From an uncultured Myxococcales bacterium (GTDB lineage: Bacteria; Myxococcota_A; UBA9042), in the NCBI GenBank assembly GCA_903842345.1, contig CAIMLR010000007.1:1-64000 (forward strand): a stretch of DNA of 64,000 nucleotides, read 5' to 3'. Positions within the stretch are counted from its first letter, which is position 1. Every line of letters starts with the position of its first letter. The notes under the pieces were generated by a model that searched no databases, was not told the DNA's origin, and saw only the letters and a list, made by a program, of their open reading frames with translations. This document shows positions 1-64,000 of this stretch, one piece after another. A program made the translations under genes and the position numbers.

Positions 1-172
1 CGGCCGCAAAGTCACTCAGCTCGCCATCGGCGACCACGTCGCCGTCCTCGGTCACGCCAGCCCGCGGCGAACACGCTGCCGCGCCCAGGAGCCAGAGGGC
101 AAGGAGCAGCGGCGGAAGCGTGCGGGTGAGGCGGGGTTGGCCCCGCGATGTCGTCGCCAAAACGGCTGTCAT
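1..172 (-). CDS. Putative lipoprotein, N-terminal part only
   Basis: This frame is open from an ATG at 172 to the window edge, giving 57 residues with the C-terminus outside the window. The N-terminus has the form of a lipoprotein signal: a basic n-region, a leucine-rich core, then LLGAAAC with the lipobox cysteine near residue 34. An acidic stretch (TEDGDVVADGE) follows, as is common just after the anchor in this window's lipoproteins. The expected location is the periplasmic face of a membrane. No domain is visible in the retained part, so function is unknown. It is transcribed away from the lipoprotein gene at 483. Confidence 0.6.
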   Translation of the reverse strand, partial: MTAVLATTSRGQPRLTRTLPPLLLALWLLGAAACSPRAGVTEDGDVVADGELSDFAA

Positions 173-482
173 CCTGATCTTGTCCCGCGTGTCGTGTGTC
201 TGAACGTTCTGCATCCTGCGCCCTCGTGTGGGTATCATCAACGTGCGTTTCCGCGGGATCCTGGCAGCTTCCCGTACCCGCCGAGCATAGCGCCCGCGCG
301 ACAGAGACGCACGCTGGTGCAGCTGGCAAGTCCATGTATTTGCCCCGGCGGCAACCGGCGGACGGCGGCAGGTCACGCTCCGGCACCACCGGGAACGGCG
401 CAGCGCCTTGACGTCCCCACCCGACCGCCCGAGACTTGTGCCCATCCACGGTTGCGCACGACCAGCAGCCTCCAGGACGGCC
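173..482. other. Divergent intergenic region
   Basis: This is 310 bp between two divergent lipoprotein genes, so it should contain promoters in both directions. I found no convincing -35/-10 pair, RNA gene or repeat. The open frames crossing it are rich in Arg, Pro and Ala and lack ribosome-binding sites, so I do not call them genes. Confidence 0.4.
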
Positions 483-1349
483 ATGCAACGTGCGAACTGG
501 AGACGGCATCGATTGCTTGCGCTGCTGCTCACGCTGCTTGGCTGCGGCAAGTGGGGCTACCGCAATGACCCAGAGGCGCGCTACGACGCGTTCCGAGCCT
601 CCAACGCTCCGCCCAACGTTGCGGCCGCCAACGCCGTTCAGCCGGTGATGGCATTTCACATTCGCGCGTACGCTGACGATGCCTACCGGACGCAGGTTCC
701 CGAGTGGCAGCAGACGATTCGCCGTCAGCTCGATGGCGTGAACGCGTACATCAGCGAACGGCTGCACGCGCGCCTGGTCGTCGATTCCGTCGCTGCGTGG
801 CGCAACCCGGTCGAGCAGGCCGACATGGCGGCCTATGCGCCCGCATTCGCGCGCGTGGATCGCGGTGACGACGCCGACTGGGTCATCGTCTACGTTGGGA
901 AACACTTCGAGGAACTCGGGCAGCACTTTGAGTTTTCGACGCCAGGCTCCAAGTTGCTCTTCCTTCGACCCGCCGATTCGCTGGCGGAGTGGGAGAGCGC
1001 AAGGGCCGTCAAAGGCATCGATGGCGACGTGCTCAGCGCGCTGACGCGCGACCGGGTCAAGCATCGCCGGCTGATGTTCGCGCTGCGGGCATGGGCGCGC
1101 AGCCTCGGCGTGCCGTACGACGCGGAGTACGGTCACATCATGGCGCCGCGGTATGACCTGCACGCCGCCGAATTCAGCGAGGGATCCGTGCGGATTCTGC
1201 GGATTGGCCTGCAGCACGCAGCCGATGCGACGGCGGCCGGACGAGTGGCGTGGGGCGAGGCCGTGCTGCGGGTCATCGCCGAAAATCCTCAAGACTTCGA
1301 GCCGTCCGCGGCTGCCGATACGCGCAACTGGATGGCGATGGCACCCTAG
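483..1349 (+). CDS. Lipoprotein resembling a metzincin protease with all zinc ligands replaced
   Basis: The protein is 288 residues from the ATG at 483. That start places a lipoprotein signal (LLALLLTLLGC) at the N-terminus; the longer frame from a TTG at 408 would bury it. The middle of the protein (DDADWVIVYVGKHF) reads like the beta-sheet core of a small metalloprotease. At 1087-1125 the order RAWARSLGVPYD lines up with the metzincin motif HExxHxxGxxH: the Gly is kept, but both motif His, the Glu and the third His are R, R, A and Y. A Met-turn-like IMAPRYD follows, as in active relatives. I infer a non-catalytic pseudoprotease. The family assignment rests on motif reading only. The lipoprotein gene at 1401 follows in the same direction. 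Confidence 0.6.
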   Translation: MQRANWRRHRLLALLLTLLGCGKWGYRNDPEARYDAFRASNAPPNVAAANAVQPVMAFHIRAYADDAYRTQVPEWQQTIRRQLDGVNAYISERLHARLVVDSVAAWRNPVEQADMAAYAPAFARVDRGDDADWVIVYVGKHFEELGQHFEFSTPGSKLLFLRPADSLAEWESARAVKGIDGDVLSALTRDRVKHRRLMFALRAWARSLGVPYDAEYGHIMAPRYDLHAAEFSEGSVRILRIGLQHAADATAAGRVAWGEAVLRVIAENPQDFEPSAAADTRNWMAMAP

Positions 1350-1400
1350 CCGCGCGACGCACCTGGATGTGGGTGCCAAGCCCGCCCACCGGAGCACACG

Positions 1401-1949
1401 ATGCCTGTTTTTCGTCAGTCCAAACCCGAAGCTGCCATGCCCAGGCAAACCAGTAGCCGCGCTCCGATGGGCGCCACCGCCCACCTTCTCCTCATCGCGA
1501 TGACCGTGACCAACACCGGCTGCTTCACCGCGCTGGGCGGCCTGCTGGGCAACGGTCCGGCCGCGGGTCGGGTGGAATGGGAGAAGTGCGACCTCAGACT
1601 GGAGCCACCCGCGCGCGGGGAGACCGTCGCGATTCGCTGGGCTGACGACGACCACCGCACGCACCGCGCCGTGGGTGTGTTTGAAGGCGTCCGCAACGGG
1701 CTGGTGCGCGTGTGGACGCAAAGTATCGTCGCGTGTGACACGCCGGTGGACGTGACACAGGCTGCCGACGAACGCGCGGACCGGACCGCCTGCACCTTGC
1801 CGCTGTCCCGCGTGCTGGACGTGCACGCGGGGCGAACCCGCGCGCTTTCGGGCGCGGAGGCTGGGATGATTCTCGGTGGGGTGATTGACGCGGTCATTAT
1901 CGCTGGGTTTGTTTCAATCCTGTATGGTTTGGCGCATTCCATGGATTGA
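1401..1949 (+). CDS. Small lipoprotein with a C-terminal membrane segment
   Basis: The protein is 182 residues. The ATG at 1401 has GGAG seven bases upstream, which favours it over the later ATGs at 1437 and 1467. A hydrophobic core followed by TVTNTGC gives a lipobox cysteine near residue 41, after an unusually long n-region. The C-terminal 30 residues (GGVIDAVIIAGFVSILYGLA) form a probable transmembrane or membrane-inserted helix, which is odd for a simple lipoprotein. The central part has two further cysteines (around DTPV and TACTLP) that could pair. I recognise no family. It lies 51 bp after the pseudoprotease gene and may be co-transcribed with it. Confidence 0.6.
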   Translation: MPVFRQSKPEAAMPRQTSSRAPMGATAHLLLIAMTVTNTGCFTALGGLLGNGPAAGRVEWEKCDLRLEPPARGETVAIRWADDDHRTHRAVGVFEGVRNGLVRVWTQSIVACDTPVDVTQAADERADRTACTLPLSRVLDVHAGRTRALSGAEAGMILGGVIDAVIIAGFVSILYGLAHSMD

Positions 1950-2027
1950 GGATGCCCACTTGACGCCCCAAATCCAGCGCGTACCCTCAACACCACGAAT
2001 CTTCCCCCAATCCCCACGGACGCCATC

Positions 2028-2861
2028 ATGCTCCCCCGCAACCTCCTCTTCCTCACCCTGCTCGCCGCGTGCGGTACCACGACCAACGCCAGCGTCGACG
2101 CAACCGACGCCTCCGACACCGGCGCTGGCATCCTGACGGCCGACGCCAGCATCACCGGCACAACCTATGCTGAACGCTGCCAGTCCCTCGCCACCGCCAT
2201 CTGCGCGGGCTGGCAGGACTGCTGCACCGCCATTTCCACGACCTGCGTGGCCGACTTGGACAAGCTCTGCCTGCAGCCCGGCAAGTTCTCCGGCCTCGCC
2301 GACGCCGCCATCGCCGGCAAGCTGGTGTTGGACCCCGCGCTCAGCGCGCAGTGCGATGCCGCGGTCGCCGCCGTCGGGACCAACTGCGGCTCGCGCAATT
2401 ACAGCAATGTGCTCGTCACCTGCCTCTACGCGTGGGTCGATCCGGCCGGCATTGGCGAGGCCTGTGCCGACAGCCGCGACGAAAGCTGCGCCAATGGCGA
2501 GGGCCGCTGTCGCGCGGTCGGCTCGGCAGTGCCGGGTCCCAGCCAACCGACCTGCACCAAGAGCCTGCCGCTCGGCGCCGCGTGTCCTGCCGGCGACGCC
2601 AAATGCGCATGGGGCACGTTTTGCGGCAGCGTGGTGGGCAACCCGGTCTGCATCGCCGAGGGCGCGCTGTGCGGCACGTTCGGCGACGTCGTCGTGACGT
2701 GCCCAGAAGGCGAGGTGTGCGGCAAGGACGCGACCTGCGTGGCGGACCCAGGCGCGGGCGGGGGCGCGGCGTGCGCGGTCGCGGCGGACTGCAAGCGGGA
2801 TCACGCGTGCACGGATGGCAAGTGCGTGCCGGTGTTGTGTGGGGAGTTGGCGGGGAAATAG
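2028..2861 (+). CDS. Cysteine-rich lipoprotein
   Basis: The protein is 277 residues. MLPRNLLFLTLLAAC gives a short lipoprotein signal with the anchor cysteine at residue 15. A Ser/Thr/Asp-rich linker follows, then a helical-looking segment (ERCQSLATAICAGWQDCC), and a C-terminal half with repeated short cysteine units of the type C-x-C-x-G-x-C. This resembles the secreted or outer-membrane Cys-rich lipoproteins that are abundant in Myxococcota; their functions are mostly unknown. All cysteines would need oxidative folding in the periplasm. No Shine-Dalgarno sequence is obvious. The 21-bp repeat tract starts 25 bp after its stop. Confidence 0.65.
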   Translation: MLPRNLLFLTLLAACGTTTNASVDATDASDTGAGILTADASITGTTYAERCQSLATAICAGWQDCCTAISTTCVADLDKLCLQPGKFSGLADAAIAGKLVLDPALSAQCDAAVAAVGTNCGSRNYSNVLVTCLYAWVDPAGIGEACADSRDESCANGEGRCRAVGSAVPGPSQPTCTKSLPLGAACPAGDAKCAWGTFCGSVVGNPVCIAEGALCGTFGDVVVTCPEGEVCGKDATCVADPGAGGGAACAVAADCKRDHACTDGKCVPVLCGELAGK

Positions 2862-2886
2862 GAGCAGCCTACAAACCCAAATCCAC

Positions 2887-3130
2887 GGATCGACCTTCCA
2901 AAACATCGGATCGATCAGCTTCCACATCGGATCGATCAGCGCCAAGGCCGGATCGATCGCCAAAAACCCAAGCTCACCCACCGCCCAGCCAAGCGCATCT
3001 CGCGCCAACAGCGGATCACCTTGTCCAAACACCGGATCGATCACCGCAGACCGCAGCGCATCCTTCACCACCACGCGGATCGACCATTTCCGGACCCGGA
3101 TCACCCCGTCCAAACCACGGCTCACCTTGC
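2887..3130. repeat. Degenerate 21-bp tandem repeat with a palindromic core
   Basis: The core GGATCGATC or a variant (GGATCGACC, GGATCACC, GGCTCACC, AGCGCATC) begins at 2887, 2908, 2929, 2950, 2971, 2992, 3013, 3034, 3055, then 3077, 3098 and 3119. That is a 21-bp period with one 22-bp step. The best copies contain the perfect palindrome GATCGATC. The tract fills the gap between two Cys-rich protein genes. Because 21 is a multiple of 3, all three forward frames read as imperfect 7-residue repeats, but I see no start with a ribosome-binding site and treat it as non-coding. The period equals two helical turns, so cores lie on one DNA face. Confidence 0.75.
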
Positions 3131-3226
3131 GCAAACGCCACAACACGCGCGCCGTCCGCTTGTTTTGACGCCGCCCGCGCACCTCCCTATCCTCGTCCAG
3201 TCGCCCATCGCGGCGCTGGGGTCGCC

Positions 3227-6200
3227 ATGTCCATCTCCCGTCCAGTCATCGCGGCTGTTTTCCTTGCCCTCGCGCTTGCCCCGGCGTGCGCGGACATCGC
3301 AATCCTGGGCGCAGACACCGCGCCGGCGGACGTCAGCGGCACCGACGCCGCCAGCGTGGATGGCAGCGACAGTGAGACGACGGATATCGCGACAAATGAC
3401 GTCGTCGGCAATGAATGCCTGACCGATTTTGACTGCCTGGACAAGATCCAGGGCAAGACGCCGTGTATTTCCGCCAAATGCAGCGCCGGTTATTGTCAGA
3501 AAATCCAGAAAGCCACCGGTGTGACGTGCAAGGACAGCAGCTTGACGCCCGGCGATTGCGGCCAGACGACGTGCGACGCCGCGGGGCAATGCGTGGTCGG
3601 CAACGCCAAGGACGGCACGGTCTGCGGCGCGGGCTTGTGTGGCAAGAAATGCGCGGCAGGCAGCTGCATTGCCGCGACGGATGCGGATTATGACGACGGC
3701 AATCCATGCACCAAGGATTTCTGCAACCAGGGAATTCAGGTCAAGCATGAGCCCATCACCGATTTGACGGTGGTATGCGACGACAAGGACGCGTGCACAA
3801 GCGGCGACACGTGCATCCAGGGCGCGTGCAAAGGGACGCTGCTGAGCTGCGCGGACGGGATTCCCTGCACGCTCGACACGTGCACGAGCGCCAAGGGCTG
3901 CGCGCACACGCCGGACAGCAGCAAATGCGATGACGGCAATCCGTGCAGCGTGGACGGCTGCGATTTGGCGCTGGGCTGCACGGTCACGAGCTTGGCGGTC
4001 GGCGTGACGTGCAGCGACGGCAACGAATGCACGGTGGCGGACGCATGTGACAAGACCGGGAGCTGCGCGGGGGTGCCATCGGACGCGTGCAAGTGCGCCG
4101 TCGATGGCGATTGCCTCGGCAAGACGCAGAACCTGTGCATCGGCGCGCTGGTCTGCCAGGGCGGCGGCTGCGTGGCGGTGCCGGGGAACGCGGTGTACTG
4201 CGATGCCAGCCAGAACTCGGCGTGTTTGCAGAACGGCTGCGACCCGGGCAGCGGCAAGTGCGTGCTCAAGAGCAAGAATGAGGGCGCGCCGTGCGACGAT
4301 GGCAACGCCTGCACCTCCGCGCAGACCTGCCAGACGGGCGTGTGCCAGGGCGCCGGCGAGGTGAACTGCGACGACAAGAACGCATGCACCAATGATCTCT
4401 GCGTACCGCAATCCGGCTGCGTGCATGAGGCCAACATCGCCGCGTGCGACGACGGGAACGCGTGCACGACCGGCGATTTGTGCGCCAAAGGCGGCTGCAG
4501 CGGCGCGGCAAAGCCGTGTGATGACAGCATCGCGTGCACCCTGGACAGCTGCGACAAGGCCAGCGGCCAATGCGCGCATGCGACGGATGTCTCGACGTGC
4601 GATGACGGCAATCCATGCACGAGCGACACCTGCGCGCCGGCCAAAGGCTGTGTCTACGCCAACAATGACGCCGCCAAATGTGACGATGAGAATGCGTGCA
4701 CGGCCAACGCGTGCCAAGGCGGAACGTGCACGGCGACGCCGATCTGCGCGTGCAAGACCGATGGCGAGTGCGACGACAAGAACCCGTGCACCGCGGACAG
4801 CTGCATCGCCAGCACGTGCCAGTTCAAGCCGGCGGACGGCGGCGCGTGCGATCCGGCGGACAAATGCCAGAACGCGGGCAGCGGCGTTTGCGGCAGCGGC
4901 GTCTGCAAGGGCGGCAACAGCCCCAAGGATTGCAGCGGCGCGAGCGACGCGTGCCACAGCGGCGCGTGTGACCCGGGCACCGGCCAATGCGGCGCGCTCC
5001 CCAAGGGCGACGGCACGCTGTGCGACGCCGACAAAGACCCGTGCACCGTGAGCGATGCGTGCGTTGCGGGCGCGTGCGTCGCGGGCAAGGCGTTGGATTG
5101 CGGGATGAAGTCGGATGGGTGCAACGTGGGCGTCTGCAAGACCAATGCGGATGGCGCGTATTGCACCGCGCAGGCCAAGGAAGCGGGGACCGGCTGTGAG
5201 GACGGCGCGTATTGCACGCAAGGCGACACGTGCGACGGCGCGGGAACGTGCGTCGCGGGCGCGCCCCAGACATGCGGCCAGGCGTCCGACGCGTGCAACG
5301 CCGGATTGTGCGATGAAGCCAAGAAGGCGTGCGGGACCACGCCCAAGAGCGCTGACGTTGGCTGCGACGACGGGCAATTCTGCACGCCATTTGACCACTG
5401 CGACGGCGGCGGCAAGTGCGTCGGCGAAGGCGCGACGTCATGCCCGGGCACCGCGTGCGCCGCGGGAACGTGCGATCCAGTCGGCCAACAATGCGTCCTG
5501 AGCAGCATCAGCGGTGGCACGGCGTGCAATGACGGCGACCCGTGCACTTTCAACGACACGTGCGACGGCAGCGGCGCATGCCTGGCCGGCCAGACGGTCG
5601 CGTGTCCCGGCACCGCGTGCAGCACCGGATATTGCGATCCAGTGACGGGCGGCTGTGGCTTCAAGCCGCTGGCATCGACAACCGCATGCGACGACGGCCA
5701 GAAATGCACGAGCGGCGACCATTGCGACGGCTACGGCGTCTGCGCGGGCGGGACATGGGACACCACCTGCGGCTGCAACGCCGACGCGATGTGCGACGAC
5801 GGCAACGCGTGCACGACCGACAGCTGCGACCTCGCGAGCAGCACGTGCCAGTTCAAAGTTGTGGACGGTCAGGTCTGCGACGATGGCGACGCCTGCACAA
5901 CCGCCAGCACCTGCAACACGGACGGCGCGTGCGTCGCGGCCAAGCTGTACGACTGCTCGGCGTTCAGCGACACGTGCCACGTCGGCCAGTGCGCCACGTC
6001 AGGCAGCAAACCCTTCTGCAAAGCCGTGGCGCTCGCCGACGGTGCCAAGTGCGACGACGGCCTCTACTGCACAACCGGCGAGACCTGCGCGACGGGCAAG
6101 TGCGGCGCGGGCAGCGCGGTCGTCTGTGGCGCGGCGCCGACCTGCTTTACCGCGGCGTGCACGGAAGCGGCGCTGGGCTGCAGCAACACGGCGGCGGCCA

Positions 6201-7537
6201 AGGGCACGGCGTGTTCGGATGGCGAGTTCTGCACCGTTGGCGACACGTGCGATGGCACCGGCGTCTGTCAGGCGGGCAGCGCGATGGCCAACTTTGCCGT
6301 CTGCGATGACGACGACAAGGGCACCAGCGGCGACTTGTGCCTGAACGCCACCTGCGCCGGCTTCACCACCGTCACCGGCGCGAGCGGCCCCGTCACGCGC
6401 ATCGCGTACGACAACACCGGCGACACGTGGTGGTTCAGCAGCGCGCTGTATTCCGCGCCGAGCATCGCCGCCGCGAGCAAATGGAGCATCTCGCAGGTCG
6501 CCGTCGACGCCAAAGGCGGCTGGGACATCAGCAAGCTGGCCGCGACGCAGAACGGCGGGCCAATCCGCGCGCTCTCGCCGCAAGTCGCGGGCGGCGCCAA
6601 CAACTTCACCGCGTTCCACGTGCCCGGCAGCAAGACGTGGGTGGTCGGCGGCAGCTCCGCATTTGGCAAGAACGCCGCTTCGCTCTACGCCGCGACGACC
6701 GAGTGGTACGACGTCGACTTCCGCACCAGCGGCGCGACCGGCCATAGCCTGCTCACCGGCTTCAACACGGCCGAAGGCGCGATTCTCGGGCGCTGCCAGG
6801 GCGCGTGGGCGGACACGACGTCCGCCTGGACGTGCGACAAGAGCGCCGTCGCGGCCACCCTCGGCGTCGGCGCGGCCGTCAGCTTCTACAATCCGCTGTG
6901 TTTTCCCATCGGCTCATGCGGCACGACGGTCGGTTTTCTCGGCGCGCTGGAGAAATGGAACGGCAGCTTCGCCACGCAGCTTGACACCATCGCCGCGACC
7001 GGCGCGACCGGCGCATGGAGCGCACTCAACGCCGGCCCCAACTTCAAGGTCGCGACCAGCCTCCCCATCGGCGGCGTTCACGCCTACGACACGTCGTACT
7101 ACACCGTCACCGGCGGGAGCCTCGCGTGGGCGGTCGGCCCATCGGGCAGCCTCGCCTACATCGCCAGCGGCTCATCGGTGCTCAAGGGCGCCGCGCTCTA
7201 TGGCACGAACTACCAGTTCACCGCCGTGACCGCGATGAGCGGCTTCGTGCTGGTCTGGGGCTACAAGACGGACACGCTCACCGGCGCGTTGGTACCCGTG
7301 CTCCTCACGCATGCCGACACGGCCAACCTTCAAGCGGACAGCGCCAGCTGGGTGGAACACGACCTCGCGCTCCCGGCGTACGACACGGCGGTGTGTGTCA
7401 ACAGCGCGTTCTCCAGCTATGGCATGGCCAAAGGCGGCAGCAGCGGGACGACGTTGGCGCTCGCAGCGAACTATTGCGGCAATACGGCCTACAGCAATCC
7501 GCCCAATTTGCGCGGCATGATCTACGTCCGCAAGTAG
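3227..7537 (+). CDS. Large cysteine-rich repeat protein with a C-terminal propeller-like domain
   Basis: The protein is 1436 residues. The ATG at 3227 begins an export signal (MSISRPVIAAVFLALALAPACA); the cysteine at the end may be a lipobox. An acidic Asp/Ser/Thr linker follows. Residues about 64-1045 are tandem cysteine-rich units built on CDDGNPCTxDxC and GxCxxGxxxxC; a sampled stretch of about 90 residues has 16 cysteines. Such units occur in secreted and surface proteins of Myxococcota. Residues about 1046-1436 have few cysteines and are rich in Gly, Ser, Thr and aromatics, with alternating strands suggesting a beta-propeller or beta-sandwich. Likely a surface stalk with a terminal recognition domain. 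It must depend on strong periplasmic disulfide formation. Confidence 0.8.
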   Translation: MSISRPVIAAVFLALALAPACADIAILGADTAPADVSGTDAASVDGSDSETTDIATNDVVGNECLTDFDCLDKIQGKTPCISAKCSAGYCQKIQKATGVTCKDSSLTPGDCGQTTCDAAGQCVVGNAKDGTVCGAGLCGKKCAAGSCIAATDADYDDGNPCTKDFCNQGIQVKHEPITDLTVVCDDKDACTSGDTCIQGACKGTLLSCADGIPCTLDTCTSAKGCAHTPDSSKCDDGNPCSVDGCDLALGCTVTSLAVGVTCSDGNECTVADACDKTGSCAGVPSDACKCAVDGDCLGKTQNLCIGALVCQGGGCVAVPGNAVYCDASQNSACLQNGCDPGSGKCVLKSKNEGAPCDDGNACTSAQTCQTGVCQGAGEVNCDDKNACTNDLCVPQSGCVHEANIAACDDGNACTTGDLCAKGGCSGAAKPCDDSIACTLDSCDKASGQCAHATDVSTCDDGNPCTSDTCAPAKGCVYANNDAAKCDDENACTANACQGGTCTATPICACKTDGECDDKNPCTADSCIASTCQFKPADGGACDPADKCQNAGSGVCGSGVCKGGNSPKDCSGASDACHSGACDPGTGQCGALPKGDGTLCDADKDPCTVSDACVAGACVAGKALDCGMKSDGCNVGVCKTNADGAYCTAQAKEAGTGCEDGAYCTQGDTCDGAGTCVAGAPQTCGQASDACNAGLCDEAKKACGTTPKSADVGCDDGQFCTPFDHCDGGGKCVGEGATSCPGTACAAGTCDPVGQQCVLSSISGGTACNDGDPCTFNDTCDGSGACLAGQTVACPGTACSTGYCDPVTGGCGFKPLASTTACDDGQKCTSGDHCDGYGVCAGGTWDTTCGCNADAMCDDGNACTTDSCDLASSTCQFKVVDGQVCDDGDACTTASTCNTDGACVAAKLYDCSAFSDTCHVGQCATSGSKPFCKAVALADGAKCDDGLYCTTGETCATGKCGAGSAVVCGAAPTCFTAACTEAALGCSNTAAAKGTACSDGEFCTVGDTCDGTGVCQAGSAMANFAVCDDDDKGTSGDLCLNATCAGFTTVTGASGPVTRIAYDNTGDTWWFSSALYSAPSIAAASKWSISQVAVDAKGGWDISKLAATQNGGPIRALSPQVAGGANNFTAFHVPGSKTWVVGGSSAFGKNAASLYAATTEWYDVDFRTSGATGHSLLTGFNTAEGAILGRCQGAWADTTSAWTCDKSAVAATLGVGAAVSFYNPLCFPIGSCGTTVGFLGALEKWNGSFATQLDTIAATGATGAWSALNAGPNFKVATSLPIGGVHAYDTSYYTVTGGSLAWAVGPSGSLAYIASGSSVLKGAALYGTNYQFTAVTAMSGFVLVWGYKTDTLTGALVPVLLTHADTANLQADSASWVEHDLALPAYDTAVCVNSAFSSYGMAKGGSSGTTLALAANYCGNTAYSNPPNLRGMIYVRK

Positions 7538-7589
7538 CGCGGTGAGCCTGCGTGGCATGGCGAAGCACGCTTTTGAGCTGCCCGCGCCG

Positions 7590-8918
7590 CTACGCGTCCG
7601 GCCGCAGCTTCTCCACCCGGCAATCGAGCGCGCCGTCGCCCAGCAGCACTTCCAGCGACTGTCCCAGCGCGATGCCGCGCACGGACTGCAGCGCCTCGCG
7701 CGTCCCGGTCCGCCGGACAATGCCATAGCCGCGCTTGAGCGCCGACTTGGGACTCAGGGCCACCAGCACAGCGCTCTTGCGTTCCAGCTGATCGCGCTTG
7801 GACCGCACCAGCGCCTCGCGCACCGCCAGCAGCCGCGCCTGCAGACCGTCCAGCCGCCGCTGTTGCGTCGCCAGTTTGCGCAGCGGGTGCGCCTGCGTCA
7901 GCCGTTGGTGGCGATTGGCCAGGAGCCGCTGCCGATCAGCCATCTGCTTTTGCGCCGCCGACCCGAGCCGTCGCGTCAGTTCGTCCAGCCGCAGGAAGCG
8001 CGGCCCGGTGAGTTGGTCGCCCTGGCCCAGCCGCGCCAGCCGCTGCTGGAGCATCGCGCGCTCCGTGCGGATGTGCTTCTTGACCACGCGCGCCATCCGG
8101 CCGCGGGCATCTTGGATCTGCCACTGCAGGTCGGCGAGCCGGGGCACCACGGTCTCCGCCGCCACCGACGGCGTCGGCGCGCGCAGGTCCGCGGCGAGAT
8201 CGCTGAGCAGCGTGTCCACTTCATGGCCCACGGCGCTGACAATCGGCGTCTTGCAGGCCGCCACCGCGCGCACCACCCGCTCCTCGTTGAAGGCCCACAG
8301 GTCTTCCAGCGAGCCGCCGCCGCGACCCACGATGATCACGTCGCACAGCCCCGACTTGTCCAGCAGCTCGATCGCCTGCGCGATGCTCTCGGCCGCACCG
8401 TCGCCCTGCACCTTGCACGGCGCGACGATGACGCGCACCGGAAAGCGGTCGTTCAGCACGCGCACCATGTCCCGCAGCGCAGCGCCCGTGGGCGACGTTG
8501 CCATGCCGACAACGCGCGGCAGGAACGGCAGCGGCAGCTTGCGGCTGACGTCAAACAGCCCTTCCGCCGTCAGCTTCTCCTTGAGCGCCTGCAGCGCGGC
8601 AAAGCGCTGGCCAAGTCCCGCGGGTTCCACGTCGGTCGCATTCAGCGCGTAGCTGCCGCCCTGGACCCACACGTCGATTCGTCCCGTGACGACGACCTGC
8701 TGGCCGTCCCGCACGTCCGTGCTCAGCCGGCTGACGCTGGAACGCCACACGGTGACGCGGATCTTGGAGCCGGCGTCCTTCAGGTCAAAGTAGAGGTGGC
8801 CGCTGGAGAACCGCGCGCCGGAGACTTCCCCTTCCACGCGCAATTCGCGCATCGGCGTCAGCGCCACGCGGATGCGTTCATTCAGTGCGGTGACGGAGAT
8901 GGCGGGGATGGGCTGCAT
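7590..8918 (-). CDS. xseA: Exodeoxyribonuclease VII large subunit
   Basis: The 442-residue product starts at the ATG at 8918; a TTG at 8939 in the same frame is an alternative. The N-terminal OB-fold (ISVTALNERI, LRVEGEVSG, GHLYFDLKD) is followed by the catalytic core of the XseA family, including VGMATSPTGAALRD, VIIVGRGGGSLEDLWAFNEE and PIVSAVGHEVDTLLSD. A long Arg/Gln-rich coiled-coil region follows, then a short C-terminal segment containing GYGIVRR. The length is normal for the family. With XseB it degrades single-stranded DNA in mismatch repair and end processing. No xseB lies next to it, unlike in many bacteria. It converges on the Cys-rich gene 52 bp away. Confidence 0.95.
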   Translation of the reverse strand: MQPIPAISVTALNERIRVALTPMRELRVEGEVSGARFSSGHLYFDLKDAGSKIRVTVWRSSVSRLSTDVRDGQQVVVTGRIDVWVQGGSYALNATDVEPAGLGQRFAALQALKEKLTAEGLFDVSRKLPLPFLPRVVGMATSPTGAALRDMVRVLNDRFPVRVIVAPCKVQGDGAAESIAQAIELLDKSGLCDVIIVGRGGGSLEDLWAFNEERVVRAVAACKTPIVSAVGHEVDTLLSDLAADLRAPTPSVAAETVVPRLADLQWQIQDARGRMARVVKKHIRTERAMLQQRLARLGQGDQLTGPRFLRLDELTRRLGSAAQKQMADRQRLLANRHQRLTQAHPLRKLATQQRRLDGLQARLLAVREALVRSKRDQLERKSAVLVALSPKSALKRGYGIVRRTGTREALQSVRGIALGQSLEVLLGDGALDCRVEKLRPDA

Positions 8919-8939
8919 CGCGCTGGAGCCTATGCCCAA

Positions 8940-9283
8940 GCCGTCGAGCGATCAAGGGCGCGGTCGCGGGGAATAGCCGAGGCGGCTGGCTTGGCTGGGA
9001 TGCGTCGCCTGCCGGACAGACTTTTTGCACCGATGGTCCGCGCACCTGGCCGCGCGTGTACGCAAGCTGGGACCGGGGCCGCTGCGCTTGCAGTCATCGT
9101 CGGCAGCCCCGCTGCGGATTCACGCCCGCCTTCGGCTTGGGCGGTTCATCCAAATACCCGTTCACCCGCTCCGCATCATCCGGAAACTCAGCGCCAGCGG
9201 TGGTGCTGGGCTTTGGCAGCCGCGCCGACGACGGCACGAACAACGCCAACGCGGTCAGGTGCGTCCATCCGTGAGGCGGCGGG
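8940..9283. other. Intergenic region with a decayed gene fragment
   Basis: This is 340 bp without an intact gene. Positions 9123-9199 are a diverged copy of 10292-10369 (listed separately). The rest shows no start with a ribosome-binding site, no RNA gene and no clear terminator. A promoter for xseA should lie near 8930-9000 on the minus strand, but I see no strong motif. Confidence 0.4.
9123..9199 (-). pseudogene. Short gene remnant, copy A
   Basis: On the minus strand this reads as FPDDAERVNGYLDEPPKPKA before the frame breaks. It matches the fragment at 10292-10369 over about 78 bp, with roughly six differences including a one-base deletion that shifts the frame. It has no start codon or ribosome-binding site of its own. 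It looks like the C-terminal scrap of a gene duplicated on both sides of the membrane protein gene at 9284. The parent family is not recognised. Confidence 0.5.
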
Positions 9284-9817
9284 CTATTTCAGCTGGCGTT
9301 GCAATTCGTCAGCCAACCATGAGACCACGAAGAAGCCGATGACGCCGCGCCACGCTTGCAGGTTGGGCTTGAGCTGCGGCGTCGCCGAAATCACGCGGTT
9401 TCGGTATTCGCGCGAGGCGACTTCACGCGCGGTGGGCAGCCACGCCGGCACGATGAGCGCGAGGCTGAACAGCGCCAAGCCCGCGGCGCGCAGCGTGCGG
9501 CCCGGCGTCAGGAGGAGGTGCCCGGTCGCATTGATGAGCAACGTTCCCGCCCAGACGGAGCGCGCCCACGGGCTCAGACGGCTGAAGCCCCAACCCGCAA
9601 GCGCCATCAGGAGCGCCAACACCAAGCGGAACCATAGCTTGCCACGCAGGTCGGGAATGGCCGCAAAAATGATCGCGCCGACCAGGAGGAACTCGCCAAA
9701 TCCGCGCACGTGCGTCTCGACTCGCACCAGCCGTTGCCGCGATTCCGCGCATTCGGCGTCACTTTTTGTCGATTCTAGCGGCGCGGTCGGCGGCGCGAAC
9801 GGATTGGCGTCGTGCAT
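9284..9817 (-). CDS. Small integral membrane protein with an NPFAPP N-terminus
   Basis: The protein is 177 residues starting at the ATG at 9817, preceded by AGCAGGAGCAG. It opens with MHDANPFAPPTAPLE, a motif like the NPYxxP openings of several small bacterial membrane proteins of unknown function. Four hydrophobic helices follow, around FGEFLLVGAIIFAAI, LVLALLMALAGWGF, AAGLALFSLALIV and VIGFFVVSWLAD. No catalytic motif is visible. It is flanked on both sides by copies of the same decayed gene fragment, so it may sit in a small rearranged block. Function unknown. Confidence 0.65.
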   Translation of the reverse strand: MHDANPFAPPTAPLESTKSDAECAESRQRLVRVETHVRGFGEFLLVGAIIFAAIPDLRGKLWFRLVLALLMALAGWGFSRLSPWARSVWAGTLLINATGHLLLTPGRTLRAAGLALFSLALIVPAWLPTAREVASREYRNRVISATPQLKPNLQAWRGVIGFFVVSWLADELQRQLK

Positions 9818-10241
9818 GGGCTGCTCCTGCTACCGCCCGCGCTGCAGCGGGTACTCGACCGTGACCTTATCGCCAGATTTTTGCGGCGCGGATGACGCGC
9901 ATCGAAACGCCGGCCACGTCCGCCACTTGAAATGCCGGCCGCCATCCGGCTCCGCCGCCGCCCCAGCACTTCCGCTCCGCCGCTTCAGCCTGATTGTGCG
10001 GCTTTCATCCACCTCGTCAAGCCGCAAAACCCTGCGATTTTGGCCACGTCGACAGCCCCGGGCACGCGCGGCCGAACTCCGCGATCCCTGCCGCTGCTTG
10101 GGTGGCGCCCGGCCTGGAAATGGCCGCAATCGCATGGAGACCGCGGCGAGGGACAAACCTTGCTCTGCGCTGTGTTTTTCCATGGTCGGCGGTGGCTTTC
10201 CCAGACGGCACATCGGCCGCTGCGCTCGCCCGGCCGCTCCG
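9818..10241. other. Intergenic region with degenerate repeat sequence
   Basis: This is 424 bp with no supportable gene. Positions 9943-9993 match 12635-12685 at roughly 80 percent, a second pair of dispersed degenerate copies in this area. An open frame on the minus strand (9830-10213) has an arginine-rich, low-information translation and no ribosome-binding site, so I do not call it. Confidence 0.4.
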
Positions 10242-10475
10242 CTACGGCTTCACCACCGGCGCCACCATCGGCACGGGCTCGCTCAGGCTCGCGTCCGCCT
10301 TCGGCTGCGGCGGTTCATCCAAATACCCGTTCACCTGCTCCGCATCATCCGGGAACTTCAGCGCGAGCGCCGACTCCAGGCTCCGGTACGCGGTAAACCA
10401 CGTCTTGCGGATCACGCGGATGTCGTCGATGCGGTCCTTCACCACGCCCTGCGCGATCCTCTTGGAGGGCGGCAT
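10242..10475 (-). pseudogene. Truncated gene fragment, copy B
   Basis: The 77-residue open frame (starting MPPSKRIAQGVVKDRIDD, ending in a Pro/Val/Ala tail) contains FPDDAEQVNGYLDEPPQPKA, the same segment as the frame-shifted remnant at 9123-9199. The ATG at 10475 has no ribosome-binding site. The sequence begins as if in mid-domain (a helical stretch TWFTAYRSLESALALKF). I read it as the C-terminal end of a longer gene lost by deletion, although a functional small protein cannot be excluded. The family is not recognised. Confidence 0.4.
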
Positions 10476-10514
10476 GGGGAAGTTCGCCGCAGCGATCGCT
10501 GGGCCGCCCGCTCA

Positions 10515-10976
10515 TCACGGGCAGTGTGCACCGTTCGTGCATGCACAAACCTGCGACTCCGGGATGCCGATGCAGAAGTACAAGCCGTTGCAGAATTCCC
10601 ACCCGGCCAATGGTTCGATGCCGGATGGACATTCCTTTGCCGATTGCACGCATGCCGCGGGCGGGAGCTGCTGGAGGCATGGATTGCCGCCGCTGAGGCT
10701 GCATGTGTACGTCGCCCCGTCAGGCGCTTGGGCGCCCGGCGGTGTAGCCGAGAAGTTGATGCAGAAGGCCGGCACAGCATCTGGGATGGCCGTATCGGCG
10801 GCCGAGTCGGGGCTCGTCCCGGTGTCCAGCTTGGGATTGGCGTCCTGTCCGCCGTCCACTTGACCGTCCTGACTGGTGTCTTGCACATGCACGCCCGGAC
10901 CGACGCCGGACGCGCCGGAAGGGGTGGTGCAACCGAGCAAGGCCACGAGGGCCGCGGGCGCAAGCTGTTTCAACAT
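10515..10976 (-). CDS. Small cysteine-containing lipoprotein
   Basis: The protein is 153 residues. AGGAGG lies six bases before the ATG at 10976, which decides the start over the TTG three bases upstream. MLKQLAPAALVALLGC is a clear lipoprotein signal with the anchor cysteine at residue 16. A linker rich in Asp, Gly, Ser and Thr (to about residue 65) leads to a compact domain with about nine cysteines (FCINFSATPPG, CLQQLPPAACVQ, WEFCNGLYFC, CACTNGAHC). The domain is unrecognised but looks disulfide-stabilised. It is expected at the outer membrane, facing the periplasm or exposed. Confidence 0.65.
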   Translation of the reverse strand: MLKQLAPAALVALLGCTTPSGASGVGPGVHVQDTSQDGQVDGGQDANPKLDTGTSPDSAADTAIPDAVPAFCINFSATPPGAQAPDGATYTCSLSGGNPCLQQLPPAACVQSAKECPSGIEPLAGWEFCNGLYFCIGIPESQVCACTNGAHCP

Positions 10977-11150
10977 CAAGTTCCTCCTGCATTTTGTCGG
11001 CCTACGGGATGCGCGCCAAGCACGGCAACTTGGCAGGGTAGCCCGGAGGGTGGCGACACGCCAATCTGGCGGACATCAGCCGTGTGCAATGCCGTAGCCC
11101 GTGCTCAGGGCCACCGCCAACGACACCGGGAACAGCGACGCGCTCCGCCA

Positions 11151-12452
11151 CTAGTAACAAGTCTTGCCCAACGCATCGCAGCACGTGCCACTCGAATTGC
11201 CGGACGTCGCCTTGAAGAACGTGCAAGCACCTTCGTTCTTGCACAGCTTCGATTGTTGGCAATCGGCGTCGCTGCCGATGACGCACTTGCCGGTGCCAAG
11301 ATTGCAGCTGGGTGGGTCGCCGCACTCGTCACCCAGCGTACAAGCCGCGCCATCCGCACAGCCGGTGCTGGCCGTACAGTCCGCCTGGCTGACCACGGTG
11401 CATTCCGATGCTTGGCCCGTTGCAAACGTCTTAAGTTTGCATTTGCCCAGGTCCTTGCAGGGCAAGTGGTTGATGCAATCGGCGTCGGATCCCGGCATGC
11501 AAACGCCATCCTTGGCAACGCAGCTGCCGCGCTCCTCGCAGTAGTGGCTGGCTTGGCAATCGGCGTCCGTCGCGGCAACGCAGAACCCGCCGGCGGCAGT
11601 GCATTGGCCGCTGAAGACGCACGATGAGGAGGCTTTGCATTCTGTGTCGTTCAGCGCCTGGCACTTGCCGTCCTTGGCCGAACAGTAGCCAAAGCTCTTG
11701 CACTCCTGGATGGCGGCACAATCGGCGTCCTTCGCGATGACGCACACGCCGTCCACGGCCGAGCAGCGCCCAAGTACCGTGCAGTTCGACCCCATATGGC
11801 AATCGGTGTCTGCCACAGCCCGGCAATAGCCATCGACCGCCTGACAGAGTCCCTCCTGCTGGCATTTGCTGACGCAGTCGAGGTTGGTTGCCGCGACGCA
11901 GCGGCCGTCGCCAAGCGAGCAGTGGCCGTAGCCGGCGCAATCTTGGGACGCCTGGCATTGCCCGTCGCTCATGGCGACGCAAAGCGAGTTGCTGGTTGGC
12001 GTACACCGGCCGTCGGCCGAGCATTCCGATTCACATTTGTCGTTCCCACAGGACGCGGCCATGAAGCAGCCACCATGCCAGGCGATGCAATAGTCCCACC
12101 CGACGCAATCGGTCGACCCGGCGCAGTCTGCGTCTGTCGCCGCGACGCAGTGACCGCCCTGCTCGCTGCATAGGCCATTCTCACGGCAGCCGCGCGTATT
12201 GGCACAGATGCCGATCCCGATCGCCGCGGTCGCGTCGAGCGAGAGGTGGCAGGCAAGCGAAACGTCGGACGCCCCCAACGTGTCACCGTCGGTGATCCCT
12301 GATTTGGCGTCCGACGTAGTGAATGGCGCCGTCGATTGCACCCGCGAGCCGCATGCAGCGAGAAGATGAACGAGGACGAGACCGTGCACACAACGTCGCA
12401 GCGCGTGGGAAAGTGGTCGGTCAAACCGTGTATCCCGCGTCATCACGAGCAT
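11151..12452 (-). CDS. Cysteine-rich repeat lipoprotein with DADC units
   Basis: The protein is 433 residues from the ATG at 12452; the ATG at 12443 is an alternative. A basic n-region and GLVLVHLLAAC give a lipobox cysteine near residue 34. From about residue 70 to the end the protein consists of about ten or eleven units of 25-30 residues with the pattern C-x2-3-G-x-C-x4-DG-x-CVAxxDADC. The ATDADC/GSDADC ending recurs, with variants such as DTDC, DTEC and NLDC. Each unit has an even number of cysteines, implying local disulfides. Likely a surface-exposed rod. It has no recognised enzymatic domain. The family is typical of predatory or soil Myxococcota. Confidence 0.75.
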   Translation of the reverse strand: MLVMTRDTRFDRPLSHALRRCVHGLVLVHLLAACGSRVQSTAPFTTSDAKSGITDGDTLGASDVSLACHLSLDATAAIGIGICANTRGCRENGLCSEQGGHCVAATDADCAGSTDCVGWDYCIAWHGGCFMAASCGNDKCESECSADGRCTPTSNSLCVAMSDGQCQASQDCAGYGHCSLGDGRCVAATNLDCVSKCQQEGLCQAVDGYCRAVADTDCHMGSNCTVLGRCSAVDGVCVIAKDADCAAIQECKSFGYCSAKDGKCQALNDTECKASSSCVFSGQCTAAGGFCVAATDADCQASHYCEERGSCVAKDGVCMPGSDADCINHLPCKDLGKCKLKTFATGQASECTVVSQADCTASTGCADGAACTLGDECGDPPSCNLGTGKCVIGSDADCQQSKLCKNEGACTFFKATSGNSSGTCCDALGKTCY

Positions 12453-13133
12453 CCGTCCCGGCCCTGGTGCTTGGCACCCGTCAAATTGGGTGCGTTCAGT
12501 CTAAGCTGGCACTCCCCGGCGGTCAAACGCCCGATAGGCGTCACGAACGGGACTCGCTTGGCCGTTCGCCATCATGAGTGAGAGTCCAGCGCATTGGACT
12601 TCGCGTGGGGTCTGGTCGCCGACCTTCCCGTCCACATCCGGCTCCGCCGCAGCCCCGAGACTTCCGATCCCCCCTTCAGCCTCATCACGGGGCCGGCAAC
12701 CGGCAATCGGCCCTTCGCGTCACAGCGTCGTCAGCCGCAAGCACAGGACTTCAGCGCATCGCCCTACTTCACACACTTCACTCGGGCATGCGCCGTTGAC
12801 GACCCAGACCAAAGTCCGCGACCGCGGCTCAAGCAATCCCGCGCGGGATCGAAGCCTTGTCCGAGTCCACCGGCAGGCGGACATCTTGAACTCGAGCCAG
12901 GGAATTCATTCCCGGGCGCAAGCCGCCGAGCGTGCGATGGCCCTGGCAAGGGGGTGAAGTCTCGTACTACCCGCCCCAAAGCCCTGCGCTCAGTAGCACA
13001 ACAGTCAACCTACCACTCCAAACGCCTTGCGATCCCAAGTCCCACAGTCGCACCGGCCACCCACTTGGCCATCCCGCTGTAGTCAGCGTCTCCACCGCAC
13101 CTGATCTCATCGGCCCTGCGCGCAGTCCCAACC
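12453..13133. other. Long intergenic region without a recognised gene
   Basis: This is 681 bp with no convincing coding frame. Positions 12635-12685 resemble 9943-9993. Around 12820-12970 there are several short inverted repeats, for example CCCGCGCGGG, and GGGAA-ttca-TTCCC near 12900-12918. A structured transcript is possible, but I cannot match it to a known RNA family. It may be decayed sequence. Confidence 0.4.
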
Positions 13134-13994
13134 CTACAAAGTCATCCCCGCCGGCTGCGGCAACGGCAACTCCAGGCTCTGGCGGATGCGCTCGATCTCC
13201 GCCATGCGCAGGCGATAGTGGCCTTCCACGGCGTAGGTCGACAGCACCTGTTCGCGCGCCACGCGGTCGACGGGATCCATGGTGATGACCAGCGGCACGC
13301 CGTCATTGTCGACCACGTCGCTGACGATGGCCGGCATCAGCCGCTTGGCGCCGTGTTTGCGCTCCAGCAGCACGATGTCGCCCGCTTCCAGGTTCTCGCG
13401 CGTGCCGTCCAGATGCTGGGCAAACGCCATCAGGAAGATCTGCAGGTTCTCCGCGGTCAGCGCGCGGCGGCGTTCATCGGCGGTCGGCGTGGGCTTCTCG
13501 CGCAGGCCATAGAGCTGCGGCGCCCGCGCCCGGTGCCGCGGCAGGGCTTGGCGCAGACTCAGGATGCGCTCCAGGCCGCGATCGACAAGATCGATGCCCG
13601 AACCCTTGTTGGCGCGGCTGTCGTCGACCGGAAGCGCGCACGCGGACACTTTGCGCGCGAGGTGGTCGCGACCCGCCGCCAGCAGCGCCTGGGCGACCGG
13701 ATCCACCGCGATCGCGGCGAGCGCGCGCACGGGGGCAGTCGGCGCGGAAGGTCCGCCGGGCTGGATTGCCGCCATACCACCTGTGGGCGTCACGACTTGC
13801 GCCGCCTGGTTCTTGGCGTCATCGGCGTGATTGGCGTGGATGTGCCGACCTTCCGAGAGATCCTTGGCCACGACGCGCAGTGACAGCCAAGCCGCGCCGC
13901 CGGCTACCGCAACGAGCAGCGCAATCGTCGCCACTTGCCGCACGTCACGGCGCTTTTTGCTGCCCAGAACCGGGCCTTTGGCAATGTAGCGCAT
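13134..13994 (-). CDS. DUF1287-like membrane-anchored protein lacking catalytic residues
   Basis: The protein is 286 residues from the ATG at 13994. One N-terminal transmembrane helix (about residues 21-40) is followed by a variable linker and a C-terminal domain matching DUF1287, an NlpC/P60-superfamily fold. Matching features are SGIDLVDRGLERILSLRQALPRH, LTAENLQIF, LEAGDIVLLERKHG, AIVSDVVDNDGVPLVI and the ending VEGHYRL. The usual GVCTD segment with the nucleophilic Cys is missing. HIGIVSD appears as MPAIVSD, and the later IHN is ITM. I infer a non-enzymatic relative, with the long linker placing the domain away from the inner membrane. The domain match is by eye. Confidence 0.6.
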   Translation of the reverse strand: MRYIAKGPVLGSKKRRDVRQVATIALLVAVAGGAAWLSLRVVAKDLSEGRHIHANHADDAKNQAAQVVTPTGGMAAIQPGGPSAPTAPVRALAAIAVDPVAQALLAAGRDHLARKVSACALPVDDSRANKGSGIDLVDRGLERILSLRQALPRHRARAPQLYGLREKPTPTADERRRALTAENLQIFLMAFAQHLDGTRENLEAGDIVLLERKHGAKRLMPAIVSDVVDNDGVPLVITMDPVDRVAREQVLSTYAVEGHYRLRMAEIERIRQSLELPLPQPAGMTL

Positions 13995-14196
13995 GATCGA
14001 CGGAATCGCCCTGCCTGCGTCGATTGCCGTCCCACTGACGGCGCTCTAGCAAGTGCGCGATGGGGGTAACCAGCAGCGGGATCTGCGTCAACGGGCGCGA
14101 CTCAACCGGCTGATATTGCAGACAACGGTCAATTCCGCGCGACAGGCAACGGCATGCTGCGATCGACAAGTGATCGGAATCCAAGGCACGCCAGCG

Positions 14197-14218
14197 TTAT
14201 CCACAGGACTTATCCACA
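14197..14218 (+). promoter_or_regulatory. Two perfect tandem DnaA boxes
   Basis: TTATCCACA occurs at 14197-14205 and again at 14210-14218, same strand, 13 bp from start to start. This is the exact high-affinity DnaA box. They lie between the stop of trmFO and the DUF1287-like gene, in a 240-bp gap. I see no further boxes or strongly AT-rich tract nearby, so these may titrate DnaA or regulate a neighbour rather than mark an origin. Confidence 0.55.
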
Positions 14219-14233
14219 GCCCACAAGACTCGC

Positions 14234-15589
14234 TTACGCTGATTTTGTCGGCAGCCACTGCGCCAACCAGGCATCGCGCGCGATGCGGGCCCGCTCCAGG
14301 TGCGCGGCTTTGCGCTCGCCTTTGTTGCGCTTTTTGACGCCGTCCACGGTCTCCAGCGCCGGCATCATGCCCCAGTGCACGTTGGACGGCTGGAACTCCG
14401 GCACGGAGTCGTCGATCACGTGGTGCAGCAGCGCGCCAAGCGCGGTCGTTTCCGGCGGCAGCGGCAGTTCCTGACCGGCCATCTCCGCGGCCATGCGCAC
14501 ACCGACCCACAGCCCCGACGCAGTCGACTCCACATAGCCTTCCACGCCGGTGATCTGACCGGCGAAGCGGACCTGCGGGCAGCTCTTCAGGCGCATCCCG
14601 GCATCCAACAGCCGCGGACTGTCCAGGAACGTGTTGCGGTGCACGGAGCCGTAGCGGAGGAATTCAGCGTTCTCCAGGCCCGGGATCATGCCCAACACGC
14701 GGCGCTGATCGGCCTGGCGCATCTTGGTCTGGAAGCCGACGAGGTTCCACGCCGTCTTGTGGCGGTTCTCCGCGCGCAGCTGCACGATGGCGTACGCCCA
14801 GCGCCCGGTCTTGGGATCGTCCAGGCCGGTCGGCTTCATCGGGCCAAAACGCAGCGACTTCGGCCCCGAAGCGGCGATGACCTCCACGGGCTGGCAGCCC
14901 TGGAAGTAGTGGACGCCCTTCTCAAAATCCTGCAGCGGCAGGTACTCCGCGGTCAGCAGCCCGTCGATGAACGCGAGGTACTGCGGCTTGTCCATGGGAC
15001 AATTCAGGTAGTCGTCGGTCTCGCCCTTGCCCCAGCGGGACGCGGCAAACACCTTGTCGTGGTCGATGCTCTCGTCAGAAACGATCGGCGCGATCGCGTC
15101 AAAAAACGCCAGCCGCTCTTGCCCCGTCAGCGCCACGAGCTGCTGCGCCAGCGCATCGGACGTCAGCGGACCCGTCGCGATCACGATGGGCAAACCGCGC
15201 GCGAGCGGCAAATCCGTCACTTCGCCCGCGACGAGCGTGATGTGGGGATGCTGGCGCATCGCGGCTTCCACGGCCTCGGAGAACTTGTCGCGATCGACAG
15301 CCAGCGCGTCGCCCGCCGGCACGCGGTTCTCATCGGCGAGGCGCAGGATCAGCGAGCCCGCCAGCCGCAGGTCCTCGTGCAGAAGTCCAATCGTATTGAG
15401 GGGATTGTCGCTGCGAAACGAGTTGGAGCACACCAGTTCAGCCAGGTGATCCCCGGTCTGCGCGGCCGTGCGCTGCTGCGGTTTCTGCTCGTGCAGTTCC
15501 ACGCGGATGCCGCGCTCGGCGAGCTGCCACGCGCACTCGCAGCCTGCCAGTCCACCACCAATCACGATCACTTGCGCTGTCTCTGCCAA
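14234..15589 (-). CDS. trmFO: Folate-dependent tRNA m5U54 methyltransferase TrmFO
   Basis: The protein is 451 residues, a normal length. It uses methylene-tetrahydrofolate and FAD to methylate U54 in the tRNA T-loop. The N-terminal FAD-binding motif is VIVIGGGLAGCECAWQLA. The family landmarks LVCSNSFRSD, FFDAIAPIV, CPMDKPQY, YFQGCQPVEV (with the catalytic cysteine) and FAGQITGVEGYVES are all present. The start is a TTG: GGAGG lies five bases upstream and no ATG fits. It is divergent from the redox fusion gene at 15758, with 168 bp between them. Confidence 0.95.
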   Translation of the reverse strand: MAETAQVIVIGGGLAGCECAWQLAERGIRVELHEQKPQQRTAAQTGDHLAELVCSNSFRSDNPLNTIGLLHEDLRLAGSLILRLADENRVPAGDALAVDRDKFSEAVEAAMRQHPHITLVAGEVTDLPLARGLPIVIATGPLTSDALAQQLVALTGQERLAFFDAIAPIVSDESIDHDKVFAASRWGKGETDDYLNCPMDKPQYLAFIDGLLTAEYLPLQDFEKGVHYFQGCQPVEVIAASGPKSLRFGPMKPTGLDDPKTGRWAYAIVQLRAENRHKTAWNLVGFQTKMRQADQRRVLGMIPGLENAEFLRYGSVHRNTFLDSPRLLDAGMRLKSCPQVRFAGQITGVEGYVESTASGLWVGVRMAAEMAGQELPLPPETTALGALLHHVIDDSVPEFQPSNVHWGMMPALETVDGVKKRNKGERKAAHLERARIARDAWLAQWLPTKSA

Positions 15590-15679
15590 CTGGACCTCCG
15601 GCCGCGGCTTCTACCCCATCCGCCGCGGAAGCGCGACATGGGAATACGGCGGTCTGCCCAAGAATTGCACGCGGGTGCC

Positions 15680-15707
15680 TTGCGAATCAGCGGGGTCGTC
15701 TTATATT
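15680..15707 (+). promoter_or_regulatory. Predicted sigma-70-type promoter for the 15.8-38.9 kb gene run
   Basis: TTGCGA (15680-15685) and TATATT (15702-15707) are separated by 16 bp, 51 bp before the ATG at 15758. The TTATATTT run stands out in this GC-rich DNA. It is well placed to transcribe the redox fusion gene and perhaps the genes after it. Prediction from sequence only. Confidence 0.45.
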
Positions 15708-15757
15708 TCGGCCCCGGCGCTTTTTTGCCCACCCATCTTGTCTTCAGGAGAACCGCC

Positions 15758-18241
15758 ATGGCTGATGCCGCTCACAACCAGGCCCGCCGCGACGCAACCC
15801 AGGATGCGCGGCTTCCCGCACTGACCAACTTGCTCTATGCCATCATGGCGTTGTGCACGGCTGGCATCGGCGTCTCGATCTACCTCGCGCGCCACAAGCT
15901 CAACATCCTGTACACCAAGGGCTACATCTCCAGCTGCAACCTCGGCGGCTCGATCAACTGCGACGCCGTCAACATGTCCGGCTGGTCTGAGATCAAGGGC
16001 GTGCCGATCAGCGTGATGGGCATCCCGACGTACGCCGTGATGATCTGGCTGACCTACAAGGCGCTGACGTCGCTGAAGTCCAAGGACAAGGCGACGCTGG
16101 ACATGGGCATGACCGCGCTGAACGGCGTCGTCGGCATCGGCGTGTTGGCCAGCCTGCTGTCGTGCGCGCTGATTTGGTACTCGTCCACGCAGGTCGGCGC
16201 GTACTGCCTGTACTGCGTCTCGCTCTACCTCATCAACTTCGCCGTCACCGGCTTGGCCGTCGCCGCGGGTCCCAAGTCCATCGGCCTCGGCATCCAGAAC
16301 GCGGTCAAGGGCGTCATCAGCTTCGCGGAGCCTTTGCCGCTCTCGCTCGGCGTCTTCGTCATCGCCGGTGGGCTGGCGTGGTACGGCTACGATTCGACCA
16401 AGGCGCGCATGGAAGTCGGCCGTTTGGCGCTGGAAAAAGCGGAGTTGGATCAGGCCTTTGCCGGCGACGCCGCGCCCGCTGAACCCGCAGTTGTCGCCAA
16501 TGGCGGCGGCTCGGCTCCGGCGGCGCAACCGACTGCGGCACCTGCGCCCGCGCAACCGGCAGGCGTTGGCGTCCCGAGCGGCAAGAAAACCGAGGACGGC
16601 TACACGTTCTACCTCTCGCCCATCGACAGCGAGGACTACATCTACGGCAATCCGGACGCCAAGGTCACGGTCGTCAAGTACTCCGATTTCGAGTGCCCAT
16701 ACTGCAAATACCTCGCGCTGACGATGGAGCCGGTCAAGGCCAAATACAAGGACAAAGTCCGCTTCATCATGAAGCATTTCCCCATGAACCCGCAGTGCAA
16801 CCGCTACATGGCGGGCTATGACAAGCATCCGAATGCCTGCAACGCGTCCGTCACCGGCATCTGCGCGGGGCGTCAGGGCAAGTTCTGGGAAATGCACGAT
16901 AAGCTGTACGCTGCGCAGCCCAAGCTGGACCCGGAGTCGAACCGCGGCTACGCGCAGGAGCTCGGCCTGGACATGGCGAAGTACGACGCGTGCGTGAAGG
17001 ACCCGTCGGTGCTCCAGCGCATCAACAAGGACATCGACCTGGCCGTGAAGGCGGGCATCAACGGCGCGCCGCGGACGTACATCAACGGCCGTCTGGTCAC
17101 CGGTTCCGCGTCGACGGCGATCCTGGAGTACTACATCGAGAAGTCGCTGGAGCATCCGGAGGCGCAGGGCGCGGCGGCGGCGGCTCCGGTCGTGATGGCG
17201 CCCAAGCCCGACGGTTCGCACATGATCGCGGGCAAGACGGCGACGACGTCGTACTTCATCGATCCGTATGAAGCGACGCTGACCCAGGATGGCAAGGCCG
17301 TGAGTGTGCCGAACGTCGAACCCGCGCTCGCGAGTTGGACGGAGGCGGATGCGGCGTGCAAGAAGGCCGGCAAGCGCCTGTGCACGGAAGAGGAATGGAC
17401 CGCCGCGTGCACCGGCACGCCGCCGATCGACGAGAACAAGAACAATCAGTTCGCCGACGACAACGTGGAAGGCAACATGTACCCGTACGGCTCCTTCTAT
17501 GAAGTCGGCCTGTGCCGCGATCAGGAAGACAAGTACAAGGGCAAGGCCGGCAAGACGGGCTCCATGGAGAAATGCCGGACGCCGAGCGGCATCTTTGACC
17601 TCGCCGGCAACATCGGCGAGTGGACTGGCGCCAGCAAGGAAACCGCGGGCTTGATGGGCGGCCACAACAGCTCGGGCGAGCGCGCGGCGTGCAATCAGCG
17701 CTCCGCGAGCTTTGGCATCGGCAACCGCAACATGACCACGGGCTTCCGCTGCTGCGCGGATTCCGACGTCCAGCAGGGCAAAATCGACGAGAGCAAGATC
17801 GCCAAGGCCGATGGCGAAATGGTCGGCAAGCCGGTGCCGGCATTTGACGCCAAGGACACGTCCGACAACGCCATCAGCACCAAGGACTTCAAAGGCAAGG
17901 TCACGCTCATCAACTTCTTTGCCAGCTGGTGCGGGCCGTGCAAGAAGGAATTCCCGGAGTTGGTCAATCTCTACAAAGAGAACAAAGCCAAGGGCTTCCA
18001 GATCGTGTCGATCGGCGTGGACCGCGAGAGCGGCAAGTCATTGGAATTCGCCAAGGGCTTTGAGGCGACGTGGAGCGTGATTTCTGACGCGGAAAGCGAG
18101 CTGATGGGCCAGTTCAACGTCTACTCGATGCCGGCCACGTTCATCATCGACCGTCAGGGCATCGTGCGGTTCATGGACACCGGATTCAAGCCGGAGGAGC
18201 AGCTTGAAAAACTGCGCTCGGCCGTCAAGAGTCAGCTTTGA
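15758..18241 (+). CDS. Four-module redox protein: VKOR, DsbA, FGE-like and TlpA/thioredoxin
   Basis: The protein is 827 residues; AGGAGAA precedes the ATG. Residues about 20-190 are a VKOR domain with several membrane helices, a loop pair C60/C68 (spacing of eight, as in VKOR) and C150-LY-C153. After an Ala/Pro linker comes a DsbA-like thioredoxin domain (about 285-475) with C313-PY-C316 and the cis-Pro loop NGAPRT. Residues about 495-668 resemble formylglycine-generating/SUMF1 domains (GKRLCTEEEWTAAC, IFDLAGNIGEWTG, TTGFRCC). Residues about 686-827 are a TlpA-type thioredoxin with FASWC725-GPC728. VKOR should reoxidise DsbA with quinone, driving disulfide formation. VKOR-DsbA fusions are known; the two extra modules are not familiar to me. 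It heads a long same-strand run. Confidence 0.88.
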   Translation: MADAAHNQARRDATQDARLPALTNLLYAIMALCTAGIGVSIYLARHKLNILYTKGYISSCNLGGSINCDAVNMSGWSEIKGVPISVMGIPTYAVMIWLTYKALTSLKSKDKATLDMGMTALNGVVGIGVLASLLSCALIWYSSTQVGAYCLYCVSLYLINFAVTGLAVAAGPKSIGLGIQNAVKGVISFAEPLPLSLGVFVIAGGLAWYGYDSTKARMEVGRLALEKAELDQAFAGDAAPAEPAVVANGGGSAPAAQPTAAPAPAQPAGVGVPSGKKTEDGYTFYLSPIDSEDYIYGNPDAKVTVVKYSDFECPYCKYLALTMEPVKAKYKDKVRFIMKHFPMNPQCNRYMAGYDKHPNACNASVTGICAGRQGKFWEMHDKLYAAQPKLDPESNRGYAQELGLDMAKYDACVKDPSVLQRINKDIDLAVKAGINGAPRTYINGRLVTGSASTAILEYYIEKSLEHPEAQGAAAAAPVVMAPKPDGSHMIAGKTATTSYFIDPYEATLTQDGKAVSVPNVEPALASWTEADAACKKAGKRLCTEEEWTAACTGTPPIDENKNNQFADDNVEGNMYPYGSFYEVGLCRDQEDKYKGKAGKTGSMEKCRTPSGIFDLAGNIGEWTGASKETAGLMGGHNSSGERAACNQRSASFGIGNRNMTTGFRCCADSDVQQGKIDESKIAKADGEMVGKPVPAFDAKDTSDNAISTKDFKGKVTLINFFASWCGPCKKEFPELVNLYKENKAKGFQIVSIGVDRESGKSLEFAKGFEATWSVISDAESELMGQFNVYSMPATFIIDRQGIVRFMDTGFKPEEQLEKLRSAVKSQL

Positions 18242-18253
18242 GCCCTGCCGCAA

Positions 18254-18273
18254 ACGTCGTAGCATGACGACGT
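18254..18273 (+). promoter_or_regulatory. Hairpin next to a start codon
   Basis: ACGTCGT (18254-18260) and ACGACGT (18267-18273) form a perfect 7-bp stem with a 6-base loop, ending one base before the ATG at 18275. It occupies the place where a ribosome-binding site should be. No Shine-Dalgarno sequence is visible for that gene. It could limit translation, be a protein-binding site, or be chance. Confidence 0.35.
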
Positions 18274-18274
18274 G

Positions 18275-19051
18275 ATGCTGCCGCACCGCCTGCCACTTCT
18301 GCTTCTTCTCGCGCTGACTTGCGCGGCGTGCACGCGTGCGCCCAAGCGCGAGCCCCTGCAGTGGCAAGCCGCCCTGCCCGGGCTGGAATACGCGCGGGCG
18401 GACGTCTTCGTCGGTCAGGACCAGCAACCCGTGGGCGTTCACCTGTTGCGACTGGAGCCGCGCAAGTGGCAGCTGCGCGTCGTGACGCCGGAGAAGATGG
18501 GCCGGCCGTTGGGGAGCCCCGCGGATTTTCGCGCGGCGGTGCCCGGCGCGGTTGCGGCGATCAACGGCGGGTTCTTTGACCCGGCCTACAGGCCGCTGGG
18601 ACTGCTCGTGGACAACGGCAAGCCGCTCTCGCCGCTGCGCCATGTGGATCACGGGGTGTTCGCCATCGCCGCGCAGCAGCCGCTGATGCGCCATGCCCGC
18701 GATTGGAAGGACCTGCCGGAGGTCGAGTTCGCCGTGGAATGCGGCCCGCGGCTGCTTGTGGACGGCCAACCGCTGACGTTCAAGCCAGGCGCGGCGCGGC
18801 GGACCGCGCTGGGCCACGACACGCAAGGTCGCGTGCTGCTTGTGGTGAGCGAAGGCGTTCTCCAGTTGCATGAATTGACTACTTTTCTGCAGCGACCGGA
18901 GCACGATGGCGGGCCGGGTCTCTCGGATGCATTGAATCTCGACGGCGGTCCGTCCACGATGCTGGAAATCGACGCGGGACCGGTGCACGTCAGCGTGCCG
19001 ACTCCGGTGCAAGTCCCTGTGGGAATTGTCGTTTCTCCGCGTCCGGGCTAG
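18275..19051 (+). CDS. Lipoprotein of the phosphodiester glycosidase (NAGPA) family
   Basis: The protein is 258 residues from the ATG at 18275; a GTG three bases earlier is the alternative. LLLLLALTCAAC is the lipobox region. The body carries the family's landmarks: AVAAINGGFFD near residue 95 and ALNLDGGPSTML near residue 220, the conserved Gly-rich and Asp-rich sites. The family includes the lysosomal uncovering enzyme and bacterial proteins linked to exopolysaccharide, and cleaves sugar-phosphodiester bonds. Substrate here is unknown; envelope polymers are plausible given the lipid anchor. It starts 33 bp after the redox fusion gene, probably in the same transcript. Confidence 0.8.
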   Translation: MLPHRLPLLLLLALTCAACTRAPKREPLQWQAALPGLEYARADVFVGQDQQPVGVHLLRLEPRKWQLRVVTPEKMGRPLGSPADFRAAVPGAVAAINGGFFDPAYRPLGLLVDNGKPLSPLRHVDHGVFAIAAQQPLMRHARDWKDLPEVEFAVECGPRLLVDGQPLTFKPGAARRTALGHDTQGRVLLVVSEGVLQLHELTTFLQRPEHDGGPGLSDALNLDGGPSTMLEIDAGPVHVSVPTPVQVPVGIVVSPRPG

Positions 19052-19174
19052 CATCTCAAGCCGCCGATCGCTTTGTTTGGCAAGCGTCACTGTTTCGGGC
19101 AGACTTGCGGGTTGCGTCTCACGCCGGCCGACGTGCGCCTTGGTGCATGCAGCCGTCAGACTCGGAGGTCGATC

Positions 19175-20743
19175 GTGTCCCGTTCCAGGGCAATTGTGCA
19201 AAATGACGTCGCGCTTCGCTGCGTGGCTCAGGTCTTGCTGCTGACGTTTACCACTGCTTCCCTGCTCATGCCGCTGCCGCAGCGCTGGGGCGGGAGCCAA
19301 GCTTGGGCGCAGGAAGCCGAAAAGCCGAACGTCGGCATCGTGCCCTTTGCCCGCAAGGGTGAAGTGGGCGTGCTGGCCGCCGCGCGCATTGAAGAGTACT
19401 TGCGCCAGATGCTGAGCGCGGGCGATGCCCTCAAGCCGCTGCCGGCCAAGGTGATCGACTCCGGCAAGCCGCTGACGCCAATCGTCAAGGAAGTCAAAGA
19501 GAAGCCGCTGACGCCCGCGCAGAAGGCGCTCGATCGCGCCGACACGCTGTCCGTGACCGCGCGCACGATGGTGGAAGAGAACGAGGACCCGAACGACGTG
19601 CTCAAGCTGCTGAAGGCCGCGGCGCAGCGCTATGAGGACAACTTCGTCGAGCTCGTCGACTTCACCAAGCTGGTGGACGTCTACGCGCAAGCCGCGACCA
19701 TTTCCCTCAAGCTCAATGACACCAAGGGCGCCAAGGAATGGCTGGAAAAGGCCGTGGTCCTACAGCCGACGTTCGTTGTGGACACGCGCAAGGCCTCCAA
19801 GCCGCTGCAGCAGGCGCTGACGCAGGCGCGGCAGGGGCTGGCCGACAAGGAAGGCGCGAATCTGAGCATTGACTGCCCCATCGCGGGCGCAGACGTGTTC
19901 GTCGATGGCGTGAAAGTGGGGAATTGCCCCAGTCAGGTCAAGGACTTACTGCAGGGCACGCACTACGTGCAGGTCCGCAAGGTGGGCGCGCAGCCGTGGG
20001 GCCAGACGTTCGTCGCCAAGGGCAAGGACGGCACCATCAGCGCCAACATCAAGATCGATGAAGACCCGACGTCGATCGGCCTCACCGTTCCGCCGGAAGA
20101 CATCAAGGCGTTCGCCGGCAGCGGCAACTTCCATGAAAAAGTCTTCAAGAACATGGCGTCCATGTTCAGCAAGCAGGTGGGCGCGCAGTACCTGCTGTAC
20201 GGCGTCGTGTCCAAGAATCCGCGGTCGCTGGAGCTCCACTTGTTCCTGTTCCAGGCCAAGACCAAGCGGGTGTGCGCGCTCGACAAAGTCGAATACCAGC
20301 CGACGCTCGGCGATTTGCAGATGAAGACGCTGGATTCAGAAGGTCGCGTGCGTGCGGCGCTGACAACGTGCAAGGAAGTCGAGGACCTGCCCGCGGTGTT
20401 TGACGCCAGCGCAGAAGCCAAGGCGGAGACGCCCGCCGCCGCCGTCGTGCCGGTTGCGCCGCCGACCGTGGAACCGGAAGAAGCGCCGCTGCCCAAGGCC
20501 AAGCCGGAGCCGAAGATTCGTCCCGTCGCCAAGGCTGAACCGGCGGTGGATGCGAACGCCGATCCGTACGCCGGCCTGTTGCACGATGAAGACGAGACCG
20601 AGGCCAAGCCCTGGTACAAGAAGTGGTGGCCCTGGACCCTCGCTGGCGTCGTCGTCGCCGGTGGCGTGGGCGCTGCCATCTATGCCGCCACGCGCCAGCC
20701 CGCGCCTGCGACCGGGTTCTCCGCCGTCGGGATCATCCCGTGA
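19175..20743 (+). CDS. Exported TPR/PEGA-domain protein with a C-terminal membrane helix
   Basis: The protein is 522 residues. The GTG at 19175 is chosen because GGAGG lies seven bases upstream. A long signal peptide ends near AWAQEAEKP. Residues about 50-85 (VGIVPFARKGEVGVLAAARIEEYL) resemble the N-terminus of CsgG/TolB-like envelope proteins. A helical repeat region follows, then a PEGA-like domain (LSIDCPIAGADVFVDGVKVG). A Pro/Ala/Glu-rich linker leads to a transmembrane helix (WTLAGVVVAGGVGAAIYAA) close to the C-terminus. This architecture is common in Myxococcota and poorly characterised; the PEGA domain suggests envelope association. It lies between the phosphodiester-glycosidase-like gene and the propeller lipoprotein. 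Confidence 0.7.
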   Translation: MSRSRAIVQNDVALRCVAQVLLLTFTTASLLMPLPQRWGGSQAWAQEAEKPNVGIVPFARKGEVGVLAAARIEEYLRQMLSAGDALKPLPAKVIDSGKPLTPIVKEVKEKPLTPAQKALDRADTLSVTARTMVEENEDPNDVLKLLKAAAQRYEDNFVELVDFTKLVDVYAQAATISLKLNDTKGAKEWLEKAVVLQPTFVVDTRKASKPLQQALTQARQGLADKEGANLSIDCPIAGADVFVDGVKVGNCPSQVKDLLQGTHYVQVRKVGAQPWGQTFVAKGKDGTISANIKIDEDPTSIGLTVPPEDIKAFAGSGNFHEKVFKNMASMFSKQVGAQYLLYGVVSKNPRSLELHLFLFQAKTKRVCALDKVEYQPTLGDLQMKTLDSEGRVRAALTTCKEVEDLPAVFDASAEAKAETPAAAVVPVAPPTVEPEEAPLPKAKPEPKIRPVAKAEPAVDANADPYAGLLHDEDETEAKPWYKKWWPWTLAGVVVAGGVGAAIYAATRQPAPATGFSAVGIIP

Positions 20744-20784
20744 GCCGTCTTGCGCTTTCTACCGACCGCGCCTGGAGCGAGATC

Positions 20785-22506
20785 ATGCTGACCCTTCGCA
20801 TCAACAACCTGAGCCGCATGGTGGCGTTCCCGGCGCTCGCGCTGCTCTCCGCCTGCACCGCGACAACGACGGCGCCGTCGACGAAGATCGTCGTCAACGT
20901 GCGCGTGCCGGCCAATGACGACAATCCACTGGGCACCGTCGATTCGCGCTTCATCGCGCTCATCGCCGACTTTCCCGGGACCGACGGCAAGCTGTTCGAC
21001 ATCCAGCGCTACCAGCCGGGCGTGCAAGTGAAAGTGCCGACGGTGCCGTTTGGTCCCGCGCGGCAAATTCGCGTGGACGTGTACAAGGGCGAGGACCAGC
21101 CGACTGTGCCGTTTGCCCGCGGCACTTCCGTACCGGTGGACATCTACAGCACGTCGGCGGGCGTGGAACTGCATCCGTACGTGACCCGCATCAACAACTT
21201 CGCCGCGGTTTTTGGCGAGCCGGACGCCAATGGCGCGTCGCCGCAGACGGTGTTGGCGTCGCCGCAGGTCGGCACGGGCGTCGCCGCGCTGCCCAATGGC
21301 AAGGTGTTGATGGTCGGCGGCGGCGTGCCCAAGGCTTCGGCGAAGAATCCGTTTGATCCGGCGAGCTACGCGTCGTTCACGTCGACAATCGGCGTCTACG
21401 ATCCCGATTCGCGCAGCTTGGTCACCGCGGAGGATCCCGCCAACCAATTGGCGACGCCGCGCGCCTTCCACACCGTTGCAGTCGGCCAGACCGTCGCGGC
21501 GATTGTCGGCGGCGTAGAAATGGATGAGCAGGGCAAGCCGCGCGCGTCCAACAAGATCGAGTTCTACAACGTGACGACGGGCGAAGTGACGAGCCCGACG
21601 CAGACCGAACCGAACCTGCATTTTGGCCGCATTGCCCCGACCGTCATCCAGATGTTCGAGCACCAGGACTACTTCCTCATCCTCGGCGGCAAGGGCAATG
21701 AAGACTGCCCTGCCAATCCGCACGACGGCCTGTGCGGCGGCAACACGTGGGAAATCTGGCATGCGACCGGCGGTTTCAAGGCCATGGGCCAGCTCTCCAC
21801 GGCGCGCTGGCATCACGCGGGCGTGCGCGTGCCGGGCCCGGACGGCGGCTTCGTGATGCTCGTCGGCGGCGAAAACACGCAAGGCGCGGTCAAGACGATG
21901 GAGGTCGTGCAGTTCACGGTCGCCAACGGCAGCGTGCTCGTCTCCGATTCGCTGACCAATTGCCCGGCTGATTGCCCGGCCAAGCCCGCTGGCTTCCTGT
22001 GGAATCCGGTCTCCTACAACGACCAGCCGGTCCGAATCTGGCCCGCGGCGCTGTTCGTCGCCAACGCGGCGATGCAGTACTACCACGTGTACATGATCGG
22101 CGGCTTCAGCGACGTCGACCACAAGGCCGCGGCCAAATCCGTCGACGTGTTCGACATCGTCCAGAGCCAAATCATCGCGAGCAAGCAGATGGCTTCAGGC
22201 CGCGCCGCGCCGATCGTCGCCGCCGTCGCCGCCGGTCCCAGCGCCGGGCAGGTCCTCATCGCCGGCGGCAGCAGCACGGACACGAACCACTGGAACAGCG
22301 GCGAATTCCTGCACGTCGACAGCGACGGCAGCGGCGGCCTCGCCATCAACATCGACAAAATCGAAAACTTGATGGGCGACGGCGACCGCACACTCGGCGC
22401 GGCGACCGGCTTGAGCACCGGCCACGTGTTGATCCTTGGCGGCACCGGCGGGACGGCGACAAGCCTCACGGGGCGGACGGACGCCCTCCTCTGGAATCCC
22501 TACTAG
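20785..22506 (+). CDS. Kelch-type beta-propeller lipoprotein
   Basis: The protein is 573 residues from the ATG at 20785 (GGAG eight bases upstream). VAFPALALLSAC gives the lipid anchor at residue 24. An N-terminal beta domain (about 30-150) precedes a chain of units ending in a Gly-Gly pair: VLMVGG, VAAIVGG, YFLILGG, FVMLVGG, VYMIGG, VLIAGG and VLILGG. That makes seven blades, a complete Kelch-like propeller. Such domains bind proteins or sugars. It starts 41 bp after the PEGA gene and ends 57 bp before the giant gene, so a role as partner or assembly factor of the giant surface protein is plausible but inferred. Confidence 0.75.
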   Translation: MLTLRINNLSRMVAFPALALLSACTATTTAPSTKIVVNVRVPANDDNPLGTVDSRFIALIADFPGTDGKLFDIQRYQPGVQVKVPTVPFGPARQIRVDVYKGEDQPTVPFARGTSVPVDIYSTSAGVELHPYVTRINNFAAVFGEPDANGASPQTVLASPQVGTGVAALPNGKVLMVGGGVPKASAKNPFDPASYASFTSTIGVYDPDSRSLVTAEDPANQLATPRAFHTVAVGQTVAAIVGGVEMDEQGKPRASNKIEFYNVTTGEVTSPTQTEPNLHFGRIAPTVIQMFEHQDYFLILGGKGNEDCPANPHDGLCGGNTWEIWHATGGFKAMGQLSTARWHHAGVRVPGPDGGFVMLVGGENTQGAVKTMEVVQFTVANGSVLVSDSLTNCPADCPAKPAGFLWNPVSYNDQPVRIWPAALFVANAAMQYYHVYMIGGFSDVDHKAAAKSVDVFDIVQSQIIASKQMASGRAAPIVAAVAAGPSAGQVLIAGGSSTDTNHWNSGEFLHVDSDGSGGLAINIDKIENLMGDGDRTLGAATGLSTGHVLILGGTGGTATSLTGRTDALLWNPY

Positions 22507-22563
22507 TAGCCTCTGGACCGATTGCCCCGTTGCGCGCGCCATGGACGCAGGAAGACGACGCAC

Positions 22564-25500
22564 ATGATTCACGGCCAGCGGAATTGGCGTGCACGGGCAA
22601 CAGGATGGCTCCTGTCGCTGGCCTGCGCGCTGATGGCCGTGGCGCCCGCCGACGCGCTCGTCGTGGGCACGTACCCATCCGTGCCCAAGGCGTTCAAGGT
22701 CTATGGCAAGTCCGTGCAGATGGGCGCCAGCCTCGTCACCAACTTTGTCGACTACCGCTTCAACGACAAACTGCTCGCCCAAAGCTCCGACACGGTCAAG
22801 ATCAGCCAAAAGATGCCGGAAGACGCGGTCATCGTCGCGGCGTATCTCTACTGGGGCGCGTCGGAGCCCAACAGCGGCTATGACAACACCGCAGTCGTCA
22901 CCTTGGCCGACGGCGCGCAGCAGACTTTGGCGGCCGACGGCTGCGAGACGCGCACCGATCCAACGCCAAATGGCACGGGCGCGCACTACTACTGCCGCCG
23001 CGACATCACGTCGCTCCTGCAATCGCACCCCGGCGCCGACCACTGGAACGGCAATTACACGGTCGGCGGGATTGACGCCAAGGTCGCCAACATCGCGCAG
23101 GTGACGGCGCAGAATCCCAACGCGTGCAACGGCTTGACCAAGCAGAACGGCCAGCCGGAGAGCGTGTGCTGCGAGCAGGGCGACATCGGTTGCCAGGCGC
23201 GTTACGCGTCGTGGTCGATGGTTTTTGTCTACGACACCAAGTTCAGCGAGACAACGCAGCGCGACGTGTTCCTCTACGACGGCTACGTGCTGCTGGACGA
23301 ACAGCAGAACTCGCTGGGGCAAATCAAGTTCACGATCAATGACTTTCTGGTCGCCGATCCGCCCGACGCGCAGCTGACCTACTACGCGATGGAAGGCGAC
23401 AAGCAGTTGGGCAATCCCGAGCAGGACCCCGGCAACAACGGCCCGGACAGCCCGCCGTGCGCGACGTGCTGGGACTTCGTGTCCTTCAACGGCGTTGAGT
23501 TGACTGGCGGCGCAGGCAACAACGAGCCGCACAACATCATGAACTCGACGCCGGAGACCGGCATCGATCTCGACACTTTTGACGTCTCGACGCTGGTCAA
23601 ACCCAACGACACCTCCGCGTCGCTCGTCGTCTCCTCAGGCAACGGCTCGCTCGCCGACAACAACCAGCAAGTGGCGATGGCCGGCGCGGGCGAGTTTTTC
23701 GTCTACGGTTGGTCGCTCCTGCAGGTCAACCGCAAGGCGCCAAACTTCAAGAGCACCGTCAACAAGTTCTACGCCAACTTCACGGAAGCCTCCCCCGGCG
23801 ACGTGCTGACATACACCGACGACTTGCTCAACACCGGCCCGTTGGATTCTGACAATACCACGCTGAAATTCGCGACGTTCCCGCCGCCCGGCACCGACTA
23901 CTTGCCAGGATCGACGACCGTCGACGGCGTCGTCGTGCCCGATGTGGGCGGCCAGAGCGCGCTCGCGGGCGGCCTGAACCTCGGCGTGCTGACCAACGCC
24001 GCGGGCGGCAAGTCCAACCGCACCGTCACGTTCAAGGTCAAGGTCAAGGCCGTGCCGGGCGTCACGGAAATCGACAGCGCCGGCTTGGTCTCCTACACCT
24101 ACGTCAGCGCCAAATACAGCGATTCCATCGCCACGCAGACTTCCGTGGTCAAGCTCGTCCCGCCGCAGCTGGCACCGCCGTCCTTGGCCGTCGCGCCGTT
24201 CAAGCAGAGCCCCGCGGGCACGGTCACGTTTACGCTGACGCTGCAGAGCCTCTCCGCGACCGCCATTTCCGTCGACACGCTGGGCTTTGACCTGCCGGCG
24301 GAGCTGGCGTTCATCTCCGCGACGGGTCCGGGCACCAACAAGTCGACCGCGACCGGCGGCGTGAGCAACAGCGGTCAGGTTCGCTTTGACGTCGTGCCGA
24401 TCCCGTCCGGCCAGCAGGCCATCTTCACCATCACGGCAAAGGTCAAGGATCTGGCGGCGCTGCAGGCGTTGGGCATCAATCCGATCGCCGGCCACATCGT
24501 CAACAGCCAGGGCAGCGTGGTGCTGGGCACCAAGACCTACAAGACGGACGATCCCAACCAGCCGGGCGCGGAAAATCCGACGGCGCTGACGCTGCAGGTG
24601 CCGTCCAACCTGACGCAGTCGACCAAGACGGTGACGGATCTGTCGCCGGACACGCCGCTGCTGCCGGGCGATCAGGTGAAATTCACCATCAATATCCAGA
24701 ATTCCGGCGCGGGCGACGCGACGGTCAACATCAGCGATCCGATTCCGTCCGGCCTGAGTTTCGTGTCGTCCCAGAGCCCAGAGCTGACGCTGGCGGGCTC
24801 CGTGCTGACGGGCAGCGTCGTGGTGCCGGCGGGCCAGACCAAGTCGCTGAGCTTCACCGCCCAGGTCAAAGCCGACACGCCGCCGGGCGCGACCTTTCAG
24901 AACGTGGCGACGCTGGCGCCGACCGATGGCCAAACGCCGACGGTGGTGCAGACGCCGGTGACGACCGTGCAAGGCGGGCCGGATTTGTCGACGTCGGTGC
25001 TGACGGTCGCGGATCAGAATGGCGGCGATCTGGAGCCGGGCGATGTGCTGGGCTACACGCTGACGCTGACGAACACGGGCAAGATCGCGACGGGCGCGCT
25101 GCAGATCGCCCTGCCCGTGGACAAGAGCCTGGAAGGCGTGACGGCGATCGACGGCGGCGGCGCGCTGGATGCGGGCAGCAACAGCATTTTGTGGAGCTCG
25201 GTCGGCATCCCGGCGGGCGGCCAGCTGGTCCTGCACTTCACCGCGAAGGTCAAGGCGGCGACGATCAACGGCACGGCGATCGCCGCGATTGCGACCGTGA
25301 CGGGCGGGCAATTGCCCAAGCCGCAGACGATCAGCGCGACGGTGAAGGTGCAGGCCAATCCCAACATCGCGACGTTCACGGACGTGGCGTCGTCGTCGGG
25401 CGGCAGCACGTTCAATCCGGGCGATACCGTCACGTACACGATCCAGCTGCAGAACACCGGCAAAGGCGTGGTCACCAACGGCGTCCTGACGACGACGCTG

Positions 25501-28500
25501 GACCCGGCGCTGGGCACGATTGTCGCGGCGGCGGGCGGCGCGGTGGCGGGCCAAACGGTGACGTGGCCGGTCGGCACGCTGCAGAACGCCGATCCGCTGA
25601 AGACGCTGACGGTGACGGCCAAGCTCGTGACGCCGCTGCCGCAGGGCAAGTCGGTGAGCAATCAAGTGACGCTGACCGGTGACGGTCTGCTGGCGCCCGC
25701 GCTGTCCGACGATCCGGCCAAACCGGGCAAGACCGACCCGACGGTGTTTGCGGTGACGTCCGCGCCAAACCTGACGACTTCTGACAAGAGCTACGTCGAC
25801 TCCAACGGCGGCTCCGTCCAGGGCGGCGACAAGCTCACGTTTTTCCTCCACCCGCGCAACACCGGCAGCAGCCCGGCGAGCAACGTGGTCGTGACCGACG
25901 TTCTCGCGCCGCAGCTCACCCAGGTCACCGTCACCGGCGGCACGTTCAACGCCGCGACGTCGACCGTCACGTGGAACGCGATTCCCAGCCTCCTGCCCGG
26001 CGACAAGCCCGAACTGAGCTTCACCGCCGTCGTCGACAAAGCCACGCCGAGCGGCACGACGATCAGCAACACCGGCAAGATCAGCTTCACGGAGACGCCG
26101 TCCAGCGCGACGACGAACACGATCAGCTTCCAGGTCGTCAACCTGCCCGACTTTGGCGCGAGCACGAAGTCCGTCAATGGCGCGCAGATCCAGGCCGGCG
26201 GCGCGGTCACGTACAGCCTGAACATCGTCAACTCGGGCAATCAGGCGGGCACCGGCGTGGTCGTGACGGACGTGCTGCCCAAGGAGCTGGAGAACATCCA
26301 GGTCGGGCAAAGTGGCACGTACAACGCGGCAACGGGCACTGTGACGTGGACGCTGGGCAACGTGGCCGCGGGCGCGAGCACGCCGCTGACGGTGAGCGGG
26401 ACGGTCAAGAAGCCCCTCGACAATGCCACGCACGTCTGCAATCAGGCGCAGATCAAGGCCAACGAGAATCCGGCGGCATCCTTCACGAGCCCGCCCAATA
26501 CCGCGCTGACGCCCGCGGGGACGCCGACCTGCTTTGACGTCGCGAGCGCGCCGGTTGTCGTCTTCCAGAAGAACGTGTTTGCGACGGCGGGCGGCCAACA
26601 GCTCAATCAGGCGACGGTCAAGCCCAAGACCGCGCTGACGTGGTCGATCAAGGTCAAGAACACCGGCAATGCGCTGGCCAAGGCCGTGACGGTTGCGGAT
26701 CCGCTGCCGGCGGGGCTTGAGAACATCGTGGCGCTGGACGGCGGCGCGGTGGATGCCGCCAAGAACCAGGTGACGTGGCCGGCGATCGCCGCGCTGGGCG
26801 TGAATGCCGCCGATGAAGTGACGTTGCGCTTCACGGCGACGGTCAAGACCGGGCTGGACGACGGCACGGCGATTCAGAACCAGGCGCTGCTGACGTTCAC
26901 GGGCCAGCCGACGGCGCAGAAGTCCGATGATCCGACGACGCCGACGGTCAACGATCCGACGACCGTGAGCGTGCAGTCCAAGGTCGATTTCTCCAAGGCC
27001 AAGCTGACGGTCGTGGACGTCAATGGCGGCGACGTGCGCCCGGGCGACGCGCTGACCTACACGCTGACGCTGCGCAACGAGGGCGATGGCGCGGCCAAGG
27101 CGACGACGGTGACGCTGCCGCTGGATGCGCGCCTGGGCGACGTGACGGCGAGCAATGGCGGCGTGGTGCAAGGTGCGGGAACGCCGGGTGGCACCGTGAC
27201 GTGGGCGCTGGGCACGCTGGCGCCGGGCGATGCGGCGACGCTGACGGTCCAAGCGAAGGTCAAGACGCCGCAGCTCAACGGCGCGGTCATCGTGGAGCAG
27301 GCGCAGATCACGGCGACGGGGCTGCAAGTGCCGGTGCTCTCGGACGCGGACCTGACGACGGCGATTCGCGAGCCGACGATGCTGACGGTTGTCGCGAAGG
27401 CGGACCTGTCGCCGAGCCATTGGACCGTGCAGGACGTCAACGGCGGCGCGCTGGAGCCGGGCGATCAGGTGAACCTGGGGCTGGTGCTGCAGAACAAGGG
27501 CGACGCGCTGGCGCAGCTTGTCAACATCCAGACGTTGCTGCCGCCGGTTGGCCTGACGGACATCCACGTTTTTGACGGCGGCACGCTCACGGCGGGGACG
27601 ATCGCTTGGACGGTGCCGATTGTCTCGATTACGCCGACCGGCGACGTGACGCTGCACCTGAGCGCGACGGTCGCGCCGGGGACGCCGGACGGTTCGCTGC
27701 TCAATGTCATCGCCCAGATCCCGACGGTGGCGCCGAATCCGACGGCGACGCTGAAGGTCGTGGCGCAGCCGAACTTGAGCCAATCGGCGCTGACGTCCGA
27801 CGACGAGAGCGGCTGGGTGCAGAAGATTGGCCAAGCCGCGCCAGGGCACGTGGTGCGCCTGGAAGTGAAGCTGAAGAACAGCGGCAAGGCGGCGGCGGAG
27901 AATGTGACCGTGACGCTGCCGCTGAGCGCGAAGTGGGCGAGCATCGCGGCGCTGACGGGTGGGACGGTCGCCAACAACGTGGTGACGTGGACGGTGGCGT
28001 CGATTCCCGCGGGTGGCACGCTGACGCTGACGGCCAAGGGCACGATCGCGGCGGCGGATCAGGACGGCGACACGCTGCCGCTGCAGGCGCAGGCCGCGGC
28101 GCAGAACCTGGCGACGCCGCAGGCGATTGCCGGCCAGCCGGTGATGGTTGTGAATCGGCCGATCCTGCAAGTGCAAAAGAGCTACACGGACCTGACGGGC
28201 GGCCATCTGTTCCCGGGCGACAAGGCGCGGTTCACGCTCACGGTGCTCAACGTCGGCAATGCGACGGCGCAGCAGGTGCAGATCAGCGACGACCTGCCGC
28301 CGCAGCTCGTGAATCCGGTGGCGCAGTCGGGCGGCAGCGTGACGGGCGCAACGGTGAATTGGCTGCTGCCGACGCTCGCGCCCGCGCAGACCGCGACCGT
28401 GACTTTTGAGGCGACGATTGGCCCGAACCTGCCGACGGGGACGATCATCGTCAATCAGGCCAAGGCCAAGGCGCAGAACGCCCAGCTGCAACTGAGCAAC

Positions 28501-31500
28501 GCGCTGAACATTCCGGTGAAGTACCCGACGCTGCAGGTGGACGCCAAGCTGACGCCGGAAGCGCCCGCGACCACGCCCGCGCAGCCGGGCGACACCGTGA
28601 CGCTGCAGGTGATTGTGACGGTGCCGACGGCGGAGAACGCCAGCAACGTGACGGTTTCCGTGCCGGTGGACGCGACGGTCTTTGACGTGACGGCACCCAA
28701 GGGCGCGACCTGGGACGATGCCCAGAAGCTGCTGACGTGGACGGTCAAGGCCAATGGCGGGCTGGCGAACATTCCGGGCGGCGCGTCCGTGGCGCTGGCG
28801 GCGACGCTGCGGGTCAAGGCAACGGCGGCCAACGGCGCGACGGCGCAGGGCAAGGCGATCGCGCGCGAAGGCGAGACGGGAATCAGCTATGACGCGAAGC
28901 CGGCGACGCTGGCGATCGTCGCGATTCCCAAGCTGAAGGTGCTGAAGACGGTCGAGGATCTGAACGGCGGCAAGGTCGCTCCCCTGGACGTGCTGCGGTA
29001 CACGATTGCGGTCTCGGTGACGGGCCTGTCGGCCGCGGAGGACGTCAGCATCGAGGACGTGCTGGATGACCATCTGGAAGTCGTGACGATTGGCCAGGGC
29101 GGCAAGCAGACGACCGCGGGCGGCGTGACCAAGCTGACCTGGAGCGCGAAGGGCGCGACGGCGCTGGCGGCCGTGGTGCCTGGCCAGACGGCGACGCTGA
29201 CGTTTGACGCCCGGGTAAAGGCGGACACGCCGGACGCCGCGACGGTGCTGAATCAGGCGCAGGTCAAGGCCGATGCGGTGGCGACCGCCGTGCCGTCCGA
29301 CGATCCGAATACGCCGGCGCTGAACGACGCGACGGTTGTGCGGGTGCGGACTCAGAGCGCGCTGGAAGCGTCGACCAAGACGGCGAAGGACGACAACGGC
29401 GGCGCACTGCTGCCGGGCGAGACGGTGACGTGGCGCATCACGGTTGTGGCGACGTCGCCGCAGCCGCTGACCAACGTGCGGCTGCTGGACGTGGTGCCGG
29501 CGGGCATGACGTACGATCCAGGGTCGACGACGCTGAACGGCAACGCGGCGCCGGACGTGGCGGGCAGTTCCCCGCTGACGGCGGGCCTTGCGCTTGGGAC
29601 GCTGCAGGCGGGCACGGCGAACGCGGCAATCGTGACCTTCCGCACGCGGCTGCGCGCCGACGCGGTGGAGGGCGGTCAGGTCAGCAACACGGCGACTGCG
29701 ACGGCCGACAACGTGCCGCCGACCGCGATTGGCCCGGCGACGCTGAGCATCGGCAAGGGGCCGTCGATTCGCCAGACGCAAAAGACCGCGCAGCTCATCG
29801 ACACCAACAACAATGGCCTGGCCGATTTGGGCGAGGCGATCGCGTACACCGTGACGATCCGCAATACCGGCGCGAGCGCGGCGGAACTGGTGACGCTGGA
29901 CGATCCGCTGCCGAATACGACGCACTACGTGGGCGGGAGCCTGACGCTGGACGGCAAGCCGCTGAGTGACGCGGGCGACGGCGACGCGGGACGCTTTGAC
30001 GTGGCGACGGGCAAGATTCACGTCGACGCGGGCACGATCGAGGCGGGCAGCCAGCGCGTCGTGACGTTCCAGGCGAAGATCCTCGGCGGCGTTTTGGTGT
30101 CCAATCAGGCGACGGCGCAGGCCAAGGGTCTGGCGGCCGAGTTGTCAGACGCGGACAACGACGACAGCAACGGCAACCAGCCAACCGTGACGCAGGTGGG
30201 ACCCGCCGCGCCGCTGGTGACCGTGACCAAGGCTGTGCAGGACGAAAATGGCGGTGCCGTGCAGGCGGGCGATTGGCTGCGGTACACGCTGACGGTCGTG
30301 AACAACGGCAACGCCAAGGCGGACAGCATCATCCTGATCGACACGCTGCCCAAGGGCATGGACGCGCTCAAGGACGCCGACGTGCTCCTGCCGCCCGGCG
30401 TGGTGCTGCAGAACGACGGCGCGACGCTGAAGGTCGTGGGCATGGCCGTGCAGGCGGGCGAGAGCGCGGTGGTGTCGGTGCGCACGCGCGTGTCGGCCAA
30501 CGTCGCGGATGCGGCGACGATCTGCAACATCGCCAGGGCGGACATCCTGCTGCCGGCGGGCACGGTGCATGCGGAGTCGAAGCCCGCGTGCGTGACGACC
30601 GGCGCGCAAATCGGCGAAGGCGCAATTTCCGGCGTGATTTTTGAGGACGTGGGCATCGACGACAACGTCTTTGAGGCCGAGACCGATTTGCGTTTCCCGC
30701 ATTTTCAGGTCGCCGTGCTGCCGCCCGTCGGCGTGGAAGGTCCCGTGCTGACGGCCATCGCCGACGACCAGGGGCAATACCACGTGCTGCACGTGCCCAA
30801 CGGCCAGCGCCGCGTGCGCGTGTTGTCCCCAGGTGGCGCAGTGTTCCTGGAGCGGACGATTGACGCGCCCGGACCGCAGTCCGGCAAGCTGGATCTGTCG
30901 CTGCGTCCGACGGGCCGCGTGTATGACGCCCATGCCGGGACGACGACGCCCGGCGTGCGGCTGTGGCTGCGCTATGACGAAGGCGATCCGGTCGCGCCCA
31001 ACACGCTCCTGGCGGACGACGCGCTGCCGCAGGGCCAGCAGGGCCAGACGACCGACGCCTCAGGCGCCTACCTGTTTTCGCCGCCCGCGGGCCGCGCGTA
31101 TCGGATTGAGCTGGCGACCGTCTCCGCAGGCTGGGCATTCCCAGTGGCAGGCCACGCGCCGGAGCCGGGGATCGCGCTGCTGGACAAACAGGGGCTCGTC
31201 GTCAGCGACGCCCTGCCCCACATCGCCGGGAACACGCTGCCGCGCTACCTCACGCGCTTCTCGCTGCAAGGCGCGGCCAACACGCCGCCACCGCCGCCGC
31301 CGTCGGGGGGCCGTGGCGCTACGCCGCAGGCAAGCAACGGTCCGCCGCCGCCGCGCCACAACCATTTGCCGGTCGAGCAGCTGACAAGCGCGATTTCCGT
31401 CGGCGTGCGGCTGTCCAAGGCGCAAGCGCAGGTCGGTGACTTGCTGTACGCAACGGTGACGGTGCAGAACCATTCGAGCGCCGGGTTTGCCGCGGACGCG

Positions 31501-34500
31501 CTGACCGGTCGCGGTGGCGTGGAGCTGCGCGACCTGCTGCCGACGGGCCTCAACCTCGTGCCGGGCGCCGCGGATCTGACGCTGGTGGGCACGAACAACC
31601 TGCCCGTGAAGATTCCGCTGGCGCAGCTGGACGCGCCGCTCATGGTCGTGCATCGCATTTCGCCGACGACCGGCAAGTCCGTGGGTCTGGACCTGCCGCC
31701 GGGCGGAAGCCTGACCCTGCGCGCGCAGATGGTCGTCACGCCGACCGCAAAGCCGGGTCAGCAGCTGGAATTCGCGGCGCAGCTGTATGACGTGTCGGGC
31801 CAGCAGTTGAGCGGTCGGTCGACGGCGCAGTTGCTTGTGCAGGCCGATCCGCTGTTTGACAAGGGCATGGTGCTGGTCAAGGCGTATTGTGACGGCAACA
31901 ACAACGGCGAGCAGGACGACGGCGAAGACGGCTTGGCCGGCGCGCGCGTGTATGCGGACATTGGCCAATTCGCGACGACGGACGCCTATGGCCGCGCACA
32001 CTTGATGGACTTGCCGCCGGGCAATCACCTGTTCAAGCTGGATCCGGACACGCTGCCGCCGGGTTCGACGGTCATCGGCGACGAGCAGAAGGTGCTGTAC
32101 CTGACCCGCGGCATTTCACTGCCGCTGACGTTCCCGATCCAGTGCAAGTTTGAGGCCGTTGGGCCAACGCGCGTGGAAGCGACGGCGACGTCGGCGCGCC
32201 CGCCGGAGGATGCGCCAACGCCGGGTCCGGGCGTGGTGCCGGTGGCCGTGGATGCCGCGTCGCTGACCATCGCGGTGGACAGCAAGGTGACGACCCAGCG
32301 CTTCCTGCGCGCCCGCCTGCTCGGCACCGACAAGAAGCCGCTGGGCGATGCGCGGATGGCGTCTGATCCCACCTCGACCGCACTGGAGCCGGGCGCACCG
32401 ATCGTGCTGCTCGTTGAGCATTCCGGCGGCTTTGCCCGCCACGGTCTGGAGATTCGCGAGTTGGAGGATGGCGGCCGTCTGGGCGCGCTGGTTGTCGAGC
32501 AAGTCGATGGCCGCGATCCGCCCAAACAGGTGATGCTGCGCGCGCGACCAGGCTTCCCGGGCATCGCGGATCTGACGCGCGGTCGCCGGTATGCGCTGCG
32601 GATGCGCGCGGAGACGGAGTGGGGCACGCGCGTGTGGTCCGCGCCGATTCCGTTTGAAGTGCGCGACCATGTGAAGGATCCGCGACAGGACGCGTTCACG
32701 CTGCCCAGCCGGCCGCCGCGGCTGCTGATCAACGGCAATCCGTTTGACCTGGACGCTGCGGGGCGCGGCGCGCTGCTCGTCGATCGCCCGGCCGATGGCA
32801 AGATGCTGATCAGTTTGCGGCAAGCCGATGGTGCGGGCCGCGATGAGTTTGTGACCGTGGCCGCGCAAGGCCCCAAGTTCCTGCCGGCGGGCGCGGCGAT
32901 GCCGATGGCTGCGACGACGACGGACGCGGCGATCTTTGGCGCGCCGCTCCTGGAAGCGCTGCAGGCGCAGGCCAACGCGATGCCGACGGCGGCGCCGCCC
33001 GTGGTGAAATTCGAGGCCGCCGCGCCGACCGCGCTTTCCCCGTCGGCGGCGAAGGCGTCGGGGATGGATGCGGCGGAGCTGCGCGTGATGTTACCGCCCG
33101 GACCGCTGGAGCTGGCGCAACCTGAGCTGGGCGTGCACGGCAAGACGCTGCCGACCAACCGGGTGGAAGTGCAGGGCCAGACGGCGCTTGTCGACGACGA
33201 AGGCAACTTCTACGCGCTGGTGCGGCTGCCGATTGGCGCATCGACGCTGACGATTGCCGCCATCGACAAGGCCGGCAATCGGGCGATTGTCGAGCGCGCC
33301 GTGACGGTCAAGGACCGCGCGCTGTTCCTGTTGGCCATCGCCGACGGTTCCGTGAGCCACGTGGGCGCGCACTTGCAGGAAGTCGACCAGCCCGGCTCGC
33401 TGGCGATTGGCAACACGCAGCTCGCCGGCCGCGTCGCGCTGTACGCCAAAGGTCGCGTGAGCGGCGAGTTCCTTGGCTTGAAAGACCTGTCTTTCACCGC
33501 GCACGTGGACACGGCCAAGGATCCGAACCTCCAGTCCTTTGCCACGAACTTGATTGACCCGACCAAGTTCTACCCGGTCTACGGCGACGCCTCCGTGGCG
33601 ACGCAGGACGTGAAAGCGCGCGGCCAGTTGTACATCCTCGTGGAAGCGGACCGCACCAAGTTCCTGATCGGCAACTTCGCCGCGCGGCTGCAGGGCATCG
33701 AGTTGCTGCGCTACGACCGGACGCTGTACGGCGCGTGGCTGGAGTTCAGTCGCGTATACGGCGGGTTTGAGACCGCAGTGAAAGGCTTTGTCGCCCAGCA
33801 GGATCGCATGGTCCAGCGCCACACGGACGTGATGCGCGGCACCGGCGGCTCGCTCTATTACCTGTCCGTGCGCGACGTCGTGGAAGGCTCGGAGCGCATT
33901 GACCTCGTCGTCCGCGACCGCATCTCAGGCATGGAACTGGGCCGCATTCCGCAGGCGCGCAACACGGACTACGTCATCGACCCGATGCAGGGCCGCATCA
34001 CGTTCAAGTCGCCGGTTTCTGGCGCGGTCGATGGCACGCTGGCGATTGGCCAGACCGGTCTCGCGGGCCAAAACCTGACGTGGAATGGCCATCCGCTGTT
34101 CGTCGAGACCACGTACGAGGCGCGCGGTATCCAATCCACGGATTCCCTGTCTTTTGGCGGCCAGCTCCGCGAGAAATTCGCCAACGGCCGCGTCGACGTC
34201 GGTGGCAGCTACGTGCAGGAAGGCCGCGCCGACGCGCCCACGTACCGCGTGGCGGGCGGCGACGTGACGGTCAAGCTCGGCGACCGCAGCAAGGCGACCG
34301 CTGAGTACGCGTTCAGCCAGTCGCGGGACACCTTGCTGTCCGTATCGGACGACGGCGGCCTGACTTTTGGCCAGCAAACGCAGGCGACGACGACAACGAG
34401 CGCGGGCGCGGCGGTCCAAGGCCAAGCCGTGAAGGTGGCGGTTGACCTCGACCTGCGCGACATGTTCGGCCCGTCCACCGATCCGACGCCGACCGACCTG

Positions 34501-36189
34501 CCGCCCGACGTGACGACGCTCAACGACCGCGGCCGCGTGCGCGCGTGGTACCAGTGGATGCAGGCGGGCTTCCAGTCGGGCGGGTCGATCGCCCAGCAGG
34601 GCATGCAGAAAGCCGGCATCGACACGATGCTCGTGCTGAACAAGCGCAACACGCTGCAGGTGCGCTACGACGGTCTGTTCATGGACGGCGGCGTCGCCAA
34701 TCCGTACAGCGCGCCGGGCACGGGCACGCAATTCGGGAGCGTCGGCGGCCTTGTCGGCAGCGGCTCGGTGCTCCCGCCGGGCAGCCTCGCCGGCCAGAAC
34801 GCCAACCCGACGAGCAGCTTCCTCAGCCTCAGCCAGCAGATGGTCAGCGTGCAGGACGCGCACAAGGTGGACAGCAAGTGGACGCTGCTCGGCGCCAACA
34901 CCGTCACCTACGGCATGGACAGCCTCGGCACGGGTCGCACGAGCGACACGGTGGCAGCGGGTGCGGCGTATCGCGCGACGGATCGGCTGATTCTGCGCGC
35001 GGACCAGCAGGGCATCCTCGGCGGCGATCCCGCGCAGTTCCGCAACACCGCGGATCACCTGTCGACGGCGCTGGCGATGGAATACAAGATCGCCAAGGAC
35101 CTGGCCGTCGTCGTCAGCGAGCGCCTGGGTTGGGCCGGCCAGAACGCGACGTCGGCGGGCTTGCGGACGATGCTGGACAAGAGCTCCAGCCTGTACGTGC
35201 AACAGCGGCTGGAGGACTCGAACGCGACGGGCCATCTGGTGTCGTCAAGCGTGGTGGGCGCGGAGAGCCGCTACGGCGATGACCAAAAATCGCGGGCGTA
35301 CGGCGAATACCAGATTGACGCGCTGAACGCCGGCCGCATGAACCGCGCGGTCATGGGCTTGGGCAAGAAATTTGAAGTCGCCAAGGGCGTCAACCTGGAC
35401 GCGGGCTACGAGCGGCAGCAGACGTTCGCGGCGGGCGGCGGCAACACGTCACGCGATGCCCTTTCGCTCGGCGGCGAATGGCTGCGCGGCGACTGGTTCA
35501 AGATCACGTCCCGTCAGGAAGTGCGCCTCGATCAGGGCGACCCGAACTTTGGCGGCGTGCGCAAGCTGCAGATCCTGACGCTGAACAATGGCCAGGTCGG
35601 CATCACCAAGGAATGGACTGTCTTTGGCCGCGCCAATTACACGCGCACGCAGAACCAGACGACGGATTCGCTGGAGGCGGAAGCGCTGGAAGCGACGCTC
35701 GGCGCGGCGTTCCGGCCAATCACGCACAACTGGCTGAACCTCATCACCAAGGTCAGCCACCTGATCGACATGCGCCCGAGCACGGACGGCACGGGCACGA
35801 GCGAGCGCTCCGTGAAGGACATCCTGAGCATCGAGCCGATCGCGCAGCTGCCCTACCGCTTTGAGTTTTCGCAGAAAGCCGCGCTGCGGCGCGTGACGGA
35901 GGCGCTGGCGGACATGACGCCGGAGAATTCCTCGACGCTGCTGCTGGTGTCGCGGCTGGGCTGGCACGTGACCGATCGCATCGACATCGCCACGGAATAC
36001 CGCTTTCTGGAGACGCTGTTGACCAAGGACCTGCAGCACGGCGCGCTGCTTGAAACCGCGTGGCGGTTCGCCAAGGCTTTGCGCGTCGGCGGCGGCTACA
36101 ACTTCACGCACTTCATGGAAACCAATGCGGGCGATATTCGCAGCAGCAATCAGGGCGGCTTCTTCATGCGCCTCACCGGCATGTACTAA
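22564..36189 (+). CDS. Giant DUF11-repeat surface protein with a C-terminal outer-membrane beta-barrel
   Basis: The protein is 4541 residues with no frameshift. A signal peptide ends near PADALVVG. Residues about 50-390 resemble DUF3344 (VDYRFNDKLL, VAAYLYWGASE). Residues about 398-2680 hold about 17 DUF11-type beta-sandwich repeats of roughly 130 residues (pattern NGGxxxPGDxLTYTLTLxN). Then come SdrD-B/Cna-B-like domains (about 2692-2906 and 3099-3196, with YCDGNNNGEQDDGEDGLAG), a Pro-rich linker (PPPPPPSGG) and one more DUF11-like unit. Residues about 3588-4541 alternate polar and aromatic residues and end FFMRLTGMY, the mark of a barrel with a terminal aromatic. I infer a long fibre held in the outer membrane by its own C-terminal barrel, probably an adhesin or contact protein. 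Confidence 0.85.
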   Translation: MIHGQRNWRARATGWLLSLACALMAVAPADALVVGTYPSVPKAFKVYGKSVQMGASLVTNFVDYRFNDKLLAQSSDTVKISQKMPEDAVIVAAYLYWGASEPNSGYDNTAVVTLADGAQQTLAADGCETRTDPTPNGTGAHYYCRRDITSLLQSHPGADHWNGNYTVGGIDAKVANIAQVTAQNPNACNGLTKQNGQPESVCCEQGDIGCQARYASWSMVFVYDTKFSETTQRDVFLYDGYVLLDEQQNSLGQIKFTINDFLVADPPDAQLTYYAMEGDKQLGNPEQDPGNNGPDSPPCATCWDFVSFNGVELTGGAGNNEPHNIMNSTPETGIDLDTFDVSTLVKPNDTSASLVVSSGNGSLADNNQQVAMAGAGEFFVYGWSLLQVNRKAPNFKSTVNKFYANFTEASPGDVLTYTDDLLNTGPLDSDNTTLKFATFPPPGTDYLPGSTTVDGVVVPDVGGQSALAGGLNLGVLTNAAGGKSNRTVTFKVKVKAVPGVTEIDSAGLVSYTYVSAKYSDSIATQTSVVKLVPPQLAPPSLAVAPFKQSPAGTVTFTLTLQSLSATAISVDTLGFDLPAELAFISATGPGTNKSTATGGVSNSGQVRFDVVPIPSGQQAIFTITAKVKDLAALQALGINPIAGHIVNSQGSVVLGTKTYKTDDPNQPGAENPTALTLQVPSNLTQSTKTVTDLSPDTPLLPGDQVKFTINIQNSGAGDATVNISDPIPSGLSFVSSQSPELTLAGSVLTGSVVVPAGQTKSLSFTAQVKADTPPGATFQNVATLAPTDGQTPTVVQTPVTTVQGGPDLSTSVLTVADQNGGDLEPGDVLGYTLTLTNTGKIATGALQIALPVDKSLEGVTAIDGGGALDAGSNSILWSSVGIPAGGQLVLHFTAKVKAATINGTAIAAIATVTGGQLPKPQTISATVKVQANPNIATFTDVASSSGGSTFNPGDTVTYTIQLQNTGKGVVTNGVLTTTLDPALGTIVAAAGGAVAGQTVTWPVGTLQNADPLKTLTVTAKLVTPLPQGKSVSNQVTLTGDGLLAPALSDDPAKPGKTDPTVFAVTSAPNLTTSDKSYVDSNGGSVQGGDKLTFFLHPRNTGSSPASNVVVTDVLAPQLTQVTVTGGTFNAATSTVTWNAIPSLLPGDKPELSFTAVVDKATPSGTTISNTGKISFTETPSSATTNTISFQVVNLPDFGASTKSVNGAQIQAGGAVTYSLNIVNSGNQAGTGVVVTDVLPKELENIQVGQSGTYNAATGTVTWTLGNVAAGASTPLTVSGTVKKPLDNATHVCNQAQIKANENPAASFTSPPNTALTPAGTPTCFDVASAPVVVFQKNVFATAGGQQLNQATVKPKTALTWSIKVKNTGNALAKAVTVADPLPAGLENIVALDGGAVDAAKNQVTWPAIAALGVNAADEVTLRFTATVKTGLDDGTAIQNQALLTFTGQPTAQKSDDPTTPTVNDPTTVSVQSKVDFSKAKLTVVDVNGGDVRPGDALTYTLTLRNEGDGAAKATTVTLPLDARLGDVTASNGGVVQGAGTPGGTVTWALGTLAPGDAATLTVQAKVKTPQLNGAVIVEQAQITATGLQVPVLSDADLTTAIREPTMLTVVAKADLSPSHWTVQDVNGGALEPGDQVNLGLVLQNKGDALAQLVNIQTLLPPVGLTDIHVFDGGTLTAGTIAWTVPIVSITPTGDVTLHLSATVAPGTPDGSLLNVIAQIPTVAPNPTATLKVVAQPNLSQSALTSDDESGWVQKIGQAAPGHVVRLEVKLKNSGKAAAENVTVTLPLSAKWASIAALTGGTVANNVVTWTVASIPAGGTLTLTAKGTIAAADQDGDTLPLQAQAAAQNLATPQAIAGQPVMVVNRPILQVQKSYTDLTGGHLFPGDKARFTLTVLNVGNATAQQVQISDDLPPQLVNPVAQSGGSVTGATVNWLLPTLAPAQTATVTFEATIGPNLPTGTIIVNQAKAKAQNAQLQLSNALNIPVKYPTLQVDAKLTPEAPATTPAQPGDTVTLQVIVTVPTAENASNVTVSVPVDATVFDVTAPKGATWDDAQKLLTWTVKANGGLANIPGGASVALAATLRVKATAANGATAQGKAIAREGETGISYDAKPATLAIVAIPKLKVLKTVEDLNGGKVAPLDVLRYTIAVSVTGLSAAEDVSIEDVLDDHLEVVTIGQGGKQTTAGGVTKLTWSAKGATALAAVVPGQTATLTFDARVKADTPDAATVLNQAQVKADAVATAVPSDDPNTPALNDATVVRVRTQSALEASTKTAKDDNGGALLPGETVTWRITVVATSPQPLTNVRLLDVVPAGMTYDPGSTTLNGNAAPDVAGSSPLTAGLALGTLQAGTANAAIVTFRTRLRADAVEGGQVSNTATATADNVPPTAIGPATLSIGKGPSIRQTQKTAQLIDTNNNGLADLGEAIAYTVTIRNTGASAAELVTLDDPLPNTTHYVGGSLTLDGKPLSDAGDGDAGRFDVATGKIHVDAGTIEAGSQRVVTFQAKILGGVLVSNQATAQAKGLAAELSDADNDDSNGNQPTVTQVGPAAPLVTVTKAVQDENGGAVQAGDWLRYTLTVVNNGNAKADSIILIDTLPKGMDALKDADVLLPPGVVLQNDGATLKVVGMAVQAGESAVVSVRTRVSANVADAATICNIARADILLPAGTVHAESKPACVTTGAQIGEGAISGVIFEDVGIDDNVFEAETDLRFPHFQVAVLPPVGVEGPVLTAIADDQGQYHVLHVPNGQRRVRVLSPGGAVFLERTIDAPGPQSGKLDLSLRPTGRVYDAHAGTTTPGVRLWLRYDEGDPVAPNTLLADDALPQGQQGQTTDASGAYLFSPPAGRAYRIELATVSAGWAFPVAGHAPEPGIALLDKQGLVVSDALPHIAGNTLPRYLTRFSLQGAANTPPPPPPSGGRGATPQASNGPPPPRHNHLPVEQLTSAISVGVRLSKAQAQVGDLLYATVTVQNHSSAGFAADALTGRGGVELRDLLPTGLNLVPGAADLTLVGTNNLPVKIPLAQLDAPLMVVHRISPTTGKSVGLDLPPGGSLTLRAQMVVTPTAKPGQQLEFAAQLYDVSGQQLSGRSTAQLLVQADPLFDKGMVLVKAYCDGNNNGEQDDGEDGLAGARVYADIGQFATTDAYGRAHLMDLPPGNHLFKLDPDTLPPGSTVIGDEQKVLYLTRGISLPLTFPIQCKFEAVGPTRVEATATSARPPEDAPTPGPGVVPVAVDAASLTIAVDSKVTTQRFLRARLLGTDKKPLGDARMASDPTSTALEPGAPIVLLVEHSGGFARHGLEIRELEDGGRLGALVVEQVDGRDPPKQVMLRARPGFPGIADLTRGRRYALRMRAETEWGTRVWSAPIPFEVRDHVKDPRQDAFTLPSRPPRLLINGNPFDLDAAGRGALLVDRPADGKMLISLRQADGAGRDEFVTVAAQGPKFLPAGAAMPMAATTTDAAIFGAPLLEALQAQANAMPTAAPPVVKFEAAAPTALSPSAAKASGMDAAELRVMLPPGPLELAQPELGVHGKTLPTNRVEVQGQTALVDDEGNFYALVRLPIGASTLTIAAIDKAGNRAIVERAVTVKDRALFLLAIADGSVSHVGAHLQEVDQPGSLAIGNTQLAGRVALYAKGRVSGEFLGLKDLSFTAHVDTAKDPNLQSFATNLIDPTKFYPVYGDASVATQDVKARGQLYILVEADRTKFLIGNFAARLQGIELLRYDRTLYGAWLEFSRVYGGFETAVKGFVAQQDRMVQRHTDVMRGTGGSLYYLSVRDVVEGSERIDLVVRDRISGMELGRIPQARNTDYVIDPMQGRITFKSPVSGAVDGTLAIGQTGLAGQNLTWNGHPLFVETTYEARGIQSTDSLSFGGQLREKFANGRVDVGGSYVQEGRADAPTYRVAGGDVTVKLGDRSKATAEYAFSQSRDTLLSVSDDGGLTFGQQTQATTTTSAGAAVQGQAVKVAVDLDLRDMFGPSTDPTPTDLPPDVTTLNDRGRVRAWYQWMQAGFQSGGSIAQQGMQKAGIDTMLVLNKRNTLQVRYDGLFMDGGVANPYSAPGTGTQFGSVGGLVGSGSVLPPGSLAGQNANPTSSFLSLSQQMVSVQDAHKVDSKWTLLGANTVTYGMDSLGTGRTSDTVAAGAAYRATDRLILRADQQGILGGDPAQFRNTADHLSTALAMEYKIAKDLAVVVSERLGWAGQNATSAGLRTMLDKSSSLYVQQRLEDSNATGHLVSSSVVGAESRYGDDQKSRAYGEYQIDALNAGRMNRAVMGLGKKFEVAKGVNLDAGYERQQTFAAGGGNTSRDALSLGGEWLRGDWFKITSRQEVRLDQGDPNFGGVRKLQILTLNNGQVGITKEWTVFGRANYTRTQNQTTDSLEAEALEATLGAAFRPITHNWLNLITKVSHLIDMRPSTDGTGTSERSVKDILSIEPIAQLPYRFEFSQKAALRRVTEALADMTPENSSTLLLVSRLGWHVTDRIDIATEYRFLETLLTKDLQHGALLETAWRFAKALRVGGGYNFTHFMETNAGDIRSSNQGGFFMRLTGMY
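23755..30600 (+). repeat. Array of about 17 diverged DUF11 repeats
   Basis: Within the giant gene, units of about 390-420 bp begin near 23755, 24175, 24630, 25000, 25370, 25785, 26165, 26570, 27000, 27415, 27785, 28175, 28540, 28945, 29375, 29770 and 30230. Each starts with a TKTVxDxNGG-like strand and a PGD turn. The units are diverged in DNA sequence, which suggests an old expansion held by selection on the fold rather than recent slippage. Confidence 0.75.
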
Positions 36190-36259
36190 CGGATTGACGC
36201 GCCACGGGTGCAACGGCTACAACGACGTAAGCGGGATGACTCCCCAAGGAATCTGGCTC

Positions 36260-36634
36260 ATGCGCTTTGATCGAATCCTCGCCGCCCTCGCAATGGGCCT
36301 CTGCTGCTGGCTCGCCGGCTGTGAAACTACCGCGCCGTACGCGTCCTGCCCGTTGGACAAGGAAGTGACCGACAAGGGCATTTGCACGGGCACCGCGGGC
36401 AGCACGAGCTGCGTAGTGCGCAAACATCCGCAGTGCGATCTGGACATCTGCCTCGCGTATTTTGGCACGCCGGCGGTCTGCACCCAGACGTGCACGTCGG
36501 ATGCCGATTGCCCCTCCGAACCCAACGTTTCCGGAAGCGCCACCTGCTGGACGTTCGCGCCCGCGGACGCAGCGACCGGCAAGGCGGCAGAGCGGTATTG
36601 CGTGCCGCCGTCGCGCAAGTCAGCCGTCAAGTAG
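36260..36634 (+). CDS. Small cysteine-rich lipoprotein
   Basis: The protein is 124 residues starting at the ATG at 36260; AAGGA lies ten bases upstream. MRFDRILAALAMGLCCWLAGC is a lipoprotein signal with the anchor at residue 21 and an unusual CC pair inside the hydrophobic core. The mature part has about ten cysteines, including DLDICLAYFG, VCTQTCTSDADC and ATCWTF; the TSDADC string echoes the repeat of the lipoprotein at 11151. Expected in the outer membrane. It sits 70 bp after the giant barrel gene and 29 bp before an SH3-domain gene, inside the same transcription run. Confidence 0.65.
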   Translation: MRFDRILAALAMGLCCWLAGCETTAPYASCPLDKEVTDKGICTGTAGSTSCVVRKHPQCDLDICLAYFGTPAVCTQTCTSDADCPSEPNVSGSATCWTFAPADAATGKAAERYCVPPSRKSAVK

Positions 36635-36663
36635 CGGCAAACCGATTGCTCCCGGGGGAACCC

Positions 36664-37434
36664 ATGCCGCCGGACTCGCCCAACAACCGTCGCCTTCCGA
36701 CCTGGCTGCTCTACGCCGGCGCGGGGAGCCTGGCGCTGATCGCCGTGCTCGTCGTTGGCGCGTTCAGCTACACTGCGCTCGCGCCCGATTCCGACGTGCT
36801 GCCCTACCGCTGGCGCGCGTGGCTGGAAAACCTGACCGGCGATGGCAAAGTGATGCAGCCGCAACCCGACCGGGAGAAGCTGCCGTGGGTGGCGCCCAAG
36901 CCTACGCGTCCCGATGATGCGCCGCCGGCCGACGGCTCGGAAGCGACTGCCGCGCTGGCGCCGATTGAACAGGCCGCGGATGCCGCCGACAAGGCCGTCA
37001 CCGCCTACCGTGACAGCCACGACGATCCGAAGCTGGCGAGCGCCGCACAGGCGGCCATCGACGCGATCCGGCGAATTCCAGTGAACGTCAAAGACGATGC
37101 GGCGACCCAAGCCGCCGTTGTGGAACTGCGCGACGAGAAGGCGGTGGCGCGGCAACATGCGCTGGAGGACGCCCGGCGGGTGGCGCGGGCGACCCATGAA
37201 GTGAGCGGCGCGCGCGACGATCCCGAGTCGCCCTACCTCGTGCTGCGTGCCGCGGCGCATCCGCAGGCGCGCGATCTGGCGCACTTGAACGACGGCGATC
37301 GCGTCCACGTGTTCCTGGCAACCGGCACAGGGTGGTCGCGCGTGGAAGTGCTGACCGGCCCGGCGACTGGCCAAAATGGCTACGCGAAGGACAAACTGCT
37401 GAAGCCGCTGCGCAACGCCGCCGTCGGGAAATGA
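36664..37434 (+). CDS. Membrane-anchored protein with a C-terminal SH3-like domain
   Basis: The protein is 256 residues; a purine-rich GGGGGAA precedes the ATG at 36664. A transmembrane helix (about residues 16-38, LLYAGAGSLALIAVLVVGAF) is followed by a Pro-rich stretch and an Ala-rich helical region (about 90-185), possibly a coiled coil that spans part of the periplasm. The last 60 residues (YLVLRAAAHPQARDL, LNDGDRVHVFLATGTGWSRVEV, GYAKDKLL) match the bacterial SH3 pattern, which often binds peptidoglycan. It could tether the inner membrane to the wall. The next gene, an HtrA protease, starts 44 bp downstream. Confidence 0.65.
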   Translation: MPPDSPNNRRLPTWLLYAGAGSLALIAVLVVGAFSYTALAPDSDVLPYRWRAWLENLTGDGKVMQPQPDREKLPWVAPKPTRPDDAPPADGSEATAALAPIEQAADAADKAVTAYRDSHDDPKLASAAQAAIDAIRRIPVNVKDDAATQAAVVELRDEKAVARQHALEDARRVARATHEVSGARDDPESPYLVLRAAAHPQARDLAHLNDGDRVHVFLATGTGWSRVEVLTGPATGQNGYAKDKLLKPLRNAAVGK

Positions 37435-37478
37435 ACGGTGCGCGCCGCGTGTTGGCACGGGCCACGAGGAGGCGGACG

Positions 37479-38906
37479 ATGCTGCGTTGGAGTCTGCTGC
37501 TGCTGTTGCCGACCTGGGCCTTCGCCGCGCCCGTTGGCCGCATGCCGGAGAGCCGGATCCCCGACAAGCTGTGGACGGAGAAGCCCGTTGGCCGCACTGG
37601 CATCAGCAACAACTCGCCCGTGACGATGGGCGGCTTCTCCCGCCTCGCCAAGCTCATCTCGCCGGCCGTCGTCAACATCTCCACCGTCGGCAACGGCAGC
37701 CCGGGCGGCCGGGAAGGCGCGTCGGGCGCACTCGTGACCGGTGAAGGCACCGGCTTCTTCATCCACGCCAGCGGCTACCTGCTCACCAACGACCACGTCA
37801 TCGACGGCGCGCGCGACATCACCGTCCGCACCGCCAACGACCGCGTCTTCAAGGCCCGCGTCGTCGGCCGCGATCCGCGCACGGACCTCGCGTTGCTGCA
37901 AGTCGACAGCCGCGGCCCCTTCCCCATCGCGCCGCTTGGCGACTCCGGCAGGATCAGCCCCGGCGAGTGGGTCGTCGCCATCGGCAATCCATTCGGGCTG
38001 TCGCACACCGTCACTGCCGGCATCGTCAGCGCCATTGGCCGCAGTGACGTCCAACCGACCGGCAAACCGATGCTCGCCAGCTTCATCCAGACCGACGCCA
38101 GCATCAATCCCGGCAACTCCGGCGGGCCGTTGTGCAACATCCGCGGTGAAGTCATCGGCATCAACACGGCGATCCGCGGCGACGCGCAGGGCATCGGTTT
38201 TGCGATTCCCTCCAACATGGCCAAAAAACTGCTGCCACAACTGGCGACGGGCCGCGTGGAGCGCTCTTTCCTGGGCCTGGCATTTCGCGAAGTGACGCCG
38301 GAACTGGCCAAAGTGCTGAAGCTGGAGCGCGTAGCGGGCGCGGTGGTGACGGAAGTGGGCGCGGGCAGTCCGGCGGATCAGGCGGGGCTGCGCCCGGGCG
38401 ACGTGCTGACGAGTTTTGACGGCCAGCCCGTGCGCGCGGCGAGCGACCTGCCGTGGCTGGCGGCGCAGGCAGGCGTGCATGCCAAGGTGGCGGTGGAGCT
38501 GATCCGCGACGGCAAGACCCAGAGCGTGCAAGTGCAATTGCAGGCGCTGCCCCGGCCGCTGGAGATCGTGGAGCCGCCGCGGCTGTTGCCACCGGTGGCG
38601 GCGCAAGCGACGTTGACCATCGGCGGGCTGGGCGCGACCGTGGCGGACCTGACGCCGGTGCTGCGGCGGCGTTTCAGCATTCTGGCGCCGGTGGGCGCGC
38701 TTGTGGTGGCGGTCGATCGCGGCGGACCGGCGAATCACGCGGGGCTGCGCGTGGGCGACGTGGTGACGCGCATCGCCCGGCGCGCGGTGAATGGCGCAGC
38801 GCTGTTGGAGGCTGAGGTGCGTGCGGCACGGCCAGACGACGTGTTGTCGCTCCTGGTGCAGCGCGGCAAGCAGTCGATTTGGCTGACGCCGAAGCGGGCG
38901 CGGTGA
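37479..38906 (+). CDS. HtrA/Deg-family periplasmic serine protease
   Basis: The protein is 475 residues. GAGGAGG lies seven bases before the ATG at 37479; an in-frame ATG at 37431 overlaps the previous stop but has no such site. A signal peptide ends LPTWAFA-AP. The chymotrypsin-fold domain has the full triad: H106 (LLTNDHVID), D136 (DPRTDLALLQ) and S214 (INPGNSGGP). Two PDZ domains follow (AGSPADQAGLRPGDVLTSF and RGGPANHAGLRVGDVVTRI). HtrA proteases degrade or rescue misfolded envelope proteins. Its place at the end of the run that encodes a giant barrel protein suggests quality control of that cargo. It converges with the LuxC-like gene, 12 bp apart. Confidence 0.9.
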   Translation: MLRWSLLLLLPTWAFAAPVGRMPESRIPDKLWTEKPVGRTGISNNSPVTMGGFSRLAKLISPAVVNISTVGNGSPGGREGASGALVTGEGTGFFIHASGYLLTNDHVIDGARDITVRTANDRVFKARVVGRDPRTDLALLQVDSRGPFPIAPLGDSGRISPGEWVVAIGNPFGLSHTVTAGIVSAIGRSDVQPTGKPMLASFIQTDASINPGNSGGPLCNIRGEVIGINTAIRGDAQGIGFAIPSNMAKKLLPQLATGRVERSFLGLAFREVTPELAKVLKLERVAGAVVTEVGAGSPADQAGLRPGDVLTSFDGQPVRAASDLPWLAAQAGVHAKVAVELIRDGKTQSVQVQLQALPRPLEIVEPPRLLPPVAAQATLTIGGLGATVADLTPVLRRRFSILAPVGALVVAVDRGGPANHAGLRVGDVVTRIARRAVNGAALLEAEVRAARPDDVLSLLVQRGKQSIWLTPKRAR

Positions 38907-38918
38907 GCCCACACGCGG

Positions 38919-40148
38919 TTACTGCCGGTCGGTGAGGCGCACGAGCGCGGCAAACGGCACGTGACCATCCGGTGCGCGATCCGCGCGCGGCGCCTGCATG
39001 GCCCCCGGCGCACAGTGGCGATGCACGCCGAGCCGATCGAGGACATCCAACAATTGGAAGCGATCGGCGTCGAGCGCGACCGATGCCGTCGACAGTCTGC
39101 GCCGCCACGGCGCGAGTTGACGCTGCAGATCGCTGCCATCGACGGCCTCGTAGACCGTCAACGCACGGCCGCCATGCCCCGTCGCCTGCGCCTGCGCGGG
39201 AATCGGCCCGTGCGCCCCGAGGATCGCCCAGTCGCCACCGCGCTCCAACCAGCAATTGCCCTGAACGGCCGCGGCAAACGCGTGGGTTTCCACTTGCAGC
39301 TGCATCCGCGCCTGCGCCGCCGGATCCACCTGCCCCGCGGGCAGCAGCGCCGCAACGCGGGCAAATTCGCGCGCGAGGGTCGCCTGCACCAGCGCGCGCC
39401 CGGCAGCGTCGATCGGGCCAACCAGCCAGAGGGCACGCAGGGACATGCAGCCGCGCCCATCCGCCAGGAGCGCATCGACCGCCCAGCCCGCCGCGGCCGC
39501 CTGCAGCGCTTTTGGGTCGGCCAGGACGTCGGACGCCAGCACACCAATCGACTGGTAGTGGCCATGGAGCCGCAAGCGGCCAGTGAAACCCGCGGCGCTG
39601 GCAAATTGCAGGACCGCCGCGATCGCCGCATCCCCGCCGTAGACCAGCAAGGCATCCGCGCTGTGGAGCCAGTGGGTCCAGGCCGCGCGATCGCCGCGAG
39701 CAAATTCCTGAATCGTCAGGCGCTCCGCCAGGCCTGGATCGACCAGACGCAGCGCCGCCTGAAAGTTGCGTGCCGCCAGCGGGTCGCCCGATCCCGGACG
39801 CACGCTCACGCGATTGCCAACCAGAAGCGCCTCCGCGATCGCCTGCCACGTCGCGACGCACAGATTGCCCGGCGCGACGATCGCCACGTGGCCAATTGGC
39901 CGAGACGCGCCCGGATGCGAACCCAGACCGCGACGCAAAGCCCTTTCCAGATCGAGGAGTTGCCAGCCAGCCGCCCACAGCGCCACAAGGCGTTCCAGGC
40001 TCGTTGGATGCAGACCCGAACTTTCCGCCAAGCCCGCCGTCAACTCGCCGTACAGCGGGTCCGCCAGGTCGCCAGATCGCAACGTAAGATCGCTTAGAGA
40101 TTGAAGTTCACGCACGATCCGACTCCACAGCAACGCGCGGCCCAGCAT
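38919..40148 (-). CDS. LuxC-like acyl-CoA reductase
   Basis: The protein is 409 residues from the ATG at 40148; longer frames would run into the tRNA-Ser gene at 40288. It shows the LuxC family pattern: an aldehyde-dehydrogenase-like fold with GHVAIVAPGNLCVATWQAI, NRVSVRPGSGDPLAARNF and a probable catalytic cysteine in DGRGCMSLRALW. LuxC enzymes reduce acyl-CoA or acyl-enzyme to aldehyde with NADPH. No LuxE or other lux gene is near, so bioluminescence is not implied; fatty aldehyde or secondary-metabolite supply is more likely. The start is not supported by a clear Shine-Dalgarno sequence. Confidence 0.75.
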   Translation of the reverse strand: MLGRALLWSRIVRELQSLSDLTLRSGDLADPLYGELTAGLAESSGLHPTSLERLVALWAAGWQLLDLERALRRGLGSHPGASRPIGHVAIVAPGNLCVATWQAIAEALLVGNRVSVRPGSGDPLAARNFQAALRLVDPGLAERLTIQEFARGDRAAWTHWLHSADALLVYGGDAAIAAVLQFASAAGFTGRLRLHGHYQSIGVLASDVLADPKALQAAAAGWAVDALLADGRGCMSLRALWLVGPIDAAGRALVQATLAREFARVAALLPAGQVDPAAQARMQLQVETHAFAAAVQGNCWLERGGDWAILGAHGPIPAQAQATGHGGRALTVYEAVDGSDLQRQLAPWRRRLSTASVALDADRFQLLDVLDRLGVHRHCAPGAMQAPRADRAPDGHVPFAALVRLTDRQ

Positions 40149-40178
40149 CCCCCATCGCGGCTTCAGGAGCAAGGGGGC

Positions 40179-40207
40179 TTGCGCAATCGCGCAGACGAGG
40201 CTAGACT
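40179..40207 (+). promoter_or_regulatory. Predicted sigma-70-type promoter of the tRNA cluster
   Basis: TTGCGC (40179-40184) and TAGACT (40202-40207) are 17 bp apart, about 80 bp before tRNA-Ser(UGA). It is divergent from the LuxC-like gene. It may drive the three tRNAs and tadA together. Prediction only. Confidence 0.4.
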
Positions 40208-40219
40208 CTTGGCCCACTC

Positions 40220-40240
40220 GCTTCCGGTGCGCCCGGAAGC
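40220..40240 (+). other. Leader hairpin before tRNA-Ser(UGA)
   Basis: GCTTCCGG (40220-40227) pairs perfectly with CCGGAAGC (40233-40240) around a 5-base loop. It lies between the predicted promoter and the first tRNA, so it would be in the precursor transcript. No run of T follows, so it is not a classic terminator. A processing signal or a chance structure are both possible. Confidence 0.35.
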
Positions 40241-40287
40241 AATGCTTCGCCCGATGTCCCAGATGGCCAAACGCCGTCGCTGACTCG

Positions 40288-40373
40288 GGGAGAGTGGCCG
40301 AGCGGTTTATGGCAGCGGTCTTGAAAACCGCCGAGGTGAATAGCCTCCGGGGGTTCGAATCCCTCCTCTCCCG
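40288..40373 (+). tRNA. tRNA-Ser(UGA)
   Basis: This is an 86-base class II tRNA with anticodon TGA at 40322-40324, reading UCA. The acceptor GGGAGAG pairs fully with CTCTCCC, and the T-loop is TTCGAAT. The long variable arm typical of serine tRNAs (around GAGGTGAATAGCCTCC) is present. The CCA end is not encoded, unlike the other three serine tRNAs here. Confidence 0.93.
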
Positions 40374-40474
40374 CCCGCAGTGAAGTGCCGACACGGTCGC
40401 AAACTGGTCGCGCAATCAAAGAAATCCTCACCGGGAGCTGAACAGGCAACGCCTTGAAGGCTTCCGCAGATGAC

Positions 40475-40566
40475 GGAGAGGTGGCCGAGTGGCTGAAGGC
40501 AACGGTTTGCTAAACCGTCATAGGGTTTAAATCCTATCAGGGGTTCGAATCCCCTCCTCCCCGCCA
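40475..40566 (+). tRNA. tRNA-Ser(GCU)
   Basis: This is a 92-base class II tRNA with encoded CCA and anticodon GCT in the loop TTGCTAA, reading AGC and AGU. The variable arm is long. The acceptor GGAGAGG pairs with CCTCCCC except for an A-C mismatch at position 3:70. The T-arm and D-arm are normal. The mismatch may reflect a sequencing error, C-to-U editing or tolerated variation. Confidence 0.92.
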
Positions 40567-40622
40567 GCAACCCCGGTTGCGGCTCTTGTGTCTGACTCTC
40601 AGTGTCTTCCCGTCTTTGCAAC

Positions 40623-40696
40623 GGGCTCATAGCTCAACTGGATAGAGCATCGGTCTACGAAACCGAAGGTTGCTGGTTCGAGCCCAGCTGTGCCCG
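40623..40696 (+). tRNA. tRNA-Arg(ACG)
   Basis: This is a 74-base class I tRNA with anticodon ACG in the loop CTACGAA. In bacteria A34 of this tRNA is deaminated to inosine by TadA so that CGU, CGC and CGA can be read. The tadA gene starts about 120 bp downstream. The acceptor GGGCTCA pairs with TGTGCCC except for a T-T mismatch at 5:68. CCA is not encoded. Confidence 0.92.
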
Positions 40697-40817
40697 CCCC
40701 CTCAAGATTCACGCTTCACACGCCCGCGCCGTTGCAGAAGCGGGCGTCTGCTGCAGTAAGTGGCGCGAACGCCGCCAATCGATGTCGCCAAGTGGACGAT
40801 CGGGCGAACCAGAGCCG

Positions 40818-41342
40818 ATGACCCTGCACTCCGACCAGCACTTCATGGACGTTGCCCTGCGCGCGGCGGTAGAAGCCGGCCACGCGGGCGACGTGCCGAT
40901 CGGCGCGGTGGTTGTGCACGAGGGCGAGATCGTCGCGATCGCCTCCAATCGCCGGGAACAGGATCAGGATCCAACCGCGCATGCGGAAATCATCGTGCTC
41001 GGCCAGGCCGGACGCGCGCTGGGATCGTGGCGGCTGAACGATTGCACCCTGTACGTGACGCTGGAGCCCTGCCCGATGTGCATGGGGGCGGCGATCAACG
41101 CGCGCGTCGGCCGATTGGTCTTTGCGTGTCGCGATCCCAAAGCCGGCGCGGCCGTCAGCGTCTACCAACTCGGCCACGATGAACGGCTGAACCACCGGAT
41201 GATCCTGACCGAAGGCGTGCGGGGAACCGCCGCGAGCCGGATGCTGACGGGCTTCTTCGCCAGCCTGCGCAGCGGCGAGCGGACGATTCCGGAGATCGAC
41301 CACGAAGTCGAAGTGCCGCTGACCGACGCCCCGGCGTCCTAG
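40818..41342 (+). CDS. tadA: tRNA adenosine(34) deaminase TadA
   Basis: The protein is 174 residues from the ATG at 40818; an in-frame ATG at 40782 is possible. The zinc site is complete: H55-A-E57 (DPTAHAEIIVL) and the PC85-PMC88 motif (LEPCPMCMGAA). The family signature NDCTLYVTLEPC and the C-terminal ARVGRLVFACRDPKAGA fit TadA rather than other cytidine deaminases. It converts A34 to inosine in tRNA-Arg(ACG), whose gene lies directly upstream on the same strand. In B. subtilis tadA also precedes the SRP RNA and dnaX. Length is normal. Confidence 0.95.
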   Translation: MTLHSDQHFMDVALRAAVEAGHAGDVPIGAVVVHEGEIVAIASNRREQDQDPTAHAEIIVLGQAGRALGSWRLNDCTLYVTLEPCPMCMGAAINARVGRLVFACRDPKAGAAVSVYQLGHDERLNHRMILTEGVRGTAASRMLTGFFASLRSGERTIPEIDHEVEVPLTDAPAS

Positions 41343-41480
41343 ACAGCTTGCACCCAACGCCAGCCTGCGCTATCCTTCCGCGGCTTGCCCGTTCGGTCGC
41401 GCGCCGGGGTCAAAGGCAAGCTGTCAGGCACAATCCGTATGGCAGCGCGTCCTTCTGACAATGCGCGTGCCCCACTCACT

Positions 41481-41568
41481 GGAGAGCTGTCCGAGTGGCT
41501 GATGGAGCCTGACTCGAAATCAGGTGTACCGAAAGGTATCGGGGGTTCGAATCCCTCGCTCTCCGCCA
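41481..41568 (+). tRNA. tRNA-Ser(CGA)
   Basis: This is an 88-base class II tRNA with encoded CCA and anticodon CGA in the loop CTCGAAA, reading UCG. The acceptor GGAGAGC pairs perfectly with GCTCTCC. The variable arm (TGTACCGAAAGGTATC) and T-arm are typical. Confidence 0.93.
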
Positions 41569-41591
41569 GTGAATTTTGTTCATGTGCCGAC

Positions 41592-41629
41592 AACGGAGAG
41601 ATGTCCGAGTGGTTTATGGTACTCGCCTG
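41592..41629 (+). pseudogene. 5'-half remnant of tRNA-Ser(GGA)
   Basis: These 38 bases are identical to 41694-41731, the leader and 5' half of the intact tRNA-Ser(GGA) 102 bp downstream. Identity stops in the anticodon loop. No 3' half follows. The next 64 bases hold a perfect GGGCGCC/GGCGCCC hairpin and a segment (CCAGGCGA) complementary to the end of the remnant. It looks like a partial duplication or the scar of a recombination event at the tRNA. Confidence 0.65.
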
Positions 41630-41696
41630 CAGTGCTTGCCAGCCGGGGCGCCCTTAACGGCGCCCGCACCGCTGGTTTCCAGGCGAGACAAAGAAC

Positions 41697-41787
41697 GGAG
41701 AGATGTCCGAGTGGTTTATGGTACTCGCCTGGAAAGCGGGTGTACTCCAAAAGGGTACCACGGGTTCGAATCCCGTTCTCTCCGCCA
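41697..41787 (+). tRNA. tRNA-Ser(GGA)
   Basis: This is a 91-base class II tRNA with encoded CCA and anticodon GGA in the loop CTGGAAA, reading UCC and UCU. The acceptor GGAGAGA pairs with TCTCTCC, and the T-stem ACGGG pairs with CCCGT. With the three other serine tRNAs it completes the standard bacterial set. Confidence 0.93.
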
Positions 41788-41829
41788 CGACCGGGCGATG
41801 CGCGGCGCGCAAAGTGTGAGTGTAAGACA

Positions 41830-41935
41830 GTTCGTGTCCAAGGCTGGCGGCAACGGTGGTGTTGTGAACCCCGCCAGATCTGAGAGGAAGCAACGGTAGC
41901 GGCTAAGCCGTGTGCCGCCAGCCCTGGACATGAAT
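41830..41935 (+). ncRNA. ffs: 4.5S signal recognition particle RNA
   Basis: About 106 bases. Both ends pair in a long terminal stem (GTCCAAGGCTGGCGGCA at 41836-41852 with TGCCGCCAGCCCTGGAC ending at 41929), extended by GU and AU pairs to about 41831/41934. The apical domain carries the Ffh-binding asymmetric loop: CCGCCAGATCTGAGAGGAAGC, then AACGGTAGC. The RNA binds Ffh and targets membrane proteins to FtsY and SecYEG. It lacks the Alu domain of the long Gram-positive form. An intrinsic terminator follows within 6 bases, and dnaX comes next. Confidence 0.9.
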
Positions 41936-41940
41936 GACCA

Positions 41941-41967
41941 AAAAGGCTCCGGGCTACGGGGCCTTTT
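41941..41967 (+). terminator. Intrinsic terminator of the SRP RNA
   Basis: AAAAGGCTCC and GGGGCCTTTT form a 10-bp stem with one GU pair and a 7-base loop, ending in TTTT. It directly follows the SRP RNA. The stem also carries A-tracts, so it may act from both directions. Confidence 0.75.
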
Positions 41968-42020
41968 GCGTTTCTGGCTCGCAGGTTTTCCTGGCTCGCA
42001 ACTGCATCTGGGGGCTCAAG

Positions 42021-43871
42021 ATGGCGTACCTCGTCCTTGCCCGCAAATATCGCCCGGCGACGCTGACGGAACTTGTCGGCCAGGAACACATCGCCCGCGC
42101 GTTGTGCAACGCGATCGAAATGAAGCGCGTGCCCCACGCCTTGCTGTTCTGCGGCGCGCGCGGGACCGGCAAGACGTCAACCGCGCGCATCGTCGCCAAG
42201 ATGCTGAACTGCGTGAACGGTCCAACGCCGACGCCATGCGGGGTCTGTGCGCCGTGCAAGGAAATCGCCACCAGCACGTGCATTGACGTGCACGAACTCG
42301 ACGCTGCCAGCAACCGCGGCATCGACGAGATCCGCGAACTGCGCAGCGGCGTTGGCTATTCGCCCGTGCGCGATCGCCACAAGATCTACATCATCGACGA
42401 AGCGCACATGCTCACCAACGAGGCCGCCAACGCGTTCCTCAAAACCCTGGAAGAGCCGCCCGCGCATGTGACGTTCATCCTCGCGACGACCGATCCGCAG
42501 CGTTTGCCGATTACGATTCGCTCGCGCTGCCAGCGGTACGATTTCCGCCGCGTCAAAGCTGCCGACATCGTCAGGCTGCTGGCCAAGATCTGCGAGAGCG
42601 AAAACGTCATCGCGGAGCAGGAAGCGCTGTACCTCGTGGCGCGTGAGGGCGACGGCTCGCTGCGCGATTCCCTCTCCGTGCTGGACCAAGTGATCGCGTT
42701 TGGCGGCGCCAATCTGATCGGCGACGAAGTGGCGGGGCTGCTGGGCGTGGCGGATCGCAACCGCACGCATTCGCTGATGCAGGCGCTGCTGGGGCGGGAC
42801 GCGAAGCTGGCGATCGAGAGCGTGGCCGCCGCGCACGACCACGGCATGGACCTGAAGACGTTCGCCCGCACGATGGCGATGGAGTCCCGCGATCTGCTGG
42901 TGGCGCGACTGACGGGCGCCAACGCGCGGGATCTCGTGGATCGCGCGGAGACCGAACTGGAGCAACTGCAGGCGATGGCGCGGGATATTCCGACGGCCGA
43001 ACTGGAGCGCCTGGCGCACGTGCTGCTGGAATTGGCGGAGCAAGTGGCGCGCGCGAGTCATCCGCGCCTGACGCTGGAACTGGGCATGGTGCGGCTGTGC
43101 CGGGCGGCAGCGCTCATCGACGTCGCGGACCTGGCCGTGCGCGTGGAGACGCTGCTGGCGGGCGGACGGGGGCTGCCACCCGCACGCAATCCGCAGCAAT
43201 CGCCGCAGGGTGCGCCGCCGCGCCCCGCCTCGCCCGGAGGGCTGCCGTCGCCAGGCGGAATGCCGCCGCCGCCGGGTCTGTCCCGTACCCAACCGATCGC
43301 GCCGCAGCGGACCACGCAGCCGTTGCCAGCGCCCGGCATGCCCGCCGCGCCCGCGGGTCGGTCGCTGCCTCCTCCGGGCGGCGTGCCCTCGCCAACTACC
43401 GCGCCGCGACCGCTGGCAACCCTGGCGCCTGCGCTGGCGCAACCGCCCGCGCGCGCAGGGGATCCCGGGTCGTTGGACGACGCGCAGTTGCTCGCCTGGG
43501 CAGCCGCGATTCGCGATGCGGGCAAGGCGACCGTGGCGTCGCTGATTGAACGCGCGCTGGTTACCCGTGACGGCGCGACCGTGACGCTGCGTTTCGGCAC
43601 TGAGTTTTTGTCGGCATCGGCGCGTGAGGCAGATTCGCTCGATGCCCTGCGCGAGGGTGCAACGCGTGTTTTTGGCGACGTGCGGGTGGAAGTCGGCCCG
43701 CCGGACCCGCGCGCCAGCCAGGAGAGCCTGAGCGGACGCCGCCAGCGCGAGAAAGCCACCAGCCGCAATGAGCGGGAGACCGCGCTGCGCACCGACGAAC
43801 GCGTGCGGATGGTCGTTGACGCGTTCCAGGGCGAAATCACCAGCATCACGGTCGAAGAAGCGAGCGCCTGA
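42021..43871 (+). CDS. dnaX: DNA polymerase III subunits gamma and tau
   Basis: The protein is 616 residues from the ATG at 42021, where the family's usual MAYLVLARKYRP begins; a G-rich site lies seven bases upstream. It is the clamp-loader ATPase. The Walker A motif is GARGTGKTST, the zinc module CVNGPTPTPCGVCAPC, and the Walker B IYIIDEAHML; the sensor region ATTDPQRLP follows. A long Pro/Gly-rich linker (about residues 395-490) separates the ATPase from a C-terminal tau-like domain. I saw no A-rich frameshift site that would generate gamma. It overlaps recR by one base; ybaB/ebfC, usually between them, is absent. Confidence 0.95.
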   Translation: MAYLVLARKYRPATLTELVGQEHIARALCNAIEMKRVPHALLFCGARGTGKTSTARIVAKMLNCVNGPTPTPCGVCAPCKEIATSTCIDVHELDAASNRGIDEIRELRSGVGYSPVRDRHKIYIIDEAHMLTNEAANAFLKTLEEPPAHVTFILATTDPQRLPITIRSRCQRYDFRRVKAADIVRLLAKICESENVIAEQEALYLVAREGDGSLRDSLSVLDQVIAFGGANLIGDEVAGLLGVADRNRTHSLMQALLGRDAKLAIESVAAAHDHGMDLKTFARTMAMESRDLLVARLTGANARDLVDRAETELEQLQAMARDIPTAELERLAHVLLELAEQVARASHPRLTLELGMVRLCRAAALIDVADLAVRVETLLAGGRGLPPARNPQQSPQGAPPRPASPGGLPSPGGMPPPPGLSRTQPIAPQRTTQPLPAPGMPAAPAGRSLPPPGGVPSPTTAPRPLATLAPALAQPPARAGDPGSLDDAQLLAWAAAIRDAGKATVASLIERALVTRDGATVTLRFGTEFLSASAREADSLDALREGATRVFGDVRVEVGPPDPRASQESLSGRRQREKATSRNERETALRTDERVRMVVDAFQGEITSITVEEASA

Positions 43872-44473
43872 TGGATGCGCTGCCACAGGCGCTGGAACGC
43901 CTCACCGCGCTGCTGGGGCGTCTTCCCGGCGTCGGCGAGCGATCGGCCCAACGGCTCGCGCTGCACATCCTCAGCCAACCGCCTGCATACGCCGAATCGC
44001 TGTCGCACGCGCTCGCGGGCCTGCACGCCGGCGTCGGCTTCTGCCAGCAATGCCACCACCTCGCGACCGCGCGCCTGTGCGTCGTCTGCGGCGATCCCCG
44101 CCGCGATGCCCGCACGATTTGCGTCGTTGAAGGTATCGCCGACCTGTTGGCCATTGAGCGTTCCGGCGAATTCCACGGTCATTACCATGTCTTGGGCGGC
44201 GTCCTCTCTCCCTTGCGCGGCATCGGCCCGCGGGATTTGCGCATCGACGATCTGCTCGGCCGTCTCGCGACCGACAGCGTGGAGGAGGTCATCCTCGCAA
44301 CCTCCATTTCGGTCGAGGGCGAGGCCACGGCCTCCTATCTGCACGGACTGCTGCGGGGGCGTGCGGTCCGGACGTCGCGCATCGCCAGTGGTGTACCGCA
44401 AGGCACTGACCTGCAATATCTGGACCACGGCACGCTCAGTCGCGCGCTCAAGGCCCGTCAGACGCTGAGCTGA
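43871..44473 (+). CDS. recR: Recombination mediator RecR
   Basis: The protein is 200 residues, the normal family length. Its ATG overlaps the dnaX stop (TGATG), so translation is coupled. An N-terminal helix-hairpin-helix region (LLGRLPGVGERSAQRLALHIL), a C4 zinc finger (CQQCHHLATARLCVVC), a Toprim domain (ICVVEGIADLLAIE, YHVLGGVLSPLRGIGP) and the C-terminal GVPQGTDLQYLD are all in place. With RecO and RecF it loads RecA at gaps in DNA repair. Confidence 0.96.
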   Translation: MDALPQALERLTALLGRLPGVGERSAQRLALHILSQPPAYAESLSHALAGLHAGVGFCQQCHHLATARLCVVCGDPRRDARTICVVEGIADLLAIERSGEFHGHYHVLGGVLSPLRGIGPRDLRIDDLLGRLATDSVEEVILATSISVEGEATASYLHGLLRGRAVRTSRIASGVPQGTDLQYLDHGTLSRALKARQTLS

Positions 44474-44513
44474 CACCTTTTCGTCACGGAATGGGTGCAC
44501 CTGCCGATTTCCA

Positions 44514-44543
44514 TTGCCGGGGTCTGCCGGCGCGCGTTATACT
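44514..44543 (+). promoter_or_regulatory. Predicted sigma-70-type promoter of cdnL
   Basis: TTGCCG (44514-44519) and TATACT (44538-44543) are separated by 18 bp, 120 bp before the cdnL start. The TATACT box is a near-consensus -10. The long untranslated leader could hold regulation, but I see no known element. Confidence 0.5.
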
Positions 44544-44663
44544 TGGCAGGTTCTGACGGGATGCATTGGTGCCGTCAGCCTGCTCCAGACGCCGCGTGCC
44601 TTAAGCGCTGCGGCCGGTTGCCATCGACCGATGCGCACGCATCGTTCCCCCGCGGAGGCTGTC

Positions 44664-45179
44664 ATGATGTTCAAGATCGGCGATCGCGCTGTCTATCCCG
44701 GCCAAGGCGTCACGGAAATCACCGGCATTGAGTCCAAGCAGATTTCGGGCAATACCGAAGTGCTGTACATGCTCAACGTCCTGAATACCAATCGTAAAAT
44801 CATGATTCCGGTTTCCAAGGTCCACTCCGTGGGCCTGCGGAAAGTCATCGGCAACATGGAGGTTGACCGCATCTACCGGATGCTGAAAGACCGTTCCATG
44901 CAGGTTTCCCATCAAACCTGGAATCGCCGCTACCGTTCCTACGTGGAAAAGCTCAACAATGGCTCGATCTTCGACATTGCTGAAGTCCTGCGCGACCTGA
45001 GCTTGCTCAAGTCGACCAAGGCGCTGTCTTTTGGCGAGCGCAAGATGCTCGACCAGGCGCGCACGCTGCTTGTCAAGGAACTGTCCGTGGCCCGTTCGAC
45101 GGAAGAAGGCGATATCGCGCAGGAACTCGACGCGATCTTCACCATTCCGGGCATCAGCGCGGAGAGCGCGGTCGATTAG
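44664..45179 (+). CDS. cdnL: CdnL/CarD-family RNA polymerase-binding regulator
   Basis: The protein is 171 residues. GGAGG lies five bases before the ATG at 44664. The N-terminal Tudor-like RNA polymerase interaction domain (KIGDRAVYPGQGVTEITGIE, KIMIPVSKVHSVGLR) is followed by the helical DNA-binding domain (WNRRYRSYVEKL, VLRDLSLLKSTKALSFGERKMLD). This is the short form without an HMGA-like tail, so CdnL rather than CarD. It stabilises open complexes, especially at rRNA promoters, and is essential in Myxococcus xanthus. It converges with parA, 13 bp apart. Confidence 0.93.
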   Translation: MMFKIGDRAVYPGQGVTEITGIESKQISGNTEVLYMLNVLNTNRKIMIPVSKVHSVGLRKVIGNMEVDRIYRMLKDRSMQVSHQTWNRRYRSYVEKLNNGSIFDIAEVLRDLSLLKSTKALSFGERKMLDQARTLLVKELSVARSTEEGDIAQELDAIFTIPGISAESAVD

Positions 45180-45192
45180 TCGCCGCAGCGTT

Positions 45193-46080
45193 TCAGACAA
45201 AGACCTTGCTGTGCACTTCCGCCGCGAGCGCCGCATAGTCGCGCGCGCCGGTTGAATCGGGCGCGGCGGCAAAGACGGATTTGCCGCTGAGCTGCGCATT
45301 CGGCAGGGACGTATTGACGGCAATCTCCGTCTCCATCGCGAGCCCGGCGTAGCGCTGCGCCACCGCCCGGCGGATCGCCGCGTTTTGCTTGTGGTTCCGC
45401 TTGTCCACGCGCGTGTGCAGCAGGCCCAGGATCTGCGGTGCGCGGCCAAACGTCATCTCCAATTGGCCAATGGTGTTCATCAGATCGTCGACGCCTTCCA
45501 GCGCCAGCACGCTCAGATCGCACGGCACCAGCACGTGATCCGCCGCCAGCAGCGCGTTCAACGTCAGCAGGCCAAGGTTCGGCGGGCAATCCAGCACGAT
45601 CGCGTCAAACTGCTGCCGGCAGGCGCGCAAGCCGCGCGTGAGCAGCATCTCGCGCCCCAGCCGCGTCGCCAATTGCGCCTCCGCCGCACCAAGCTGCTTG
45701 TCGGCGCCCGTCAGCCAGAGCCGGTCCAGGTTTGTCGCCACCACGGCCGAACGCAGGTCCAGGTCCGTCCCCGGTGTCAGCAACGCCGCCGAAACCGTTT
45801 GCACCGCGGTGCCCTTGATGTGCGCGCGCAGGCTGGACGCCACGTGCCCTTGATTGTCCAGATCGATCAAAAGCGTTGACAGACCGTGCTCTTGCGAGAG
45901 CGCCACGGCCAGATTCACCGCCGTTGTCGTCTTGCCCACGCCGCCTTTTTGCGCGGCGACCGCGATCACGCGCGCGCGGCCCGTCTGCTGCGCCGGAGCC
46001 GCGAACGGCGTCAGAGACTGCCGCAGATGCTGCTGTAATTGTTGACCAATACCCTGAACGACCGCGCCAACCATCGACAT
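45193..46080 (-). CDS. ParA-family ATPase
   Basis: The protein is 295 residues. The ATG at 46080 has GGAGG five bases upstream and is preferred to the in-frame ATG at 46122. It has a deviant Walker A (AQKGGVGKTTTAVNLA), Walker A' (LLIDLDNQGHVASSL) and Walker B (IVLDCPPNLGLLTLNAL). The N-terminal 45 residues are extra and partly helical, perhaps for partner binding. Such ATPases position chromosomes, plasmids or protein clusters on the nucleoid. No parB or parS-like site is adjacent, so it may be an orphan that positions cellular machinery. It is divergent from the OmpA gene. Confidence 0.85.
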   Translation of the reverse strand: MSMVGAVVQGIGQQLQQHLRQSLTPFAAPAQQTGRARVIAVAAQKGGVGKTTTAVNLAVALSQEHGLSTLLIDLDNQGHVASSLRAHIKGTAVQTVSAALLTPGTDLDLRSAVVATNLDRLWLTGADKQLGAAEAQLATRLGREMLLTRGLRACRQQFDAIVLDCPPNLGLLTLNALLAADHVLVPCDLSVLALEGVDDLMNTIGQLEMTFGRAPQILGLLHTRVDKRNHKQNAAIRRAVAQRYAGLAMETEIAVNTSLPNAQLSGKSVFAAAPDSTGARDYAALAAEVHSKVFV

Positions 46081-46259
46081 CTCAACCTCCGTTTCGTGAC
46101 GCATCGCGTCAGGGGAGAGCATCGATCGTCGCGGACTATCGTCAACTTTTGTGCACTTTCGTCAGCGCCAATCCGGGTGAGTCACTTGCGTCATTTTGCA
46201 CTGGATGCAACATTGCGGTTGCGCGCGTAGTGCGTCCCGTCTTTTTTGCGAGGGTGAGA

Positions 46260-47747
46260 ATGAAGTCACGTTGGTTGCACCGCTCAAGTATCTGGCTCTC
46301 CACAGTTTTTTCGGCGACCGTCCTGCTGGCGAGCGCCTCCGCATCAGCCCAGGAGGCCATGGAGACCGACATCGGCGTCTTTGGCGGCTATAACTGGCTG
46401 AGCAAGGTCACGGAACTCGGCGACACGGGCCCGAAATACGTCGCGGACACGGCGAGCAATTCCGGCCTGATCGGCGCGCGCGCGAGCTTCAACTTCCTCA
46501 GCTGGCTCGGCGTGGAAGGCGAGTTCAAGTACTCGTTCTCGCACCTGCGGAGCGCCACCTCCACGAGCGATCCGGTCATCGGCATCCGCGGCCACCTGAT
46601 CGCGTCGTTGCCCATCGACAGCCCGATCCGCCCGTTCCTGACGGTCGGCATCGGCAGTGAAGGCGTGTTGAAGGCCGCTGGCCACTCGATCAAGGACTTT
46701 GACACGGACACCGCGCTCGGTCTCGGCGCCCGCTGGGATTTCCACCGCCGCTTTGGCGCGCGCATCGACGGCCGCATGCTGATCGTGCCCGGCTATGACA
46801 CGACGAACAACAAGTCGACGATGACCGCGGATTGGGAGACCCACCTCGGCCTGTACGTGCGCCTCGGAACCACCGCGGGCGACGCGGACAAGGACGGCAT
46901 CGACGACGACAAGGACAAGTGCCCCAACGACGCCGAGGACCGCGACGGCTTCCAGGACGATGACGGCTGCCCGGATTTGGACAACGACGGCGACGGCATC
47001 GCCGACGACAAGGACAAGTGCCCCAACGAGGCCGAGACCAAGAACGGCTTTGAGGACGACGACGGCTGCCCCGACGCCGGCGATGACGACCGCGACGGCA
47101 TCCCGAACGACAAGGACAAGTGCCCGGACAAGCCGGAGACCAAGAACGGCTTCATGGACGACGACGGCTGCCCGGACGAGCTGGACAAGGACAACGACGG
47201 CATTCCCGATTCCGCCGACAAGTGCCCGGACCAGCCGGAGACCAAGAACGGCTTCCAGGACGAAGACGGCTGCCCGGACGAGTGGCCCGACCAGGACAAG
47301 GACGGCATCTTTGACAAGGACGACAAGTGCCCGAGCGAGCCGGAGACCAAGAATGGCTTTGAGGACAACGACGGTTGCCCCGATGAGCTGCCCAAGAAGC
47401 TGGCCAAGTCGTTCAGCGGCGCGATCAAGGGCATCGAGTTCGACACGGGCAAGGCGGATGTGAAGCCGAAGTCCTTTGCCGTGCTCGACAACGCGGTCAA
47501 GCTGATGAAGGAGTTCCCGGAGGTCCGGGTGGAAGTGTCCGGTCACACCGACAACGCTGGTGAGTCTGCGGCCAACAAGAAGCTGAGCCAGGAGCGCGCC
47601 GACGCCGTGAAGGCGTACCTCGTGAAGCAGGGCATTGACACAAGCCGCGTGGTGGCGGTTGGTTACGGCGACGAGAAGCCGGTTGCCGACAACGCCAAGC
47701 CGGCGGGCAAGGCGAAGAATCGCCGCATCGAGTTCAAGCTGCTGTAA
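46260..47747 (+). CDS. OmpA-family outer-membrane protein with thrombospondin type-3 repeats
   Basis: The protein is 495 residues. A GAGGG site precedes the ATG at 46260. A signal peptide ends ASASAQEA. Residues about 30-200 form an OmpA-like beta-barrel (IGVFGGYNW, VEGEFKYSFSHL, GLGARWDF). Residues about 205-380 are five calcium-binding type-3 repeats (DKDGIDDDKDKCPNDAED and similar, each ending GCPD). Residues about 390-495 are the peptidoglycan-binding OmpA domain (IEFDTGKADVKPKSF, VEVSGHTDNAGE, NRRIEFKLL). It links the outer membrane to the cell wall. This build is common in Myxococcota. A strong terminator follows. Confidence 0.9.
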   Translation: MKSRWLHRSSIWLSTVFSATVLLASASASAQEAMETDIGVFGGYNWLSKVTELGDTGPKYVADTASNSGLIGARASFNFLSWLGVEGEFKYSFSHLRSATSTSDPVIGIRGHLIASLPIDSPIRPFLTVGIGSEGVLKAAGHSIKDFDTDTALGLGARWDFHRRFGARIDGRMLIVPGYDTTNNKSTMTADWETHLGLYVRLGTTAGDADKDGIDDDKDKCPNDAEDRDGFQDDDGCPDLDNDGDGIADDKDKCPNEAETKNGFEDDDGCPDAGDDDRDGIPNDKDKCPDKPETKNGFMDDDGCPDELDKDNDGIPDSADKCPDQPETKNGFQDEDGCPDEWPDQDKDGIFDKDDKCPSEPETKNGFEDNDGCPDELPKKLAKSFSGAIKGIEFDTGKADVKPKSFAVLDNAVKLMKEFPEVRVEVSGHTDNAGESAANKKLSQERADAVKAYLVKQGIDTSRVVAVGYGDEKPVADNAKPAGKAKNRRIEFKLL

Positions 47748-47764
47748 GCCAAGCGGCGGGCCAA

Positions 47765-47821
47765 GCCACAGGCACGGGTCGCGGCGCGCAGGCGTCGGGG
47801 CACCGTGCCTGTGGCGTTTTT
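47765..47821 (+). terminator. Strong intrinsic terminator after the OmpA gene
   Basis: GCCACAGGCACGG (47765-47777) pairs perfectly with CCGTGCCTGTGGC (47803-47815), a 13-bp stem around a GC-rich loop of 25 bases. It is followed by GTTTTT. It separates the OmpA gene from the convergent sigma-54 regulator gene. Confidence 0.85.
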
Positions 47822-47849
47822 GGCGGGATCGGCGGGGCCGCGCGTGGGG

Positions 47850-49622
47850 TCAGATTCGCCGGCGCGGCTGTCCGGTCAGGCCCAATTCGCTGACCCGGCG
47901 GTAGAACGTCGCGCGGCTCCAACCCAGGAGCGTCGCCGCATTCGTGCGATTGCCCCGCGCGGCCTGCAGGGCCTGTTGGATGCGCGAACGTTCATCGCCC
48001 AGCAGATCCACGACCACCGGATTGGCCTGCGCTTCCACCACTTCCGGCGGCAAATCCTCGACCTGCACCACGGCGCGCCGACAGCGAATCGAGGCGAATT
48101 CCACCGCGCTGCGCAGCTCCCGCACGTTGCCCGGCCAATCGTGGGCGCACAGCGCCAGCATCGCCGCCCGGCTCACGCGCAACACCGCAGGCTCGCCCGG
48201 CGAACGCCGATGCCCGAGCTGCTGCAGGAAATGCTGGACCAGCAGCGGAATATCACTGCGCCGCTGCCGCAGCGGCGGGACGTCGATGCGCGCCACCCGG
48301 ATGCGATACAGCAAATCGCGGCGGAACTGGCCCTTGTCCACTAGCTCCAGCAGGTTCTGGTGCGTCGCGGCGAGCACGCGCACGTCGATGCGCCGCGGCG
48401 TCGTCTCGCCCAACGGCGTCACTTCGCGTTCCTGCAACACCCGCAACAGCGCCGTCTGGACCGCCGGCGGAATGTCGCCAATCTCGTCCAGCAGGATCGT
48501 GCCGCCATCCGCCGCGAGGAACAGGCCCTTGTGGTCCTGCAGCGCACCGGTGAACGCGCCGCGCTTGTGGCCAAACAGCTGGCTCGCCAGCAACGACTCG
48601 GTCAACCCCGCGCAGTTGATCGCCACAAACGGCTTGTCCCGCCGCGGACTCGCCGCGTGAATCGCCCGCGCCACCAACTCCTTGCCCGTCCCGGTCTCAC
48701 CGACAATCAGCGCCGTGCTGTCCACCGCCGCCAGGTCGCGGATCCAGTGCGCCACGCGCTGCATCGGCTCGCTCTGGCCAATCAAGCCCGACGTCGGCGC
48801 CCGCTCCGCCAACTCCGCACGCAGGTCGTGCACTTCACTGACGTCGTAGCAAAACAGGATCTTGCGCCCCGTCGCGCGCGGGTCGTCCAGCACTTCCACG
48901 TCCAGCCAGCGCTGATCGCCCGACGGCAGGTTGAAATGCAGCGCCACCATCTCGCGCTGATCCGCGGGCTGCCGCAGCATGCCCTCCAGCTTGCCCAGCA
49001 TCTCCGCCGGCGCGGGCCACAGGGACTGCCACGGCTTGCGCAGCACCTCCGCCGCCGCGAACTCCATGAGGCGTTCCGTCGCGCGGTTCACGTAGATGAC
49101 CTGGCCGCGCTCGTTCATCATGATGACGGCCAACCGCAGCCGATCGAGCATCGACGCCATGTCGTCGCGCGACCGCTCCAGCTCCTCCAGCGTCTGCGCA
49201 AGCCGGCGCTCCGCGAGGTGCTTTTCCATCACGTAGCGCACGGTGCGCGCCAACGTCATCGGCGCGAGTTCCTGCTTGGCCAGGAAGTCGCTGGCGCCCG
49301 CGCGCATCGCCTGCATCGCCAGATCGATGTCCGCGTGGCCCGTCAGCAGCACGATCGGCACGAGGATCCCCGCCGCGCGCACGCTTTGCAGCACGTCCAG
49401 CCCGGAACGATCCGCCAGCCGGTAGTCCAGCAGCACAAAATCGACGGGCGCCGGCCCTTCAAGCAGCGCAATGAGTTGATCCGGATCGGTGCAGACTTCC
49501 AGGACGAGGTGCGGACCGCGCATCGCCGCCGCGTGAATCCGCAGCAGCTCGACGTCCAGCGGGTCATCGTCGACGACCAGCGCGCGCCAGGTCCAGTCGA
49601 TATTGGCCTGCGCTTTATGCAC
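47850..49622 (-). CDS. NtrC-type sigma-54 response regulator with a PAS domain
   Basis: The protein is about 590 residues from a GTG at 49622, which sits just before the receiver domain; an ATG at 49727 would add an arginine-rich tail. The receiver domain (WRALVVDDDPLDVE, phosphoacceptor in VDFVLLDYRL) is followed by a PAS domain (VIMMNERGQVIYVNRATERLM). Next are the AAA+ domain with VGETGTGKELVARAIH, the sigma-54 contact loop GAFTGA, and DGGTILLDEIGDIP. A C-terminal Fis-type helix-turn-helix (RTNAATLLGWSRATFYRRV) ends the protein. It activates sigma-54 promoters after phosphorylation. A PAS domain between receiver and AAA+ is unusual. No histidine kinase is adjacent. Confidence 0.9.
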   Translation of the reverse strand: MHKAQANIDWTWRALVVDDDPLDVELLRIHAAAMRGPHLVLEVCTDPDQLIALLEGPAPVDFVLLDYRLADRSGLDVLQSVRAAGILVPIVLLTGHADIDLAMQAMRAGASDFLAKQELAPMTLARTVRYVMEKHLAERRLAQTLEELERSRDDMASMLDRLRLAVIMMNERGQVIYVNRATERLMEFAAAEVLRKPWQSLWPAPAEMLGKLEGMLRQPADQREMVALHFNLPSGDQRWLDVEVLDDPRATGRKILFCYDVSEVHDLRAELAERAPTSGLIGQSEPMQRVAHWIRDLAAVDSTALIVGETGTGKELVARAIHAASPRRDKPFVAINCAGLTESLLASQLFGHKRGAFTGALQDHKGLFLAADGGTILLDEIGDIPPAVQTALLRVLQEREVTPLGETTPRRIDVRVLAATHQNLLELVDKGQFRRDLLYRIRVARIDVPPLRQRRSDIPLLVQHFLQQLGHRRSPGEPAVLRVSRAAMLALCAHDWPGNVRELRSAVEFASIRCRRAVVQVEDLPPEVVEAQANPVVVDLLGDERSRIQQALQAARGNRTNAATLLGWSRATFYRRVSELGLTGQPRRRI

Positions 49623-49776
49623 CGTAAGCCCCGCCCGCAGCGCCGTTATGCACGCTGACAGAAGTCTGAACACCGGCGAGCGGCGACGTGCCACCGGCGG
49701 TGAACGCGCGCGCTCGCAGTCCGACATGCCACGATTCTGACCGACGCTGGCTCGTGTTCGAACAACGTCGTCATGT

Positions 49777-50664
49777 TCAGTGGCCGCCGCGCAGTTCAAT
49801 CACGCCGCCGCGCGAGTTGATTTCCATCAGCGCGTCGCTGGATGGCGTCGGCAGCGAGCGCATGCCGGACTTGTAGCTGGTGATGAGGGACGCCACGGCC
49901 GCGTCGAACTCGTCATTGCCGCTCTTCTTTTCCCACGTCCACGCGAGGATGCTGCCGTTCAGGGCCATGCGCGTGATGCGCACCTTGGCGCGCAGCCCCG
50001 CGCGCTCCCACACGGGCACGGAAGGTGGCAGTTCAAAGTGCGATTTGATGGTCTTGCCGACTTCCCGCCAGTAGACCGACCCGGTCTGGTTGACCTTGCC
50101 CTCGCCGTCCTTCTGGCCGTCTTTCAAGCCGATCAGGTCGCCGAGCTTCTTCTTGCGCGCCTCGCCGCCCTGGTCTTCCTGCTTGATCATCTCGCCGAGC
50201 TTGGAATCGCCAAAGAAGCTCTCCGTCGCCTTTGGCTTGGCCGCCGACGCGCCGCCTTCGCCCGGTCTGACGCCGACGTCTTTCTTCTCCACGCCGTTGG
50301 GATTGCCCTCGGCGGCGACCAACTGCGCTTGCAGGATGTCGACCGCGATCGACGGCGCCGGCTCATGATCGCGCCGCTGCAAGCGCCGAATCGGATCGGG
50401 GCAACGACGGTCTGCGACCGACTCGTCTTCCTTGGGCTGCGGCGCCTGGGACTGCAGTTGCTTGGCGCCAACGCACGACGGACTGACCACGGACGCGCAG
50501 CCGTCATCGGAATTGGCGGCGGCTTGGTGGTCGGGAGGCGCCATCGGCGCTACCCAGAGCACCACGGCGAGGAGCGCGTGGACGAGGACGGCAACCGTCA
50601 CGCCGATCGCGACGTCGCCCGTCTCGACTCCGGTATGCCCCGTATGAACCACCGCCTGCGCCAA
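49777..50664 (-). CDS. TolA/TonB-like periplasm-spanning protein
   Basis: The protein is 295 residues. The TTG at 50664 is chosen because GGAGG lies five bases upstream, next to the stop of the TolR gene. One N-terminal membrane helix (IGVTVAVLVHALLAVVLWVA) is followed by a hydrophilic Lys/Glu/Gly-rich spacer and a C-terminal domain (about 205-295). The latter has the TolA/TonB pattern (YWREVGKTIKSHFELPPSVP, AKVRITRMALNGSILAWTW, FDAAVASLI). With TolQ and TolR it would use proton motive force to act on the outer membrane. TolB and Pal are not next to it. Confidence 0.75.
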   Translation of the reverse strand: MAQAVVHTGHTGVETGDVAIGVTVAVLVHALLAVVLWVAPMAPPDHQAAANSDDGCASVVSPSCVGAKQLQSQAPQPKEDESVADRRCPDPIRRLQRRDHEPAPSIAVDILQAQLVAAEGNPNGVEKKDVGVRPGEGGASAAKPKATESFFGDSKLGEMIKQEDQGGEARKKKLGDLIGLKDGQKDGEGKVNQTGSVYWREVGKTIKSHFELPPSVPVWERAGLRAKVRITRMALNGSILAWTWEKKSGNDEFDAAVASLITSYKSGMRSLPTPSSDALMEINSRGGVIELRGGH

Positions 50665-50679
50665 CCCTGCCTCCGTCGT

Positions 50680-51237
50680 CTACTTCTGCGGTTGAACTGT
50701 GCCGGGCTCTTCCGCAATCAGGCCAAAATGCTCGATGCCCGCCTTGCGCAGCCGGGACATGAACGCCAGCACAAGACCGTAGTCCAGGTGGCGATCCGCG
50801 CGCAGGTTCGCGTCGCGCAGACCCTGGGCGCGCGGTTGCTTGTGCAGCGCGACCTCAAAGCCGTCCAGGCACGCGTCCGTGGAGATGGCGTGGCAGTCAA
50901 TCAACAGCGTCTGATCGAGGAACACGCGCTTGCCCGCATCCACGGAGATGACCGGCTTGCCCGACTTCTGGCTCTGCGCCGACTTCTCCGCGCTCACCCG
51001 CGGCAGGTCGACCGGGACCTGCGTCTCATCCCGCTGCGACGCCGCCGCCTCTTCATTCACCGTTTGCCGCAGCGTTTCCGCCTCGCGGGCGATGCGGCTT
51101 GTCTCCACGGCCGACGCGACCATGAAGATCACAAGCAGCACCAGCATCACGTCGACAAGCGGCGTCACGTTGATTTCCGCCAGCGTCGACTGGGCCACAC
51201 GCCCGCGGCCGCTCGCTTTTCCCATGGACATGCCCAT
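50680..51237 (-). CDS. TolR/ExbD-family proton-channel protein
   Basis: The protein is 185 residues; GGAG lies seven bases before the ATG at 51237. The single membrane helix carries the family signature STLAEINVTPLVDVMLVLLV, including the conserved proton-path Asp. The periplasmic part has the expected ISVDAGKRVFLDQ-type strand but contains an unusual insert with two cysteines (LLIDCHAISTDACLDGF), likely a disulfide. It lies between the TolQ-like and TolA-like genes, with gaps of 30 and 15 bp. TolR is preferred to ExbD because of the TolA-like neighbour, but the two are hard to separate by sequence. Confidence 0.85.
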   Translation of the reverse strand: MGMSMGKASGRGRVAQSTLAEINVTPLVDVMLVLLVIFMVASAVETSRIAREAETLRQTVNEEAAASQRDETQVPVDLPRVSAEKSAQSQKSGKPVISVDAGKRVFLDQTLLIDCHAISTDACLDGFEVALHKQPRAQGLRDANLRADRHLDYGLVLAFMSRLRKAGIEHFGLIAEEPGTVQPQK

Positions 51238-51267
51238 GCGTAGACTCCGGTCGCGCCGCGATGCGGG

Positions 51268-51999
51268 CTAGATGGGCAGGACAGGCACGCGGACTTGCTG
51301 CCGACGCACGAGGTTGAGCAATTCCAGACCAAAGCCGTCCAGATCCGTAACGAGGCGCTTGGACATGCGGCCAAGACCGTTGTAGCCCATGGCCGCCGGG
51401 ATCGCCGCGAGCAGGCCAACCGCCGTGGCGACGAGCGCCTGGGCGATGTGCGGCGCGACGGTTTGCAGCACGGAACCGCTGTCCGCCAGACCGCCGAACG
51501 CGCCCATGATGCCCCAAACGGTGCCAAAAAGGCCGATGAACGGTGCGGAGGACGCCACGGTGCCCAGCACCATCAGGCCCGACTCCAGCTCATCCACCAA
51601 GGGCTCCGACGTGCGGCGCATGGACCGTTCAAGCGTGTCGATGTCCTCCTCGCCCATCGGCCCCTGCTGCTCCAGCGCGTGAATTTCTTTGAGCAAAGCG
51701 TGCAGCATGCGCACATGCGGCAGGCGGACAAAGCGCTTACCCAACGCCTCCTGCGCCGCCTTCACATCCGGGAATTTGGCGAACTCGCCGCGAAATTGCG
51801 CCACGTCGCGTTTGAGCGCGCGCAGGGCAAAGTAGCGACTGCCAATGATGACCCAGGTGACCAGCGACAACACGACAAGCACGATGAGGGTCACCAGCAC
51901 CATGCCGCGCGATTGCAGCGCAGCCTGCATGGGATCCATCTCGACTTGGCCAAGAAGGTTGGACGGCGTGAAAAGCAGAGTGTGAGCGAGAGCATTCAT
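51268..51999 (-). CDS. TolQ/ExbB/MotA-family proton-channel protein
   Basis: The protein is 243 residues from the ATG at 51999. Three membrane helices are visible: about 35-55 (LVTLIVLVVLSLVTWVII), about 140-165 (GLMVLGTVASSAPFIGLFGTVWG) and about 185-205 (IAQALVATAVGLLAAIPAAMGYN). The conserved GLFGTVWGIMGAF and ALVATAVGLLAAIPA motifs define the family. It forms the pentameric channel around the TolR dimer. It is first in a three-gene unit TolQ-TolR-TolA-like and divergent from the transglutaminase-like gene, 124 bp apart. Confidence 0.9.
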   Translation of the reverse strand: MNALAHTLLFTPSNLLGQVEMDPMQAALQSRGMVLVTLIVLVVLSLVTWVIIGSRYFALRALKRDVAQFRGEFAKFPDVKAAQEALGKRFVRLPHVRMLHALLKEIHALEQQGPMGEEDIDTLERSMRRTSEPLVDELESGLMVLGTVASSAPFIGLFGTVWGIMGAFGGLADSGSVLQTVAPHIAQALVATAVGLLAAIPAAMGYNGLGRMSKRLVTDLDGFGLELLNLVRRQQVRVPVLPI

Positions 52000-52123
52000 G
52001 GCGTGCAAGGCTATGACGTTGTGCGATCGCGTGCAACTGCGGCGATCGCAAAATCCCGCCAGACTGGGAAAATCGCAGACATTGCCGCTTGCGCGCGGCG
52101 GCGACGCGGGTACGCTGATCGCC

Positions 52124-52978
52124 ATGACGTGGCCAACGGGCATCAACCTCGATCGACTGGAGTCTGACACACGCAGTCACCCGGATTCCGACGCGACATT
52201 TGCCGACGATGCCGTGGCGGGGGCGGCCAGCGAGACGGAAGTGATCGTCGAGTCGCTCAGCAATGGCTGGAGCGCGCAGGCCGGCAACACGGCGCACGTC
52301 ATGGCGCGGCTCGGCAACAACATCGGCTTTGAGCCGCCCACGCCCAGCGATCCGACGACGCCGTACGGTCGCTACCTCGGCCGGCCCATCATCGGCCGCG
52401 ACAGCCGCATTGACGGCGGCGTCTACATCGGCCGCAAGCCGCGGGAGGCCATCGTCGTCGACATGGCGCGACCCGGGTTGCTGGGCAACGTCTACACCAA
52501 CTGGCTGCGCGAACTACAGGCCCAAGCGCCGATGTGGCCGTGGCAGCACATCACGTCGGGCCGCAAACGCGCGGTGCAGCGCTACCTGAACAGCCACATC
52601 GGGCTGCTGTGCCGGACCCTCGTCGGCCGCGTGCTGCCGTTTGACCGGCACGTCGTGACGCAGGTGGCCCACGAACACACGCTTGGACCGGACGACAAAG
52701 TGCGGCTGGATGTTTACCTGCGGCGGCGCGGTGGCGTGTGCCGACACCAGGTCTGCCTCCTGGGCGCGCTGCTGGAGCGGTTGGTCGACGAGGGCTGGCT
52801 CGACGGTCACGTCTCCATTGACCGCAAGTACGTGCCGCGCCAGTACAGTCACGCTTGGGTGCGGTGGGTGGACGGCGCGGGCCAAATCTGGATACTCGAC
52901 GCAGCGCAGGACGTCTGGGGCCGGCTCGCGTCCTTTGAGCCGGAGCGCCGCTGGTTCTACGCCCGGGAAGATGAATAG
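52124..52978 (+). CDS. Transglutaminase-like cysteine-protease-fold protein
   Basis: The protein is 284 residues from the ATG at 52124. It has no signal peptide, so it is likely cytoplasmic. The C-terminal part shows a transglutaminase-type triad: Cys in RRGGVCRHQVCLLGALLERL, His in RQYSHAWVRWVD and Asp in IWILDAAQD. The N-terminal half (GRDSRIDGGVYIGRKPREAIVVDM, about residues 85-120) is unrecognised. The C-R-H-Q arrangement resembles the EDR1-like or bacterial transglutaminase-like groups, which may cleave or cross-link peptides. Substrate unknown. The next gene starts 24 bp downstream on the same strand. Confidence 0.65.
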   Translation: MTWPTGINLDRLESDTRSHPDSDATFADDAVAGAASETEVIVESLSNGWSAQAGNTAHVMARLGNNIGFEPPTPSDPTTPYGRYLGRPIIGRDSRIDGGVYIGRKPREAIVVDMARPGLLGNVYTNWLRELQAQAPMWPWQHITSGRKRAVQRYLNSHIGLLCRTLVGRVLPFDRHVVTQVAHEHTLGPDDKVRLDVYLRRRGGVCRHQVCLLGALLERLVDEGWLDGHVSIDRKYVPRQYSHAWVRWVDGAGQIWILDAAQDVWGRLASFEPERRWFYAREDE

Positions 52979-53002
52979 CCGCCGCAGCCGACACAGGACA
53001 CC

Positions 53003-54118
53003 ATGACCAAGCTTGCTCTTCTCCTCTGCCTCGTGGCGCTCGCGCCGGCGTGCGCCGCGCCGCAGCTGCGCGACGTCGCCCAAGCGCCGCTCCCCGCGCT
53101 CTCGGAGCGCGACGACGTGATGCGCATCCACTTCATCGACATCGGCCAGGGCTTGGGCGTGCTGCTGGAGTTCCCGTGCGCCGCGATGCTCATCGACACG
53201 GGCGGCGAGCAGGCCGACGCGTTCAACTCGGACGCGGCCCTGGTTGCCTACCTCGATGCGTTCTTCGCCCGCCGCACCGATCTCCAGCGGACGCTGGCCC
53301 TCGTGGCGCTGACGCACCCGCACATCGATCACACGCGCGGGGTGGGTGCAGTGCTCAGCCATTTCCAGGTCCAGAACGCCATCGACAACGGCATGACGCA
53401 GGGTTCCGGCGGCGCGGGCCAGGGTGAACTCCAGCAATTCGCCCGCGATCACGCCGCGACGACCCACTACCGCGCCGTGCACCTGGAAGACATCGCCGAT
53501 CCGCACGGGCTGACGGACGCGGTCATCGATCCGATTCACTGCCCGAACATCGATCCGCAGATTCACGCGCTGTGGGGTCAGGTCGCGGTGGATCCGGGCT
53601 GGCCGGGGATGCGCTTTGGCAAGACGCCGTTCCAGAATGCCAACAACCACTCGGTCGTGCTGCGCGTGGACTTTGGCAAGGCTTCCGCGCTGTTCACCGG
53701 CGATCTGGAGGAGCCGGCGATTCGCGACCTGCTGAAACGGACCGGCGATTCGGGCGCGCTGAACGTGGACGTGTATCAGGTTGGCCATCACGGCTCATTC
53801 AACGGCACGATTCCGGAGCTCGTCACGGCGATGAGCCCTGAAATCGCGGTGTTTTCCATGGGCCCGGCGTCGCGCCAGCTCACGTGGTCGGCGTGGAAAT
53901 ACGGCCATCCGCGCAAGGAGATCGTCGACATGCTCGACGCGGGGATGACCCGGCGGCGGCCGGAGATCAACGTGCCGGTGGGCCTCGCGGGCGAAAAGTT
54001 CCAGCCGCAGACGATCCGGAAGGCGATCTACGGCACGGCGTGGGACGGGTCGGTGGTCATCGAGGCGATGGCGGATGGGCGCATGAAAGTCGTGACGGCG
54101 AAGCACGCCGGGCAGTAG
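53003..54118 (+). CDS. Metallo-beta-lactamase-fold lipoprotein, ComEC-like hydrolase domain
   Basis: The protein is 371 residues. LLLCLVALAPAC gives a lipoprotein signal with the anchor at residue 17. The domain starts RIHFIDIGQGLGVLLEF and carries H105-x-H107-x-D109-H110 (LTHPHIDHTRG), NHSVVLRVDFGKASALFTGD and VYQVGHHGSFNG. These are the metal-binding and substrate motifs of the ComEC/Rec2 nuclease-like group. ComEC itself is a membrane DNA channel; here only the hydrolase domain is present, lipid-anchored outside the cytoplasm. It may degrade extracellular DNA, but this is inference. It converges with the Dyp peroxidase gene, 9 bp apart. Confidence 0.8.
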   Translation: MTKLALLLCLVALAPACAAPQLRDVAQAPLPALSERDDVMRIHFIDIGQGLGVLLEFPCAAMLIDTGGEQADAFNSDAALVAYLDAFFARRTDLQRTLALVALTHPHIDHTRGVGAVLSHFQVQNAIDNGMTQGSGGAGQGELQQFARDHAATTHYRAVHLEDIADPHGLTDAVIDPIHCPNIDPQIHALWGQVAVDPGWPGMRFGKTPFQNANNHSVVLRVDFGKASALFTGDLEEPAIRDLLKRTGDSGALNVDVYQVGHHGSFNGTIPELVTAMSPEIAVFSMGPASRQLTWSAWKYGHPRKEIVDMLDAGMTRRRPEINVPVGLAGEKFQPQTIRKAIYGTAWDGSVVIEAMADGRMKVVTAKHAGQ

Positions 54119-54127
54119 CCAAACCCG

Positions 54128-55015
54128 TCAGCCCTGCACCCACGCCTGCAGCGCATCCATGGACGGCACGAAGTACAGCGCGCCGGTCTCCGGCTTGGAA
54201 AAATCCAGCAGGCGATCGTGCACGCGGTCGGGCGTCGCGCCGTACATGCGCTCCAGCATCGTCACGAACCGCTGCGGGTCCGCAGAAAACCCCACGAATT
54301 GCAGGCCGTTGATGGCCGCGCGCCCCCAGGGCACGGAGCGCCGCCAGATCTTCAGTTCCCCGTCGGCGGTCTTCACGACCATCCGCGCCACGTGCGCGTC
54401 ATCCGGCAGGTCCGGCAGCTCCACGCTGTCCGGCTTGGTGCGGCCAATCACCTGCTCCTGCTGCGGCACCGGCAGGGCGTGAAAGTGCGGCAGATCGTGG
54501 CGCCAGCGCTGCACGAGCGCGAACGAACCGCCCGCGCCGGGTCCCTCCGCGACGATGGCCACTTCCGACGCATCGGCCGGCGCCGGATTCTCGGTACCGT
54601 CAATGAACCCCGTCAGGTCCCGGCCATCGCGATAGACAAAGCCCGGCGTGTCCTCCACGAGCAGGAGCACGGGCGCCAGCGCGGCCACGGCCTGCCGCGC
54701 AGCGTCGATGTTCAGATCCGGACCGCGATCCTGCAGCCAGAGCCAGAAGTCGTGCGGCGCGACCGGCATGGTGCCACCCGAGCCCTGGATCGACGCCAGC
54801 GGCCGCAGACCCGGCGGAACGGCGTCGGGCGGCGCGAGCATGCGCCACAGCTGGCGACTGAAACCGGCGACGGAAGCCTGCGCGATGCCGCAATCCTGCA
54901 GCTTGGCGAACGCCTGGCGCAGCGCAGTCGCCGTCGCGCCCGGCCGAAGGTCGAACTCCAGGTGCTCGTGGGCGCGCAGTCCTTGACGAAAAATTGCGAC
55001 TTGGGGCGTGGCCAT
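54128..55015 (-). CDS. Dyp-type heme peroxidase
   Basis: The protein is 295 residues with no signal peptide or Tat motif, so probably cytoplasmic. It has the family's GxxDG motif with the distal Asp (LTGFIDGTENPAP), the heme-ligand His region (DDAHVARMVVK), the conserved Arg (IWRRSVPWG) and the C-terminal LQFVGFSADPQRFVTMLERM. Length and layout match the short YfeX-like class. It uses hydrogen peroxide to oxidise dyes, porphyrinogens or other donors. No encapsulin gene is adjacent and I saw no encapsulin targeting tail at its C-terminus. Confidence 0.9.
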   Translation of the reverse strand: MATPQVAIFRQGLRAHEHLEFDLRPGATATALRQAFAKLQDCGIAQASVAGFSRQLWRMLAPPDAVPPGLRPLASIQGSGGTMPVAPHDFWLWLQDRGPDLNIDAARQAVAALAPVLLLVEDTPGFVYRDGRDLTGFIDGTENPAPADASEVAIVAEGPGAGGSFALVQRWRHDLPHFHALPVPQQEQVIGRTKPDSVELPDLPDDAHVARMVVKTADGELKIWRRSVPWGRAAINGLQFVGFSADPQRFVTMLERMYGATPDRVHDRLLDFSKPETGALYFVPSMDALQAWVQG

Positions 55016-55039
55016 GAGCGTTCCTTGAATTTGTGCCGT

Positions 55040-56464
55040 CTACGGCCGAACCAGCGACAGGATAGGCCGGTCATGCCGGTCGTAAAGCGTCTCTGGAAAT
55101 GTCTTGCCCGCCTGGTCCGACCAGACCAGTGAGAACTGCGGATTCTCCAGGCCGATGCCAATTTGCGCGTCGGGTGGCAGCAGATAGCGCAGCGGATGCT
55201 CCAGCCACCAATCGGCGACCGCGATCCGCAGCGGCTGGCCCGGCACAGCGAGTTGCCGGAGGCGCGCGGCGATCGCGACCTTGGGCTCCACCGCGGCGGT
55301 CCGGAACGCGCGGTGCGTCGTGTCTGGCCAGAGCTGGTTGTCCACTGCGTAGAGCCAGGTGGCGCTCAGCACCGCCGACACCGTCGCCACGCCCAGCAAG
55401 AGCCCCGGCGCGGCGCGCAGGCCGCGGACCAGCAGCAGCACGCTTGGCACCAGCAGCCACACGACGTAACGCTCACGGCTCGGCGATTGGGGCACCAGCA
55501 CACCCGCGGCGATCCACCACGGCAACGGCAGCAGCAGCCACGACCACGCCAGCAGCCGGTCGCTCGCCAGCGGTGCGTTCCGGAGCCGCCATGCCAGCCC
55601 GCCCAGCCCCAGCGTCGCCAGCACCGCCGCTGTCCACACCGGCCACGTCTCCGGCATCCCGGCAAAGTAGCCAAACGCGCGGCCCCCCGTCAGCAGCAGG
55701 CCCGGCACGGCAAAAAGCTGCAGCAGCAGAACCGGTCGCGACAGGAAAATCAGCGGCCTCTCCACGAGGATCGACAGCGTCGACGTGCCCAAACGGCCAA
55801 TCACCGCCAACGCCAGCAGCGCCAGCACGCCGAGCACGAGCAGGCCCCACGTCACCTGCCGCGACGGCGAATGCAGCCGCCACGCGCCAAGCGCCAACAT
55901 CGCCAGCATCAGGACCGCGGTCAGATGCACCCACAGGCACGCGGCAATGCCGAGGACCAGGAGCCCGATGTCCAGGCGGTTGGCGCGCGCGTCAGCCAGG
56001 CGGAGCGCCGGCAGCCAGACCAGCGGCGCGACGACGAAAAGGAAGCTCGGATCCCACGACACGTGCCCATACGCCACGGCGAGCGGCGCGCACGCCAGCA
56101 GCGCGACGGCGAGCAGCGCCAGCGTGCGATCCGCCAGCAGCCGCCACGTCAGCCAGCCGAACAGCCCGAGGCCGACGAGCCCCCACAGCGCGGTCGGCAG
56201 GCGCAGGATCCAGCCCGACGGCGGCAGCACGCTCAGCAACCCCGCCTCGGTCCCGACGAGCAGCGGATTGATGAACATGTGGGTCGGCGTGCGCAGCGTG
56301 TACGGATCGCCGCGCAGGAGGTGCTGGACCTGCACGGCGAGCCACGCTTCATCGCCGTTGATGCCGGGCAAGCGGTCGAGGCCGTACAGCCGCAGTCCGA
56401 CGGACGCCAGCAGCAGCAGCCACGTCAGGCGGCGAATCGCGCGGGCGTCTAGTCGAGGCAGCAA
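55040..56464 (-). CDS. GT39-like membrane glycosyltransferase
   Basis: The protein is about 474 residues from a TTG at 56464 that overlaps the end of the upstream lipoprotein gene by 16 bases; no ATG precedes the first membrane helix. Ten or more membrane helices are visible. The first periplasmic loop has INGDEAWLA, the acidic pair that marks polyprenyl-phosphate sugar transferases of the GT39/ArnT/PMT clan. The C-terminal periplasmic domain (from about residue 385) is soluble. It would move a sugar from a lipid carrier to lipid A, protein or another envelope acceptor. The start codon is a judgement; the family call is firm. Confidence 0.8.
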   Translation of the reverse strand: MLPRLDARAIRRLTWLLLLASVGLRLYGLDRLPGINGDEAWLAVQVQHLLRGDPYTLRTPTHMFINPLLVGTEAGLLSVLPPSGWILRLPTALWGLVGLGLFGWLTWRLLADRTLALLAVALLACAPLAVAYGHVSWDPSFLFVVAPLVWLPALRLADARANRLDIGLLVLGIAACLWVHLTAVLMLAMLALGAWRLHSPSRQVTWGLLVLGVLALLALAVIGRLGTSTLSILVERPLIFLSRPVLLLQLFAVPGLLLTGGRAFGYFAGMPETWPVWTAAVLATLGLGGLAWRLRNAPLASDRLLAWSWLLLPLPWWIAAGVLVPQSPSRERYVVWLLVPSVLLLVRGLRAAPGLLLGVATVSAVLSATWLYAVDNQLWPDTTHRAFRTAAVEPKVAIAARLRQLAVPGQPLRIAVADWWLEHPLRYLLPPDAQIGIGLENPQFSLVWSDQAGKTFPETLYDRHDRPILSLVRP

Positions 56465-57441
56465 AGCACGCCGCCCTGTTGTTCCGGATGCGATTTCACA
56501 ACGTTGAGCGCTTCCTTGTCGCCGTCGCTGCCGCAATCCCAGCTGTTGGGCGCGCCGGGGTATTTGCCCAGGTGGTTGCACCAGTCGCCGCAGCCTTTGT
56601 CGTTGCGCAGGCCCTTGCACAGGTCGTGGCTGGAGAGGCCCAGCGGCGCGCACATGGTCTTGACCGTCGGGTTGCTGGTGAAGTCGCAGCCGAGGTTGCC
56701 GCAGCCAAACAGGTCGTTTGTCGCGTTGGCGCCGCTGGCGCACATGAACGACCCGGTCGACGACATCTGGGTTGTGAAAAACACCGGCGGGGTCGCGCCG
56801 GTCATGACGCCCGCGCAGCCGTCGGCGTTGCGGAACACCACGTCGTCCTTGCCATAGCAGACGTGCCAACCGGTGGCGCACAGGTCGCTCACGGTGCAGC
56901 CGACGCCCGCCGCGTTCACGCCGTCGTTGCCGCCCGCGCGGTTGCATTGGGCCGGCATGTTGAAGATGCCGGGCTGGTCCCAGGCGCCGCCGCACGCCGC
57001 GATCGTCGGGAAGATTTGGGCGTCGCCAAAGCCCTCGCGCGTGCCATCCGAGCAGCCGGCTTTGGTGTTGACCACGGTGACGTCGGCGGCGATGTCCGCC
57101 TCCGCATCGTCAGGCACGTCAGCGACGCTGTCAGGCACGTCAGCGACGGCGTCGGGCACGTCCGCGTCGGCAAAGTTCACGTCTTTTGCGTCAAAGACCA
57201 CGTCCGCGTCAGCAAGGACGACATCTTTTGCATCCAAGACGACGTCCGCGTCAGCAAAGACGACGTCTTTTGCATCCAGGACGACGTCTTTTGCGTCAAA
57301 GACCACGTCTGCGTCAGGCAAGACGACGTCTTTTGCCTCAAAGACCACGTCCGCATCCGTCGATGCCGCGTCCACCGCCATCTTGTCATCAACGGGCTGA
57401 CTGCACGCGGCAAGACAGACCAACGCCAGGATTTTTCGCAT
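56449..57441 (-). CDS. Lipoprotein with an Asp/Val repeat stalk and a cysteine-rich domain
   Basis: The protein is 330 residues. GGAGG lies eight bases before the ATG at 57441; a TTG three bases upstream is rejected. MRKILALVCLAAC is a compact lipoprotein signal. Residues about 20-120 are an acidic low-complexity stalk of alternating units DADVVFDAKDVVL, later ADVPDAV. The rest (about 130-330) is a Cys-rich domain with 16 or more cysteines (CSDGTREGFGDAQIF, LCATGWHVCYGKDD, CGNLGCDF, GDWCNHLGKYPG, LCCLD at the end) that looks globular and is shared by other Myxococcota proteins. The GT39-like gene overlaps its stop, suggesting coupling. Confidence 0.75.
   Translation of the reverse strand: MRKILALVCLAACSQPVDDKMAVDAASTDADVVFEAKDVVLPDADVVFDAKDVVLDAKDVVFADADVVLDAKDVVLADADVVFDAKDVNFADADVPDAVADVPDSVADVPDDAEADIAADVTVVNTKAGCSDGTREGFGDAQIFPTIAACGGAWDQPGIFNMPAQCNRAGGNDGVNAAGVGCTVSDLCATGWHVCYGKDDVVFRNADGCAGVMTGATPPVFFTTQMSSTGSFMCASGANATNDLFGCGNLGCDFTSNPTVKTMCAPLGLSSHDLCKGLRNDKGCGDWCNHLGKYPGAPNSWDCGSDGDKEALNVVKSHPEQQGGVLCCLD
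57090..57376 (-). repeat. Tandem repeat coding for the Asp/Val stalk
   Basis: Short units such as GACGTCGTCTTTGACGCAAA recur with small changes. On the plus strand GACGTC, TTTTGC and CGTCAG elements alternate. Near-identical copies at the DNA level suggest expansion by slippage, so the copy number may vary between strains. The encoded peptide is strongly acidic and could bind calcium or act as an extended spacer. Confidence 0.7.
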
Positions 57442-57453
57442 CAATTTCCCCTC

Positions 57454-59064
57454 CTACAGCCCTGCCGCCACCAGCTTCTGGCGAATCCGCGCCTGCGCGG
57501 CCTCCTGCGTTTCGCCCAGCGCCTCGTGGGCTTGCGCGGCGAGATCGTGCAACTGCGGGTCAAACGGGTTGAACCACGCCGCGCGCTCCAAGGACTCCAG
57601 CGCCTCGCGGAACTTGCCGGCAACAAGCTGCGCGCGCCCGGCGAGGATGTACAGCGGCGCGTGCTCCGGCCACGCTTCAAGCGCCGGCTTCAGGTAATCC
57701 AGCGCCTCGTCGGATTTGTTGAGGTCGAGCAACACCCGCACCAGCCGCGTCGGCAGCAGTGGTCCATCGCTCTGCCCCGCCGCCATCGCTTTGCGGTACT
57801 CGATCGCCGCCGCCAACGGCCGATGCGCCACCGCGAGCCGATCGCCCAGCTCCGCGAACTTGCGGGCGTCGCCGCCCAGACTCTTCAGGACCGCCGCCGT
57901 GCCACCCGCCGACTTGAAATACAGCTTCTCCGGCCGCCGCAGCTGCGCCTCCGGGTCGTTCTGTTCGCGCAGGTCCACGGCCAGCATGTCCTTTTTCCAC
58001 GCCGCAGCGAACTGCGCCGGCGTCATGCCGGAAAATTTCTGCAACGCCGCGGTCTCGTCCAGCCCCTGGCCAAAATAGCTGACGAGTCGCCCCGCCTGGC
58101 CATCCGCCGGCCGCCCCGCCTTGGATTCCAGCGCGCCGCCTTGCGCCAGCAGCCAGCCGACCGCGTGGTGCACTTCCGCAAACGCCAACTGCGTGTCCTC
58201 CTGGGTCGGCAGCAGCGCCATCGACGGGGACATGCGCTGCAGGGTGATGAATTTCTTCTTGCCGCGCGCCGCCAACAGCGCCTGTCGCTCACTGCGATCC
58301 AACAGCGCCGCGGGTCGACCGCGCCACACGCCTTCAAAGGACCGCGCCAAGCCTTCATGCAGCCACACCGGCACGCCCGGACCGCCGCGCTTGATGACGA
58401 ACCAGTGCGTCAGCTCGTGCGCAACCGTGTCTGCCCAAGCGTAGCCAAAGACCAGATCTTGCGGGCTTGTGATCATGACGCGGTTGTACTTGCACAGCGC
58501 GATCGTGCCGGAGTTGCGGATCTGCTCGACGGTCAGGCCGCTCACGCGCCCCAGATCCTCGCTGCGCGGATAGACGTGGATGGCGATCGGCTCGTCGCCC
58601 ACCGCGCCAAACGCCTGCTCCAGGATCGGCAGCGTGCGGCTGAGCACGTGCTCGATGTAGGCCAGCAGCACCTCGTCCGCGCCCGGCCGCAGCCAGACCG
58701 TCACGCGGCCGTTGAGCATTTTGTGCGGCTTGGCGCTCGCCAGCACCTCAGCGGTAGAAATCGTCAGGTCCAGGTACAGCTGCGCGCGCTCCCGCAGGCT
58801 GGCAGGCGCGTGCGTCAGGCCCGCGGTCTTCTGGAGGGACACGCGCGCCTCGGCGAACTTCCCTTCCAGAAAATCCGTCACGCCGCGGCAGTACGCCGCT
58901 GCCACGGAATCCGCCATCTGCCGCTGCATATCCGCGACCAGCGGCTCCGCGCACACCGGATCTTCCCGGCCGAGGCAGGCGGAGATCTGGTCGCCCAACA
59001 CCTCCAACGTCGGCGACGGCGCGGTCGCGCTTGCGAGCAGGAGAGCGAGAAGGAGGCTGGGCAT
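57454..59064 (-). CDS. Exported peptidase-MA-like metalloprotease with TPR repeats
   Basis: The protein is 536 residues. A short signal peptide (LLLALLLASATA) opens it. The central gluzincin-type domain has the zinc motif AHELTHWFV near residue 216 and the downstream glutamate in PVWLHEGLARSFEG, the pattern of peptidase MA-like proteins. A C-terminal helical part (about residues 385-536) reads as tetratricopeptide repeats (ALDYLKPALEAWPEHAPLYILAGRAQ). It probably acts in the periplasm on an unknown substrate, with the repeats binding partners. It follows 9 bp upstream of the Asp/Val lipoprotein gene on the same strand and is divergent from the S41 protease gene. Confidence 0.8.
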   Translation of the reverse strand: MPSLLLALLLASATAPSPTLEVLGDQISACLGREDPVCAEPLVADMQRQMADSVAAAYCRGVTDFLEGKFAEARVSLQKTAGLTHAPASLRERAQLYLDLTISTAEVLASAKPHKMLNGRVTVWLRPGADEVLLAYIEHVLSRTLPILEQAFGAVGDEPIAIHVYPRSEDLGRVSGLTVEQIRNSGTIALCKYNRVMITSPQDLVFGYAWADTVAHELTHWFVIKRGGPGVPVWLHEGLARSFEGVWRGRPAALLDRSERQALLAARGKKKFITLQRMSPSMALLPTQEDTQLAFAEVHHAVGWLLAQGGALESKAGRPADGQAGRLVSYFGQGLDETAALQKFSGMTPAQFAAAWKKDMLAVDLREQNDPEAQLRRPEKLYFKSAGGTAAVLKSLGGDARKFAELGDRLAVAHRPLAAAIEYRKAMAAGQSDGPLLPTRLVRVLLDLNKSDEALDYLKPALEAWPEHAPLYILAGRAQLVAGKFREALESLERAAWFNPFDPQLHDLAAQAHEALGETQEAAQARIRQKLVAAGL

Positions 59065-59175
59065 ACGACGTCACGCCAGCGACGGCTGGTGCCCAGAGCG
59101 TACCCGCGTCGGGCGGTGTTGCAAGTGTTGACGCGGCGCTCGCACAGCCGTCGCCAAACCGCTATCCTGCCGCGC

Positions 59176-62076
59176 GTGAACGGTTCCCTGCCCAGCCTGC
59201 CTACCCGTCCGCCGCGCTACCGGTTGCGCCTCGCTTTGGCGTCGGTGGCGGCGACCCTGTGCGCGGTCGCCGGGTGGCAGCTGCTCGCCGCGCCGGAGTT
59301 CCGGCCGCAGCCGCAGTCGGCCCAGGTTGCCCCGGCGGATCGCGAGCCGTCGATTGCCCTGCCGCGGGCGCCGCTCGCGGGGTCGCGCCAACAGGAGATC
59401 GCGGCGCTGCGGGATGGCCACATCGTCGGCCGCGCGCTCGACCTGATCCGCCACCGCTACGTGGACCCGGCGCGCATGCACCCCCGCGAGATGCTGGAGG
59501 AAGCGCTGCAGGCCGTCGCGCACTTGGTGCCGGAGATGCTCGTCGACGCGCCCGCGCTCTTTGCCGATGGCCAGCCGCGGATCCTGCGCATCCGCATCGG
59601 CGAGTCGACCTGGAACCTGGACGCCGCCGCGGTCACCGATCCGCTGCACCTCGGTTGGACGCTGCTGCAGGCGCTGCGCATCGTCGCGGATCACCTGCCG
59701 CCTGACGTGCAGCCGGCGCGCGTGGAATACGTGGCGGTGAACGGGATGCTGGCGACGCTGGACCCGTATTCGCACATGCTGGACCCCGATCAATGGCGGG
59801 ACATGCAGACCAACACGGGCGGTCATTTTGGCGGCCTGGGCATCGTGATCCTGACGCAGGAAGGCGTGCTGGTCGTCCAATCCGTGCTGCCCGATTCACC
59901 GGCGCAGAAAGCGGGCATCCTGGCGGGCGACGAAATCCTGCAGATCGACGGCGAAGATACGCTGAACATGAGCGTCGACGACGCGGTGGATCGGCTGCGC
60001 GGCGAAGTGGGCACGGCGGCGCGGCTGTTGTTGCGGCGCAAGGGCTGGGCGCAGCCGCAGGAGGTGACGGTGACCCGCGCCGTGATTCACCTGCAAAGCG
60101 TGGAGTCGCGGCTGCTGGACAACGGCGTCGGGTATGCCCGGATCAAGAATTTCCAGCGCGGCTCCGCGGATGAACTGCGCGAGGCCGTCGATGCGCTGCT
60201 GGAATCGGGCAGCCAACCGGCGCTGGTGCTCGACCTGCGCGACAATCCCGGCGGGCTGCTGGACGAGGCGGTGCGCGTCTGCGACCTGTTCATGCTCTCC
60301 GGACCGGCGGTCATCACGGTGACGGGCGGGCAGCACGCGCGCGACGAACGGCTGGTGTCCGGCAAGGGCAAGTTCCGGCAGTTGGCGCTCGCGGTGCTCG
60401 TCAACGGCCATTCCGCGAGCGCGTCAGAAGTCGTTGCGGGATCGCTGAAATTCTCCAACCGCGCGATCGTCGTGGGCGAGCAGAGCTTTGGCAAGGCGAG
60501 CGTGCAAGTGCCGTATGAGATGGGCGATGCGGCGCTGAAGCTGACCGTGGCCAAGTACCTGGTGAAGGGCGACGTGGACCTGCACACGGTCGGCATCACG
60601 CCGGACGTGGGGATGCAGTTCATTTCCGCCACGCGGGAGAACGTCAGCCTGTTTGGCCCGCCGCGGCAAGTGCGGAGCAATCGCCGTTCGCGGCTGGCCC
60701 AGCCGGTGACCGTGCCACAGGCGGCGTATCGGCTGCGGGTGCTGCTGCCGGATCCGGCGCAAAGCGCGGCGGGCGAGGAGACGCCGGCGGAAGTGATGGA
60801 ACGGGCGCCCCGGCAGCGCGCGGCGCAGTTGCTGCGGCGCTCCGGCGACGTGAACGCCAAACTGACGCTGAAGGCGGCGGAGGCGGATTTGGCGGAGATG
60901 GCGCGCGAGGACGACGACGGGCTGGTCGCGCACCTGAAGAAACAGAACATCGATTGGCGGCAGGGCGAGCATGTGACCGATCCCGCGCTGCGCGTGGAAA
61001 TTGCCGACGCCAACCAGGGGATCCAGGTCGCGGCGGGCGACGTGCTGCGGGTGTCGGTGACGCTGACCAATCTGGGCAAGGCGCCGCTGACGCGGCTGCA
61101 GGTCCTGACGCGCTCCGACGACCCCGTGCTGGACGGCCACGAGCAGTTGGTCGGCCGGCTGGAACCGGGCCAACAGCGCACGGTGCCGCTGTCCGTGCGG
61201 GTGTCCGCGCGCCATGGCAACGTGGCGGTGCCGATGCGCGTGATGGCGGCGCAGGACGGCCAGCCGCTGGCGCCGCACGACGATACGCTGGTGACCGTGA
61301 CGGAGCGGCCGCAGCCGGACTTTGCCTTTCGCGTGACGCTGGACGACACCGCGAGCGCGTCGCCGGACGGGGTGCTGCAGCCCAAGGAGGAAGCGACGCT
61401 GGCGATTGAAGTCCAGAACCTGGGGCTGGGCCTGGCGCAGGCGACGGAAGTGCGGCTGCGGGTTCTTGGCGCGCAGCGGCTGCATCTGGCGGAAGGTCGC
61501 GTGCGGCTGGGTCAGCTGGCGGCGGGCGCGGCGGCCGTGGCGCGGTTTGCGGTGACCGGCGCGGATCCCAAGTCGCCGACGGCGATCGACGATTGGCAGC
61601 CGGTGGAGCTCGAGTTGACGATCGCGGACGAGACGCTGGCCGTCCAGCGCGTGGAGCCCATCGAAGTGGCGTGGGGGCGCAAGGCGCTCGCGCAGGCGCC
61701 GCACACCGCGGGCGAGCGCATCCACCAGTTGCTGGCGAGCCAAGCGACGGACTGGGCGCTCTCGCCGACGCTCACGCTCCTGCAGGATCGCCTACCGCCG
61801 GTCAACGATCCGTGCGAGCTGACGGTTGCCGGTTCAGCGCACTTTGACAGCCACAGCCCGGCAAGGCGGTTCGTGACCGCGAGCGTGGGTGGCGTGAAAC
61901 AGGCGTATCAGGCAGGCTACAGTCAGGCGGACGTGCCCTTTCGCGCACAGCTGCGACTCGACAGCGGCCTGAACGCCGTTACAATTCAAGCGCGGGCTGG
62001 CGCGCACCGGATTGCCGAAAGGCAATTGCTCGTCCATTGTACGCGCGCATCGGTTGCGCCAGATTCGCTGCCCTGA
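59176..62076 (+). CDS. S41-family C-terminal processing protease with CARDB-like tail
   Basis: The protein is 966 residues from a GTG at 59176, which places a signal anchor (LRLALASVAATLCAVAGWQLL) near the start; no clear ribosome-binding site. An N-terminal helical region precedes VNGMLATLDPYSHML, a PDZ domain (ILTQEGVLVVQSVLPDSPAQKAGI) and the S41 core with the Ser/Lys dyad S415 (NGHSASASE) and K440 (EQSFGKASVQ). After about residue 600 come two CARDB-like beta domains (VLRVSVTLTNLGKAPLTRLQV and EATLAIEVQNLGLGLAQATEV) and a further C-terminal domain. The extension makes it about twice the length of typical CtpA. The next gene starts 8 bp downstream. Confidence 0.9.
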   Translation: MNGSLPSLPTRPPRYRLRLALASVAATLCAVAGWQLLAAPEFRPQPQSAQVAPADREPSIALPRAPLAGSRQQEIAALRDGHIVGRALDLIRHRYVDPARMHPREMLEEALQAVAHLVPEMLVDAPALFADGQPRILRIRIGESTWNLDAAAVTDPLHLGWTLLQALRIVADHLPPDVQPARVEYVAVNGMLATLDPYSHMLDPDQWRDMQTNTGGHFGGLGIVILTQEGVLVVQSVLPDSPAQKAGILAGDEILQIDGEDTLNMSVDDAVDRLRGEVGTAARLLLRRKGWAQPQEVTVTRAVIHLQSVESRLLDNGVGYARIKNFQRGSADELREAVDALLESGSQPALVLDLRDNPGGLLDEAVRVCDLFMLSGPAVITVTGGQHARDERLVSGKGKFRQLALAVLVNGHSASASEVVAGSLKFSNRAIVVGEQSFGKASVQVPYEMGDAALKLTVAKYLVKGDVDLHTVGITPDVGMQFISATRENVSLFGPPRQVRSNRRSRLAQPVTVPQAAYRLRVLLPDPAQSAAGEETPAEVMERAPRQRAAQLLRRSGDVNAKLTLKAAEADLAEMAREDDDGLVAHLKKQNIDWRQGEHVTDPALRVEIADANQGIQVAAGDVLRVSVTLTNLGKAPLTRLQVLTRSDDPVLDGHEQLVGRLEPGQQRTVPLSVRVSARHGNVAVPMRVMAAQDGQPLAPHDDTLVTVTERPQPDFAFRVTLDDTASASPDGVLQPKEEATLAIEVQNLGLGLAQATEVRLRVLGAQRLHLAEGRVRLGQLAAGAAAVARFAVTGADPKSPTAIDDWQPVELELTIADETLAVQRVEPIEVAWGRKALAQAPHTAGERIHQLLASQATDWALSPTLTLLQDRLPPVNDPCELTVAGSAHFDSHSPARRFVTASVGGVKQAYQAGYSQADVPFRAQLRLDSGLNAVTIQARAGAHRIAERQLLVHCTRASVAPDSLP

Positions 62077-62084
62077 GGTTGCCT

Positions 62085-63161
62085 ATGTCGCCGTTTCGCC
62101 TCGTTCTTCGCTTGTCCCTTGCCAGCCTGACGCTGGCGGCTGCCCTGCCCGCGTGGGCGCAAGCGCCCGAGGTGGATCGCAGCGAAGTGGACGCCAAGAA
62201 GAAGGCGACCGAAGAAAAGGAAAAGGCCAAGGCCGCGGCTGCGGCGTCCGTCGTGCAGGAATCGGAGTCGGCGCGCGAGTCCCGGGAAGCGCAGGAGAAA
62301 AAGGAACACAACGCCAAGGAAGCGGTCAAGCGTTTCTCAGAAGCATCGGACGCCGCGCGCAAAGGCCAGACGGCGCGTGCGTTGGCGCTTCTCGAGGCGG
62401 CAGCCCAGCTGGATCCGTTTCGCCACGAGTTTCCGCTCAACGTGGCGACCGTTGCGGAAGCGCTCAAGCAGCCGGAAACGGAGTTCAAAGCGCTGTCGGC
62501 CGCGACGATCCTGCTGAAGCGCGTGCTGGCGCAAGTCGGCGATTCGCCCAAGAAGCCGGAATATGAGGCGCAGTTGAAGAAGGCGGAGAATCGCCTGACG
62601 GAGCTGCGCAGCGAGGGCAAAATCGCCACGGGCACCATCCGCCTGTTTGCCGAACCCAAGACGTGCGAAATCTTCCTGGACGGCGTGTACGTCGGCGTAG
62701 GCGAAGGCACGATCGAGTCGCTGACCGGCACGCGCAAGGCCGAGACGCGCTGCGTTGGCTTCTACGACTACGAACAGTTCGTCAACGTCCGCGTCGGTGA
62801 TCCCACCTCGGCTACGATCAAGCCGAGCGCGGTGCCGTACTTTGGCAAGCTCATCGTGCGCGTGGACCAGACGGACGGGGTCATCACTTTCCTGGACGAC
62901 GTGCCGATCGAGCAGCGCCTCGCGGAAAAGCCCACGCAAGACGGCAAGATTTCCGGCAAGGGCACCAAGGCCGAGCCGTACCAACTGGCCGCGCGCAAGT
63001 GGATCATCCGGTTCGCCAAGGAAGGCTACGATCGCTGGCATCGCCGCATCGACATTCACCGCGACGAGACGGTGATGGTCGATGCGCGGCTGGAAGCGCT
63101 TGCGGACACCGAGGATGCGGCGCCGACCAGCGCCATTCCGCCTGCCGCGCCCAAGAAGTAG
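62085..63161 (+). CDS. Exported TPR/PEGA-like protein
   Basis: The protein is 358 residues; GAGG lies seven bases before the ATG at 62085. A signal peptide ends LPAWAQAPE. Residues about 30-95 are a Lys/Glu/Ala-rich coiled coil; about 90-185 are helical repeats (ARALALLEAAAQLDP). The C-terminal half has PEGA-like strands (IRLFAEPKTCEIFLDGVYVGVGEG and WIIRFAKEGYDRWHRRIDI). The build recalls the PEGA protein at 19175 without its membrane helix. It lies 8 bp after the S41 protease and 12 bp before the MlaE permease, so it is probably a partner in envelope maintenance. Exact function unknown. Confidence 0.75.
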   Translation: MSPFRLVLRLSLASLTLAAALPAWAQAPEVDRSEVDAKKKATEEKEKAKAAAAASVVQESESARESREAQEKKEHNAKEAVKRFSEASDAARKGQTARALALLEAAAQLDPFRHEFPLNVATVAEALKQPETEFKALSAATILLKRVLAQVGDSPKKPEYEAQLKKAENRLTELRSEGKIATGTIRLFAEPKTCEIFLDGVYVGVGEGTIESLTGTRKAETRCVGFYDYEQFVNVRVGDPTSATIKPSAVPYFGKLIVRVDQTDGVITFLDDVPIEQRLAEKPTQDGKISGKGTKAEPYQLAARKWIIRFAKEGYDRWHRRIDIHRDETVMVDARLEALADTEDAAPTSAIPPAAPKK

Positions 63162-63173
63162 GCGAAACACCGC

Positions 63174-63983
63174 GTGACAACCGTGATCCTCCCATTGCCA
63201 GCCAAGAAAGCCGCGCCGACCGCGTGGCTCAAGTGGCTGCGCGCAACGTCCGCGCCGATGCGGCAATTCCTCGCGCTGTGCCGCGACACGCTGGTGCAGA
63301 TTGGCTCGGGACGCCGTGAAAAGGGCGCCATCGTCGAGCAAATGTACGCGATGGGCGTGCAGTCGCTGGTGTTCATCACCGTGACAATCGGCTTTCTGGG
63401 CATGATCCTCGTCTATCAGGTCGCCACGCAGGTGGAGAAAATTCTCCCTGATTTCAGCATGATCGGCCCGGCTTTTCTGCAGATCATGATCAAGGAATTC
63501 GCGCCGACCATTGCCGGCATGATGATCGCCACGCGCGTCGGCTCGGGCATCGCGGCGGAGATCGGCTCCATGGTCGTGACCGAGCAAGTCGACGCGCTGC
63601 GCATGTGCAACGCCGATCCGGTCAACTACCTGATTGTTCCGCGCTTTTTGGCTGCCGGCTTGATGATGATCTGCCTCACCATCTACGCCACGCTGATCGG
63701 CGAAATTACCGGCATGCTGACCGGCTACCTCGGCTTTGGCATCCACCCGCTGACGTTCCTGTCGATCCAGCTGGTCAAGGCGGGCGACATCGTCTCCGGC
63801 GTGACCAAGGCCTTTGCGTATGGCTGCGCGATTCCGCTCATCGCCGGCCAAGCGGGACTGGAAGCGACCGGCGGCTCAGAAGGCGTGGGCTGGGCGACGA
63901 CGCGCGCGGTGGTCAACGCCTCGTTCGCCGTCGTGCTGCTGGATTTCCTGATTTCCGGAGCAATCTACACGTTCTTCGGCTGA
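63174..63983 (+). CDS. mlaE: MlaE-family ABC transporter permease
   Basis: The protein is 269 residues from the GTG at 63174. The MlaE fold is clear: an amphipathic N-terminal helix, then membrane helices with FITVTIGFLGMILVYQ, IKEFAPTIAGMMIATRVGSGIAAEIGSM (the coupling-helix region), VTEQVDALRM and the closing ISGAIYTFFG. MlaE permeases move phospholipids between the inner and outer membranes with an MlaF ATPase and an MCE-domain protein. The next gene begins in a TGATG overlap and is probably the ATPase, but it is cut by the window edge. Confidence 0.92.
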   Translation: MTTVILPLPAKKAAPTAWLKWLRATSAPMRQFLALCRDTLVQIGSGRREKGAIVEQMYAMGVQSLVFITVTIGFLGMILVYQVATQVEKILPDFSMIGPAFLQIMIKEFAPTIAGMMIATRVGSGIAAEIGSMVVTEQVDALRMCNADPVNYLIVPRFLAAGLMMICLTIYATLIGEITGMLTGYLGFGIHPLTFLSIQLVKAGDIVSGVTKAFAYGCAIPLIAGQAGLEATGGSEGVGWATTRAVVNASFAVVLLDFLISGAIYTFFG

Positions 63984-64000
63984 TGTTCGCGCTTGACCAA
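63983..64000 (+). CDS. First codons of the gene after mlaE, probably the transporter ATPase
   Basis: The ATG at 63983 overlaps the mlaE stop (TGATG) and reads MFALDQ before the window ends. Six codons cannot identify a protein; gene order in Mla operons makes an MlaF-type ATPase likely. Confidence 0.35.

Follow-up and report, generated by a model that had tools for sequence, protein, structure and literature searches.

A single-chain VKOR-DsbA-FGE-TlpA fusion in Myxococcota: a candidate oxidative-folding machine with a non-catalytic FGE-fold module

VKOR-DsbA fusions carry out quinone-linked disulfide formation, and bacteria usually separate such oxidation from disulfide proofreading, the first being the work of DsbA/DsbB and the second that of DsbC/DsbD. 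Four transmembrane helices plus a fifth have been described for those proteobacterial VKORs that end in a Trx-like domain (PMC4555120), and the FGE-type C-type-lectin fold can bind ligands, as in the DGR variable proteins TvpA and Mtd (PMC5006420). In the literature searched, of which coverage was partial, VKOR-Trx fusions were described and a fusion to FGE and TlpA was not found. A VKOR-DsbA-FGE-TlpA machine is thus apparently undescribed; VKOR-DsbA fusions themselves are already known, and it is the addition of the FGE-fold and TlpA modules that we provisionally regard as new.

The window, by which we mean the whole stretch of 64,000 nucleotides analyzed, is part of a draft genome (G000) of 5.85 Mb in 50 contigs whose close relatives are 'uncultured Myxococcales' MAGs. 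Positions 15758..18241 on the forward strand form a single stop-free frame of 827 residues. A Shine-Dalgarno-like AGGAGA (15746..15751, +) is followed 6 nt downstream by the ATG, and this start codon is kept among close orthologues. The initial annotation had read the frame as a four-module redox fusion, and this proved to be real, since a Pfam profile search of the whole protein found VKOR, DsbA, FGE-sulfatase and TlpA/AhpC domains in the one frame, all above their cut-offs. The cysteines C60, C68, C150-LY-C153, C313-PY-C316 and C725-GP-C728 were each found at the residue that it had given, and both RLCTEEEW and TTGFRCC lie in the FGE-like module.

The VKOR module (residues 28-166; 15839..16255, +) scored 72.9 bits against a cut-off of 27.5 (PF07884). 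Its loop pair C60/C68 and the C150/C153 pair of TM4 are invariant in 58 of 58 aligned sequences, and Ser74, six residues past C68, is conserved in 57 of the 58. Hydropathy and AF2 helices fit four transmembrane helices plus a fifth in the VKOR region, the fifth being placed at residues ~193-212 (16334..16393, +; AF2 helix 193-235). On this predicted topology the suggested membrane tethering is supported, and the DsbA, FGE and TlpA modules would all be periplasmic. A flexible Ala/Pro-rich linker follows (residues 230-275; 16445..16582, +), with pLDDT <50 over residues 230-266 and a length that differs from orthologue to orthologue. The DsbA-like module (residues 292-461; 16631..17140, +; PF13462/PF01323) matched Thioredoxin_4 at residues 292-461 (86.2 bits against 23.2) and DSBA at residues 304-460 (69.4 against 25.6). 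The CxxC, which is CPYC here (C313-PY-C316), is retained in 61 of 64 sequences and cis-Pro438 (GAP438) in 65 of 65, while four extra cysteines (C347, C361, C369 and C412) are invariant in 64/64 or 65/65. At the C-terminus lies a TlpA/ResA-like thioredoxin module (residues 689-820; 17822..18217, +) with C725-GP-C728 and cis-Pro792. It matched AhpC-TSA (PF00578) at residues 689-805 with 93.7 bits against a cut-off of 26 and Redoxin (PF08534) with 89.2 bits, also above cut-off, the two together spanning 689-815. The CxxC of this module is retained in 55 of 55 sequences, CGPC is the most frequent motif (43/69), and ResA 1st9 is the closest solved structure (E 6.8e-22). The module falls below the NCBIfam cut-offs for ResA (99.4 against 170), DsbE (78.3 against 123) and TlpA (57.7 against 230). 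The full-length AF2 model had a pTM of 0.44, with the FGE part poorly modelled.

The third module, an FGE-fold domain (residues 490-680; 17225..17797, +), matched FGE-sulfatase (PF03781) at residues 518-627 with 44.8 bits against 23.3, a match limited to positions 88-193 of the 255 in the profile. Modelled alone with a deeper alignment, the full-length domain (residues 486-680) reached an AlphaFold2 pLDDT of 95.4. The best Foldseek match to this model was SUMF2 (pFGE, PDB 1y4j), the inactive paralogue of human FGE, with E 9.7e-09, prob 1.00 and a TM-score of 0.62 by query length; SUMF2 was also the closest solved relative by phmmer (3e-06). Eight cysteines (C534, C542, C551, C586, C606, C645, C665 and C666) are invariant in 64 of 64 sequences. 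In human FGE the structural disulfides are C235-C346 and C218-C365, and the catalytic pair is C336/C341 (PMC4505483). When the two were aligned, C534/C551 fell on C218/C235 with an equal spacing of 17 residues, and C665 fell on C365. We assigned C645 as the equivalent of C346 from its spacing, 20 residues before C665 as against 19 before C365, and by this assignment four of the eight cysteines would coincide with both human structural disulfides. Residues 607-644, where equivalents of C336/C341 would be expected, contain no cysteine. The comparison with true FGE at its copper and catalytic cysteines, which the initial annotation had proposed, therefore shows the catalytic copper-binding pair to be missing and the structural-disulfide cysteines to be kept. 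Analysis of cysteine co-loss gave four presence patterns among 47 sequences, a range with little variation, and was consistent with a C534-C665 pair.

Whole-protein searches found collinear homologues in every one of the 21 further genomes of this family that were searched, at 90% to ~49% identity; in three of them (G009, G015 and G018) the alignment was broken into two adjoining segments within a single open frame. We also searched 284 Myxococcota genomes with an FGE-module profile (A2), and the scores were bimodal, with the subfamily at or above ~140 bits and the background at or below ~100 bits. Forty subfamily loci, either from outside the main orthologue group or supplementing it, were scanned with profiles of the four modules. 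Twenty-three had all four in one frame, 10 had a VKOR-DsbA-FGE gene and a separate TlpA gene, three (L182-L184) had a degenerate DsbA plus FGE, and the remaining four were cut by contig ends. The four-domain order is present as four-in-one frames in ~12 Myxococcota family-level groups. One of the 23 four-module loci (L151; G026:C37) carries a second DsbA module before FGE and TlpA.

Each of the 10 split loci has its TlpA gene immediately upstream of VKOR-DsbA-FGE and on the same strand. In most of them the TlpA stop codon and the downstream ATG overlap by 4 bases (stop end 1909 and ATG 1906 in L169, for example, and stop end 1362 and ATG 1359 in L170). Most of the separate TlpA proteins have an N-terminal hydrophobic leader. 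No obvious further neighbours shared by the split pairs were seen when the short flanks were read by eye. The split loci formed one group in the VKOR-DsbA-FGE tree (SH-aLRT 96), on which fused versus split is one change; since TlpA is C-terminal when fused and upstream when split, that change was not a simple gain or loss of a stop codon. The position of TlpA directly upstream of VKOR-DsbA-FGE in one clade, usually with a 4-base overlap, shows that the parts belong together, and the recurrence of the fused chain or two-gene unit across Myxococcota argues for a real machine. In L182-L184 the VKOR profile was unmatched and the DsbA CxxC has become DxxS, yet the eight FGE cysteines are kept; L183 and L184 still have a Trx-like C-terminus with a CxxC. 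It is possible that these degenerate relatives act as a non-redox receptor. Retention of the FGE cysteines where the DsbA CxxC is lost shows them to be independent of the VKOR-DsbA electron path, as expected for structural disulfides.

The fusion was the only VKOR match in its genome, in which no match to DsbB and two matches of the DsbD/CcdA type were found. Since no other VKOR and no DsbB were found, the fusion probably oxidises the Cys-rich secretome in this genome. A single VKOR match was also seen in 10 of the 22 genomes of the family. In other parts of the phylum, frames with VKOR and ~400-550 residues are common, likened by their length to plain VKOR-DsbA. Cys-rich lipoprotein-like products are encoded in the window at 2028-2861 (+), ~3200-7537 (+) and 11151-12452 (-), the second having Dictyostelium-type CTDC repeats (Dicty_CTDC, PF00526); on this weak evidence of proximity they are plausible clients. 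Most of the family's loci retain the NAGPA, PEGA and Kelch genes downstream of the fusion, and this neighbourhood was not found at the more distant L036 and L040 or around the split pair. The window also contains a 4555-residue frame (22522-36189, +) with many repeats that by eye resemble DUF11-type surface repeats, and four tRNA-Ser, one tRNA-Arg and a small SRP RNA within 1.7 kb (40288-41931, +). Proteins in which a DsbA-like unit is repeated in tandem, two to four times per chain, were seen at two places in this genome (G000:C36:146278-147588 and G000:C36:317038-318897) and at loci among L041-L101, with a TlpA-like gene near those at L041, L043, L050, L058, L073, L099 and L101.

We propose, with a probability of about 0.6, that the fusion is a single-chain inner-membrane oxidative-folding machine whose role is probably the folding of Cys-rich secreted proteins. 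VKOR would generate disulfides de novo, passing electrons to quinone, and would re-oxidise the tethered DsbA-like module, which would hand the disulfide to newly exported Cys-rich proteins; for this quinone-VKOR-DsbA-client electron path we draw on knowledge of the family and on the intact motifs. The FGE/SUMF2-type C-type-lectin-like domain, without catalytic cysteines, would be fastened by its own disulfides (putatively C534-C665, C551-C645 and two more among C542, C586, C606 and C666). It would most likely be a rigid domain for binding or docking, keeping hold of clients or setting the position of TlpA with respect to DsbA. Because the FGE fold can bind ligands, such a client-holding or docking role seems the most economical reading, and we read the module as a binding or spacer domain stapled by disulfides. 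TlpA, linked to the system through fusion and gene pairing, would be a second thiol-disulfide exchanger on the same clients, more likely a proofreading reductase or isomerase than a second oxidase. Two observations incline us to proofreading: CGPC is the most frequent motif, and DsbD/CcdA-type proteins exist in the genome. It is tempting to speculate, though we hold this only tentatively, that the protein is a bacterial one-chain counterpart of the eukaryotic oxidative-folding relay, with a generator, a carrier, a lectin-fold client holder (the FGE fold recruited as client receptor) and a proofreading thioredoxin, specialised for the Myxococcota Cys-rich secretome.

Other readings of the protein were weighed against this one. 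The initial annotation had suggested that the SUMF1-like module could modify cysteines, that is, that it is an active formylglycine-generating or other Cys-modifying enzyme acting on clients oxidised by the neighbouring modules. The above-threshold match to PF03781 would favor this, as would the existence of FGE-family members that do other chemistry, such as EgtB and OvsA, which have a DinB-type iron-binding domain. Judged from its residues, however, it is most unlikely that the module modifies cysteines enzymatically; the other two suggestions of the initial annotation, that this module chooses clients and that TlpA isomerises or reduces, may still hold. An active FGE was rejected on the missing C336/C341; four of the eight cysteines match human structural ones; the nearest structure is that of the inactive SUMF2; no DinB-type domain, the mark of the EgtB/OvsA/SenA sulfoxide/selenoxide synthases, was matched in the Pfam scan; the cysteines outlast the DsbA CxxC in L182-L184; and the GFRCC eight-cysteine pattern, or seven of its eight, is common to most other Myxococcota FGE-like proteins sampled. 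The two PF00884 sulfatase matches in the genome both lack a C/SxPxR motif near the N-terminus, which also counts against an active FGE. A role in sulfatase activation was rejected on this ground and because C-x4-C was not found in those FGE-like segments of the same genome that could be read by motif search (a subset of 14 domains).

The part played by TlpA is harder to decide. It might be a second oxidase, with VKOR feeding both DsbA and TlpA for more capacity or a wider client range and nothing being reduced, a possibility that we take seriously but doubt. TlpA shares a chain with the generator, or a two-gene unit elsewhere, and within one chain VKOR could act as its oxidant; however, CGPC is typical of reducing thioredoxins, the DsbD/CcdA-type membrane proteins could supply electrons, and L183 and L184 keep their CxxC-bearing C-terminus though VKOR and DsbA are degenerate, so that it is not oxidisable by that route there. 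A narrower role, in which the FGE-fold and TlpA modules act for a single dedicated client (such as a c-type cytochrome or some envelope enzyme) and not for the secretome as a whole, seems improbable to us. TlpA/ResA proteins frequently have a role in cytochrome maturation, and the NAGPA, PEGA and Kelch genes would fit such a client, but they were not found at L036, L040 or around the split pair, and nothing else in the genome matched VKOR. Finally, the frame is open far upstream of its start, as might be seen if an assembly chimera or chance frame had joined separate genes. The likelihood of this is negligible: dozens of independent genomes, with identities of 31-90%, carry the same module order in one open frame, which rules out the assembly error against which the initial annotation had cautioned.

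If the single-chain oxidative-folding machine is correct, a quinone-driven oxidase and a TlpA-type exchanger are joined through a dead FGE-fold domain, and their joint action on one client becomes testable. It would suggest a folding solution for Cys-rich secreted proteins. The protein also shows the FGE fold put to a second use close to cysteine chemistry, with no formylglycine being formed, and it is a caution for automatic annotation as 'sulfatase-modifying factor'.

The known VKOR-DsbA and VKOR-thioredoxin fusions, such as the Synechococcus VKOR homologue, share with this protein the four-redox-Cys core, the fifth transmembrane helix and a C-terminal thioredoxin-fold partner, and quinone-linked disulfide formation is expected here as in them. 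Unlike VKOR-DsbA fusions, this protein adds FGE-fold and TlpA modules and four extra invariant DsbA cysteines. Its TlpA module has the AhpC-TSA/Redoxin fold, WCGPC and cis-Pro in common with the ResA/TlpA/DsbE thioredoxins, but differs in being fused to a disulfide generator and in scoring below the named-subfamily NCBIfam cut-offs. The FGE module resembles SUMF2 in having the FGE fold without the catalytic pair, whereas it is shorter (~195 residues), has eight cysteines, is bacterial and lies within a redox fusion. With SUMF1 it shares the fold and cysteines equivalent to C218-C365 and C235-C346, but without C336/C341 it is not a member by function. The DGR variable proteins (TvpA, Mtd; PMC5006420) likewise use an FGE-type fold for ligand binding and not catalysis; in contrast to them, the FGE module here is highly conserved.
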